Of a stretch of 33,298 nucleotides of DNA, positions 1 to 33,298 are shown piece by piece. Below the pieces are notes generated by a model. That model was not told where the DNA came from and made no database searches. It saw nothing but the letters and a program-made list of their open reading frames with translations. How positions within the stretch are numbered: position 1 is the first letter of the stretch; the number at the start of each line of letters is the position of its first letter. Source of the stretch: a virus; the IMG/VR virus record IMGVR_UViG_3300046751_000059, positions 1 through 33,298 of that record; one strand, 5' to 3'. The translations under genes and the position numbers were made by a program.

Positions 1-127
1 TTACATCGGTGATGCTAAACTCACCAGCATCTACTTTCAGCCTGTAGTCAACTTGAGTGCCGCCAGCAGTGTCATTGAAATCAATCTGTGGAGCATCTTT
101 TGCAAGTTCAATGTTTCCAGAGGTGGT
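1..127. repeat. 127-bp exact direct repeat, copy 1
   Basis: Identical base for base to 32712-32838, diverging at base 128 (t here, a at 32839). It lies in the tail fibre frame and encodes the segment beginning SGNIELAKDAPQIDFND. It starts exactly at the first base of the window, so it is probably an assembly-graph overlap and not only a gene duplication. Confidence 0.97.
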
Positions 128-2008
128 TGCACCATCCATAGTGACTGTGCCAGTGACATCAATGCCGCCAGAGGTGGTTTCAAATTTAACATCCCCATCG
201 TATCGTAATTCAGCACCAGCGTCTTCTTTGAACAAAGCAATAGTTGAGCCATCGTCATCTTCAATACGAACTTGACTGCCCCTAATTCTTAAGTCGCCAG
301 TGCCTTGCTCATAAATATAACTTGTTGTGCCTGTGTGGTAAATCTGAAGGTCATTGCCAGCACCGAAGATGGCCTTGTCGTTGTCGCCGAAGGTGATGTC
401 GCCAGACATAGTGCCGCCAGTTAAGGCAAGAAAGCCTGTTCCTGATACGTATGCCGCTACCCAAGCAGAACCTGTATAGACATACATAGCCCCTGCCACG
501 CTATCAAAATACAAAGCACCAGCTACTAAAGCATCACCGTCATTATCTACAGTAGGTGCGCTAGACTTTGTGCCAAGATACCTATCATCAAAGTTATCGT
601 AAGCCGCTAGTGTTGCATCTCTTGCACTCTCAGCCGCACTCTGTGCAGATGATGCAGATGATGCTGATGATGCCGCGTTAGTCTCAGATGTTGACGCATT
701 AGTTGCGCTAGTTGAAGCAGACGATGCACTAGAGGCCGCGTTAGTCTCACTAGTAGACGCATTAGATTCGCTTGTACTAGCATTGCTTGCTGATGTAGAC
801 GCATTAGATGCTGATGTAGCGGCATTTGTTTCACTAGTAGAAGCGTTGCTTGCTGATGTAGCGGCTTCTGACGCCTTTGTTGTGGCAGTAGATGCACTAG
901 TTGATGCAGACGACTCGGATGTAGCGGAGTTGCTTTCGCTGGTTGCCGCATTAGCCGCAGATGAAGATGCTTCTGATGCTTTTGTTGTAGCTGTAGAAGC
1001 ACTGGTAGATGCGTTTGTAGCACTTGTAGCCGCCTCACTAGCCTTGGTTGTAGCAGTTGTAGCATGACCTGATGCTGTAGTAGCTGAACTTGCCGCCGCA
1101 GTTGCGCTTGAAGCCGCATTTGTCTCGGCAGTCTCAGCGTTAGTCTCAGCAGTTTCAGCATTTGTTTCAGCAGTTTCAGCCGCAGTTTGTGCTGTCTGTG
1201 CCGCAGTTGCGCTAGAAGATGCGCTACTTGCACTAGAAGCCGCCGCAGTAGCAGAAGATGCCGCTTCACCAGCTTTTGTAGTAGCGGTGGTAGCATTTGT
1301 TGCGGCGTTTTGGACATCTGACAAATTGTCTACAATACTTTGCATATTGGATGTTACACCAGCAACAGTGGTTACATTAGCTGATACCCCAGCTACTGTT
1401 GTTACGTTAGATGATATTCCAGCTACAGTTTGAATAGCATCAGTCGCGTCTGTGCCATCCTCGATGTCGGCTAGTGTGGCTATGTCAGCAGTTACAGCAG
1501 AAAGAGTTGACACGTCTGCAATCTTTGGTCCTGCTTCTGGCACACCAGTTGTTGCATTAAACCCTAGAACAGTACCCGCTCTAGTCGCTTTAAGCGGAAG
1601 CTCCATTGAGCCAGCCGCATCACTGTCTTGTAGGCGTAGTGAGCGATCTACAGCGTCTTTACGGTCTGCAAACTGTGCAGTAATCTTATCTAATTCTGTG
1701 TTGAGAGAACCGATTTGAAACGCACCAGAGGCAGGAAAGTCAGTAGTACGCTCAAGAGCAATGTCTCTAGTTATAACTACTGTGCTACCGCCTGTTGCGC
1801 CTGTAACACTTATGGTTACAGTACCAGTAGAGCCACTACCACCAGATACAGTGTAGTCTGTAGTTAAAGTTTTAAGTACGTTATCTACATATACGTTAAG
1901 ATCGGCATCAGCAAAAAACTCAAACGAAACCGTAAAGGAAGTTTGTGTAACGCCCTGTGCTACAGCATATGATACGCGTGGCGTATTGTCTGATAAGTTA
2001 ATAGTCAT
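1..2008 (-). CDS. Tail fibre protein, T7-type N-terminus (cut by window edge)
   Basis: Forms the host-binding fibre attached to the tail. The ATG at 2006-2008 opens a frame that stays open to base 1, 669 codons, with no stop. Residues 1 to about 130 resemble the T7 tail fibre N-terminal domain that docks on the tail tube (starts MTINLSDNTPRVSYAVAQGV). Residues about 230-466 are almost pure Ala/Ser/Thr/Asn/Glu in heptads such as ASTSETN, probably a thin trimeric shaft. After this come beta-rich fibre repeats. The last 127 bases before the edge are identical to part of the fibre gene at 31969-33168, and joining the two there gives one in-frame protein of about 916 aa. It follows the 1358-aa ejection protein after 42 bases, the usual T7 order. 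Confidence 0.85.
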   Translation of the reverse strand, partial: MTINLSDNTPRVSYAVAQGVTQTSFTVSFEFFADADLNVYVDNVLKTLTTDYTVSGGSGSTGTVTISVTGATGGSTVVITRDIALERTTDFPASGAFQIGSLNTELDKITAQFADRKDAVDRSLRLQDSDAAGSMELPLKATRAGTVLGFNATTGVPEAGPKIADVSTLSAVTADIATLADIEDGTDATDAIQTVAGISSNVTTVAGVSANVTTVAGVTSNMQSIVDNLSDVQNAATNATTATTKAGEAASSATAAASSASSASSSATAAQTAQTAAETAETNAETAETNAETAETNAASSATAAASSATTASGHATTATTKASEAATSATNASTSASTATTKASEASSSAANAATSESNSATSESSASTSASTATTKASEAATSASNASTSETNAATSASNASTSASNASTSESNASTSETNAASSASSASTSATNASTSETNAASSASSASSAQSAAESARDATLAAYDNFDDRYLGTKSSAPTVDNDGDALVAGALYFDSVAGAMYVYTGSAWVAAYVSGTGFLALTGGTMSGDITFGDNDKAIFGAGNDLQIYHTGTTSYIYEQGTGDLRIRGSQVRIEDDDGSTIALFKEDAGAELRYDGDVKFETTSGGIDVTGTVTMDGATTSGNIELAKDAPQIDFNDTAGGTQVDYRLKVDAGEFSITDV
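607..1317 (-). repeat. Degenerate 21-bp (heptad) repeats in the fibre shaft
   Basis: The fibre gene has a 7-codon period here: ASTSETN, AATSASN, ASTSASN, ASTSESN and AASSASS recur, with TTKASEA insertions about every 8-10 heptads. Only a few codons are used. Misleading open frames appear on both strands because the repeats lack stops. Such a tract can change length by recombination, which would alter fibre length. Confidence 0.8.
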
Positions 2009-2050
2009 GGCTAGATCCTACCTTTCATGTGGATATGGCTCAACTCACAA

Positions 2051-5000
2051 TTAGAAGCGTCTTATTGTGTAATCCTCTTGCTCTTGGTTTGGCAATGTAC
2101 CAGCCAAAACATTAGAAAACTCGTTTACATAATCATTCCATAGCCACAGTCTAGCTGTAGGTAAAGCTCTGATTATATCTTTAGACCCCTCACCAAAATC
2201 ACCAGTTGTAAACTTATACAAACCTGTTAGAACATCTTGCCCATAGCTAGGACCAGCACCTAATAGGTTCACAGTTCCATCCAAGAAGCTTTCTTCTTGT
2301 GGGAATCTATCGTTAATAAATCCACCGCCAAGATCAGGACCACCAAATGCGGCAGAAGTTGACATAGCTGTATAGAAACTATCTGACCATAAAGCCGCTA
2401 GACCAGACATATCAAACGATCTAGCTATCTTGTCCTGTATAGACATATTGTCCATGACAAATGGGCGATTACGATTCTTTAACTCAAGACCAAGATAACC
2501 TAGCCCCATAGCCGCAACAGCCGCTACTGCTCTGTTTCTAGCCTGACCAGTGGCATATGCCGCAGTTATCTTATTTGCCGCCGCAAACGAATATGAATAG
2601 AACTGAAACGGCAATCCAAGCAATCCATTTTCTATACGAGAATATCCACGCACACGCGGATCTTGTTCATACCCAAACTTCCTAGCAATGTGAAACGGAA
2701 CATACGCAACACCATCAACAATGATTGGCTTGTCAGCAGGAGTACCCATAAGAATGGTGTTCATGATTCCGCTATTCATTGAAGATCTAAATTCCATCTG
2801 CAAATCTTTAGCTTCTGTAGGCCACTTGTCGCTGTTAGGTAGCCATAAACCAGAACCATTTTCTTTGGTATTTTCAATAATACCATCATCAACCAGCTTC
2901 TTAAACTCACGCGCCTTGCCAGCATCAATGCCATACCTAGCCAGATATTTAATTTCAAATGGCTTTGCATTGCCATCAGCCAGACGAATAGACATCTGTA
3001 TTATAGAATGACCTCTAACTACAGCATCCAGCTTCTTCATTATGTTTGTAAGCGGCCCAAGTCCATTTAGATAAAAGAAACCGCTTTTAAGTTTGCCAAC
3101 ACCTTTGTCGTAAATACGATCAATACGATTACCTTCGCCAAAAGGATTGTTAGATATTTCATCAACATGGCGCATATGCGATGAGCCTTGAATAACTTCC
3201 CTAGCCTCACCTGCGTGGTGCGCTTCGGTCATTGTCATGCGTAGTCTGTTATCACTTATCAAGCCAAACAAACCACGGAAAATATCTTTTAGCTCATGCT
3301 CCATTATAATCTTGGCAAAGTCAGTCATACTGGCAAAACCAGCAGAGCCTAGATAATTAAGCTGTGCGCCATCACGCAATACTTTAGCCGCTCTCATATC
3401 GAATGATGTTGGATCACGCCTCTGTACAGAGCCAACAACACGATCATACATATGCGTAAAGTCGCGCCTAACTCGATTCATTTCTTTCATAGACTTGCCA
3501 GCCGCAAACATATCGTCATCAATATCTTCAAGCAGATCATCAAGACTTTTGCCATCGAACAGCTTAGCAAACTGATACAATGGTGCAGTACGCATAGTAT
3601 AAGCTCTCATTACAGCAAGAGGATCTTGCTCTATAAAGTCAAACACTAGCGCATTAGGTATATCTAACTTGCGATGCTTAAAATGCTTAGACTTGCCTTG
3701 CCCATAAAACGCATTAGCATCATCAGCTACATCAGTTAAACCCAGTATTTCATCAATGGTTTCATCAACTCTTTTCATTACAGACGCATCATCTGTAGCT
3801 AGAGTTTTCTTTAGAAACAATGGCACTCTGTTTCTAATGTCGGCATGTATTTCGCCCATGTATTTGATTGCAGAATCATTAACACGCATTTCTAAAGATA
3901 TAAGATCTTCCTTATATTCTTGGCGGCGAATATTGTGGCTTAACTCATGCAACAAAACAAAGTCTTGAAAGTCATTAAAGTTCTTAAACTTACCAAAGTT
4001 ATCTAGCATATACTTGCGCTGATGATACTGAATCTTTGCAGGGTCTAGCTTTGCTAAGTTAGCATAAGCTTGCTCTGGATTAGACATAGCTTCTTGCAAC
4101 TCTTTGTACCGCTTGTAAGCACGAGTGCGATTTATATAAGCTATGCCTGTTGATTCATCTAAGTAAACAAATGTGCCTAAAATCTTTTTGTCACCGATTG
4201 CAGGAATAGATTCTTTAGCATCTGTAACAATCTTTTTAACACCAAACTTTTCACCAAAGCGTAGCTGTATTTCACCATCAGATAGTTGCGATATGTTTCT
4301 AACAAAGTTGCCGCCCTGTGCATCAGGATTAGGCACATATATCTCTGGGTTTTCCTTGTACCAATCAAACAATACTTGAGCAAACTCTTGCCGCCGTCTG
4401 CTAATTTGATCCCTGTCCCAATATCTAGGAAACATAACTTCTTCCATAGCTGGCACAGATGACTCATCACCAGCCGCCGCAATCTGCACCTCAAGATCAA
4501 TAAGTTCTGATTCTAATCTAGCCTGTTTTGTTCTAAGTATTTCTAAATAGCTAGTTTGATTTAATGAAAGGCCAGCTTTTTCTGCGTCAGCCCTTCCTTC
4601 AAGTTCAGATATTTTATCTATAGTTTTTTGCAGATTGGCTTCTTTGTTAATAATCTGTGATTGATATTTCTTTACGTTACCGATCTGTCCCGTTTCTCTA
4701 AGACGTGCTTCCCAATCTTTGTAGAAGTTAGCCATAAGTTCAATGGCTTCTTGTTCACCTTTGGTAGCACCCTTAATGCCATTTATATATTTTCTGTTTG
4801 CTTCTTTTGCAAAAACAGTAAAAGAGCCATCAATATTAGATAGGTTAAGATCTGTAAATGTGCTTACGCCTTTGCCAGAATGTTGCCCAAAACTCTGCAA
4901 CATACTTGAGTAAACCTGTAACCATTCACCATTATGCGTTTGTGCATATTGATATACTGACTTTGGGCTAGCTATTCCTAGCTGGTGCATCTTAAGCAAA

Positions 5001-6127
5001 ACGCCAGAATCACCACCTAGCTTAACCATATGCTTCTTAACGCTATCAGGTATTGCACCCTGCAATGTTCTTTTAACAGGGGATGGCACAGCTTTATACA
5101 TCCAGCTATCGGTAAACCAATTCTTAGCCATGCCGTGTGCATCTTCTGTATTAAGTTTTTGTATATCTTCTGCTCTGCGTATCTGTTGCTCTACGCGTAT
5201 GTTATTCAAATCTTTTTTGTTGTTATCTAAGGCAGTCATCTTTGCCTTTTTTTCATCACGCAAAGCTTTAAGTTCTAATTCATCAGTTGCTGATGCGGCT
5301 TTTTCTGCTGAATTTTTATGTGCTTCAATACGAACCTCTAGGTCATTAACGCTTTCTTCTAGTGCGTCTATACTCTTTGGAAGGCTCTCTCTGCGTGTTG
5401 ACAACACTTCATCTGCTTCATTGCCAAGTATTCTGGCTTCTCTGTTACCTACAGTTTCAGCGTCTGCTCGTGACAAATTACCAGTAACTTCAAGAAACTC
5501 ATCTAACTCATCATTAGTTTTGCGTATAGCTGACGCTCTCCTGCTAGCAGGAACAGATACAGCACCACCTATAAGGCCACCAACAACAAAAGCCGAACCA
5601 ATGTTCATAGCTACTTCTTCTGGTGTGGCTAACGGATCGAATGGTGCGCGACCAGCCTCAAGGCCAGCTTGTAATGTACCAACAGATGCGCCTGATCTAA
5701 GGAACTGACGCCCTAAACTTGCCGCCGCACCACCAAAGGGTAATGCTACAAGGTTAATTGGATCTATAATGCCAGCACCAAGATTATAAACAAATGGCGA
5801 CTCAGCCATAATCCTGCGGCGTTCTTGATTAAGATCAAGGCTGGTTTTCATTTCAGCCATATGTTTAGGATTACGCGCATTTATTAAATGCGATTCAAAC
5901 TCCTCATAACCTTCCATATCAGTTAAAGGATTGTAGCCAACTTCATACTCGTCACGATGCTTAAACTGGTCGCGTATAGCTTCTGCTATCGGTATATATT
6001 GATAACCAAGATTTGCTGGCAATGTGTCAGACCAAAACTTTGGCGACTCATCTTTGCCAACACCTTCCGAATACTGTACGCCAGTAATGGATTGTTTTGG
6101 TGTGCTTGCATATACGTTTGTTGACAT
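2051..6127 (-). CDS. Large internal virion (ejection) protein with zincin-like HELSH motif
   Basis: 1358 aa, in the place of T7 gp16: after the other two ejection proteins and before the fibre. Proteins of this type leave the capsid with the DNA and build a channel across the cell envelope. Residues about 235-330 and 465-560 are charged and look like coiled coils. Residues 727-731 read HELSH (context FVLLHELSHNIRR), the HExxH pattern of zinc metallopeptidases. The T7 protein instead has a lytic transglycosylase domain, which I cannot recognise here. The C-terminal 250 residues are rich in Ala, Gly and aromatics and may touch the membrane. The ATG at 6127 lies 19 bases after the preceding gene's stop. 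The virion role is fairly sure; protease activity is inferred from the motif only. Confidence 0.85.
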   Translation of the reverse strand: MSTNVYASTPKQSITGVQYSEGVGKDESPKFWSDTLPANLGYQYIPIAEAIRDQFKHRDEYEVGYNPLTDMEGYEEFESHLINARNPKHMAEMKTSLDLNQERRRIMAESPFVYNLGAGIIDPINLVALPFGGAAASLGRQFLRSGASVGTLQAGLEAGRAPFDPLATPEEVAMNIGSAFVVGGLIGGAVSVPASRRASAIRKTNDELDEFLEVTGNLSRADAETVGNREARILGNEADEVLSTRRESLPKSIDALEESVNDLEVRIEAHKNSAEKAASATDELELKALRDEKKAKMTALDNNKKDLNNIRVEQQIRRAEDIQKLNTEDAHGMAKNWFTDSWMYKAVPSPVKRTLQGAIPDSVKKHMVKLGGDSGVLLKMHQLGIASPKSVYQYAQTHNGEWLQVYSSMLQSFGQHSGKGVSTFTDLNLSNIDGSFTVFAKEANRKYINGIKGATKGEQEAIELMANFYKDWEARLRETGQIGNVKKYQSQIINKEANLQKTIDKISELEGRADAEKAGLSLNQTSYLEILRTKQARLESELIDLEVQIAAAGDESSVPAMEEVMFPRYWDRDQISRRRQEFAQVLFDWYKENPEIYVPNPDAQGGNFVRNISQLSDGEIQLRFGEKFGVKKIVTDAKESIPAIGDKKILGTFVYLDESTGIAYINRTRAYKRYKELQEAMSNPEQAYANLAKLDPAKIQYHQRKYMLDNFGKFKNFNDFQDFVLLHELSHNIRRQEYKEDLISLEMRVNDSAIKYMGEIHADIRNRVPLFLKKTLATDDASVMKRVDETIDEILGLTDVADDANAFYGQGKSKHFKHRKLDIPNALVFDFIEQDPLAVMRAYTMRTAPLYQFAKLFDGKSLDDLLEDIDDDMFAAGKSMKEMNRVRRDFTHMYDRVVGSVQRRDPTSFDMRAAKVLRDGAQLNYLGSAGFASMTDFAKIIMEHELKDIFRGLFGLISDNRLRMTMTEAHHAGEAREVIQGSSHMRHVDEISNNPFGEGNRIDRIYDKGVGKLKSGFFYLNGLGPLTNIMKKLDAVVRGHSIIQMSIRLADGNAKPFEIKYLARYGIDAGKAREFKKLVDDGIIENTKENGSGLWLPNSDKWPTEAKDLQMEFRSSMNSGIMNTILMGTPADKPIIVDGVAYVPFHIARKFGYEQDPRVRGYSRIENGLLGLPFQFYSYSFAAANKITAAYATGQARNRAVAAVAAMGLGYLGLELKNRNRPFVMDNMSIQDKIARSFDMSGLAALWSDSFYTAMSTSAAFGGPDLGGGFINDRFPQEESFLDGTVNLLGAGPSYGQDVLTGLYKFTTGDFGEGSKDIIRALPTARLWLWNDYVNEFSNVLAGTLPNQEQEDYTIRRF

Positions 6128-6146
6128 TTATTCACTTTCGCCAGCG

Positions 6147-8813
6147 TTATGGGGCATCTATATCCATAGAAAGTTGTGGGCTTCTACCAGTTACAGAAGC
6201 TTTTGCTCTTTCTCTAATTTGTTTGTCGGTAGCTCTACCAGCATCCAACCTAGCTTGTTCACGTTCTGCTTCAATATTTTTAATTCTATCGTTAGCTATA
6301 TCGCTTGCAATAACCACAGGGCCATTATCACCAACCAAGGCAGTAAGTTCACCATCTTTTACATGGTGAGCAATATATCTAACAGTGCCACCCACTAGAG
6401 ACTGATCTGGAAACGGAACCAAAACAACTTTATCTATTGGATTGCCCATAAAATGTTCAGATATTCTAAAATTTCCATCCATTTCTTCTGATATTTTTTC
6501 TTGCGCCTCAACAATAAAAGCAGTTTTGTAATCGCTATCAGGAAAGACTCTATCAAGAGCAAAGGCAGATCTATTAGATGTTCCAGAATTTGGGTCTACT
6601 ACTATACCGCCAGTTTCAGGAAAGTGACTTTCATACACTTCTGTAATCCTAGCTTCAATTTGGCTCATGCTTTGACCATTTGCCGCCATCGTTTCTATCA
6701 TTGGCGAAAACATTTGTTGCGCTGTAAAGTTGCTACCAAATTTTGAGTTTAGATATTTGGTGTGCTTGTTTCTTGGATCTTTAACTTCTGTAAATTTGTT
6801 TTGATATATTCTTGATAATCCATTTGTAATTTTTACAGGATCATTTGAGTTTGCAACTACCTTATCAAAGACATTAGAAATATCTTCTACACCTTCAACA
6901 TTTGTTATTTGCAAAACGGTTTCTAAAACACTTTGAGTATTTTCATCTACACCCTTGCCTTGTGCTGGGCGAAGCTTATTTACAAATGTGCCTTTAGGGC
7001 CTTTGAAGTTTGAGTATCTTTTATATAAATTTAGTCCTTTTATTAAAACTGTTTCATCCACAACAGATCCAGAAGCAACTGTATCAAGGACAGTTTGAAC
7101 AGATTTCGGAACAATATTTCTCATTAACATATCATCTAATTTATTAATAAATGGTTCCGTTTGTGCTGTTGGGTTAGAAAAATCTACAGCTAACATAGCG
7201 TTTTCTAATGGAACACCTTTCAAACCAGAAGGTAATGTTTTAGATAAAATGCTATCAGAAGCTTTTTGTTCTGTTGAAGTGTTGTTTGTCATTAATCCAG
7301 CATCAATACTTACCTCTGCAAGTTGTTCAGCAGTAACTGTTGCTGGCTTAACACTACTAAGAAGGGTACTCATTTCACGGCGAATAAATGTCCTATCTTC
7401 GCCTGTATGTAGATCAATGATTTTGTCTGCAATAACTTTTTGTTTGTCGTTAAGTTCGCCTCTTTGACCATTGCTTTCAAGGTACTCACCTAAAGCTACA
7501 CCTTCTGTATATTCATTATCAGATCCAGAATTAACAGCATAACTCATCATTCCGTACAGCAAACCTTGACGCACTTCTGATCTTGATTTTTGCAGGAAAA
7601 GAGAGCTTCTACCAGCTTTGGTAGCAATATCAATTTTATTGTCTATTTCTTTTGAATATCTTGTAAACTCAGCAAATGCGTCTGAAAAATTTCCTGTGCT
7701 AGAGCTATTGCGAATTTTGCTAGATGCAACTTCCTGATCGTCCTCAATATCATTAACAACATTTAAGAAATCTTTTACTGCTAGTTCGTCATCTATTTTT
7801 TCTTGTCTTGTTTTATTAGCTTGTTGTGTTGTTTCATCATCAGAAAGCTGTTGTGTAAATCCAGTTAGATCACGAAGTAATCCATCTTGAAAATCAGGAA
7901 AGTCATCATTTGATAAAAAGCTATTAACAAGAGGCTGTAATTTTGTAGGCAACTTGTCTAAACCAACACCGCGAGAACGTATAACTTTATTAACTTGAAC
8001 TACATCATTAGATTTTAACAATGGGTCACTAGCTATAGTCGAAATGATACGCTGTGCTAGTCCAGTATATTGTGCGCTTTTAAGATCTTTGATATAAACA
8101 TTGCCAGCTTTTTCACTATATAAACCTGACTTAACACCGTTTTGTATGCTTTGTGATTGAGCTTTAATTAATTCATTAATATCTGCTTGTGTTACATCAT
8201 TAAAGTTAAGTGACGATGCGATTGCCGCAATGTCTTTAACAGCTTCGTCCACGCCTAGTTTAATATCTTTAGCTTGCTGATCTCTATCTCTGATAATTTT
8301 ATCCTGCATCAAAGACATTTTGTTCGATGCAAGTAAGCTATTGCCTAGATTTTCTATAGCTTGTGCAAATCTTGGTGATGTGTTCTTTGCAGATTCATCA
8401 ATGTATTTGCCAAATTCTGTTGAAAACATACCAACAGGATCTGAGTCAAACTGAAACTTTATAGCTATTTCAGAAGCTTTATTCTTAAATTCTGTTTCTG
8501 TTTGCTTTAGATACCTAGCTTCGACTATTTCCTTGTAGGCTTCTTGTGCAACGGTTCCAAAGCCATCAGGAATAGTAAATGCTTTTATGTCGCCAGTAAC
8601 AGGATCAATAACTCGTAGATCTGCGGCAGACGCGGCCTGTGCAGTTTCAATACCCTTTTCTTTAGCAATGCGCTTTAGGTCGTTAAAAGAGTTTTCAATA
8701 AATGTATCAGCTAGTTCGCCAACTTTTGCCCAAGACTGCGTTGCACCAGTGTCAGCACGAATAACTCCGATGTTGCTTGCAATGTTTTGTCTGCGTTGTC
8801 TAATAACTGCCAT
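6147..8813 (-). CDS. Internal virion protein, T7 gp15-like position
   Basis: 888 aa, mostly charged and helical, rich in Lys, Asp, Gln and Asn, with no signal peptide and no evident membrane helix. Its place between the 150-aa and 1358-aa virion proteins and its size match the T7 gp15 class, which forms part of the periplasmic ejection tunnel. It starts MAVIRQRRQN, 8 bases after the stop of the upstream gene. I see no catalytic motif. The call rests mainly on gene order and length. Confidence 0.75.
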   Translation of the reverse strand: MAVIRQRRQNIASNIGVIRADTGATQSWAKVGELADTFIENSFNDLKRIAKEKGIETAQAASAADLRVIDPVTGDIKAFTIPDGFGTVAQEAYKEIVEARYLKQTETEFKNKASEIAIKFQFDSDPVGMFSTEFGKYIDESAKNTSPRFAQAIENLGNSLLASNKMSLMQDKIIRDRDQQAKDIKLGVDEAVKDIAAIASSLNFNDVTQADINELIKAQSQSIQNGVKSGLYSEKAGNVYIKDLKSAQYTGLAQRIISTIASDPLLKSNDVVQVNKVIRSRGVGLDKLPTKLQPLVNSFLSNDDFPDFQDGLLRDLTGFTQQLSDDETTQQANKTRQEKIDDELAVKDFLNVVNDIEDDQEVASSKIRNSSSTGNFSDAFAEFTRYSKEIDNKIDIATKAGRSSLFLQKSRSEVRQGLLYGMMSYAVNSGSDNEYTEGVALGEYLESNGQRGELNDKQKVIADKIIDLHTGEDRTFIRREMSTLLSSVKPATVTAEQLAEVSIDAGLMTNNTSTEQKASDSILSKTLPSGLKGVPLENAMLAVDFSNPTAQTEPFINKLDDMLMRNIVPKSVQTVLDTVASGSVVDETVLIKGLNLYKRYSNFKGPKGTFVNKLRPAQGKGVDENTQSVLETVLQITNVEGVEDISNVFDKVVANSNDPVKITNGLSRIYQNKFTEVKDPRNKHTKYLNSKFGSNFTAQQMFSPMIETMAANGQSMSQIEARITEVYESHFPETGGIVVDPNSGTSNRSAFALDRVFPDSDYKTAFIVEAQEKISEEMDGNFRISEHFMGNPIDKVVLVPFPDQSLVGGTVRYIAHHVKDGELTALVGDNGPVVIASDIANDRIKNIEAEREQARLDAGRATDKQIRERAKASVTGRSPQLSMDIDAP

Positions 8814-8821
8814 GTTTATCT

Positions 8822-9274
8822 CTAATCAGTTTTGTATTGATGGTAACGATACATTCCAGTAACTATCGATGTTGTTGCACCAAGCAATGCTTCTCTGCCA
8901 GCATACCTACCTTTAGTCGCTTCCATACCAGCCATTGCTCTTTGCTGTGATACAGTCATCATGCCAGTTGACTCTATTGACTCTACATCAGACAAGGCAA
9001 TTTCTTTTTGCCGATCCATAAAAGCTTTCATAGATCTGTCAGATGTGTCTCTGTTCATAAAAGAAAAGAACGCCATGTTAGCAGACTGTGCAGATTCAAA
9101 GTCACGCATACGAATGTTTGCTTTTTGCAAAGCTTCTATTTCAGACTGCCTTGCTGATTGCTCATATTGCTGTCTGTTAAATGCGGCTTGACTCTTTGCC
9201 GCCTTGCCTTGCTGTATCTGTGAATACATTGAAAGGCCAGTAGCGGCTATCTGAATACCTAGTGGAATAGCCAT
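8822..9274 (-). CDS. Small internal virion protein, T7 gp14-like
   Basis: 150 aa. It begins with a hydrophobic, glycine-containing stretch (IPLGIQIAATGLSMYSQIQQ) followed by a long Gln/Ala/Lys helix. This is the typical build of the smallest podovirus ejection protein, which inserts in the outer membrane in T7. Its ATG overlaps the stop of the tail tubular protein B gene by one base (TAATG arrangement at 9274), so the two are translationally coupled. Assigned by position and composition. Confidence 0.7.
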   Translation of the reverse strand: MAIPLGIQIAATGLSMYSQIQQGKAAKSQAAFNRQQYEQSARQSEIEALQKANIRMRDFESAQSANMAFFSFMNRDTSDRSMKAFMDRQKEIALSDVESIESTGMMTVSQQRAMAGMEATKGRYAGREALLGATTSIVTGMYRYHQYKTD

Positions 9275-11541
9275 TAGAACGATACCTCTGCTATAATGCC
9301 ATTAACTTGCAATGATAATGGTGCTGTTTGTGTAATACTAACTGTTGGATCTTTACTATACCCCAACAATCTAAATTCTTCTTTGCCAGTGACAGGCGTT
9401 CTGGCAATACTAAAGTCATCTGTAACCTGACGAATAACCAGCCTCTTGTCATTAATCGAAACAGATAAGGTATCTAATAGATCCACGACTACCCTATTAA
9501 CGGCGCGAGGTTCGCCTGTGAGTGGCCCTCCCGCTATCTGAGCATCAATCGGTAGTGTTTCTGCTCTTACATCAAATGCAAAGCCAATCTCGGCTGATGT
9601 TATTTCCTGCACAGCAGACACATCCACGTTGCCACTAGCTACAGTAAACTCACCTAGATAGTCAGTGCCGCTCACAACTTTTACTTTTGCGCCATTGGCA
9701 AAGTGACTAGACACATCGAACACACCAGCAGAACCACTAAAGGTATCCGCAAAATCCATGTTAAATGACGAGTTAAACTCCATCAAAACAAACTTCTCAG
9801 TGCCAGCACCCAAGTCATATTTAGCTACACAAAACACACGATCATCTACTACACACACAGAATGAAACTTGCCTGATGTAGTCCACTCAGACCAACCAGC
9901 TCTTTGCTCTGCTCTGTTAGATGTAAACACAGCAATCTTACCAGTATCATTAAGGACAAAGGCATATGACTCAGGACGATTGATTGCACCGCGCAAGATA
10001 CACATCTGAACAGGATTACTTATCAAGTGTGGCGATAGTGTGGATATGCCAGTAGCTACATAGGCCGCTTCTGAATCTGAATAGATATACTCGCGCACCA
10101 CAGAGCCAGTTTTTTGCACATAGATTGTTGCACCATCAAATGATTCTGGGCGAACAAAGTTACTGCCATACGGAGTTTGTCTGCGTATCTGTGCATTAGT
10201 AGGCGTAATAGCTTTCTCAGTAAATGAAGGTATGTACATTTCTGATGTGCTAGTAAAGATCTGTAGATCGCGGTTAGACATTAGATGACGTATAGTATTA
10301 ATCTCACCAATAGCCGCAGTGAGGTCAATAGCATCACCATCTTCACCATCACCTACATCAAAGTCAAAGTATGATGCTGGCTTACTAGCCCATATACCGT
10401 CAGGCTGTGCAACAGTGCCAGCTAACCACAATCTGTTTTCATGCAGAGTAACAGCCGCAGGGAATCCTCGTAATGTGCTGTATGACTGCTCACTCCATTC
10501 TGTAGTAGCGGCATGTGTTACAATCTTAGGTGAACCACCACCAACAGCAGAAGCATTAGCCGTAGCTCCAGAAGTAACAACAATTACATTTTCATCAATA
10601 ACTTCTTGAACAGTTTCAGTGCCATTTATTTGATTGGCATTAATACCGCCAACAGCACCAGCATCACTTATAACAATAGTATCTCCTGTGCTTAGACCAT
10701 GCAGAGGAAATGTAATAAGTATATCAGCACTGCCATCAATAGTTTCGATTGCATCAGTATCCAGCCTTACAATCAAATTATCATGTATTATATTCCCTGT
10801 AGCCTGTGTTGCAGACTGCACAGAAGTTAATATGATTTCATTGTTATGATAGCGCAGTGTAACGCCAACATGCTTTGAATCTGGATAGTTGCCACCTGAT
10901 TGACTGCCAGTAGTATCAAAGTAACTTGCGCTTGTAGTTACTGTAATCCCTGTGCCAGTAGAAGCAGAAGGATCTAGTGTCATGCCTACAGGCTGAAACG
11001 AATAGAATGGCTCATTAGTGCGGAATCCATCTGCGCTTTCATCAAAGGTTAGCGTTTCAACTTGGAATGTTGTAAGCCCTGTGCGTACAAGTTTTCTAGT
11101 CATAAAGGTTTGATGCGCTATAAACATAACATCGCCAGCTTGTGCGTATGTAAGTTCTGGCAGTATAGCGTGACCAAATGGCAAAGCGGCTGAATCAGTG
11201 TCAGCAGTAATTGTTTGGATTAAAGATATTGCACCAGTGCTAGGATCAATCTGAAAGACTCTGATCTTTAGATTCTCTAGGCTTACAATATAACGCTCGT
11301 CATCAGAAAAGATAAACGGTACAATACGAACTTGCTGTGTAACTGTTGCGTCAACAGTAGTATCAAATTCATACAGCTTTTCAGTGCCAAATCTTTTAAG
11401 CAAACCACCTTCATTGCGTAAAAAGAAGTTCTCTACCTTCTTTGCAGAATTGTTGTAGATAGGCGTATCCGTCCTTGAAACCAAAGACGGACTAACTTCT
11501 CCAAACTGAAAGTTGCTAATAGGTACGCGGATACGAGCCAT
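9274..11541 (-). CDS. Tail tubular protein B (T7 gp12-like nozzle)
   Basis: 755 aa, close to the usual 750-850 for this family. The N-terminus (MARIRVPISNFQFGEVSPSL, then a stretch with VENFFLRNEGGLLKRFGTE) is characteristic of podovirus tail nozzle / stabilisation proteins. The rest is beta-rich with many Asp, Thr and Gly residues. It forms the tip of the short tail and holds the fibres. It overlaps the tail tubular A gene by one base at 11541 and the next virion gene by one base at 9274, so the three are one translational unit. Confidence 0.88.
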   Translation of the reverse strand: MARIRVPISNFQFGEVSPSLVSRTDTPIYNNSAKKVENFFLRNEGGLLKRFGTEKLYEFDTTVDATVTQQVRIVPFIFSDDERYIVSLENLKIRVFQIDPSTGAISLIQTITADTDSAALPFGHAILPELTYAQAGDVMFIAHQTFMTRKLVRTGLTTFQVETLTFDESADGFRTNEPFYSFQPVGMTLDPSASTGTGITVTTSASYFDTTGSQSGGNYPDSKHVGVTLRYHNNEIILTSVQSATQATGNIIHDNLIVRLDTDAIETIDGSADILITFPLHGLSTGDTIVISDAGAVGGINANQINGTETVQEVIDENVIVVTSGATANASAVGGGSPKIVTHAATTEWSEQSYSTLRGFPAAVTLHENRLWLAGTVAQPDGIWASKPASYFDFDVGDGEDGDAIDLTAAIGEINTIRHLMSNRDLQIFTSTSEMYIPSFTEKAITPTNAQIRRQTPYGSNFVRPESFDGATIYVQKTGSVVREYIYSDSEAAYVATGISTLSPHLISNPVQMCILRGAINRPESYAFVLNDTGKIAVFTSNRAEQRAGWSEWTTSGKFHSVCVVDDRVFCVAKYDLGAGTEKFVLMEFNSSFNMDFADTFSGSAGVFDVSSHFANGAKVKVVSGTDYLGEFTVASGNVDVSAVQEITSAEIGFAFDVRAETLPIDAQIAGGPLTGEPRAVNRVVVDLLDTLSVSINDKRLVIRQVTDDFSIARTPVTGKEEFRLLGYSKDPTVSITQTAPLSLQVNGIIAEVSF

Positions 11542-12131
11542 TAACTTCGCCTTTCAGTAACAAACCTCGATGTTGGAATTCTGCGTGTAGTCTGTTGTTG
11601 TGAATCAAGGCTACGTGCCTTTGCCATAGCTTGTGTTGCAGATGCTTGCATTAGCTGTGCTAGGCTAGCGTCCCTCGCAATAGATGTGGCAAAAATGTTG
11701 GCAAGTGCATACTCTACTGCGATAACAAAGTATGAAGGCCAGTTTTCTTCTTGTGCTCTAAATGTATAGTCGACAACTAAAGTATCATTAGCAGTTGTAT
11801 CACTAAATATTTTGTTGCCGTAAATTTGATACTCAATCAGGTTATCGTTTGTTGTAACAGAATGAACCATCAAAGTATCATTAGGCAACTGATGCGCTTG
11901 ATCATAACGACCAGTAGGCTCATCTGTAAGCAAGTTCATAACTGCTTGATTGGTAGCGAAACGCCACCGTGTATTAACCAATGAAGCCCTAGCCACATCT
12001 TCATACATATTCACAGCAACAAGTGCTTCTGTACTGCCTTCGTCAAATGATGTAATCGGGTTTGCCCCAATCAAAATCAAAGCCCTAGAGCAAATATCAA
12101 TAGCTGAGTCTGCGGTTGTGCTTACTGTCAT
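11541..12131 (-). CDS. Tail tubular protein A (T7 gp11-like gatekeeper)
   Basis: 196 aa, the usual length. The N-terminus (DSAIDICSRALILIGANPI, then FDEGSTEALVAVNMYEDVAR) is the typical signature of this adaptor family: a count of the genome's 'state' helix followed by the conserved ALxxNxxYxxxR region. The ring it forms sits between portal and nozzle and gates DNA exit. It lies 34 bases after the small post-capsid gene and overlaps tail tubular B by one base. Confidence 0.88.
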   Translation of the reverse strand: MTVSTTADSAIDICSRALILIGANPITSFDEGSTEALVAVNMYEDVARASLVNTRWRFATNQAVMNLLTDEPTGRYDQAHQLPNDTLMVHSVTTNDNLIEYQIYGNKIFSDTTANDTLVVDYTFRAQEENWPSYFVIAVEYALANIFATSIARDASLAQLMQASATQAMAKARSLDSQQQTTRRIPTSRFVTERRS

Positions 12132-12165
12132 GGCAAGTGAGGGGGCTTTCGCCCCCTCCCCCTAA

Positions 12166-12429
12166 TTAGTCTGTGTCTGTCATTGTGAGGGCAGTACCGT
12201 CTGCTACGTCAACAACAGAACCAGTGTTTGACAGAACTACAGTCCATGCCATTGTTGGTGCGTCATTATCGTAAACAGCTACGAGATCGCCTACATTCAT
12301 TACAGAAGCCGCATCATTAAAGTAACCTGATGCACGTACAACAGAAAGAGCGTCAGCACTTGTATAATACCAAATGTTGTGACCGCCGCCCCCTGCCATG
12401 CGAGTTAGACCAGATGCTGAATAAGCCAT
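12166..12429 (-). CDS. Small beta-rich protein after the capsid gene, possible head decoration protein
   Basis: 87 aa, acidic, Gly/Ala/Thr/Val-rich and probably all-beta, starting MAYSASGLTRMAGGGGHNIW. It sits 13 bases after the capsid gene and has a good ribosome site (GAGGAG just upstream). Small beta-rich proteins directly behind the capsid gene are often capsid decoration or stabilising proteins. I do not recognise a named family, so the role is inferred from context. Confidence 0.65.
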   Translation of the reverse strand: MAYSASGLTRMAGGGGHNIWYYTSADALSVVRASGYFNDAASVMNVGDLVAVYDNDAPTMAWTVVLSNTGSVVDVADGTALTMTDTD

Positions 12430-12442
12430 ATTCTAATCTCCT

Positions 12443-13255
12443 CTAGTTGTTGTCCAAGACTTCATAGATACCGTTGTCATCAATAACGACAGCACCCATT
12501 GACATCATGGAAGTTGCAAGGTGTGAGACACGCTCTGGAACGTAGTTCAACTCAGTAGTAACGTCTGATCCAACACCCAGACCCACAGAAGATGTGTGGT
12601 ATGCAATGTTCTTACCAGCAGTTACGGCTGATGTTGAAAAGATCTTGAAGCCCAAGAACTCTTTCATGCTCATGCCGCCAGCGTAAGGAAGATTCTGCTC
12701 ACCAACAAAGTCGCTAGAAGCAAACTCAGTGATAGAAAACAGATCAGCATAACCTTTCGGGTGCATAGCAAGATAGCGTCCACCGTCCTCTGGAATGTCA
12801 GCAGAACCAAATGTCTCAAACAGAGACAGTAGATCAGCCTTTTCCAAAGCAGAGCTTGTGTCGTGGATCTGAGTTGAGTTTGCGCCAGCATCCATAGCTG
12901 TAAGCAAAATCTCATCAGTCTTACGACCAAGTGCGGCGGCGGCAGATTTAGCCACAGCCTGACGCTCATCAATGTTAGTCTTGAGTTCATCTAGCTTGTC
13001 GATGTACTCAGCCGCATAGAAGTCAGACATTGTAGCTTCCACATTTGTATGTGTTAGCTCCATTGGTGCTACCATGCCGTTGCGTGATTTAGTTGAAGCA
13101 GAGCCAGTGCCGATCTTTTGGAATCGAACTACTGAACCACTCACATTACTTACTGTACGCACTGTGTTCCGCAATTTAGAACCCATGCGCTGATAAGCCA
13201 TGTGAACCTCTGATTCAAACTGTTTGATAAAGGCGGTATCTATTGTATTCGCCAT
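12443..13255 (-). CDS. Major capsid protein
   Basis: 270 aa, short for a podovirus capsid protein but typical of marine phages with a compact HK97-fold subunit. It lies directly after the scaffold and GNAT-like genes. An N-terminal helix (IDTAFIKQFESEVHMAYQRM) precedes a beta-rich body with the regions ERQAVAKSAAAALGRKTDEI and MHPKGYADLF, which I recognise from capsid proteins of this type. The 87-bp gap upstream (13256-13342) may hold its promoter, and the ribosome site GAGAAGGA fits the ATG at 13255. Confidence 0.88.
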   Translation of the reverse strand: MANTIDTAFIKQFESEVHMAYQRMGSKLRNTVRTVSNVSGSVVRFQKIGTGSASTKSRNGMVAPMELTHTNVEATMSDFYAAEYIDKLDELKTNIDERQAVAKSAAAALGRKTDEILLTAMDAGANSTQIHDTSSALEKADLLSLFETFGSADIPEDGGRYLAMHPKGYADLFSITEFASSDFVGEQNLPYAGGMSMKEFLGFKIFSTSAVTAGKNIAYHTSSVGLGVGSDVTTELNYVPERVSHLATSMMSMGAVVIDDNGIYEVLDNN

Positions 13256-13342
13256 TTTACAGTCCTTCTCTTTAAGGTTGTTGAGTTACAGTTTTGCGGT
13301 TATCTGTGTGGCATCCTCAACGCGAGTATCCTTGCGGGTCGC

Positions 13343-13864
13343 TCAGTGCATTACAGGCCGTGTTAATTCAGCAATAACACCTTTATGTTTCTCTCTGCAA
13401 CGCACAAAACGCATCATAGTATGACCGCATATATCATACGTCACATCATCAAAGGTGAATCCGCACCAGCTTAACCACATGATTGTTTCATGGTGATCGG
13501 CTGGAACGTAGTTTTCTATGTATTCATAATCACTGTGAAGAAGGTCTATGGCATCAGCGCATCCTCTAAGGAATGGCCTAAAGTTATTAGTGATACCGCT
13601 AGTCCCAAGCATCCATATCCTTGCGCCAGATTGATCTAATGGAACAGAGCCGCACATAGCGATTGGAGAGTCGTCTAATTTTATGGTGTATGTTTTTGCA
13701 CCATGTATAGCCAAAGGCTCTGTAAGGGCTTCTAACGGCCTTAAACCGTATATCAAACATTCCCTAAGATCGTGCAGTCGTAAGTCATCTGCTATCGCCT
13801 CTGCGTGATGGGGTAGGCTTTTGCTTAACGAGAGCCTACCAACTCGTATTAGATCCCTAGCCAT
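13343..13864 (-). CDS. GNAT-like internal protein (T7 gp13-type / phage acetyltransferase-like)
   Basis: 173 aa. The N-terminal pattern (EAIADDLRLHDLRECLIYGL, later SPIAMCGSVPLDQSGARIWML) and C-terminal WLSWCGFTF fit the GNAT-fold proteins that podoviruses carry near the capsid gene, often named internal virion protein A. The acetyl-CoA-binding loop is not clear, so it may be structural and not an enzyme. Its start overlaps the scaffold stop by 8 bases. Its place between scaffold and capsid, not after the capsid, is slightly unusual. Confidence 0.7.
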   Translation of the reverse strand: MARDLIRVGRLSLSKSLPHHAEAIADDLRLHDLRECLIYGLRPLEALTEPLAIHGAKTYTIKLDDSPIAMCGSVPLDQSGARIWMLGTSGITNNFRPFLRGCADAIDLLHSDYEYIENYVPADHHETIMWLSWCGFTFDDVTYDICGHTMMRFVRCREKHKGVIAELTRPVMH

Positions 13865-14588
13865 AAATCTTCTTGAAACCTGATTCTATCTGGCTGACGA
13901 AGTGAGGGTCGCGCCTAGCAGGATCATGATAGCGGGGATCTAACATCATAGCTTTTAACTCAGCTTCATTTGTTTGCATAGCTGTTTCTGCATCATAAGC
14001 AGGACCAGATTGCTTTATCTGCTCCATGATATGCTCAAGAGCCATGATGCCATCGGCAGTTTCACACATACGCTCAATCGCGCCAATGTGTTCTTCTGGA
14101 AAGAACTGGTTAGCAAACAAGCTAGCGGCTTCTGTTCTTGCCGAAGCATTGTCACCTAGTCTTGCAGTCTCAGCTTCAAAGTCAGGAACATCAGCGTTCA
14201 AAGCATCCATGTACATCTGTATGCCTTCTTGGAACTCCTCTTGGCTGTATCCATTTTCATATGATTGATTAGCCCACCAGTTAAGCAACTCATTGCCTTC
14301 TGCCTGAGTTTCATCAAAGCCCTCTGGCAACTGATAGTCACCTACTTCTGCTGGACGATTAGCAAATGCTTCCTCTTGGATTTCTTTCATCCAAGCTTCT
14401 CTAGCTTCCTCGTCCTTCTGGCCTAGCTTACCTTCTAATGATGAGTATGCTGTAGCCAGATCTTCTGCTGTCTTAAACTTTTCTGGCAACCACTCAGGAC
14501 GCTCGGATTCCGTTTGCAATAACGGATCACCGCCCTCAGTAACAACATCACTTTCCTGTGGTGCTTCTACTTGTGCTTCTTCATTCAT
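13857..14588 (-). CDS. Capsid assembly scaffolding protein
   Basis: 243 aa and strongly acidic (runs of Glu/Asp/Gln), with a helix-rich centre and a small basic C-terminal end (FVSQIESGFKKIYG). This is the general build of podovirus scaffolds, whose C-terminal helix binds the coat protein. I use the ATG at 14588 (MNEEAQVEAPQ) and not the upstream one at 14693, because the longer form would overlap the previous gene by over 100 bases and adds an unlike N-terminus. From 14588 the overlap is 8 bases. Confidence 0.85.
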   Translation of the reverse strand: MNEEAQVEAPQESDVVTEGGDPLLQTESERPEWLPEKFKTAEDLATAYSSLEGKLGQKDEEAREAWMKEIQEEAFANRPAEVGDYQLPEGFDETQAEGNELLNWWANQSYENGYSQEEFQEGIQMYMDALNADVPDFEAETARLGDNASARTEAASLFANQFFPEEHIGAIERMCETADGIMALEHIMEQIKQSGPAYDAETAMQTNEAELKAMMLDPRYHDPARRDPHFVSQIESGFKKIYG

Positions 14589-14850
14589 CGTTTTTTGCCC
14601 TATGTGCGTGACGGATGCGTGACTCAATGAGGCCAACGATATATCGCTGTCCTTCCATATGGCGCAGTTCCGCATCGGAAACCCCTGCACCATGAACCTG
14701 TTCTATTGTGATTGATCTTAGATAGCGTAATACTTCTGCACCAGTATCAGTGCTGAAAAGACTAGCTAGATTTAAGCTAATCTTTACATCTTCTTCCTTC
14801 TTACGCTGATAGCCATCAAGTCCTAAGTATGCGTTATTGTTGCGGCTCAA
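14581..14850 (-). CDS. Small protein between portal and scaffold
   Basis: 89 aa, starting MSRNNNAYLGLDGYQRKKEE. It overlaps the portal gene end by 17 bases and the scaffold start by 8. The second half (SIRHAHRAK-like basic end) is charged. It is soluble and helical. I recognise no family. Position suggests a morphogenesis accessory. Confidence 0.6.
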   Translation of the reverse strand: MSRNNNAYLGLDGYQRKKEEDVKISLNLASLFSTDTGAEVLRYLRSITIEQVHGAGVSDAELRHMEGQRYIVGLIESRIRHAHRAKNDE

Positions 14851-16429
14851 TTAATTGTTCCTCTTGAGGTTGAGACATTTGTTGCTGTTGCATCGCTTGT
14901 GCCATAGCCACCATTTGTCTACGTTCCTCAAGGTCGCGGATCAGTGTATCAGGGACGCCAAACTTCTTAGCTAAGTAAGCGGCGGTATCTTCTGAATTGA
15001 TGAGTAGGTTCATTACCTCTGGACCGAAACTGCCCTGCACAAGCTCAAGCCATCTAGCAACGGAGGATATATCTTGATTAGCCTGTGCCTGTGCAAGAGG
15101 TGATACTGAACGTACCTTCACTTCACGACCATTGATTGTCGGAAGTTCAATTCGCCCCTGCTTCTTTAGAATATACACAACCCTTTGAAGAACAGGCTGA
15201 ACAAGTTCTGCTTGCAGTCTGCCAAAAGCAGAACCAATGCGGCGTGATAGATCTGACATACGCTCTGCAACCTCTGTAGCAGAAGCAGGAGTACGATCAG
15301 GATTACCTAGCATATCATTGTATAGCGCACGTTTAATATTCAAGCGCATGTCTGACAACACAAGATTAGCTACATCAAACGAACCAGCCGCACGAATAGG
15401 CTCAAGACCGCGTGATCCTGTAGCTTTTGGTATGACTGTTCCAGGGACTAGGTTGATCGTATCTGGGTTTACTACTCCGTCATCTTCCATTTGATATATG
15501 CCTGAGATAGCCATTTGCGCGTTCTCAAGTATAAGTTCAATCGTAAGATTAGTAGTTTTAATAGCACTAAGCGCATTGATGAGAGGACCCCTCCCATAGA
15601 CTTCGCCACTGCATTTCGACCAACGGAAGCAAACAAAAGGATTTGACCCAACACCTCGGTACTTCTCCTCTTTGACTATTTCTTTTGTATCACACTCAAT
15701 AGCATAGAATAGGTAGGCATCTTCATTCTTAACGCTGTAATCCTTGCAAACTATTTCAAGGATCTTCACACGCTCATCAGGATAGTTGTTGATCTTAGTT
15801 TGTAGCTTGCTACTTAGCTTTGCCTTTGGATACATAATTGCAATATCAGATGCGCGAACCTGTCTTTCTCTATAGACATGATCGATCTTATCATCAGGAC
15901 CAGAATCAAGAACAACGTGCGGCAAAGGTATGGCAGAAAAGACTACAGGATTTACAGCATCGCCCTCTGAAACGCTTAGTATGCCTGTACCAACAGCCAG
16001 ATCCATGAATGACTCATGCACTTCCTGACCAAAGTTTGAGTTTTGTATTACTTCAAACACATACTCTGTGACTTCATCTAGCTCGTTATCAACGCTTTCG
16101 CGTGAGTCAGGTGGCACTTCACTGCCAGATGTGAAGTCTGCCCAACGTGCAAAGTTAGGCACAAGACCCTGTTGCAAGCGGGATGCAAACTCTTGCACAC
16201 CAACAACAGCAGTTTCGTCAAAGATCTTATCATCCCTACGCTGACCAATCGTTTCATAGTAGAACGACTCGCGTTGTGGTAGCGCATACTCGTAACACTC
16301 CTCAAAGAGTGGCACAAAGTTTTCGCGCATAGATTTAGCTTTTTCGTATTTTTTCAAATACATAGCGGCAACTTTATCGTTGCCACCGCCAGATCCACCA
16401 AAGGATGATGTGTCTGTGTATGTTATCAT
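14834..16429 (-). CDS. Portal protein (head-tail connector, T7 gp8-like)
   Basis: 531 aa, the expected size. The N-terminal part (YLKKYEKAKSMRENFVPLFEECYEYALPQ) is the typical podovirus connector start, followed by TAVVGVQEFASRLQQGLVPN and, in the C-terminal half, NPDRTPASATEVAERMSDLS, a well-conserved portal stretch. The end is Gln-rich (QQQQMSQPQEEQ). The dodecamer forms the DNA entry channel and binds terminase. It overlaps the preceding 71-aa gene by 4 bases. Confidence 0.92.
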   Translation of the reverse strand: MITYTDTSSFGGSGGGNDKVAAMYLKKYEKAKSMRENFVPLFEECYEYALPQRESFYYETIGQRRDDKIFDETAVVGVQEFASRLQQGLVPNFARWADFTSGSEVPPDSRESVDNELDEVTEYVFEVIQNSNFGQEVHESFMDLAVGTGILSVSEGDAVNPVVFSAIPLPHVVLDSGPDDKIDHVYRERQVRASDIAIMYPKAKLSSKLQTKINNYPDERVKILEIVCKDYSVKNEDAYLFYAIECDTKEIVKEEKYRGVGSNPFVCFRWSKCSGEVYGRGPLINALSAIKTTNLTIELILENAQMAISGIYQMEDDGVVNPDTINLVPGTVIPKATGSRGLEPIRAAGSFDVANLVLSDMRLNIKRALYNDMLGNPDRTPASATEVAERMSDLSRRIGSAFGRLQAELVQPVLQRVVYILKKQGRIELPTINGREVKVRSVSPLAQAQANQDISSVARWLELVQGSFGPEVMNLLINSEDTAAYLAKKFGVPDTLIRDLEERRQMVAMAQAMQQQQMSQPQEEQLIEPQQ

Positions 16430-16641
16430 TGATTAAACCTGTTATAGAATCCAGCACCACCACCCGAACTGCGGATCAAAGATCTACGCCCTGACCCCTT
16501 ACGCATACTTTGTACGGTTTCTTCAAGACGCTCTTGCTTTGCACCCTTCTTTTCTTCAAGGGCTTTGGCTTTATCAGCTTCTTGCTGTGCCTTTATAGCA
16601 GGATCGACTTGAGGTGTTTTAGGCGCACGACCCACACACAT
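16426..16641 (-). CDS. Small MCxG-type phage protein between terminase and portal
   Basis: 71 aa, starting MCVGRAPKTPQ, with a Lys/Glu helical middle and a Gly/Arg/Ser end (GSGRRSLIRSSGGGAGFYN). Short proteins with an MC-G start and a Gly-rich basic tail are common beside the portal gene in many phages. Their function is unknown to me. The ribosome site AAGGAG lies 7 bases before the ATG at 16641. The 62-bp gap upstream holds an inverted repeat described separately. Confidence 0.7.
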   Translation of the reverse strand: MCVGRAPKTPQVDPAIKAQQEADKAKALEEKKGAKQERLEETVQSMRKGSGRRSLIRSSGGGAGFYNRFNQ

Positions 16642-16682
16642 GGCTATCTCCTTTATAACTATCTATTCCTAACCACAATTTA

Positions 16683-16695
16683 TTGCAGTCTGCAA
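16683..16695. promoter_or_regulatory. Palindrome TTGCAG-T-CTGCAA between terminase and portal blocks
   Basis: Perfect 6-bp arms around one base, in the only gap between the terminase large subunit and the portal block. On the minus strand a weak -10-like TAAATT follows directly. Two similar TTGCA/TGCAA dyads lie in promoter spacers at 22436-22450 and 27364-27377, so this may be an operator of the same kind. Confidence 0.45.
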
Positions 16696-16703
16696 CTCAC
16701 AAA

Positions 16704-18227
16704 TTACATTCTAGCCCATAAACCTTGGCGTTTTGCCTGTTTAGGTTTTCTTGCAAACACATCATATTCAGCCTTGGCATTAAAAGCTTTGGCTTGTCTT
16801 TGACCAGATATTAATTGTCTGCCCTCACCAGCACCCAGCATTAGATACTGTAGAGCATCGTGGATGTGTGAATACATATTCTTGTCAGGCTTGTCATCAA
16901 ACCTTTCACCAGATACTTGCATACGCTTGTATCCATAGCCACCCTCAAAGCCTTTGATTAGGGTTGGGCAACGCCGATCAATCATAAATGCTGGCTTGCC
17001 CTCGACCATTTTATTTAGATTGCTTGAAACAGCTTCAAGTCTAAGATCAACAGAATTACTATGGGTTGGGTTTGCTCTTAGGCCAGCACCCCTAAGTATT
17101 TGAAAAGGTGTACTTTCATCGGTCTGTGCGCGGAAGTCACCAGCAGGATCGCCAAAGATATGCACATCATTAAGGCCAGCAAACCTAGTTGCTATCTCTT
17201 GGCGCAGTAGTTCAGCGAATCTTACTATGCCCATATCGATAGCTACAATCTCTGACTGTATAAGCCATCTGCCTCTAACCTTCTGACCAAAGACAGCCGC
17301 AGGGGTAAGTCCAAAGTCAATGCCCACATACAAAGGCACACCAGCCGCAACTGGTATTTCTTCTTTGGCTATGTGCGTATCTGCAACAAACATAGGATAT
17401 ACAGGCTTTCCTTCTTGGATGGTGCCAAGTCTATTCATTACATAGACATCAATCCAGCTTTTTGTTTTACCGCGTATTAGATTAGGGTAATATGTCTTGA
17501 GCATGTTCTGACCATTCTCAGCCTTGTTATTAGGCACATAGTCCAGCACACCGCCATTGTCATCTGTCTTTTCTATCATGCCCTCTGGTTGCACATAGAA
17601 AGACCAGTTATCAGGCTTTACAAGCATCTTAGCTTGCTCTTGAGGGATGTGATCAGGGATAGGAACTTCACCTGACATGATAGGCCACCAGTGATCTTCT
17701 TCGGGTGCGTTGGTGTCAGCTATCACGCCAGACCAAGAAGGACCACCATCACGCATAGAAGGAAAACGCCCAACACGCATAGTACACGCATCGATAATAG
17801 ATTTTGGTATCTCCCTAGCCTCATTGATCCAGATGCCAGTAAGCTCAAGGGACAAAAGCTTCTTGACATCTTCAGGTCGGTCAAGGGCTAGGAAGATTAC
17901 TTCAAGTTCTAAGTCGGCTTGTTTTATCCAATGTGTGTAAGGCACAGACCACAAAAACTTTCCCCAATCATCTTCGGGAAACCAATCAAGCCATGTCTTG
18001 ATCGTAGTTGTTCTTAGCTGTGGATTAGTATTACGAATGATTGCCCATCTACTACGGCGTACACCATCCTTATTTGGTTTCTGTTGTAAGGCTCTGCGAA
18101 ATACTTCAACGCAACAGCCAACAGATTTACCCGATCCAACAGGACCGCGTATGCCACGAAAGAACGAATCGTTCTTCATAAAGGCTTTCAAGACTTCGCC
18201 ATCAGGCTTGTACTTAAAGCTGGTCAA
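16704..18227 (-). CDS. terL: Terminase large subunit
   Basis: DNA-packaging motor, ATPase plus nuclease. Counting from the TTG at 18227, the Walker A motif GPVGSGKS is at residues 28-35, with the Walker B-like region LTGIWINEAREI about residues 130-141. The nuclease half shows YVGIDFGLTPAAVFGQ (first acidic site), HIFGDPAGDFRAQTD and a late DALQYLM. 507 aa is a usual length. The frame is open to a TTG at 18245, but only the TTG at 18227 has a ribosome site (AAGGA, 8 bases away) and it overlaps the previous gene by 14 bases. No ATG precedes Walker A except at residue 17. Confidence 0.92.
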   Translation of the reverse strand: MTSFKYKPDGEVLKAFMKNDSFFRGIRGPVGSGKSVGCCVEVFRRALQQKPNKDGVRRSRWAIIRNTNPQLRTTTIKTWLDWFPEDDWGKFLWSVPYTHWIKQADLELEVIFLALDRPEDVKKLLSLELTGIWINEAREIPKSIIDACTMRVGRFPSMRDGGPSWSGVIADTNAPEEDHWWPIMSGEVPIPDHIPQEQAKMLVKPDNWSFYVQPEGMIEKTDDNGGVLDYVPNNKAENGQNMLKTYYPNLIRGKTKSWIDVYVMNRLGTIQEGKPVYPMFVADTHIAKEEIPVAAGVPLYVGIDFGLTPAAVFGQKVRGRWLIQSEIVAIDMGIVRFAELLRQEIATRFAGLNDVHIFGDPAGDFRAQTDESTPFQILRGAGLRANPTHSNSVDLRLEAVSSNLNKMVEGKPAFMIDRRCPTLIKGFEGGYGYKRMQVSGERFDDKPDKNMYSHIHDALQYLMLGAGEGRQLISGQRQAKAFNAKAEYDVFARKPKQAKRQGLWARM

Positions 18228-18408
18228 CCTTGTGATCCTTACCAAACTTAATCATGCGTTCTACAATCTCAGGACCGATGGTTGCTATAACCTTGTCAGC
18301 CTCTAAGTCAGTGCAGAACTCTTTAGGATGGTATGCTAGATGTACTTTTTTAACAACACGCCTTAGAACTTCACGTTCCTCTGGCTTAATGGTGTGCATG
18401 AAACTCAT
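18214..18408 (-). CDS. Small protein before terminase large subunit
   Basis: 64 aa, MSFMHTIKPEEREVLRRVVKKVH onward, charged and helical. It overlaps the upstream basic gene by 4 bases and the terminase start by 14, so it is coupled to packaging genes. I do not recognise a family. Confidence 0.65.
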   Translation of the reverse strand: MSFMHTIKPEEREVLRRVVKKVHLAYHPKEFCTDLEADKVIATIGPEIVERMIKFGKDHKVDQL

Positions 18409-18650
18409 CTGTATCGTGCCGCCTTCTTTGCGACATCCTTTGGTTGCTTGGCGAATTGCTTACCTTTTCGTATCGCCACCCGCTTCGCTCTTGTGGTGCG
18501 TTGATACTCTGAGTCACTCATTGCTTCGATGGCTTTGCTTGGAAGGTAACGCTCACCAGTAGCCTTACTGCCTTGTGTGCTAGGCTTGCCAGACTTGGTG
18601 CGCCACTTTTGCTTAGTCCAAGCGCGTAATGATTTCTGCGGAGCTTTCAC
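18405..18650 (-). CDS. Small very basic phage protein (DUF5872-like)
   Basis: 81 aa, about a quarter Lys/Arg. The segment TKQKWRTKSGKPSTQG, followed by TGERYLPSKAI and TRAKRVAIRKGKQFAKQPK, matches a family seen in many marine phages and a few bacteria that I recall as DUF5872. The charge suggests DNA or RNA binding. It lies in a row of such proteins between the two terminase genes. Confidence 0.65.
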   Translation of the reverse strand: MKAPQKSLRAWTKQKWRTKSGKPSTQGSKATGERYLPSKAIEAMSDSEYQRTTRAKRVAIRKGKQFAKQPKDVAKKAARYR

Positions 18651-18674
18651 GATGTATATCCACCACCAGCTTTC

Positions 18675-18938
18675 TTATACAGCAGTGCTAGCCTTTGCGC
18701 TTTTCTTGCTGACCACTGACCCGCTTTTCCGCCCTTTGCCTCGCGCTTTACGCGGTTGAACAGGCTTTTCCTCAGTTTGGGCTTCGTGTAGTTCCCCGCT
18801 TCGTTGACCGCCATCTTCTTTCTCCATAGGTATTAGTCGGCGTGAGTCTGGCATATAGGTTGCGCCAGAAAGAATACGTCCATCAGGCATTTTAATAGTC
18901 GGTCCTTCATAGGGAGTGCCATCTGTAAATTGCCACAT
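18675..18938 (-). CDS. Small protein with basic C-terminal tail
   Basis: 87 aa. The N-terminal 40 residues look folded (FTDGTPYEGPTIKMPDGRIL). The rest is a disordered Lys/Arg/Ser/Gly/Ala tail reminiscent of histone tails. 24 bases separate it from the next gene. Function unknown. Confidence 0.6.
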   Translation of the reverse strand: MWQFTDGTPYEGPTIKMPDGRILSGATYMPDSRRLIPMEKEDGGQRSGELHEAQTEEKPVQPRKARGKGRKSGSVVSKKSAKASTAV

Positions 18939-18942
18939 TGTT

Positions 18943-19296
18943 TTAATCCTTTTCTTTTTTGTAATCCCTAAAATTTATGTCGCGCATAATAAATGATTTA
19001 GGGTTTCTTACAAGCGGTAGGCCAGCATTAAGGTAATCTTTTCTTGTTGCGTCTTTTGAAAGGTTACGCAAAGCCTTGCGTGCCATATTCATTGAAACTT
19101 TATATTCAGATAATTCTTTTAACTGTTCTTTTCTGCGAGATTTTTTTTCTTCACGAGTTTTATCGTTTGAAGAAGCTATCAAACTTAAGCGATGTGCAAC
19201 TGGTGAAGATATTTGATCTTCAAGCTGTTTAACGCCACGGCTTATAGATGAATTAAGATCAGCCATCGTAAGCATTTTAAGTTTTGATTCAGACAT
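18943..19296 (-). CDS. Small charged helical protein
   Basis: 117 aa, Lys/Arg/Ser-rich, with a likely coiled-coil middle (residues about 48-80). It overlaps the 50-aa gene upstream by 8 bases (ATGTCTGA). No family recognised. It belongs to the group of basic proteins between terminase subunits. Confidence 0.6.
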   Translation of the reverse strand: MSESKLKMLTMADLNSSISRGVKQLEDQISSPVAHRLSLIASSNDKTREEKKSRRKEQLKELSEYKVSMNMARKALRNLSKDATRKDYLNAGLPLVRNPKSFIMRDINFRDYKKEKD

Positions 19297-19441
19297 TTTT
19301 CATCTTCGATTTAATAATTTTTTGTTGAAGTGCCTTTGGCAAAGAAGCTTGTTGTTTAGTCAGCAATGACTTCGCCGCCTTCTTAGCTTTCTTTTTGCCT
19401 TCTGGTGTGTAGGCATATTTTTTTCCCATTACGTTTGGCAT
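19289..19441 (-). CDS. 50-aa lysine-rich protein
   Basis: Reads MPNVMGKKYAYTPEGKKKAK and so on, ending KSKMKNV. About a third of the residues are Lys. The start MGKKYAYTPEGKKKAKK is a recurrent motif in short phage proteins. It stops inside the start of the next gene with an 8-base overlap. The TAAGGAAAAG upstream is an acceptable ribosome site. Probably nucleic-acid binding; no function known. Confidence 0.65.
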   Translation of the reverse strand: MPNVMGKKYAYTPEGKKKAKKAAKSLLTKQQASLPKALQQKIIKSKMKNV

Positions 19442-19482
19442 TATGCTTTTCCTTATATTTATCTAAATCTTTAATTTTTTTG

Positions 19483-19794
19483 CTAATTATCTAATAGCTT
19501 TTGAGTTTCGCTACCTTTTACAGCTTTAAGTAAAGTTGAAGCCATAGTTTTTCTATTTGCACTTGTTTTACCATCTACCATAGTATGAACCATACCAATA
19601 TCTTTTAACTTTTTAGACATTAATTTTATTTCTCTGCCATAGTTTTGATTGGGACGATTTTCCTTCATACCAGCCACTTCTTTAACAACATCTTTTGCCA
19701 TAGACATTAAGGTGGTTCTGCTTGGGACAGTTTGTTTTTTCTTCTCTTTAGCCCTTTTAACAGATCTAGCCATCAAACTTTTTTTCAAATCCAT
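19483..19794 (-). CDS. Small basic protein
   Basis: 103 aa, highly basic and helical, MDLKKSLMARSVKRAKEKKK at the start. Its ATG overlaps the stop of the previous gene (19794), so the pair is coupled. No family recognised. Confidence 0.6.
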   Translation of the reverse strand: MDLKKSLMARSVKRAKEKKKQTVPSRTTLMSMAKDVVKEVAGMKENRPNQNYGREIKLMSKKLKDIGMVHTMVDGKTSANRKTMASTLLKAVKGSETQKLLDN

Positions 19795-20096
19795 TATGCT
19801 TTTCCTTTCTTAGCTTTGTTTCTGCGTGATATAGCCGCGCCGATACGCTTGGCCTCTGCTTTACTACCAGCACCCCAAGCCTGTAAGCTAAGAAGAAGTC
19901 TGGTTGGTTCGCCCTTCTCGTCCCTCTCAGGACCCCTCATGCCGCCCATGCGTTGCAGAAAAGATGCCCTGCGTGGGTTGTCACCTGACTTAACAGGGGC
20001 TTTTAAGGTGCCGCCCTTGTAAGAGTCACGCCCCTTTTGATTCAATCCACCTTTAGGATTCTTACCTGCCTTGCGTGTCCATGCTGGGGTTTTCAT
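19794..20096 (-). CDS. Small basic phage protein (DUF6321-like)
   Basis: 100 aa. The pattern PAWTRKAGKNPKGGLNQKGR, then VKSGDNPRRASFLQRMGGM and GPERDEKGEPTRLLLSLQAWG, is well conserved in many phages near packaging genes and I recall it as DUF6321. The protein is rich in Arg, Lys and Gly. The molecular role is not known. One-base couplings at both ends tie it to its neighbours. Confidence 0.75.
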   Translation of the reverse strand: MKTPAWTRKAGKNPKGGLNQKGRDSYKGGTLKAPVKSGDNPRRASFLQRMGGMRGPERDEKGEPTRLLLSLQAWGAGSKAEAKRIGAAISRRNKAKKGKA

Positions 20097-20692
20097 TAAC
20101 CAAGCCCTCGTTTACCAAGGCTTCTAAGATTAACCAGTGAACGCCGCGATCCAAACGCAACACCGCGTCTGCCTGTGCCACGCCTAGCCTTAGTGCTTCT
20201 ACCAACGCCAGCAATAACAGGTTCAACCTCGTCAGGCTCGTCCTCTATCTTAGGCTGAGGTGGCTCATCTCTGGTTTCCTGCTCAGTGGTGGGTACATTC
20301 TTGTAAGGGCTAGCACTAGCCATGCCAGTGTATGTGCCATCCTCATCAACGCCAACAATGTTGCCATCCTTAAACACAGGCTTGCCACCAGCAATAACCT
20401 TCTGGAGCATAGCCTCGTTCATCTTTCTCTTAGCAATAGCCGCACCAGCAGTGGTTGCGCTAGGAATAACAACCCTTGTGTCACCTCTTGCCTCAGTCAC
20501 CATCTTGCCAAGTGCATTAAAGTTGGAAGCACTTCCAAACTCAGAACGCCCAGCTAATGCCGCCGCATCCCTAGCACCTTGTCCAGTGCTACCTAACATT
20601 GCTTGGAAAGCCGCAGGGCTTCTGCCCATAGCTAGACGTTGCGGTGCGCTAAATGATTCTTCCTGATTGCTCTGCGAACTTCCACTGCCCAT
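20096..20692 (-). CDS. Unknown protein with disordered acidic and basic tails
   Basis: 198 aa. Residues 1-110 are Ser/Ala/Gly-rich. Residues about 135-165 are acidic and Pro-rich (EDEPDEVEPV). The end is Arg/Gly-rich (RGTGRRGVAFGSRRSL). It looks largely unfolded, as in structural or nucleic-acid-bound proteins. It sits one base after the acyltransferase-like gene. Confidence 0.6.
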   Translation of the reverse strand: MGSGSSQSNQEESFSAPQRLAMGRSPAAFQAMLGSTGQGARDAAALAGRSEFGSASNFNALGKMVTEARGDTRVVIPSATTAGAAIAKRKMNEAMLQKVIAGGKPVFKDGNIVGVDEDGTYTGMASASPYKNVPTTEQETRDEPPQPKIEDEPDEVEPVIAGVGRSTKARRGTGRRGVAFGSRRSLVNLRSLGKRGLG

Positions 20693-20693
20693 A

Positions 20694-21080
20694 TCAATTC
20701 CCCTTCAAACTAAACCAGCCTAACTTGCCTGTCTCTGTACGAAGCCAGTAAGCATCACGATAACCCAAGCCACTAAACAAACCAATAAGCCCCTTAAATG
20801 ATCTGGCAATCTCAACTCTACCACCCAAACAAATAAAATCTACTAACCAAACAGTATCACCACCACCAGCAAACCAATCAGCATCGAACCTTCTAGTGGC
20901 TAAATATTTTTCCACCTGATCCGCATTAGGAAAACCCCAAGTAGCCAACACACCATCCTCTACCAAACACTGCCCTAAACTAATAGGACGAGCAACGTAC
21001 AATTCTAACTCTCTATCACCCCACCAACTGTGATAGTCACTGCTTTGAACTAAATGCTGTATCGTGCTTTTTTGAATCAT
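20694..21080 (-). CDS. HlyC-like acyltransferase-fold protein
   Basis: 128 aa. The layout resembles toxin-activating lysine acyltransferases (HlyC): a short-chain start, a central WFAGGGDTVWLVDFICLGG aligning with the HlyC stretch 'W-SGDR-WF-DW-APFG', and an end YWLRTETGKLGWFSLKGN aligning with its 'DPKTHVGK...F-GGK' region. The conserved His of HlyC could be His17 (DYHSWW). HlyC moves fatty acyl groups from acyl-carrier protein to lysines; here the target is unknown and the protein is shorter than HlyC (about 170). No toxin gene is present. Phages carry such short versions near terminase genes. Similarity is judged by eye. Confidence 0.5.
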   Translation of the reverse strand: MIQKSTIQHLVQSSDYHSWWGDRELELYVARPISLGQCLVEDGVLATWGFPNADQVEKYLATRRFDADWFAGGGDTVWLVDFICLGGRVEIARSFKGLIGLFSGLGYRDAYWLRTETGKLGWFSLKGN

Positions 21081-21139
21081 AATGTTTGTGGTAGACCCCT
21101 TGCGAACATAACAGTCGCACTTTTGACCCCCACCCCACC

Positions 21140-21511
21140 TTATCCAAGGTCTATAGACACCTTAATTTCGCCAGCATGTAGGTGCATATGCTTATCTGGT
21201 GCTTTGAAGCCAGCTCTGTCCAAGATATCCTTGCTAGCTTCTAGCTGAACGTACTCACTCTTAGCACCACCAGATAAGGACACAAGCCGAGCCGCGGCAA
21301 GGGTAGCACTCACGCCTAACTGCTCACCTATCGCTTGCATCATGTACGCCTGCACATGTGGGAGCTTGAGAGTCTTCTGTGCTGTCACTCTTCCTGCATC
21401 ACCCTTAGCATAGCCAGCAATCTCAGCGGCATCTTTTATGGTACAGCCTCTTGCTACTAATGTATCCACCAAAGCAGTCTGTTTATCGGTTAACTTAACT
21501 ACACTTGTCAT
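21140..21511 (-). CDS. terS: Terminase small subunit
   Basis: 123 aa, first gene of the leftward block. The sequence LTDKQTALVDTLVARGCTIKDAAEIAGYAKGDAG is a DNA-binding helix-turn-helix of the small terminase type. VQLEASKDILDRAGFKAPDK is the usual C-terminal part of this family. It recognises the packaging site and loads the motor. I use the ATG at 21511 and not 21610: the earlier start adds a hydrophobic Cys/Trp-rich leader absent from the family. A seven-G run ends 3 bases before this ATG. It is separated from the large subunit gene by 2.9 kb of small genes, unusually far. Confidence 0.85.
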   Translation of the reverse strand: MTSVVKLTDKQTALVDTLVARGCTIKDAAEIAGYAKGDAGRVTAQKTLKLPHVQAYMMQAIGEQLGVSATLAAARLVSLSGGAKSEYVQLEASKDILDRAGFKAPDKHMHLHAGEIKVSIDLG

Positions 21512-21514
21512 CTG

Positions 21515-21535
21515 CCCCCCCTTGTGTTCCCCCCC
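21515..21535 (-). promoter_or_regulatory. Two G7 tracts at the ribosome site of the late block
   Basis: On the minus strand the leader reads G7-AACACAA-G7-CAG-ATG. It serves as Shine-Dalgarno region (AAGG) and fits the four-run G-quadruplex pattern with loops of 1, 7 and 1. It could control translation of the first packaging gene. Confidence 0.5.
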
Positions 21536-21538
21536 ACT

Positions 21539-21565
21539 TTCATACCTTTCTGAACATCTTGTCAA
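21539..21565 (-). promoter_or_regulatory. Possible second sigma70 promoter for the late block
   Basis: Minus-strand TTGACA (21560-21565), 15-bp spacer, TATGAA (21539-21544). The -35 is perfect but the spacer is short and the -10 is 4 of 6. Transcription would begin about 20 bases before the terS ATG. Confidence 0.4.
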
Positions 21566-21597
21566 CGCACAAAACGACAACCACGACAACAGACCTA

Positions 21598-21619
21598 TCT
21601 GAAAGATCAAAGCTCTTTG
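21598..21619 (-). promoter_or_regulatory. Leader element, late-transcript copy
   Basis: Read in the direction of late transcription (minus), this 22-mer matches the early copy at 21970-21991 at 19 of 22 positions. Its core is CAAAG-NN-CTTTG followed by TCTTTCAGA. It lies about 112 bases after the predicted late start site near 21731. Confidence 0.55.
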
Positions 21620-21733
21620 CTCACGTCTTTACCTACAGAGCCAGTGCGTCCTTGCTGTGTCGCCGTTGACACCACTTGCCCCTGTCAAGCAACTGTCCTC
21701 GCCAAGCCCCATTATCCGAAGCACAACCTGTCA

Positions 21734-21746
21734 TCCAAGTATAGTC
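21734..21746 (-). promoter_or_regulatory. Promoter box GACTATACTTGGA, leftward copy
   Basis: Reading left on the minus strand, GACTATACTTGGA contains the -10 TATACT (21738-21743). A -35 TTGGCA lies at 21760-21765 with a 16-bp spacer. Both hexamers match consensus at 5 of 6 positions, so this is the best sigma70 promoter in the window. It should drive the late block. Confidence 0.65.
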
Positions 21747-21762
21747 GCAGGCCGCACCCTGC
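21747..21762. other. Small hairpin between divergent promoter boxes
   Basis: GCAGG (21747-21751) pairs with CCTGC (21758-21762) around a 6-base loop, directly beside the leftward promoter box and inside its spacer. It may be part of a folded region or a protein-binding dyad. Confidence 0.4.
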
Positions 21763-21805
21763 CAATGGCTGTTTCTACTGGTTCATATCCGTCTCGCCGT
21801 GGCTG

Positions 21806-21818
21806 GACTATACTTGGA
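21806..21818 (+). promoter_or_regulatory. Promoter box GACTATACTTGGA, rightward copy
   Basis: Exact copy of the leftward box, facing right, giving a -10 TATACT at 21809-21814. No good -35 is seen 16-18 bases upstream, so this promoter may need an activator. Predicted start near 21821, about 105 bases before the first early gene. Confidence 0.5.
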
Positions 21819-21820
21819 CG

Positions 21821-21926
21821 CTTCACCAGCCCAGCAGGGCTGTTTCGCGCCGTGGGTGTCAGGTCGTGCTTTCGGACGGGGCATAAGGCGAGGGCAGTTC
21901 CTCGTCAGTTACAAATGGAGTCAACT
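21821..21926 (+). other. GC-rich folded leader of the early transcript
   Basis: About 60% GC against about 42% for the window. It contains a 6-bp tetraloop hairpin (CAGCCC-AGCA-GGGCTG, 21827-21842, followed by TTT) and a 7-bp hairpin GGCGAGG/CCTCGTC (21888-21907, one G-T pair). No convincing reading frame. It may be a regulatory RNA leader. I know no matching riboswitch. Confidence 0.45.
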
Positions 21927-22340
21927 ATGACAAAGCAAGTAAACACTAACTCTTTCGCTAAAGACATCACAAAGCTCTTTGCTCTTTCAGACAGGACTAC
22001 AAATTCAACATTACAGTATTTCACTAACAAGATCATCAAGGATATCAAGTGGAACACAAATAACAAGTTGGAGAAAATCCAGAGCATGGAAGAAGAATGT
22101 CTAAATCTCTACATCGAACACAAAGAAAACGGTGTCGTGCTAGATAATGACAGAATCTTACAGCTTCAAAACGACATCGAATGGAATCAGCATCAGATCA
22201 AAGTCAATGACGATCTTGAGCATTACTTCCAGACAGCTTCCGAACAACTCTTTCCAAAGGTACACGCCGACAGCAAGGCAGTCGCTGGATCTATTGACAG
22301 ATTGGAAGCTAAATACAAAGCTATGAAGGGTGCTAAGTAG
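21927..22340 (+). CDS. First early gene, unknown charged helical protein
   Basis: 137 aa, MTKQVNTNSFAKDITKLFAL at the start, mostly helical with many Lys, Glu, Asp and Asn, likely a coiled coil in residues 45-110. The ATG at 21927 has GGAG six bases upstream; the ATG at 21915 lies before that site. The frame runs open far upstream (to 21657) through the GC-rich control region, which I treat as chance. The gene lies between the early promoter and a strong terminator, the place of the antiterminator gene N in lambda. That role is a guess. Confidence 0.75.
   Translation: MTKQVNTNSFAKDITKLFALSDRTTNSTLQYFTNKIIKDIKWNTNNKLEKIQSMEEECLNLYIEHKENGVVLDNDRILQLQNDIEWNQHQIKVNDDLEHYFQTASEQLFPKVHADSKAVAGSIDRLEAKYKAMKGAK
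21970..21991 (+). promoter_or_regulatory. Leader element, early-transcript copy, with tandem boxA-like GCTCTTT
   Basis: Second copy of the divergent element, within codons 15-22 of the first early gene. It holds GCTCTTT twice in tandem (21974-21980 and 21981-21987). The boxA sequence of ribosomal and lambda antitermination sites is similar (GCTCTTTA). Confidence 0.5.
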
Positions 22341-22344
22341 CACC
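22329..22344 (+). other. Hairpin over the stop of the first early gene
   Basis: GGTGCT-AAGT-AGCACC, a 6-bp perfect stem overlapping the TAG stop, followed by TTTCTC. Weak as a terminator alone, but it stands 15 bases before a strong one. Confidence 0.6.
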
Positions 22345-22358
22345 TTTCTCTCCCTACT

Positions 22359-22389
22359 GCCTCGGTGCTTCGGCATCGGGGCTTTTTTT
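22359..22389 (+). terminator. Strong rho-independent terminator
   Basis: Ten-pair stem (GCCTCGGTGC with GCATCGGGGC, two wobble pairs) closed by a C-UUCG-G tetraloop and followed by seven T. This is a textbook intrinsic terminator. It separates the first early gene from the rest of the early block, so later genes need read-through or the promoter at 22434-22463. Confidence 0.92.
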
Positions 22390-22433
22390 ATGGCTATATT
22401 TCACGCCGCCGCAGGGCAGACAACCAACATTAC

Positions 22434-22463
22434 TTGTTGCAGAGTGCAACTAACTGTTATACA
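22434..22463 (+). promoter_or_regulatory. Extended -10 promoter with operator-like dyads
   Basis: TGT-TATACA (22455-22463) is an extended -10. TTGTTG at 22434-22439 gives an 18-bp spacer. The perfect dyad GTTGCA-GAG-TGCAAC (22436-22450) covers the -35 and spacer. A second, CACTGC-AAGTAC-GCAGTG (22462-22479), covers the start site. Both are placed as repressor sites. The promoter follows the terminator and would restart early transcription. Confidence 0.6.
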
Positions 22464-22493
22464 CTGCAAGTACGCAGTGAAATTGAGGAAAAA

Positions 22494-22646
22494 ATGTCAA
22501 ACTTTCTTATCGGTCTAGGTATTTTCGCAATGGTATTCGGCACATCAATGGCTGAACCAATGTCAACCAACGTATTCTTAATGCAAATAGGATTAATATT
22601 TGGCGGCCTAATCTCTGCCATCTACGGCGGTATCATCCGCAAATAA
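22494..22646 (+). CDS. Small two-helix membrane protein
   Basis: 50 aa, MSNFLIGLGIFAMVFGTSMA at the start, with two hydrophobic segments (about residues 3-20 and 28-46) and an end IYGGIIRK. Ribosome site TTGAGGA precedes the ATG at 22494. The frame extends upstream to 22365 but across the terminator, so the short form is right. It may be an early membrane effector, such as superinfection exclusion. No family recognised. Confidence 0.7.
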   Translation: MSNFLIGLGIFAMVFGTSMAEPMSTNVFLMQIGLIFGGLISAIYGGIIRK

Positions 22647-22669
22647 ATCGTTCAAAAAGGAGAACCAAA

Positions 22670-23041
22670 ATGGATGCTTTCAAAATATCTGCTGAAATGC
22701 GTGCAATACAATTCAATGCTATTGAAACAACCAAAGACATAATGGTTTGTAAAGTTAAAGATTTACCAGAACCAAAAGATAACAAGCTTAGTTTAATAAC
22801 AAATAAACATCTTGAAACAGGTTTGTGTGTAATGTTTCACACAACAGATGGATGCGTAATGGAAGTGCGTGGCTATGATATAGAAGGCAAAGAGTTTTCT
22901 TACAAGTTTCACTATGAAAAAGCACCTAAACAGCCAGTCACAATGAGGGCTGTAAGCGCATCTGGAAAAGCAATCAAACTTAAAGTCTCAGTTGACACAT
23001 CAGACAAACAAAAGTCTGGTGTTAAAATTATTCAAAAATAG
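22670..23041 (+). CDS. Unknown early protein
   Basis: 123 aa, soluble, MDAFKISAEMRAIQFNAIET at the start, with a beta-rich centre (LCVMFHTTDGCVMEVRGYDI) and a basic end. It has the GGAGAACCA start box and ends at the box of the DUF932 gene. No family recognised. Confidence 0.7.
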   Translation: MDAFKISAEMRAIQFNAIETTKDIMVCKVKDLPEPKDNKLSLITNKHLETGLCVMFHTTDGCVMEVRGYDIEGKEFSYKFHYEKAPKQPVTMRAVSASGKAIKLKVSVDTSDKQKSGVKIIQK

Positions 23042-23051
23042 GAGAACCACT

Positions 23052-23918
23052 ATGAATGATATGACATCAGTACAGATCATCGAAAACGAATGGTCATTCC
23101 CTGTAGAAACATATGACTTATGGGCTACATCAGCATTGTCAAACACACCAGATGCAGAAGTGCCTCAGTCTATGGCTCGTGCGATTGTTCGCACAGATAC
23201 AAACCAAGTTCTTGGTGTTCATGGCTCTAAGTACAAAGCAATCAAGCATGATGATGTAGTAAATTCCGTGCTTGATGCTGTAAAGAAATCATCTGTGTCT
23301 AATAATTACGAAACAAAAATTGAAATCTTTGACAACGGTGCAAAGCTACGCGGCACGATAGACTTCAATGATCTAACTATCGAACCAGCAGTAGGTGACT
23401 ACGTTAAGTTCCGCGTTCAGTTCTTCAACTCATATGATAGTAGCTGGGCATTTCAACAATCAGCTTTTGGCCTACGTTTATGGTGTTTGAATGGATGTAC
23501 ACACGCAGATACTGTAGCTAATACATGGGCAAAGCATACAACCAACGTCAATGTTGAAGGCAGTTCAAGCAAGATCAAAGCTGGCTTGGAATCTTTCTTG
23601 CAAACACCAGACATTTACAAGTCATGGATGTCAACTCATGTCGATGATGAAATGGCAGAGATGTTCTTTAAGCATAGAATGTGCCGTGTACCTAACAAGA
23701 CAAGCACATTCAAATGGAATGAGCGTATGTTAGATGCACTCATGTCCTGCTGGTACAGTGACAAGTCAAAGCTAGGCTCAAACAAATGGGCTTTGTACAA
23801 TGCTTGTACTTATTGGGCTAGTCATACCAGTGAGTCACGTTCACCAGCTAACACACAAAGGTTGCGTGACAATCAACTAGCCAAGGTATTCAAGAAAGCT
23901 AACTGGCATAGTGTTTAA
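23052..23918 (+). CDS. DUF932 phage/plasmid-like protein
   Basis: 288 aa. The sequence VLGVHGSKYKAIKHDDVVNSVLDAV with later VKFRVQFFNSYDSSWAF and LRLWCLNGC fits DUF932, a family of phage and plasmid proteins. Function is not established; links to DNA replication or recombination have been suggested from context. I use the ATG at 23052 with its GGAGAACCA box; an upstream in-frame ATG at 22992 lies inside the previous gene. A very stable hairpin follows the stop. Confidence 0.82.
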   Translation: MNDMTSVQIIENEWSFPVETYDLWATSALSNTPDAEVPQSMARAIVRTDTNQVLGVHGSKYKAIKHDDVVNSVLDAVKKSSVSNNYETKIEIFDNGAKLRGTIDFNDLTIEPAVGDYVKFRVQFFNSYDSSWAFQQSAFGLRLWCLNGCTHADTVANTWAKHTTNVNVEGSSSKIKAGLESFLQTPDIYKSWMSTHVDDEMAEMFFKHRMCRVPNKTSTFKWNERMLDALMSCWYSDKSKLGSNKWALYNACTYWASHTSESRSPANTQRLRDNQLAKVFKKANWHSV

Positions 23919-23924
23919 TCGCTC

Positions 23925-23968
23925 GGCGTAACCGCCCCGCCCCACATAAGGCAGGGGGCGGTTGCGCC
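23925..23968 (+). other. Very stable 14-bp hairpin after the DUF932 gene
   Basis: GGCGTAACCGCCCC (23925-23938) pairs with GGGGCGGTTGCGCC (23955-23968), one G-T pair, loop of 16 bases with further GCC/GGC pairing. No T run follows, so it is not a classic terminator. It may protect the upstream mRNA end or bind protein. Confidence 0.75.
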
Positions 23969-23993
23969 TTGCTTCAACAATGGGAGAACCATA

Positions 23994-24203
23994 ATGAAAA
24001 TATCATTTATCAATCAAGTCAAAGATGTTCAACGATCATTGGCTTTACTTAATGAACGTGCGTCCGAAGAACAGTCGCAGTTCAGCTATCAAATACAACA
24101 GGCAATGTGGTCTATAGATAGAGTCGCATCAACATACGATGAAGTTCTTGGTCGTGACTCTGTAGAAGATCAATCATATCGCCCACCTTTGAAGGAGGTT
24201 TAG
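23994..24203 (+). CDS. Small unknown early protein
   Basis: 69 aa, acidic and helical, MKISFINQVKDVQRSLALLN at the start. It has the GGAGAACCA box. The next gene starts two bases after its stop, with a GGAGG ribosome site inside its last codons. No family recognised. Confidence 0.65.
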   Translation: MKISFINQVKDVQRSLALLNERASEEQSQFSYQIQQAMWSIDRVASTYDEVLGRDSVEDQSYRPPLKEV

Positions 24204-24205
24204 AC

Positions 24206-24412
24206 ATGGCACTTATGCAACAACGTCATTACGAATATCTTGCAGACCATGTAGCACCATTAATGTCTTGGCCTAGTGCTATTGTGGCTATGGCTGAGGA
24301 GTTAAAAGCTACAAATCCAAAGTTCAACAAAGAAAAATTTCTTAAACGTGCCATTGCCGCATGGGAATTAGCCAATCCAGTAAAGGATATTGATGATGAT
24401 ATACCTTACTAA
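24206..24412 (+). CDS. Small unknown early protein
   Basis: 68 aa, MALMQQRHYEYLADHVAPLM at the start, helical, ending in an acidic tail DIDDDIPY. This tail resembles the acidic tip by which SSB proteins bind partners, a loose similarity only. Ribosome site AAGGAGG is one of the best in the block and lacks the AACCA extension. Confidence 0.65.
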   Translation: MALMQQRHYEYLADHVAPLMSWPSAIVAMAEELKATNPKFNKEKFLKRAIAAWELANPVKDIDDDIPY

Positions 24413-24671
24413 AATTACAGGTAACATTTCATGTCAGGAATATGTTCAATGTGATGGATGTGGATACCAAACTTATTTTGCAAATGTTTCAGATGAGTGT
24501 CCAAATTGTAAGTCAGATGCTTTCACCAGCTATCAAATCTACACAGTTTATCAAACCGTCAATGCAAAAAATCCACAGGATGCAATCGATACCGCATTTG
24601 ATATGGGCGAATGGCAAACTATGGATGGTTCGATAACAATTGAATCAAAAGAAAGGATGAAAGCTATATGA
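24393..24671 (+). CDS. Zinc-ribbon protein
   Basis: 92 aa. CDGC and CPNC about 20 residues apart (VQCDGCGYQTYFANVSDECP) form a probable four-cysteine zinc ribbon. The C-terminal half (KNPQDAIDTAFDMGEWQ) is helical. Start choice is uncertain: TTG 24390, ATG 24393 or ATG 24396, all overlapping the end of the previous gene. It overlaps the next gene by four bases (ATGA). Confidence 0.6.
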   Translation: MMIYLTKITGNISCQEYVQCDGCGYQTYFANVSDECPNCKSDAFTSYQIYTVYQTVNAKNPQDAIDTAFDMGEWQTMDGSITIESKERMKAI

Positions 24672-24865
24672 GTAATCCAGATGTAATCACAATCGAATGG
24701 TGTACTGATGATGTGATGGAGCATTGTCAGTGGCTAACAAATGAACAAGCCAGAGATGTACTGCAAGCAATGTATAACAATCATGATTGTTGTGTGGGTA
24801 TATCATGGGATGTAATTTTTTACACAGCGCAAGCTATATTTCCAGAAGGAGAACCAAATGAATGA
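24668..24865 (+). CDS. Small unknown acidic protein
   Basis: 65 aa, MSNPDVITIEWCTDDVMEHC at the start, with four cysteines, Trp-rich and acidic. Coupled by ATGA to the previous gene, and its end overlaps the start of the next by 8 bases. No family recognised. Confidence 0.6.
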   Translation: MSNPDVITIEWCTDDVMEHCQWLTNEQARDVLQAMYNNHDCCVGISWDVIFYTAQAIFPEGEPNE

Positions 24866-25181
24866 TCTATTCGATACACCAGTGTTCAAGCTGGTACGCA
24901 ATGATGATCCAAGCACAAGTCATGATGCGGCAGAGCAATTAGATGTAAGCAAAATGGAACGCATAGTTCTTGCCGCTATCACATCGTTTGCAGATAAAGG
25001 CTGTATTTCTGATGACGTTTTGAATATCATTCCTAACCACAGATACAGCACAGTCACAGCTAGATACAAACAACTCAAAGAAAAAGGTTTGATCTTTGTA
25101 GACAATCGCAAACGCAAAGGTGAATCAGGCAGACAACAGCTAGTGATGTGGGCAAAACAATTTTACAAGCCAGAGGAGTAA
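24858..25181 (+). CDS. Winged-helix protein, probable DNA-binding
   Basis: 107 aa. Residues 28-85 (KMERIVLAAITSFADKGCIS, then YSTVTARYKQLKEKGLIFVD followed by NRKRKGESGRQQ) have the shape of a winged helix: three helices then a basic hairpin. Such proteins in phages act in transcription control or replication. It has the GGAGAACCA box with only one base to the ATG. Confidence 0.7.
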   Translation: MNDLFDTPVFKLVRNDDPSTSHDAAEQLDVSKMERIVLAAITSFADKGCISDDVLNIIPNHRYSTVTARYKQLKEKGLIFVDNRKRKGESGRQQLVMWAKQFYKPEE

Positions 25182-25184
25182 GCA

Positions 25185-25418
25185 ATGGGCAAGTATGTTC
25201 GTCATAAAGATGTAAGAAACTACTGCAAAACAACTGCTGGTTTATCGCACACAAAAAGCGATGCGCTTAGACAGAAGCAAGACAGGGAAGGCTGGGAAAA
25301 AGTAGCCGCGTCTTTACCTGATGATGCTTTTGCTGATGATGTTGTTGTTGATGATCGTCATGGAACTGTTAGTCGTAAAGCTACAATCGTAGAATCTAGC
25401 TTGTGGCATTACGATTAA
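25185..25418 (+). CDS. Small unknown early protein
   Basis: 77 aa, MGKYVRHKDVRNYCKTTAGL at the start, basic N-terminal half and acidic C-terminal half (DDAFADDVVVDD). Ribosome site GAGGAG lies 7 bases upstream. No family recognised. Confidence 0.6.
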   Translation: MGKYVRHKDVRNYCKTTAGLSHTKSDALRQKQDREGWEKVAASLPDDAFADDVVVDDRHGTVSRKATIVESSLWHYD

Positions 25419-25419
25419 C

Positions 25420-25448
25420 TTGACAATCACTGCGTTGATGCAGATGAT
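25420..25448 (+). promoter_or_regulatory. Possible promoter of the regulator pair
   Basis: TTGACA (25420-25425), 17-bp spacer, GATGAT (25443-25448). The -35 is perfect, the -10 is 4 of 6. The start site would fall at about 25455, on the ATG of the next gene, so that mRNA may be leaderless. Confidence 0.4.
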
Positions 25449-25454
25449 GTGTTC

Positions 25455-25661
25455 ATGCTTAGTTATATGGATACACTCAAAGAAATGTCTGCAAGTGCAA
25501 ACGTCAATCTAAAGAAAGCGTTTGTACATGCTGGGGTACGCGACTCTACTTACTATAGAGCAAAGCAGGGTCGTGACCTTAGACATAGCACTGCATTATT
25601 AGTGGAAGCATCGATTGGAAAACTTTCAGCACTTCAAGAGCGACATACAAGTTCCAGATAG
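25455..25661 (+). CDS. Small basic HTH-like regulator
   Basis: 68 aa. KKAFVHAGVRDSTYYRAKQG reads as a helix-turn-helix (NLKKAFVHAG turn VRDSTYYRAK), like small phage Cro-type or AlpA-type proteins. No clear ribosome site. Starts GTG 25449, ATG 25455 and ATG 25467 are all possible. It overlaps the XRE gene by 47 bases. Confidence 0.5.
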   Translation: MLSYMDTLKEMSASANVNLKKAFVHAGVRDSTYYRAKQGRDLRHSTALLVEASIGKLSALQERHTSSR

Positions 25662-25869
25662 CTACCAAGATTTAATATCTACAATGGTAGCTAGACGTAA
25701 CGAATTAAATATGTCGCAAGAAGAACTAGCACATAGGATAGGATGCGCTAAGTCTTTGATTCATAAGTGGGAAAGATACAAACGAGTGCCTTCTGGTTTT
25801 TTATTTAGCTGTTGGTTGGATGCCCTTGGCCTCAAGATCACGATCCATAAGAAAGAAACTGTACGATAA
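25615..25869 (+). CDS. XRE (Cro/CI-type) helix-turn-helix regulator
   Basis: 84 aa from TTG 25615 (GGAAG 7 bases upstream) or 61 aa from ATG 25684. RRNELNMSQEELAHRIGCAK followed by SLIHKWERYKRVPS is a standard XRE helix-turn-helix with the 'SQEELA' turn. It probably binds a dyad operator; the TTGCA dyads of this genome are candidates. No dimerisation or cleavage domain, so it is more Cro-like than CI-like. Confidence 0.75.
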   Translation: MENFQHFKSDIQVPDSYQDLISTMVARRNELNMSQEELAHRIGCAKSLIHKWERYKRVPSGFLFSCWLDALGLKITIHKKETVR

Positions 25870-26164
25870 GACAGGCAAGCCACAGAAATGTGACGCCTGT
25901 AGTATAAAGACACCTTGGTTCGTTTGTTTATTAGCTACAGAAAGTCCACCAACTTATCATACAATCTGTATTGATTGTTACGAGGCAGATACATGGCAAG
26001 CAAGAGTCGCGCTAAAGGAGACTACCACGAAAGAAGATTCGTTGAATGGCTCAAAGCCCTCGGCTTCAAAGCGAAAAGGCAACCGCTATCAGGAGCGTTG
26101 GGAGGAGAGTATAGCGGAGACATCATCTGGGAAGTCAGAGGCAACCCAATGGTGGTCGAAGTAA
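25820..26164 (+). CDS. Zinc-finger ORF overlapping its neighbours
   Basis: 114 aa. The first half has two CxxC pairs (CDACSIKTPWFVC and CIDCYEADTW), a likely treble-clef zinc finger, and looks like real protein. From about residue 58 it runs in another frame over the resolvase gene for 172 bases and becomes low in hydrophobics, so this part may be only the chance tail of the gene. The start overlaps the XRE gene by 50 bases. No good ribosome site. Confidence 0.45.
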   Translation: MPLASRSRSIRKKLYDKTGKPQKCDACSIKTPWFVCLLATESPPTYHTICIDCYEADTWQARVALKETTTKEDSLNGSKPSASKRKGNRYQERWEESIAETSSGKSEATQWWSK

Positions 26165-26355
26165 AGTACAGGGACAAGTCTGGATTCCCGAATCCATTCA
26201 CTGTAGTTAGAGATGTGCTGTTTTATAAACGCAGGACAGGCACACCAAAAACATTAGTGATCTTTGATGGCGATGTGTTCGCAGAAAAGATTGCACCATT
26301 ATTATTGGAGAACCACAATGTCATTTCTACTGATGGCGAGGGCAATCAAGGCTGA
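25993..26355 (+). CDS. PD-(D/E)XK nuclease, Holliday junction resolvase-like
   Basis: 120 aa from ATG 25993 (GAGG upstream). MASKSRAKGDYHERRFVEWL gives the N-terminal helix with Glu13. YSGDIIWEV gives Asp43, and VVEVKYRD gives Glu56 and Lys58, the E-D-ExK set of Hjc-like and related nucleases. A role in resolving branched replication intermediates before packaging fits the nearby Exo and annealing genes. It overlaps the replication gene by 38 bases. Confidence 0.7.
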   Translation: MASKSRAKGDYHERRFVEWLKALGFKAKRQPLSGALGGEYSGDIIWEVRGNPMVVEVKYRDKSGFPNPFTVVRDVLFYKRRTGTPKTLVIFDGDVFAEKIAPLLLENHNVISTDGEGNQG

Positions 26356-26986
26356 TATACCTGACTGCTATGCCAAATGGTTGATGGTCGTACTAGCTGA
26401 CCATGCCAATGAAGATACTCATGAGTGCTGGCCTAGCCTAGCTAGATTATCTGATCGCACACAGATGAGCGTACCAACTATAACTAGAAAACTTAACTGG
26501 CTTGAAGAACAAGGGCTGGTAACTAGGGTGCGTGGATCTAATCAACGATCAACTTTGTACACTATCTTTCCTATTGCAGAGAGCAACACCACTGTTGCAG
26601 ACAGAAACACCACTGTTGCAGAGGGAAACACTAACCTATCAACTAACCTATCAACTAAAAAGAAGAAGGCGGTGCCAGAAGATTGGTTGCCGAGTGAGGA
26701 ACTAAAGCAGTCTATTGATCTTAAGCTACAGGAGAACCAAGACCATGAGTATGAAACGAATCAATTCTGTTGTCACCACGCCAGCAAAGGAAGCACATTC
26801 GTCAACATCGACCTCGCTTACAGGGGCTGGTGCTATCGAGCCTTTAACTGGCGAGCAGATAGAGCAGGGTCTGGCAAGGCTACTGGAACTGGCAAGTCCA
26901 CACGAGGTAGACAGAAGGCTTCTCATTTCGCTGGAATCGCACACGGGCTATCCAGTAAGAGAAATAAGCAGGACGAGATTCACTGA
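26318..26986 (+). CDS. Replication initiator, lambda O-like (HTH_36 type)
   Basis: 222 aa. Residues 1-83 (KADIPDCYAKWLMVVLADHA, then CWPSLARLSDRTQMSVPTIT) form the winged helix of phage replication initiators. Residues 87-107 are three heptads A(E/D)xNTTV, encoded by 21-bp repeats that may be the origin. The C-terminal part (EDWLPSEEL, then HHASKGSTFVNIDLAYRGWC) resembles the usual end of this family, F-x-KG...A..W. That end overlaps the next gene by 242 bases in another frame. It has the GGAGAACCA box. Initiator role inferred from domain order. Confidence 0.72.
   Translation: MSFLLMARAIKADIPDCYAKWLMVVLADHANEDTHECWPSLARLSDRTQMSVPTITRKLNWLEEQGLVTRVRGSNQRSTLYTIFPIAESNTTVADRNTTVAEGNTNLSTNLSTKKKKAVPEDWLPSEELKQSIDLKLQENQDHEYETNQFCCHHASKGSTFVNIDLAYRGWCYRAFNWRADRAGSGKATGTGKSTRGRQKASHFAGIAHGLSSKRNKQDEIH
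26576..26654 (+). repeat. Iteron-like repeats inside the initiator gene, candidate origin
   Basis: Units of 21 bp begin at 26576, 26597 and 26618 (third partial), sharing GCAGA...AACACCACTGTT. Then comes CTAACCTATCAA twice in tandem (26631-26642, 26643-26654) and an A-rich purine stretch (CTAAAAAGAAGAAGG). Repeats plus A-rich tract in the middle of an O-like gene is how the lambda origin is built. Confidence 0.6.
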
Positions 26987-27380
26987 TACAGATTATCAGA
27001 CCATCGTTCAACGCTACGAAATTACATGCACCGACATAGATGGCCTAGATAGGGCAATAACCGCCGTTAGAAAGGCACTGGTGCCTCTTCCGAGAAATCA
27101 GATAGAAGATCAGCTAACCATGCTAGCAACGGTCGTTGTGAAGCCTTCTATGGAGAGTTCAGAAGATCAGCTAGTGCGAATAGAATCATTAGCTAGTTTA
27201 TTGCATGAGTATCCAGCCGACATTGTACTCTATGCAATAGAACGAGTGACCAAGACATCCAAGTTTTGGCCTTCGTTTGCTGAGTTTTATCAGCACATCG
27301 ATTGGATGTTGGCAAAACGTAACCTGATGTTAAGAGCATTGGAGAGTAAAAGGGTTGCGCTTACTGCACAGTTGCAGTAG
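26745..27380 (+). CDS. Probable replication partner protein (lambda P position)
   Basis: 211 aa, starting MSMKRINSVV with the GGAGAACCA box 5 bases upstream. The C-terminal half (EYPADIVLYAIERVTKTSKF followed by WPSFAEFYQHIDWMLAKRNL) is a conserved pattern beside phage initiators. It follows the initiator as lambda P (helicase loader) follows O. No ATPase motif, as in P. The first 81 codons overlap the initiator gene in another frame. Helicase loading is inference. Confidence 0.65.
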   Translation: MSMKRINSVVTTPAKEAHSSTSTSLTGAGAIEPLTGEQIEQGLARLLELASPHEVDRRLLISLESHTGYPVREISRTRFTDTDYQTIVQRYEITCTDIDGLDRAITAVRKALVPLPRNQIEDQLTMLATVVVKPSMESSEDQLVRIESLASLLHEYPADIVLYAIERVTKTSKFWPSFAEFYQHIDWMLAKRNLMLRALESKRVALTAQLQ

Positions 27381-27383
27381 AAT
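27355..27383 (+). promoter_or_regulatory. Promoter before the recombination genes, with dyad
   Basis: TTGCGC (27355-27360), 17-bp spacer, TAGAAT (27378-27383). The spacer carries CTGCA-CAGT-TGCAG (27364-27377). The -10 is 5 of 6. It lies over the end of the previous gene and 24 bases before the exonuclease ATG, so it could give recombination genes their own control. Confidence 0.5.
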
Positions 27384-27406
27384 GTTTCAGTAAAGGAGAA
27401 CCACAC

Positions 27407-28240
27407 ATGGAACGCAAAGGTTTTATTGGCGGTAGCGATATGCGCCGCATCATGGATGGCGATTGGACATCGCTATGGGAAGAAAAGACAGGCAAGGTAG
27501 AACCTGTCGATCTGTCAGATAACCTAGCAGTACAGCTAGGTATAAAAACAGAAAACTTTAACAAGGATTGGTTTGCTAAACAGCACACAACATTAGAAGT
27601 TGAAACACTTGTTGCTTGTCATCATGACGTAGGCAATGGTCTAACCAAAGAAATGAATTGGGAAGGCGTACCACTCAAAGGATCAGTAGATGGATTTGTA
27701 CTTACTGATCGTCAGTACCATGATGAAATCATTGAGTGCAAACACACCTACGATATGAACAAGATGGAAGCATGTTTGCAAATGTACATGCCACAGATGC
27801 AATTCTATATGTGGTTGCATCAAGCCAAGGGCTGTTACTTATCAGTTATCTTTGGCAATCGCAGATGGGAATCTGTCTATGTCACTAAGGATTGGGACTA
27901 CATCCACAAGATGCAAGTTCACCTGACTGAGTTCTGGAGGTTTGTCAGAGATGAAACACGCCCTTTCGCAGATGAGCAGATACCACCTGTATCTATAGAC
28001 AAAATCAAAGTCGATGGCCTAGTACGCAGAGATGCGTCATCTGATAACGAGTTCATCAGCAGATGCCATGACTACATTGAGCATGAGGCTAACGCCAAGC
28101 TGTTTGAGTCAGCCAAGTCTGATCTGAAAGCTATGGTTAGTAACGATGAGCGAGAAGTTTACTGTGACCTTCTCACCATCAAGCGCGACAAGCGCGGATC
28201 ACTTCGTGTCACAGTCAACAAGGAGAACCAAGATGTCTAA
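27407..28240 (+). CDS. YqaJ-type exonuclease (lambda Exo-like)
   Basis: 277 aa. Digests one strand of double-stranded DNA ends to feed the annealing protein. Motifs: FIGGSD (residues 6-11), GSVDG with Asp95, and IIECKHT with Glu110 and Lys112, the catalytic D-ExK set. A later QMYMPQMQFYMWL holds the family's Gln/Tyr motif. It has the GGAGAACCA box and overlaps the annealing gene by 8 bases, so both are made together. Confidence 0.9.
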   Translation: MERKGFIGGSDMRRIMDGDWTSLWEEKTGKVEPVDLSDNLAVQLGIKTENFNKDWFAKQHTTLEVETLVACHHDVGNGLTKEMNWEGVPLKGSVDGFVLTDRQYHDEIIECKHTYDMNKMEACLQMYMPQMQFYMWLHQAKGCYLSVIFGNRRWESVYVTKDWDYIHKMQVHLTEFWRFVRDETRPFADEQIPPVSIDKIKVDGLVRRDASSDNEFISRCHDYIEHEANAKLFESAKSDLKAMVSNDEREVYCDLLTIKRDKRGSLRVTVNKENQDV

Positions 28241-28694
28241 GGATAATCTTAAACTATGGAACACAGTGTCAAAGTCTGACCCTAAGTTCCTCAAGAAAGT
28301 ATCGTTTGGATCACGATCATTTACAGCTATTGATCCACAGTATCAAGTTAGATCTGCAACAGAACAGTTTGGTACAATAGGCCACGGCTGGGGATGGAGC
28401 AACGAGACACGCTTCATCAACGTGTCGAATGGCGACACCGCCGTTATCGCTGATGTAACCATATGGACAGGATCGCCTGACAATTCATTCGGACCTTTCT
28501 CTGGATGCAGAAAGTTCTTTGATTCTGCCAAAGGCAGGATGGCAGAGGATGCACCCAAGATGGCAATTACCGATGGTCTTACCAAAGCCATGTCACATCT
28601 AGGATTCAATGCCGATGTGTTTCTTGGCGAGATGGATGGCAACAAATACGCCGCCGACTCAAAAGCTGGCAAGCAAATAAGCGGAGGATGGTAA
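28233..28694 (+). CDS. Single-strand annealing protein, Rad52-like (Sak type)
   Basis: 153 aa. The pattern FTAIDPQYQVRSATEQFGTI (then GHGWGW) and the end APKMAITDGLTKAMSHLGFN (then ADVFLG) is that of phage Rad52-superfamily proteins. They coat and anneal single strands. Paired with the exonuclease it makes a complete recombinase, useful for concatemer formation without a phage polymerase. Start ATG 28233 is set by its GGAGAACCA box. The stop overlaps the next ATG by one base (TAATG). Confidence 0.82.
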   Translation: MSKDNLKLWNTVSKSDPKFLKKVSFGSRSFTAIDPQYQVRSATEQFGTIGHGWGWSNETRFINVSNGDTAVIADVTIWTGSPDNSFGPFSGCRKFFDSAKGRMAEDAPKMAITDGLTKAMSHLGFNADVFLGEMDGNKYAADSKAGKQISGGW

Positions 28695-29026
28695 TGTTTT
28701 ACGGAAACCAAATAGCATCTTTGGATGCAAAGCTAATCGACATAGATCGCAAACTAGAGCAACTCATCTGGTCTATGAAAGAGCCTGTAAAGAAACAGGT
28801 TAAACCTAAACAAAAAAGCAAGCCTAAGTATTCCAAGCCATTTGTAGATAGAATAGCTGGCAGATACAAAAGCAAAGAAGATCTAATGAAAGAATCAGGA
28901 TTAACATTCCAGACAGTTACCACCTACATTAGACATGCAAGAGCCGATGGCTACAAAATCAAAAGGCGGTCAATAAGAATCAAAGGCAAGATGGTTTCAC
29001 AATATAAAATAGTAAAGGATAAATAG
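28694..29026 (+). CDS. Small basic protein with possible HTH
   Basis: 110 aa. A short coiled coil (residues 10-30) is followed by a Lys/Pro linker and a helix-turn-helix-like end (SKEDLMKESGLTFQTVTTYI). Probably DNA-binding. It starts on the stop of the annealing gene and is followed after one base by the SSB-like gene. Confidence 0.65.
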   Translation: MFYGNQIASLDAKLIDIDRKLEQLIWSMKEPVKKQVKPKQKSKPKYSKPFVDRIAGRYKSKEDLMKESGLTFQTVTTYIRHARADGYKIKRRSIRIKGKMVSQYKIVKDK

Positions 29027-29027
29027 C

Positions 29028-29420
29028 ATGAGCGATTATGATAACACTAACAGAGGCGCGGCCTTCAAACCGTTTCCAGAGCAACAGTTTATTCTGCAAG
29101 GTAAGCTAAACATTATGGGTGATGATAGCCAAGTCGCACTTATCATGGCTGAATCCAAAGATGGCAGTAAGCGCATCGAGGTATATCAACGTGCTGGTGT
29201 TCTATTTGCAAACAAAGATAAGAGCGATGAAAACAAACAGCCAGATTATAGCGGACCACTTGACGGTCTGCATCAAGACTGGCGCATTGCCGCATGGAAA
29301 GAAATGAAAGGCGACAATGCCTATATGTCGCTCAGGGTTTCAGAGGTTCAAAAGAAACAAGATCAAGAGCCACAGGCTGAACCGTCTAGCAAACAGATCG
29401 ATGATGATGTACCATTCTAA
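29028..29420 (+). CDS. SSB-like single-stranded DNA-binding protein
   Basis: 130 aa. A beta-rich core (residues 18-105, with a Trp pair) precedes a Gln/Glu linker and the tip DDDVPF, the hallmark acidic C-terminus by which SSB proteins call repair and replication partners (DDDIPF in E. coli). The core is not a clear OB-fold by eye, so it could be another ssDNA binder with the same tip. Last gene of the early block. Ribosome site AAGGAT. Confidence 0.7.
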   Translation: MSDYDNTNRGAAFKPFPEQQFILQGKLNIMGDDSQVALIMAESKDGSKRIEVYQRAGVLFANKDKSDENKQPDYSGPLDGLHQDWRIAAWKEMKGDNAYMSLRVSEVQKKQDQEPQAEPSSKQIDDDVPF

Positions 29421-29422
29421 TC

Positions 29423-29452
29423 TGCGATAGTTAGGTGGTTCTCCCTATCGCA
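29423..29452 (+). ncRNA. Hairpin with anti-start-box loop after the early block
   Basis: TGCGATAG (29423-29430) pairs with CTATCGCA (29445-29452). The 14-base loop contains TGGTTCTCC (29436-29444), the exact reverse complement of the GGAGAACCA box found before eight early genes. It begins 3 bases after the SSB-like stop. Presenting such a sequence in a loop is typical of antisense RNAs. RNA status is inference. Confidence 0.5.
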
Positions 29453-29454
29453 TA

Positions 29455-29488
29455 GCGGGTGAGCAGTCGTACCATTCTGCTCATCCGC
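29455..29488. terminator. Bidirectional hairpin between convergent blocks
   Basis: GCGGGTGAGCAG pairs with CTGCTCATCCGC over 12 pairs, one G-T, with a 10-base loop. It lies between the early and late stops. No T run on either side, so termination may need help. The 10-mer GTACCATTCT occurs in its loop and at 29409-29418. Confidence 0.6.
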
Positions 29489-29491
29489 GAC

Positions 29492-29944
29492 CTAAATAGG
29501 GATCGCCAACAACTCAAGCCTAGCAATCAAACGATCTGCTCTATTGGTTACTTGCTTATAATATCTACTATCTTTTAACTCAGCCCCAGCAGTTTCAAAT
29601 TCTTCTGCTTCTATAGCCGCAATAAATTTCTTAAACTTAGACATACGCGGCCTACCCATATTGAACATTAGATTGCACAGAATATGTTGCAGTTCATCGC
29701 TCTTGTTATCCCAATCAGAATACAAGATCTTGCAATCCTCTATAGTTACAGCAATGTCTAGCGCAAATAGCTGACGCACACGCTCCTCAGATACATCTGT
29801 ACCTACAGGCTGACCATACTCAGGCTCACCCTCAAGGATTAAATGACCCACACCACACGTTTCCAAACCTAAGTGATCTAAATACACAGAGTAGACACAG
29901 CCCTCATCATCAGCAATCTCTTGCCGCAACGTATCTATGTTCAT
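29492..29944 (-). CDS. Endolysin, T4-type lysozyme (GH24)
   Basis: 150 aa. Cuts the glycan of peptidoglycan at lysis. The catalytic triad Glu14, Asp23, Thr29 has the same spacing (9 and 6) as Glu11, Asp20, Thr26 of T4 lysozyme, in a segment ending CGVGHLI. The end has the conserved NMG-R and Arg-rich helices. No signal peptide, so it needs the holin. Its start overlaps the holin stop by four bases. Confidence 0.93.
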   Translation of the reverse strand: MNIDTLRQEIADDEGCVYSVYLDHLGLETCGVGHLILEGEPEYGQPVGTDVSEERVRQLFALDIAVTIEDCKILYSDWDNKSDELQHILCNLMFNMGRPRMSKFKKFIAAIEAEEFETAGAELKDSRYYKQVTNRADRLIARLELLAIPI

Positions 29945-30318
29945 TTCTTAAATCCTTTCAGCCCACGGATTCCAAATGACGCACCTATCGAAGCAAAAAC
30001 TGCGTACTGAAACCATGATGGTGTATTGGAAAGAGCATCAAACCCACGCTCAACATATGGCTGAGTAAAAGGAACAAAGCACATAGCAATTATAGCTATA
30101 AACAAAATAGTCCACGCCTCATCCTTCCAGCTATCTCTGCTACCTTGAGCCATGATCTTTTCCCAGCCAGCTTCATGAGTAGCGGCAACCTTCATCACCT
30201 CTGCTTCCGCTTTAGCTTTAGCTACTTTGGCTTCACTGGTAGCTTTCTTTTCATCAGCCTTGCCCTGTAACCAAGAGCCAGCCAAGTTACCTACAATCGG
30301 GATCAGTGCTTGTATCAT
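29941..30318 (-). CDS. Holin, GTA-type three-helix family
   Basis: 125 aa. The start IPIVGNLAGSWLQGKADEKK with an Ala/Lys/Glu helix, HEAGWEKIMAQGSRDSWKDE, then hydrophobic segments at about 72-88 and 100-118, is the '3TM holin for GTA release' family common in alphaproteobacterial phages. It makes the membrane hole for the lysozyme encoded next to it. Confidence 0.85.
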   Translation of the reverse strand: MIQALIPIVGNLAGSWLQGKADEKKATSEAKVAKAKAEAEVMKVAATHEAGWEKIMAQGSRDSWKDEAWTILFIAIIAMCFVPFTQPYVERGFDALSNTPSWFQYAVFASIGASFGIRGLKGFKK

Positions 30319-30509
30319 CTTTCACTCCCAAGCCAGACTGCAAAAGCACCTGTCATAGCACCAGAAACAACACTTATCATTGCGCTTTGCTGTGTGGTTA
30401 AATCATCGAGGCTAATTCCCCATTCAATAACTCTGATGTACATAACAGTCATTACAAACATCATAAGCCTTGGCAGTATCTTCCACTTGAGGAATGTTTC
30501 TACGCTCAT
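30315..30509 (-). CDS. Small two-helix membrane protein of the lysis cassette
   Basis: 64 aa, MSVETFLKWKILPRLMMFVM at the start, with helices at about 10-30 and 43-60. The pattern (PRLMM, YIRVIEWG, SAMISVVSGAMTGAFAVWLG) is frequent in marine phages just before the holin. It may be a second holin or antiholin. Coupled by 4-base overlaps on both sides. Confidence 0.75.
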   Translation of the reverse strand: MSVETFLKWKILPRLMMFVMTVMYIRVIEWGISLDDLTTQQSAMISVVSGAMTGAFAVWLGSER

Positions 30510-31198
30510 TTTAACGCATCCTTTATGCTATCTAACGTACCCTTTAGCGAGTAGCCAGAAGGTCTAGGGTTATATTCACACTGATACGATCTTGCACATC
30601 CAACATGCAGTTCAGTTGTATGCGACTCTTGGGTGTTGTTTGCACCTTGATAAAAGCAGACTATTTCTCTTTTGCTAATAACTTCAGTGTAAGCAAGGCG
30701 GCATGTAGTCATTTTAGGAATGGATGCACTAGCCTTAAAAGCTACAAGAGCAATCAAACCTACAACCAGAACGCCCATGATCAAGTAGAACAACATACTA
30801 AGACCATCAAAGATTTCTTTGCGTTGTGCCGCCTTCTCTATAGCCGCTTGCTTGGCACGTTCTTTCTGAGCCTGTATGCGCCTAGCACGTTCCTCAACGA
30901 TTGAACGCCATGTGCCTGATCCAAACCGCAAATCAACTAGCATCGATACTTCGTATAGCTTTTCCTGTGCTAGCTTGGCATCGATCATTTCTGTAGCTAC
31001 ACCGCCAATGCCATCCATAGCACCAACGCCAGACTTTTTGTTACGCTCTTTGTTTACCTGTGCTTGGCCTTCAAACAGGTTGTCGATATATCCAGCGATT
31101 TCTGAAATGTCATTACAGGTATTGATGCACGACTTAATAGCATCGGTAGCACCTTTTACTAAAGCAATGCCAGCAAGGGCTGTACTAATGGGTTCCAT
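30506..31198 (-). CDS. Membrane-anchored helical protein of the lysis region
   Basis: 230 aa from ATG 31198 (MEPISTALAGIALVKGATDA). The soluble first part has DAKLAQEKLYEVSMLVDLRF, then GSGTWRSIVEERARRI; a membrane helix follows at about 143-165, then an outer domain with five cysteines. Similar proteins occur before the lysis genes in many marine podoviruses. The helix and cysteine-rich end could act across the periplasm; no spanin gene is otherwise seen. An upstream start (31246) would lie in the next gene. Confidence 0.7.
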   Translation of the reverse strand: MEPISTALAGIALVKGATDAIKSCINTCNDISEIAGYIDNLFEGQAQVNKERNKKSGVGAMDGIGGVATEMIDAKLAQEKLYEVSMLVDLRFGSGTWRSIVEERARRIQAQKERAKQAAIEKAAQRKEIFDGLSMLFYLIMGVLVVGLIALVAFKASASIPKMTTCRLAYTEVISKREIVCFYQGANNTQESHTTELHVGCARSYQCEYNPRPSGYSLKGTLDSIKDALK

Positions 31199-31361
31199 TA
31201 GCCAAGATGCCAGCAAGTAAAATGATTGTCGTACCAGCAGTACCAATCATGATTGCTTCAATGCGCTTGATACGCAGAATAGTTTCCTTCCATCGCTCAG
31301 TACAAACTGCTTCATGTGTGTCGATCTGTGCCTGTACAGATGCGGCTGTTGGTTTGCTCAT
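31185..31361 (-). CDS. Small single-helix membrane protein
   Basis: 58 aa: MSKPTAASVQAQIDTHEAVC at the start, then a charged helix, then one membrane span (about IMIGTAGTTIILLAGILA). Start at 31361, stop TAG at 31185, overlapping the next gene by 14 bases. This form (coiled helix plus one span) is common before phage lysis genes. Role unknown. Confidence 0.7.
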   Translation of the reverse strand: MSKPTAASVQAQIDTHEAVCTERWKETILRIKRIEAIMIGTAGTTIILLAGILANGTH

Positions 31362-31660
31362 TTTACTTCAATCAAATCCTGCAATGTTGGCTTTTGCATT
31401 TGTTGCATAAGCTGATGACTTGTTTCATTTCCTTTAACCATTTCATTGCGGAATGATTCCACAGCCGCACCTGTCTGCGCAGACATCATTGCATTATCTA
31501 TAAGTAACTTGGGCATCCACGCCATCGAGCAACCCCAATCGTCAATCTCTTGACCTGTATTTGGGTCAGTGCCACGAATCTGAATAAACCAAGAGCAATC
31601 CATTTGCTTACACGGCTCGAAGTTATTAAGTGGGCAGTTATCTTTGACTTCGATTTTCAT
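31358..31660 (-). CDS. Small cysteine-containing phage protein
   Basis: 100 aa. MKIEVKDNCPLNNFEPCKQM, then DCSWF and DDWGCSMAWMP, with four conserved-looking cysteines, perhaps a metal site. I know this type from many marine podoviruses after the fibre gene. Function unknown. One-base and 4-base couplings link it to its neighbours. Confidence 0.7.
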   Translation of the reverse strand: MKIEVKDNCPLNNFEPCKQMDCSWFIQIRGTDPNTGQEIDDWGCSMAWMPKLLIDNAMMSAQTGAAVESFRNEMVKGNETSHQLMQQMQKPTLQDLIEVK

Positions 31661-31965
31661 TAATCGCCGCCAGCCTCTGCCGCTTGTGCTTCAGCTTCTG
31701 CAATCCTTGCTAACTCTGCGTCATGTGCAGTTTGCCAAACTGTATCGACATTCGACCACCAACTGATGGTTGTCTTGTCAGCAACATCTTCATTAGCAGT
31801 AATCATATTTTTTACACGATCACCCTTTTCAATATCGGCTGTTCCATCTGCATAAACTTGGACAGCAAGTACATCAGATGGCAGAAAGCTAAGATCCAGA
31901 TCGTCATAACTTACACCGTCTTTGTAAATTTGACTTGATGCGTGAATAATTGAATATGTTGCCAT
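31660..31965 (-). CDS. Small protein after the fibre gene
   Basis: 101 aa, acidic, MATYSIIHASSQIYKDGVSY at the start and a charged Ala/Glu helix at the end. Ribosome site AAGGA. Directly behind the fibre gene by 3 bases, so it may be a fibre chaperone or tip. No family recognised. Confidence 0.65.
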   Translation of the reverse strand: MATYSIIHASSQIYKDGVSYDDLDLSFLPSDVLAVQVYADGTADIEKGDRVKNMITANEDVADKTTISWWSNVDTVWQTAHDAELARIAEAEAQAAEAGGD

Positions 31966-31968
31966 TTC

Positions 31969-33168
31969 TTAATCCTTTGTTGCGATTATGACATCGACAT
32001 ATTGTACGTTAATTGCGGCTGTACCTGATGCTGACGCAGACAGTGAGTGGTTGTGTGAACCGCCACCGCCAGTGCTATTTGTATTTTGTGTCCCTTGGCT
32101 ACTAAATGAATAACCATACCCATGGCCTACATAATAAGAGCCAGCCTGATTAGAATTTACACTGGTGATACCGTGATTATGACTTGGCATCGTGCTGGTA
32201 GAAATCGTTGTGCTTCCAGTTGAACCAGATATAGAGATTGACAATGAAGGTGTACCAAACGCACTTGTGAATGAACTCGATCCACCTGTACCCACAGAAC
32301 CTGAGACAATGCGTAACGCTTTATTGTTGTGCGTTGTGTCTTTTGTCCAACCAGTTGGGGCGGCTGTCTGTACAAACAAAGCCTTTGTTCCTGATGGCAA
32401 TCCGCTTGCTGGTAAATTAGTTAGGTTGGAGCCGTCAAGTGCTGGCAAAGTTGCTGGGAATCTAGCGTCAGGAATTGTCCCACTTGTAAGGTTGGTGGCA
32501 CTAAGATTAGTTAAATCATCAGCAGTAGCGTTTGCCGCTATGCCATCTAGCTTAGAGCCATCAGATGCCACATTACGTCCATCCACATTGCCTGATACAG
32601 TGATATTGCCAGTTACGTCAATGCCTGTGGAGGTGGTGGAAAATTTGGTGCTTCCGTTGTGGCGCAACTTAACAATGCCGCCAGCAATCTCAACTTGCTC
32701 ATATGAGTTCGTTACATCGGTGATGCTAAACTCACCAGCATCTACTTTCAGCCTGTAGTCAACTTGAGTGCCGCCAGCAGTGTCATTGAAATCAATCTGT
32801 GGAGCATCTTTTGCAAGTTCAATGTTTCCAGAGGTGGTAGTTGTTCCGGTAATAGTGAGATTACCACCCACACTAAAGTCGCTGTTCACATTACCACTGA
32901 ATACACTGAACGTGTCATATACAACAATCTCTACTACATCAGATGCAGTCAGAGCAGTCAGTCCCGAAATAGTGTTGGCTGTACTTGTGTTGTAATCCGT
33001 ACCTGCTACTAGGGTCACACCATTCAAGGTAACATCAACGTAATTGCCATCGCTAAATGTTAGAGTGCCACCTGTAATGGCACCACTGATTGATGTCTCA
33101 CCGCCTGATGCAGTAAAGTAGTAGCGATTACGTACACCCTGTGATGGTGATTTTCCTAAGTAAGCCAT
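31969..33168 (-). CDS. Tail fibre protein with collar-like C-terminus (alternative N-terminus)
   Basis: 399 aa. It starts MAYLGKSPSQGVRNRYYFTA, a common phage fibre start, and has beta repeats (GNITVSGNVDG, SKLDGIAANATADDLTNL). The C-terminal 120 residues (APTGWTKDTTHNNKALRIVS, MPSHNHG, GGSHNHSLSAS, INVQYVDVIIATKD) are a collar-type receptor-binding tip with His-Asn-His motifs. Codons at 32712-32838 are identical to the end of the other fibre at 1-127. Either this is a second fibre gene, or its N-terminal third is a strain variant and the true gene is the fusion with 1-2008. Confidence 0.85.
   Translation of the reverse strand: MAYLGKSPSQGVRNRYYFTASGGETSISGAITGGTLTFSDGNYVDVTLNGVTLVAGTDYNTSTANTISGLTALTASDVVEIVVYDTFSVFSGNVNSDFSVGGNLTITGTTTTSGNIELAKDAPQIDFNDTAGGTQVDYRLKVDAGEFSITDVTNSYEQVEIAGGIVKLRHNGSTKFSTTSTGIDVTGNITVSGNVDGRNVASDGSKLDGIAANATADDLTNLSATNLTSGTIPDARFPATLPALDGSNLTNLPASGLPSGTKALFVQTAAPTGWTKDTTHNNKALRIVSGSVGTGGSSSFTSAFGTPSLSISISGSTGSTTISTSTMPSHNHGITSVNSNQAGSYYVGHGYGYSFSSQGTQNTNSTGGGGSHNHSLSASASGTAAINVQYVDVIIATKD
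32712..32838. repeat. 127-bp exact direct repeat, copy 2
   Basis: Identical to 1-127. To the left, 32711 and below would continue the fibre cut at base 1; to the right the sequence differs (32839 onward against 128 onward). Confidence 0.97.
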
Positions 33169-33182
33169 ACGTTATTTTCCTT

Positions 33183-33298
33183 TTACCAGCTTGATGGTGT
33201 TTTACCCACGATTGGCGGCGTAATTAGATTCTGCAATTGCTCATCAAGCATTGCCTGAACTTCTGCCTCAGTCTTATCCAAACTTGCCAGCACCTTTT
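33183..33298 (-). CDS. C-terminal end of a small protein (cut by window edge)
   Basis: The last 37 codons before a TAA at 33183: KVLASLDKTEAEVQAMLDEQ, then LQNLITPPIVGKTPSSW. Charged helix followed by a short Pro-rich tail. It lies 14 bases before the fibre ATG, so it would be the gene upstream of that fibre. In the circular reading this segment does not belong to the main genome. Family unknown. Confidence 0.55.
   Translation of the reverse strand, partial: KVLASLDKTEAEVQAMLDEQLQNLITPPIVGKTPSSW

Follow-up and report, generated by a model that had tools for sequence, protein, structure and literature searches.

The window, by which we mean the whole stretch of DNA analysed here (33,298 bp), is an IMG/VR virus record of class 'linear'. 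It begins within a fibre gene and repeats its first bases close to its end. Its features are listed below, where "the closed map" is the 32,711-bp map obtained when the window is joined at this repeat.

1-127, no strand: first copy of a 127-base repeat (the 127-mer), the same bases as 32712-32838 on the closed map
2-2008, minus strand: N-terminal 669 codons of a fibre gene, with a docking region (residues 1-111) and an Ala/Ser-rich shaft; the reading frame is open at the window end and has PHROG tail-protein matches
2051-21080, minus strand: late block with internal virion proteins, tail tubes, major head protein, portal, large terminase and small genes
21657-29420, plus strand: block with RusA-like, replication initiation O-like, RecE-like exonuclease, SSB-like and unknown genes
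29492-31246, minus strand: remaining minus-strand genes after the fibre, namely a 246-aa gene, a 125-aa gene and lysozyme
31358-31660, minus strand: 100-aa gene after the tip-type fibre
31660-31965, minus strand: 101-aa gene after the tip-type fibre
31969-32711, minus strand: C-terminal part of the fibre and its tip, continuous with the N-terminal part at L001:1903-4653; the joined product has 916 aa
32600-32831, minus strand: shaft module of ~232 bp, at ~90% DNA identity in otherwise different fibres of four contigs (two pairs)
32712-32838, no strand: second copy of the 127-mer, the putative junction vertex of the assembly graph
32839-33168, minus strand: N-terminal 110 codons of another fibre (MAYLGKSPSQ...), outside the 32,711-bp map and absent from G001
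33183-33298, minus strand: 3' end of a small gene with DUF7936 (PF25590) matches among its homologues

Comparison of the window with itself bears out the identity reported in an earlier note on this DNA: bases 1-127 and 32712-32838 agree at 127 of 127 positions. The note's further claim, that the match ends at exactly 127, holds on the right, where 17 of the next 60 bases agree (the chance level). On the left, the match cannot be followed past base 1, where the window starts, so that 127 is a lower bound on the sequence common to the two paths and not a measured repeat length. The repeat stands by itself: scans of the window at a length of at least 20 bp found no other direct repeat and no inverted repeat, and a 26-mer of the 127-mer is present at just two places in the window, against none in 100 dinucleotide shuffles. 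An identity that ends at 127 fits a vertex of a de Bruijn graph, and 127 bases are what such a graph with k = 127 would leave, the value of k being deduced here and not taken from the record. Terminal repeats are common in podoviruses, and the identity could accordingly reflect repeated ends on the DNA in the virion. We find this scarcely credible, given that the 127-mer lies inside a coding gene, 460 bases from one end, and that the records of the eight relatives described below are cut at different places and genes.

The closure of the map is carried by a second contig. The closest public companion of the window, IMGVR_UViG_3300048010_000095 (16,917 bp; G001 as a genome, L001 as a locus), consists of window positions 19705-32838 joined without a gap to positions 128-3910, in reverse orientation, and matches at 16,916 of 16,917 positions. 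It carries a single copy of the 127-mer at the proposed closure point, and bases 32839-33298 of the window, the surplus, are absent from it. In an exact scan of viral_contigs, a 50-mer from the 127-mer was found in one stretch, which is G001. Together, the window and G001 span every step of the 32,711-bp map, and its ends are joined by another assembled sequence, as expected of a complete circular-map viral contig. The proposal that the record closes at the 127-mer into a 32,711-bp circle is thereby supported base for base by a contig that crosses the junction. The two records may go back to shared samples or reads and thus to a shared assembly error, and collapse of a perfect repeat could be an alternative source of the junction in G001. 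The sole mismatch between the two, at window position 23760 within a 308-aa gene of unknown function (22992-23918), shows that the assemblies are not copies of each other, and shows only that.

Closure also restores the cut fibre gene. As deposited, 31969-33168 on the minus strand is a separate ORF with an ATG start that encodes 399 aa. Joined at the 127-mer, the 2008 bases at the start of the window and the 743 bases of 31969-32711 give 2751 bases, or 917 codons, and the ORF at 1903-4653 of G001 indeed encodes the 916-aa fibre that the earlier note had forecast from the same arithmetic. The docking domain assigned to this fibre fared less uniformly: residues 1-111 match PHROG 1640 ('tail protein'), whereas a Pfam search of the fibre returned neither the T7 fibre N-terminal family that would mark a gp17-like docking domain nor any other match. 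A PDB search with the 916-aa fibre gave a weak match to the fibre of cyanophage P-SCSP1u (E 7e-4, residues 536-628), and the other match was one antibody chain (E 0.79).

On the closed map all minus-strand genes (late and lysis) are contiguous, as they are in phage Hodr and in eight relatives, in keeping with the prediction that the late genes form one unbroken block. The closed map gives sequence order only, and the packaged DNA is not thereby shown to be circular; such phages may package linear DNA with repeated or permuted ends. Fifteen records were compared by portal, and from these we took the eight that were near full length (31.2-33.7 kb, 70-86% portal identity), plus G001. All eight, which are uncultivated IMG/VR records (G009-G015 and G021), have their genes in the same cyclic order as the closed window, with 13-16 of 16 markers found in each. 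In four of these records the two ends overlap by 99-143 bases at 96-99% identity, and in the other four they do not; the closed lengths of the overlapping four (32,781-33,604) are in line with the window circle of 32,711 and with the 34,238 of Hodr. The shared cyclic order and the end overlaps support a closed map of ~33 kb in this group and are silent on the DNA in the particle.

The best named-phage portal match is Pelagibacter phage EXVC031P Hodr (OQ414635), an isolate whose complete genome is circular (34,238 bp) and whose portal is 61% identical; the term EXVC031P was absent from the literature matched in a limited search. Given a portal of the PF12236 type that is more than 60% identical to that of Hodr and 70-86% identical to those of the eight relatives, and a gene order shared with 8 of 8 uncultivated relatives and, apart from one swap, with Hodr, we place the window in a Hodr-like podovirus clade (a working label, not an official taxon). 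Like the window, Hodr has two gene blocks on its map, and its fibre lies within the one on the minus strand (10 of 16 markers found). Unlike the window, it has its RecE-like and RusA-like genes in swapped order, a GC content of 32.8% (43.0% in the window), and, in place of the 916-aa fibre, a 349-aa anchor as docking fibre, with several short fibres behind it. The eight relatives are also unlike one another in that their fibre cassettes vary between records. The portal matches at G015:C1:13930-15495 and G021:C1:6900-8432 each contain one in-frame TAA, possibly just the gene's own end.

Loci were gathered in searches that kept the best 80 of 192, 561, 355, 175 and 218 relatives. The docking-region loci are the best 80 of 355, from which 16 were set aside as their ORF runs off the locus, leaving 64 complete; several of the 64 are near-copies (for example, L201/L203 and L194/L195), so that the independent cases are fewer. 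The docking region (the first ~233 residues) is conserved in the clade, and the remaining fibre and the downstream small genes vary. The complete docking ORFs encode 302-1176 aa (median 782), with 18 of 64 reaching at least 900 aa. In five of the 64 (L184, L187, L193, L201 and L203, one of which is G001 itself), the tip of the window lies in the docking ORF and the 100-aa gene comes next; in nine, a DUF7936-like gene stands behind the docking fibre instead; and in three (L240, L241 and L244), the tip is a separate ORF and the 100-aa gene is lacking.

These loci bear on the literal reading of the deposited window, in which a single genome would encode a first fibre (its C-terminus not seen), then the DUF7936 gene, then a short second fibre. 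The window as deposited does read so, and multi-fibre cassettes occur in the relatives G009, G011 and Hodr. Under such an arrangement, however, G001 and the circle would both be false repeat collapses, and G001 runs through the junction. Moreover, the order of the deposited window, that is, a docking fibre without the tip followed by a separate tip fibre and the 100-aa gene, was found in 0 of the 64 docking loci, and wherever the tip and the 100-aa gene occur together (five loci), both follow directly on a docking fibre. The three loci with a separate tip do not have the 100-aa gene. We therefore regard a single genome with both fibres as very unlikely. Instead, we conclude, with a probability of about 0.92, that the window holds the entire genome of a marine podovirus-like phage, cut open in the fibre gene, together with 460 surplus bases, and that its closed map is 32,711 bp. 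The earlier reading is thus right in substance; the arrangement stems from assembly, the phage is an ordinary mosaic one, and nothing in it is a new kind of system.

What remains is the surplus, which presumably derives from another genome or strain. Its composition is not foreign, with a GC content of 43.7% against a mean of 42.9% and a 3-mer distance at the 58th percentile. In exact scans of viral_contigs, a surplus 47-mer and a 36-mer that spans the fork at 32838/32839 were found in no stretch, giving no longer contig in which to place the surplus, and a search of the surplus DNA against named phages gave no match. For matches to the surplus, up to 45 were considered per query, and one survey of loci covered those with a match to the surplus, the small gene or the shaft module. 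The MAYLGKSPSQ fibre start has 22 protein matches at 87-94% identity (L264-L285, among the best 80 of 175 relatives), with DNA identities of up to 86% among the matches listed. Several of these relatives lie in contigs of 54.9-61.5 kb, and in L264, L271, L273 and L274 the start of this type opens a secondary fibre of a multi-fibre cassette. Two tested homologues of the surplus small gene match DUF7936 (PF25590). For the DUF7936 gene (L009:6480-6824 and homologues; window 33183-33298), a cognate role in fibre assembly is possible.

Bases on the tip side of the fork are also found in other fibres. Among alignments longer than 150 bp, the ~232-bp shaft module recurs in two pairs of contigs, L002/L003 and L008/L009, and in all four the similarity begins 7 bp inside the fork. 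At the protein level, a scan for the module gave no further full-length copies of high identity among the best 80 of 218 relatives. That this ~77-aa module (GNIELAKDAPQIDFNDTAGGTQ...) is ~90% identical in DNA between otherwise different fibres, in only three lineages among the relatives covered, suggests recent exchange. Since the fork falls at the edge of a shaft module that is open to exchange, the branch reflects real mosaicism of fibre genes and not just a limit of the assembler. The unresolved graph junction described in the earlier note fits a de Bruijn vertex.

Based on these data, we propose how the record may have arisen. A path from the fibre tip region would lead to a 127-base vertex with two exits, and there would be two exits because fibre genes share the exchangeable shaft module, whose upstream border is 7 bp from the fork. 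Through the first exit the path would continue along the phage's own fibre gene (window 128 onward) and close the 32,711-bp map; through the second it would reach the beginning of a different fibre gene (32839-33298). If the contig was begun at the vertex, the assembler, on coming round, would have taken the other exit; both k and the path choice are deduced.

Given the closed map, the evidence on the origin of the second exit is split. We favour, as somewhat probable, an unrelated phage, perhaps of ~55-60 kb and HMO-2011-like, that carries an identical shaft module, in which case the assembler walked across the module from one phage to the other. The close fibre starts in the long contigs point to this origin, as they open secondary fibres of multi-fibre cassettes that have DUF7936-like genes or other small ones close by, and the module itself occurs in two other fibre types at ~90% DNA identity. 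Against it, the small gene of those phages is only ~75% identical and differently placed, HMO-2011 itself is only 50% identical, and among the matches listed the shaft module stands behind a MAYLGKSPSQ start in none of these contigs. A serious rival, which we nevertheless think somewhat unlikely, is that the surplus belongs to a real fibre haplotype of the same population, with the DUF7936 gene and a MAYLGKSPSQ fibre before the module in place of the 916-aa fibre. Among the matches listed, the small-gene end is closest to L192, from the window's own clade (84.7% DNA identity over 118 bp), and is also matched in L185, L188, L194, L195 and L216, all with the docking region of the clade. The nine docking fibres followed by a DUF7936-like gene and the composition of the surplus are likewise consistent with a haplotype. 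However, the fibre start is closest, at 86% DNA identity among the matches listed, to secondary fibres of other phages, and no fetched contig combines a MAYLGKSPSQ start, clade genes and the shaft module. More specifically, two fibre haplotypes, one with the 916-aa docking-to-tip fibre and one with a separate start and the DUF7936 gene in front of the shared module, might coexist in one natural population through recombination at the border of that ~232-bp module. We offer this tentatively and think it unlikely; if it were true, the window would capture one moment of fibre switching in nature.

Two elements of this explanation are already in print. In Alteromonas phages A5 and V22, host-recognition parts and their cognate small genes move between unrelated phages (PMC10579305); relative to that account, the piece held in common here is the ~232-bp shaft stretch, known from sequence comparison alone. 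In viral metagenome assembly, strain variety shortens contigs, and perfect repeats are indistinguishable from circles by sequence (PMC5610896, PMC11443906); what differs from the cases described there is that a second contig crosses the break. As far as sequence settles the matter, the record contains a whole genome with a misplaced end piece and is not a fragment with two fibres; annotation should therefore show a single fibre protein of 916 aa and set positions 32839-33298 aside. The class 'linear' can thus arise merely from a fork at a shared fibre module, and it may hide other complete phage genomes.

A further fibre arrangement recurs among the loci. In L234, L207, L238, L021, L024, L030, L034, L046 and L271, the anchoring fibre ends in ...IALG. 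It is followed by a conserved protein of ~110-115 aa and then by short fibres that start with MAYIGKSP, MAYLGKSP or MSRARDFADLAG, and small chaperone-like genes sit between these short fibres. The anchor, the ~110-115-aa protein and the short fibres together look like a branched-fibre cassette with a common hub, of which Hodr carries a close variant.

Follow-up and report, generated by a model that had tools for sequence, protein, structure and literature searches.

The DNA analysed here is a podovirus-like phage sequence of 33,298 nt (IMG/VR virus record IMGVR_UViG_3300046751_000059, positions 1–33,298), the whole of which we call the window. Its minus strand carries genes for a T7-type connector, tail proteins and an internal virion protein. 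The plus strand holds an early region at about 22.1–29.4 kb that encodes a DUF932 protein, an O-like replication initiator with its neighbour, a YqaJ exonuclease, a single-strand annealing protein (the name is taken from the preliminary description of this DNA and from an annotated Pelagibacter phage homologue) and an SSB. The SSB gene (29028..29420, plus strand; phrog_18154) is the last early gene, and its stop codon occupies 29418–29420. At the DNA level, no match to the region was found in 50,697 phage records.

Immediately behind this stop codon lie two hairpins. Hairpin 1 of the proposed RNA (29423..29452, plus strand) starts after a spacing of two bases, not three as had been described, and consists of a stem of 8 perfect pairs (29423–29430/29445–29452) and a 14-nt loop (29431–29444). 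The loop contains UGGUUCUCC (29436..29444, plus strand), which we call the anti-box or seed; the preliminary description had recognised it as the exact 9-nt antisense of a start box shared by early genes, and this proved correct. Hairpin 2 (29455..29488, plus strand; 12-bp stem 29455–29466/29477–29488) is terminator-like and is followed by a convergent lysozyme gene on the minus strand. The 85-nt stretch with the hairpins has a folding energy of –36.9 kcal/mol (z = –4.9). When the RNA 29421–29492 is folded in isolation, pair probabilities of 0.82–1.0 are predicted for the stem of hairpin 1, and the anti-box is unpaired with a mean probability of 0.70, the loop having weak internal 3-bp pairing; the seed is thus located in the loop, as had been proposed, but its predicted display is mostly, not wholly, open. 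In a longer RNA (29300–29492) the anti-box region 29434–29445 is predicted to pair with SSB codons 29375–29386, so one may speculate that release of the RNA, or translation of the end of SSB, would matter, the seed being hidden until one or the other occurs. Rfam returned no family matches for 29300–29600 of the window, with no match to RF01695 up to E = 5, and for eight relatives it gave nothing above gathering score except one tRNA.

The start box GGAGAACCA is found nine times in the 33,298 bases when both strands are counted, one of these being the antisense copy TGGTTCTCC. In dinucleotide shuffles the mean is 0.13, and 0 of 100 shuffles reach nine. The remaining eight exact copies, which had been listed in the preliminary description and are confirmed here, all stand on the plus strand 1–5 nt upstream of early ATGs (gaps of 2, 2, 2, 1, 2, 5, 3 and 2 nt, in order). 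They precede ORF 22670 of unknown function (box at 22659..22667; predicted duplex with the loop –15.9 kcal/mol), the DUF932 gene 23052 (23041..23049; –20.4), ORF 23994 (23983..23991; –21.1), ORF 24858 (24848..24856; –15.9), the O-like replication initiator gene 26318 (26307..26315; –19.0), ORF 26745, the partner of the replication gene (26731..26739; –16.8), the YqaJ exonuclease gene 27407 (27395..27403; –19.2) and the annealing-protein gene 28233 (28222..28230; –15.9). The starts of late genes in this phage lack the box. The complementarity is specific in terms of predicted energy as well: compared with –15.9 to –21.1 kcal/mol for the eight boxed starts, the loop gives –6 to –10 kcal/mol with unboxed early starts, including that of SSB itself (–6.2), and a mean of –7.0 with late starts, among which one, at 21080, reaches –15.6 through scattered pairing.

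One antisense match of 9 nt within a UTR this short is improbable but could be luck, so relatives were examined. Four scans of viral contigs with the annealing protein as query yielded 241 loci including the window, of which 197 have an SSB stop codon followed by at least 70 nt of UTR and were usable; by sequence these fall into 33 UTR groups. The phages that carry the element appear to form an uncultured, mostly marine, podovirus-like group. To place the element without reference to the box, which was not an input, we ranked every 60-nt plus-strand window of each group representative by the frequency with which its 8-mers are antisense to the last 18 nt before an ATG. Within the 33 kb of the window the SSB UTR is the sole plus-strand site antisense to the top ribosome-binding-site 8-mer (a single site that corresponds to 5 of the 3324 overlapping scan windows), and it is the top and effectively the sole site in loci L006, L048, L039, L043, L045, L055, L073 and L158 too. 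In all UTR groups with an anti-box the element sits directly behind the SSB gene. Some loci show further features. At L195 10867–10960, and also in L056, L057 and L058, there are two successive hairpins, each with GTTCTCC, that is, a doubled anti-box, and then a T-rich tail. In L048 a tRNA gene (1770–1840) lies just upstream of the first boxed early gene. In the boxless lineages L016–L022 (e.g. L021 from 4682) the UTR reads TATCTCC immediately after the SSB stop, and GGAGATA stands at some of the starts, possibly a further pairing code.

Among the relatives the box varies at positions 8 and 9, which are not part of the Shine-Dalgarno core, and over a broad phage group the loop changes with them. 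Box GGAGAACCA is paired with UTR TGGTTCTCC in the window, most of L001–L015 and L024/L028, and with UTR TGGTTCTTC, via a G-U pair, in L023–L037; box GGAGAACTA goes with UTR TAGTTCTCC in L006–L008, L043, L047–L049 and L051–L053, and box GGAGAACA with UTR TGTTCTCC in part of L054–L072 and in L153 and L195. When loops were swapped between 19 UTR groups, the match of boxes to their own loop at position 8 was 0.68 versus 0.33 shuffled (p<1e-5), and at positions 8 and 9 together 0.37 versus 0.16 (p=2e-5), in shuffles that, like the presence/absence tests given below, carry no correction for kinship. Orthologous boxes taken alone behave in the same way, with a match in 13 of 15 collapsed lineages for YqaJ (p=3.5e-5) and in 11 of 13 for the annealing gene (p=3e-4). 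Between the window and L004, the YqaJ start keeps the nine letters of the box as flanking bases and the distance to the ATG drift. The near sister L006, whose annealing protein is 94% identical to that of the window, has T8 in place of C8 in 6 of 7 orthologous boxes; its loop has changed from G to A in step, and the hairpin stem around the loop has been wholly replaced. When mean duplex energies are compared across every start, whether boxed or unboxed, the result is weaker though still significant (p=0.0003), because unboxed genes dilute the signal and C-rich UTRs are favoured.

On a tree of the annealing protein, parsimony requires at least 5 changes of the loop. This tree offers at most 4 independent contrasts; each either agrees with the expectation or is neutral, and no contrast runs against it, but their number is too small for significance. 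There are exceptions as well: the anti-boxes of L042/L045, L039 and L093 match only a minority of their own boxes. Boxes and anti-box also come and go together, the anti-box being found in all 16 groups with at least four boxes and in none of the 7 groups with no box or one (Fisher p = 7e-6 at a cut-off of at least three boxes). The proposed RNA and its targets have changed together, and this strongly supports base-pairing between the anti-box and the start boxes as real. It had been suggested in the preliminary description that the AACCA part of the box serves for recognition and that changes in it should be matched by the loop; in the relatives they are, and AACCA is the co-evolving, specific portion of the box.

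The 3′ ends of the relatives are directional. Of the 33 UTR groups, 20 have a U-tailed terminator, a hairpin with a T-rich tail, on the early strand, and 1 has it on the opposite strand; this speaks for an RNA that is read from the early strand and ends right behind the anti-box. The proposal that the 12-bp hairpin could end the RNA in the window fares less evenly: the hairpin exists, and many relatives have the U-tailed form, but the U-run after hairpin 2 is absent in the window and in L006, perhaps because a two-way terminator serves both convergent genes. The G-U asymmetry between the strands in hairpin 1 had also been considered as evidence for the strand, but it depends on the register chosen for the stem and was dropped in favour of the U-run asymmetry. 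Only about half of the groups show the anti-box within a clear hairpin loop; elsewhere it lies in an open or differently folded stretch, and in some (L093, L132 and L070) it is predicted to be buried.

Taken together, these features suggest the following mechanism. The 3′ UTR of the early operon behind SSB would yield an RNA roughly 70 nt long or longer, produced from the early mRNA's 3′ end by cleavage or by termination, that stops at or near hairpin 2 and displays the anti-box, usually in a hairpin loop or open stretch. The seed would pair over 8–11 nt with the box GGAGAAC(N8 N9), which holds the Shine-Dalgarno sequence and stands 1–5 nt before the AUG, and would thereby cover the ribosome site and lower translation of the boxed early genes, here those for DUF932, the replication pair, the exonuclease, the annealing protein and three proteins of unknown function; SSB and the late genes would be spared. 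The 15-nt 3′ tail of 16S rRNA, for which we used a generic bacterial sequence, gives –6 to –10 kcal/mol with the boxed starts. Because it pairs more weakly than the loop, the RNA could outcompete the ribosome, and initiation on the boxed early genes should then be blocked. Since such an RNA would be made only after the whole early operon has been transcribed, the result would be a delayed negative feedback on the early genes. To this reading, an antisense RNA derived from the 3′ UTR that occludes early ribosome-binding sites, we give a probability of roughly 0.7. It is from sequence that we infer its release as a separate molecule, its action in trans, the repression and the timing of the switch. 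With somewhat less confidence, we also favour a broader view, in which one RNA would be the counterpart of T4 RegA throughout the group: a single seed would silence eight or more early replication and recombination genes via their shared 9-nt start box, and seed and boxes would form a code that diverges between lineages, so that the RNA of each lineage would act best on its own early genes.

The pairing could, however, take other forms or have other results. Seed and targets can share one early transcript, and the same sequence evidence fits a control element in which the 3′ UTR loop folds back on the boxes of the uncut early mRNA and no free small RNA exists. This is unlikely, since one loop is unable to serve eight boxes per molecule simultaneously, the targets are up to 6.8 kb distant and, for the close analogue OppZ, long-distance pairing in cis has been experimentally excluded (PMC7398697). 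Covariation, moreover, speaks for pairing and not for its result, so the RNA might activate or stabilise its targets or direct their processing, for example through RNase III cutting of the duplex, instead of plainly blocking ribosomes; in T4, indeed, RegB inactivates early mRNAs by cutting GGAG in translation initiation regions (PMC3014915). Still, the pairing covers the Shine-Dalgarno sequence and ends 1–5 nt before the AUG, the classic position for blocking initiation, and we regard these outcomes as quite unlikely. That the main targets are host mRNAs with GGAGAAC starts, the phage box being merely a host-like Shine-Dalgarno sequence of which GGAG is the ordinary core, is very unlikely given that positions 8 and 9, outside this core, track the phage's own loop and that late genes of the same phage leave the box unused.

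Two further explanations dispense with the pairing altogether. The early and lysozyme genes of the window converge here and hairpin 2 resembles a terminator, as would be expected of an ordinary bidirectional terminator whose loop matches the boxes by coincidence or as a generic anti-Shine-Dalgarno sequence; yet the loop is kept though stems are replaced, and the co-variation and the joint presence and absence of boxes and anti-box contradict such a reading, which we hold to be highly improbable. Finally, a phage protein might bind at the box, in the manner of RegA in T4, with the inverted copy in the hairpin as a decoy in DNA or on the opposite strand, where the hairpin would display the box itself in its loop. 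This seems barely credible, as the strand preference of the U-tailed 3′ ends (20 groups against 1) favours the early strand and a protein site would not require the transcribed loop to hold a complement of the box that follows it at two non-core positions.

A scan of genome collections for hosts gave only three MAG contigs, of which two are from Rhodobacterales and one is from an Opitutae bin, and no host can be named on so weak a result. At 5448–5520 of the Rhodobacterales MAG contig L329, the start box GGAGAACAA occurs three times and the anti-box TGTTCTCC twice, with a U-run right after the second anti-box, which gives a weak hint of the host group. A distant parallel with cultured hosts is seen in the Pelagibacter phages Lederberg EXVC029P (L243 9826–9881) and HTVC035P (L242 7656–7707), which have a hairpin of 13–14 bp with a 27-nt U-rich loop behind an SSB-like gene. 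The loop is antisense to repeated start motifs of the same phages, AAAGGGAAA occurring four times and AGAAAGG six times. Among 80 kin, however, the loop hardly varies and most loci are without enriched boxes, so we treat this hairpin as a lead and not as support. By the same k-mer test, no such element was found in Pelagibacter phage Hodr (portal 61% identical) or in Methylophilales phage MEP301.

Known phage base-pairing RNAs mostly have one or two phage genes, or host genes, as targets. The phage group described here appears to possess an antisense switch that targets several of its own replication genes at once, detectable from sequence alone because seed and targets co-evolve. In a literature search outside which most subscription journals lay, we found no phage 3′ UTR RNA with a repeated start box as its target. 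If the switch is as proposed, the early shut-off for which T4 uses proteins would also be brought about by an RNA. The group offers a ready set for comparative tests, in which natural covariation eases the design of compensatory mutations, and the 3′ ends of operons in uncultured viruses are worth scanning for seeds antisense to their own start sites.

Several known systems resemble the proposed RNA in part. Bacterial trans-acting sRNAs, such as AbcR of alphaproteobacteria, direct C/U-rich seed loops against Shine-Dalgarno sites of many mRNAs; they are independent loci that act on many unrelated host genes, whereas in the present case a single operon contains both seed and boxes, which evolve together. 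The c4 RNA lies on the same strand and in the same transcript as its targets, upstream of icd/ant, and serves temperate-phage immunity. As cited in PMC2864571, this antisense RNA of P1 and P7 (RF01695; Citron and Schuster 1990) is a phage precedent for antisense action at start regions; the candidate described here would likewise be a phage RNA with a short antisense match to start regions, although the RF01695 model is unmatched in it. The T4 protein RegA, which competes with ribosomes at the AUG region and so represses about 30 early mRNAs (PMC3014915), is similar in its effect, as one factor lowers the translation of many early phage mRNAs, which is what we propose for the RNA; RegA, however, recognises A+U-rich unstructured sites as a protein, and the candidate recogniser here is an RNA seed. 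The proposed mechanism is closest to that of OppZ and CarZ of Vibrio cholerae, autoregulatory sRNAs derived from 3′ UTRs that repress their own operon (eLife 2020, PMC7398697). Like them, the element occupies an operon 3′ UTR on the same strand with an intrinsic terminator (U-tailed in those 20 of 33 groups and not in the window) and is complementary to translation initiation regions of its own operon, with eight exact 9-nt targets and covariation in relatives. In both cases an RNA from the operon's 3′ end would pair with an initiation site of its own transcript and cut translation while some genes of the operon are spared, as is predicted here for SSB. The bacterial RNAs are processed by RNase E and depend on Hfq, and OppZ has its pairing site at oppB (PMC7398697), whereas the present element belongs to podovirus-like phages and would address many targets at once, through a box repeated in eight genes.
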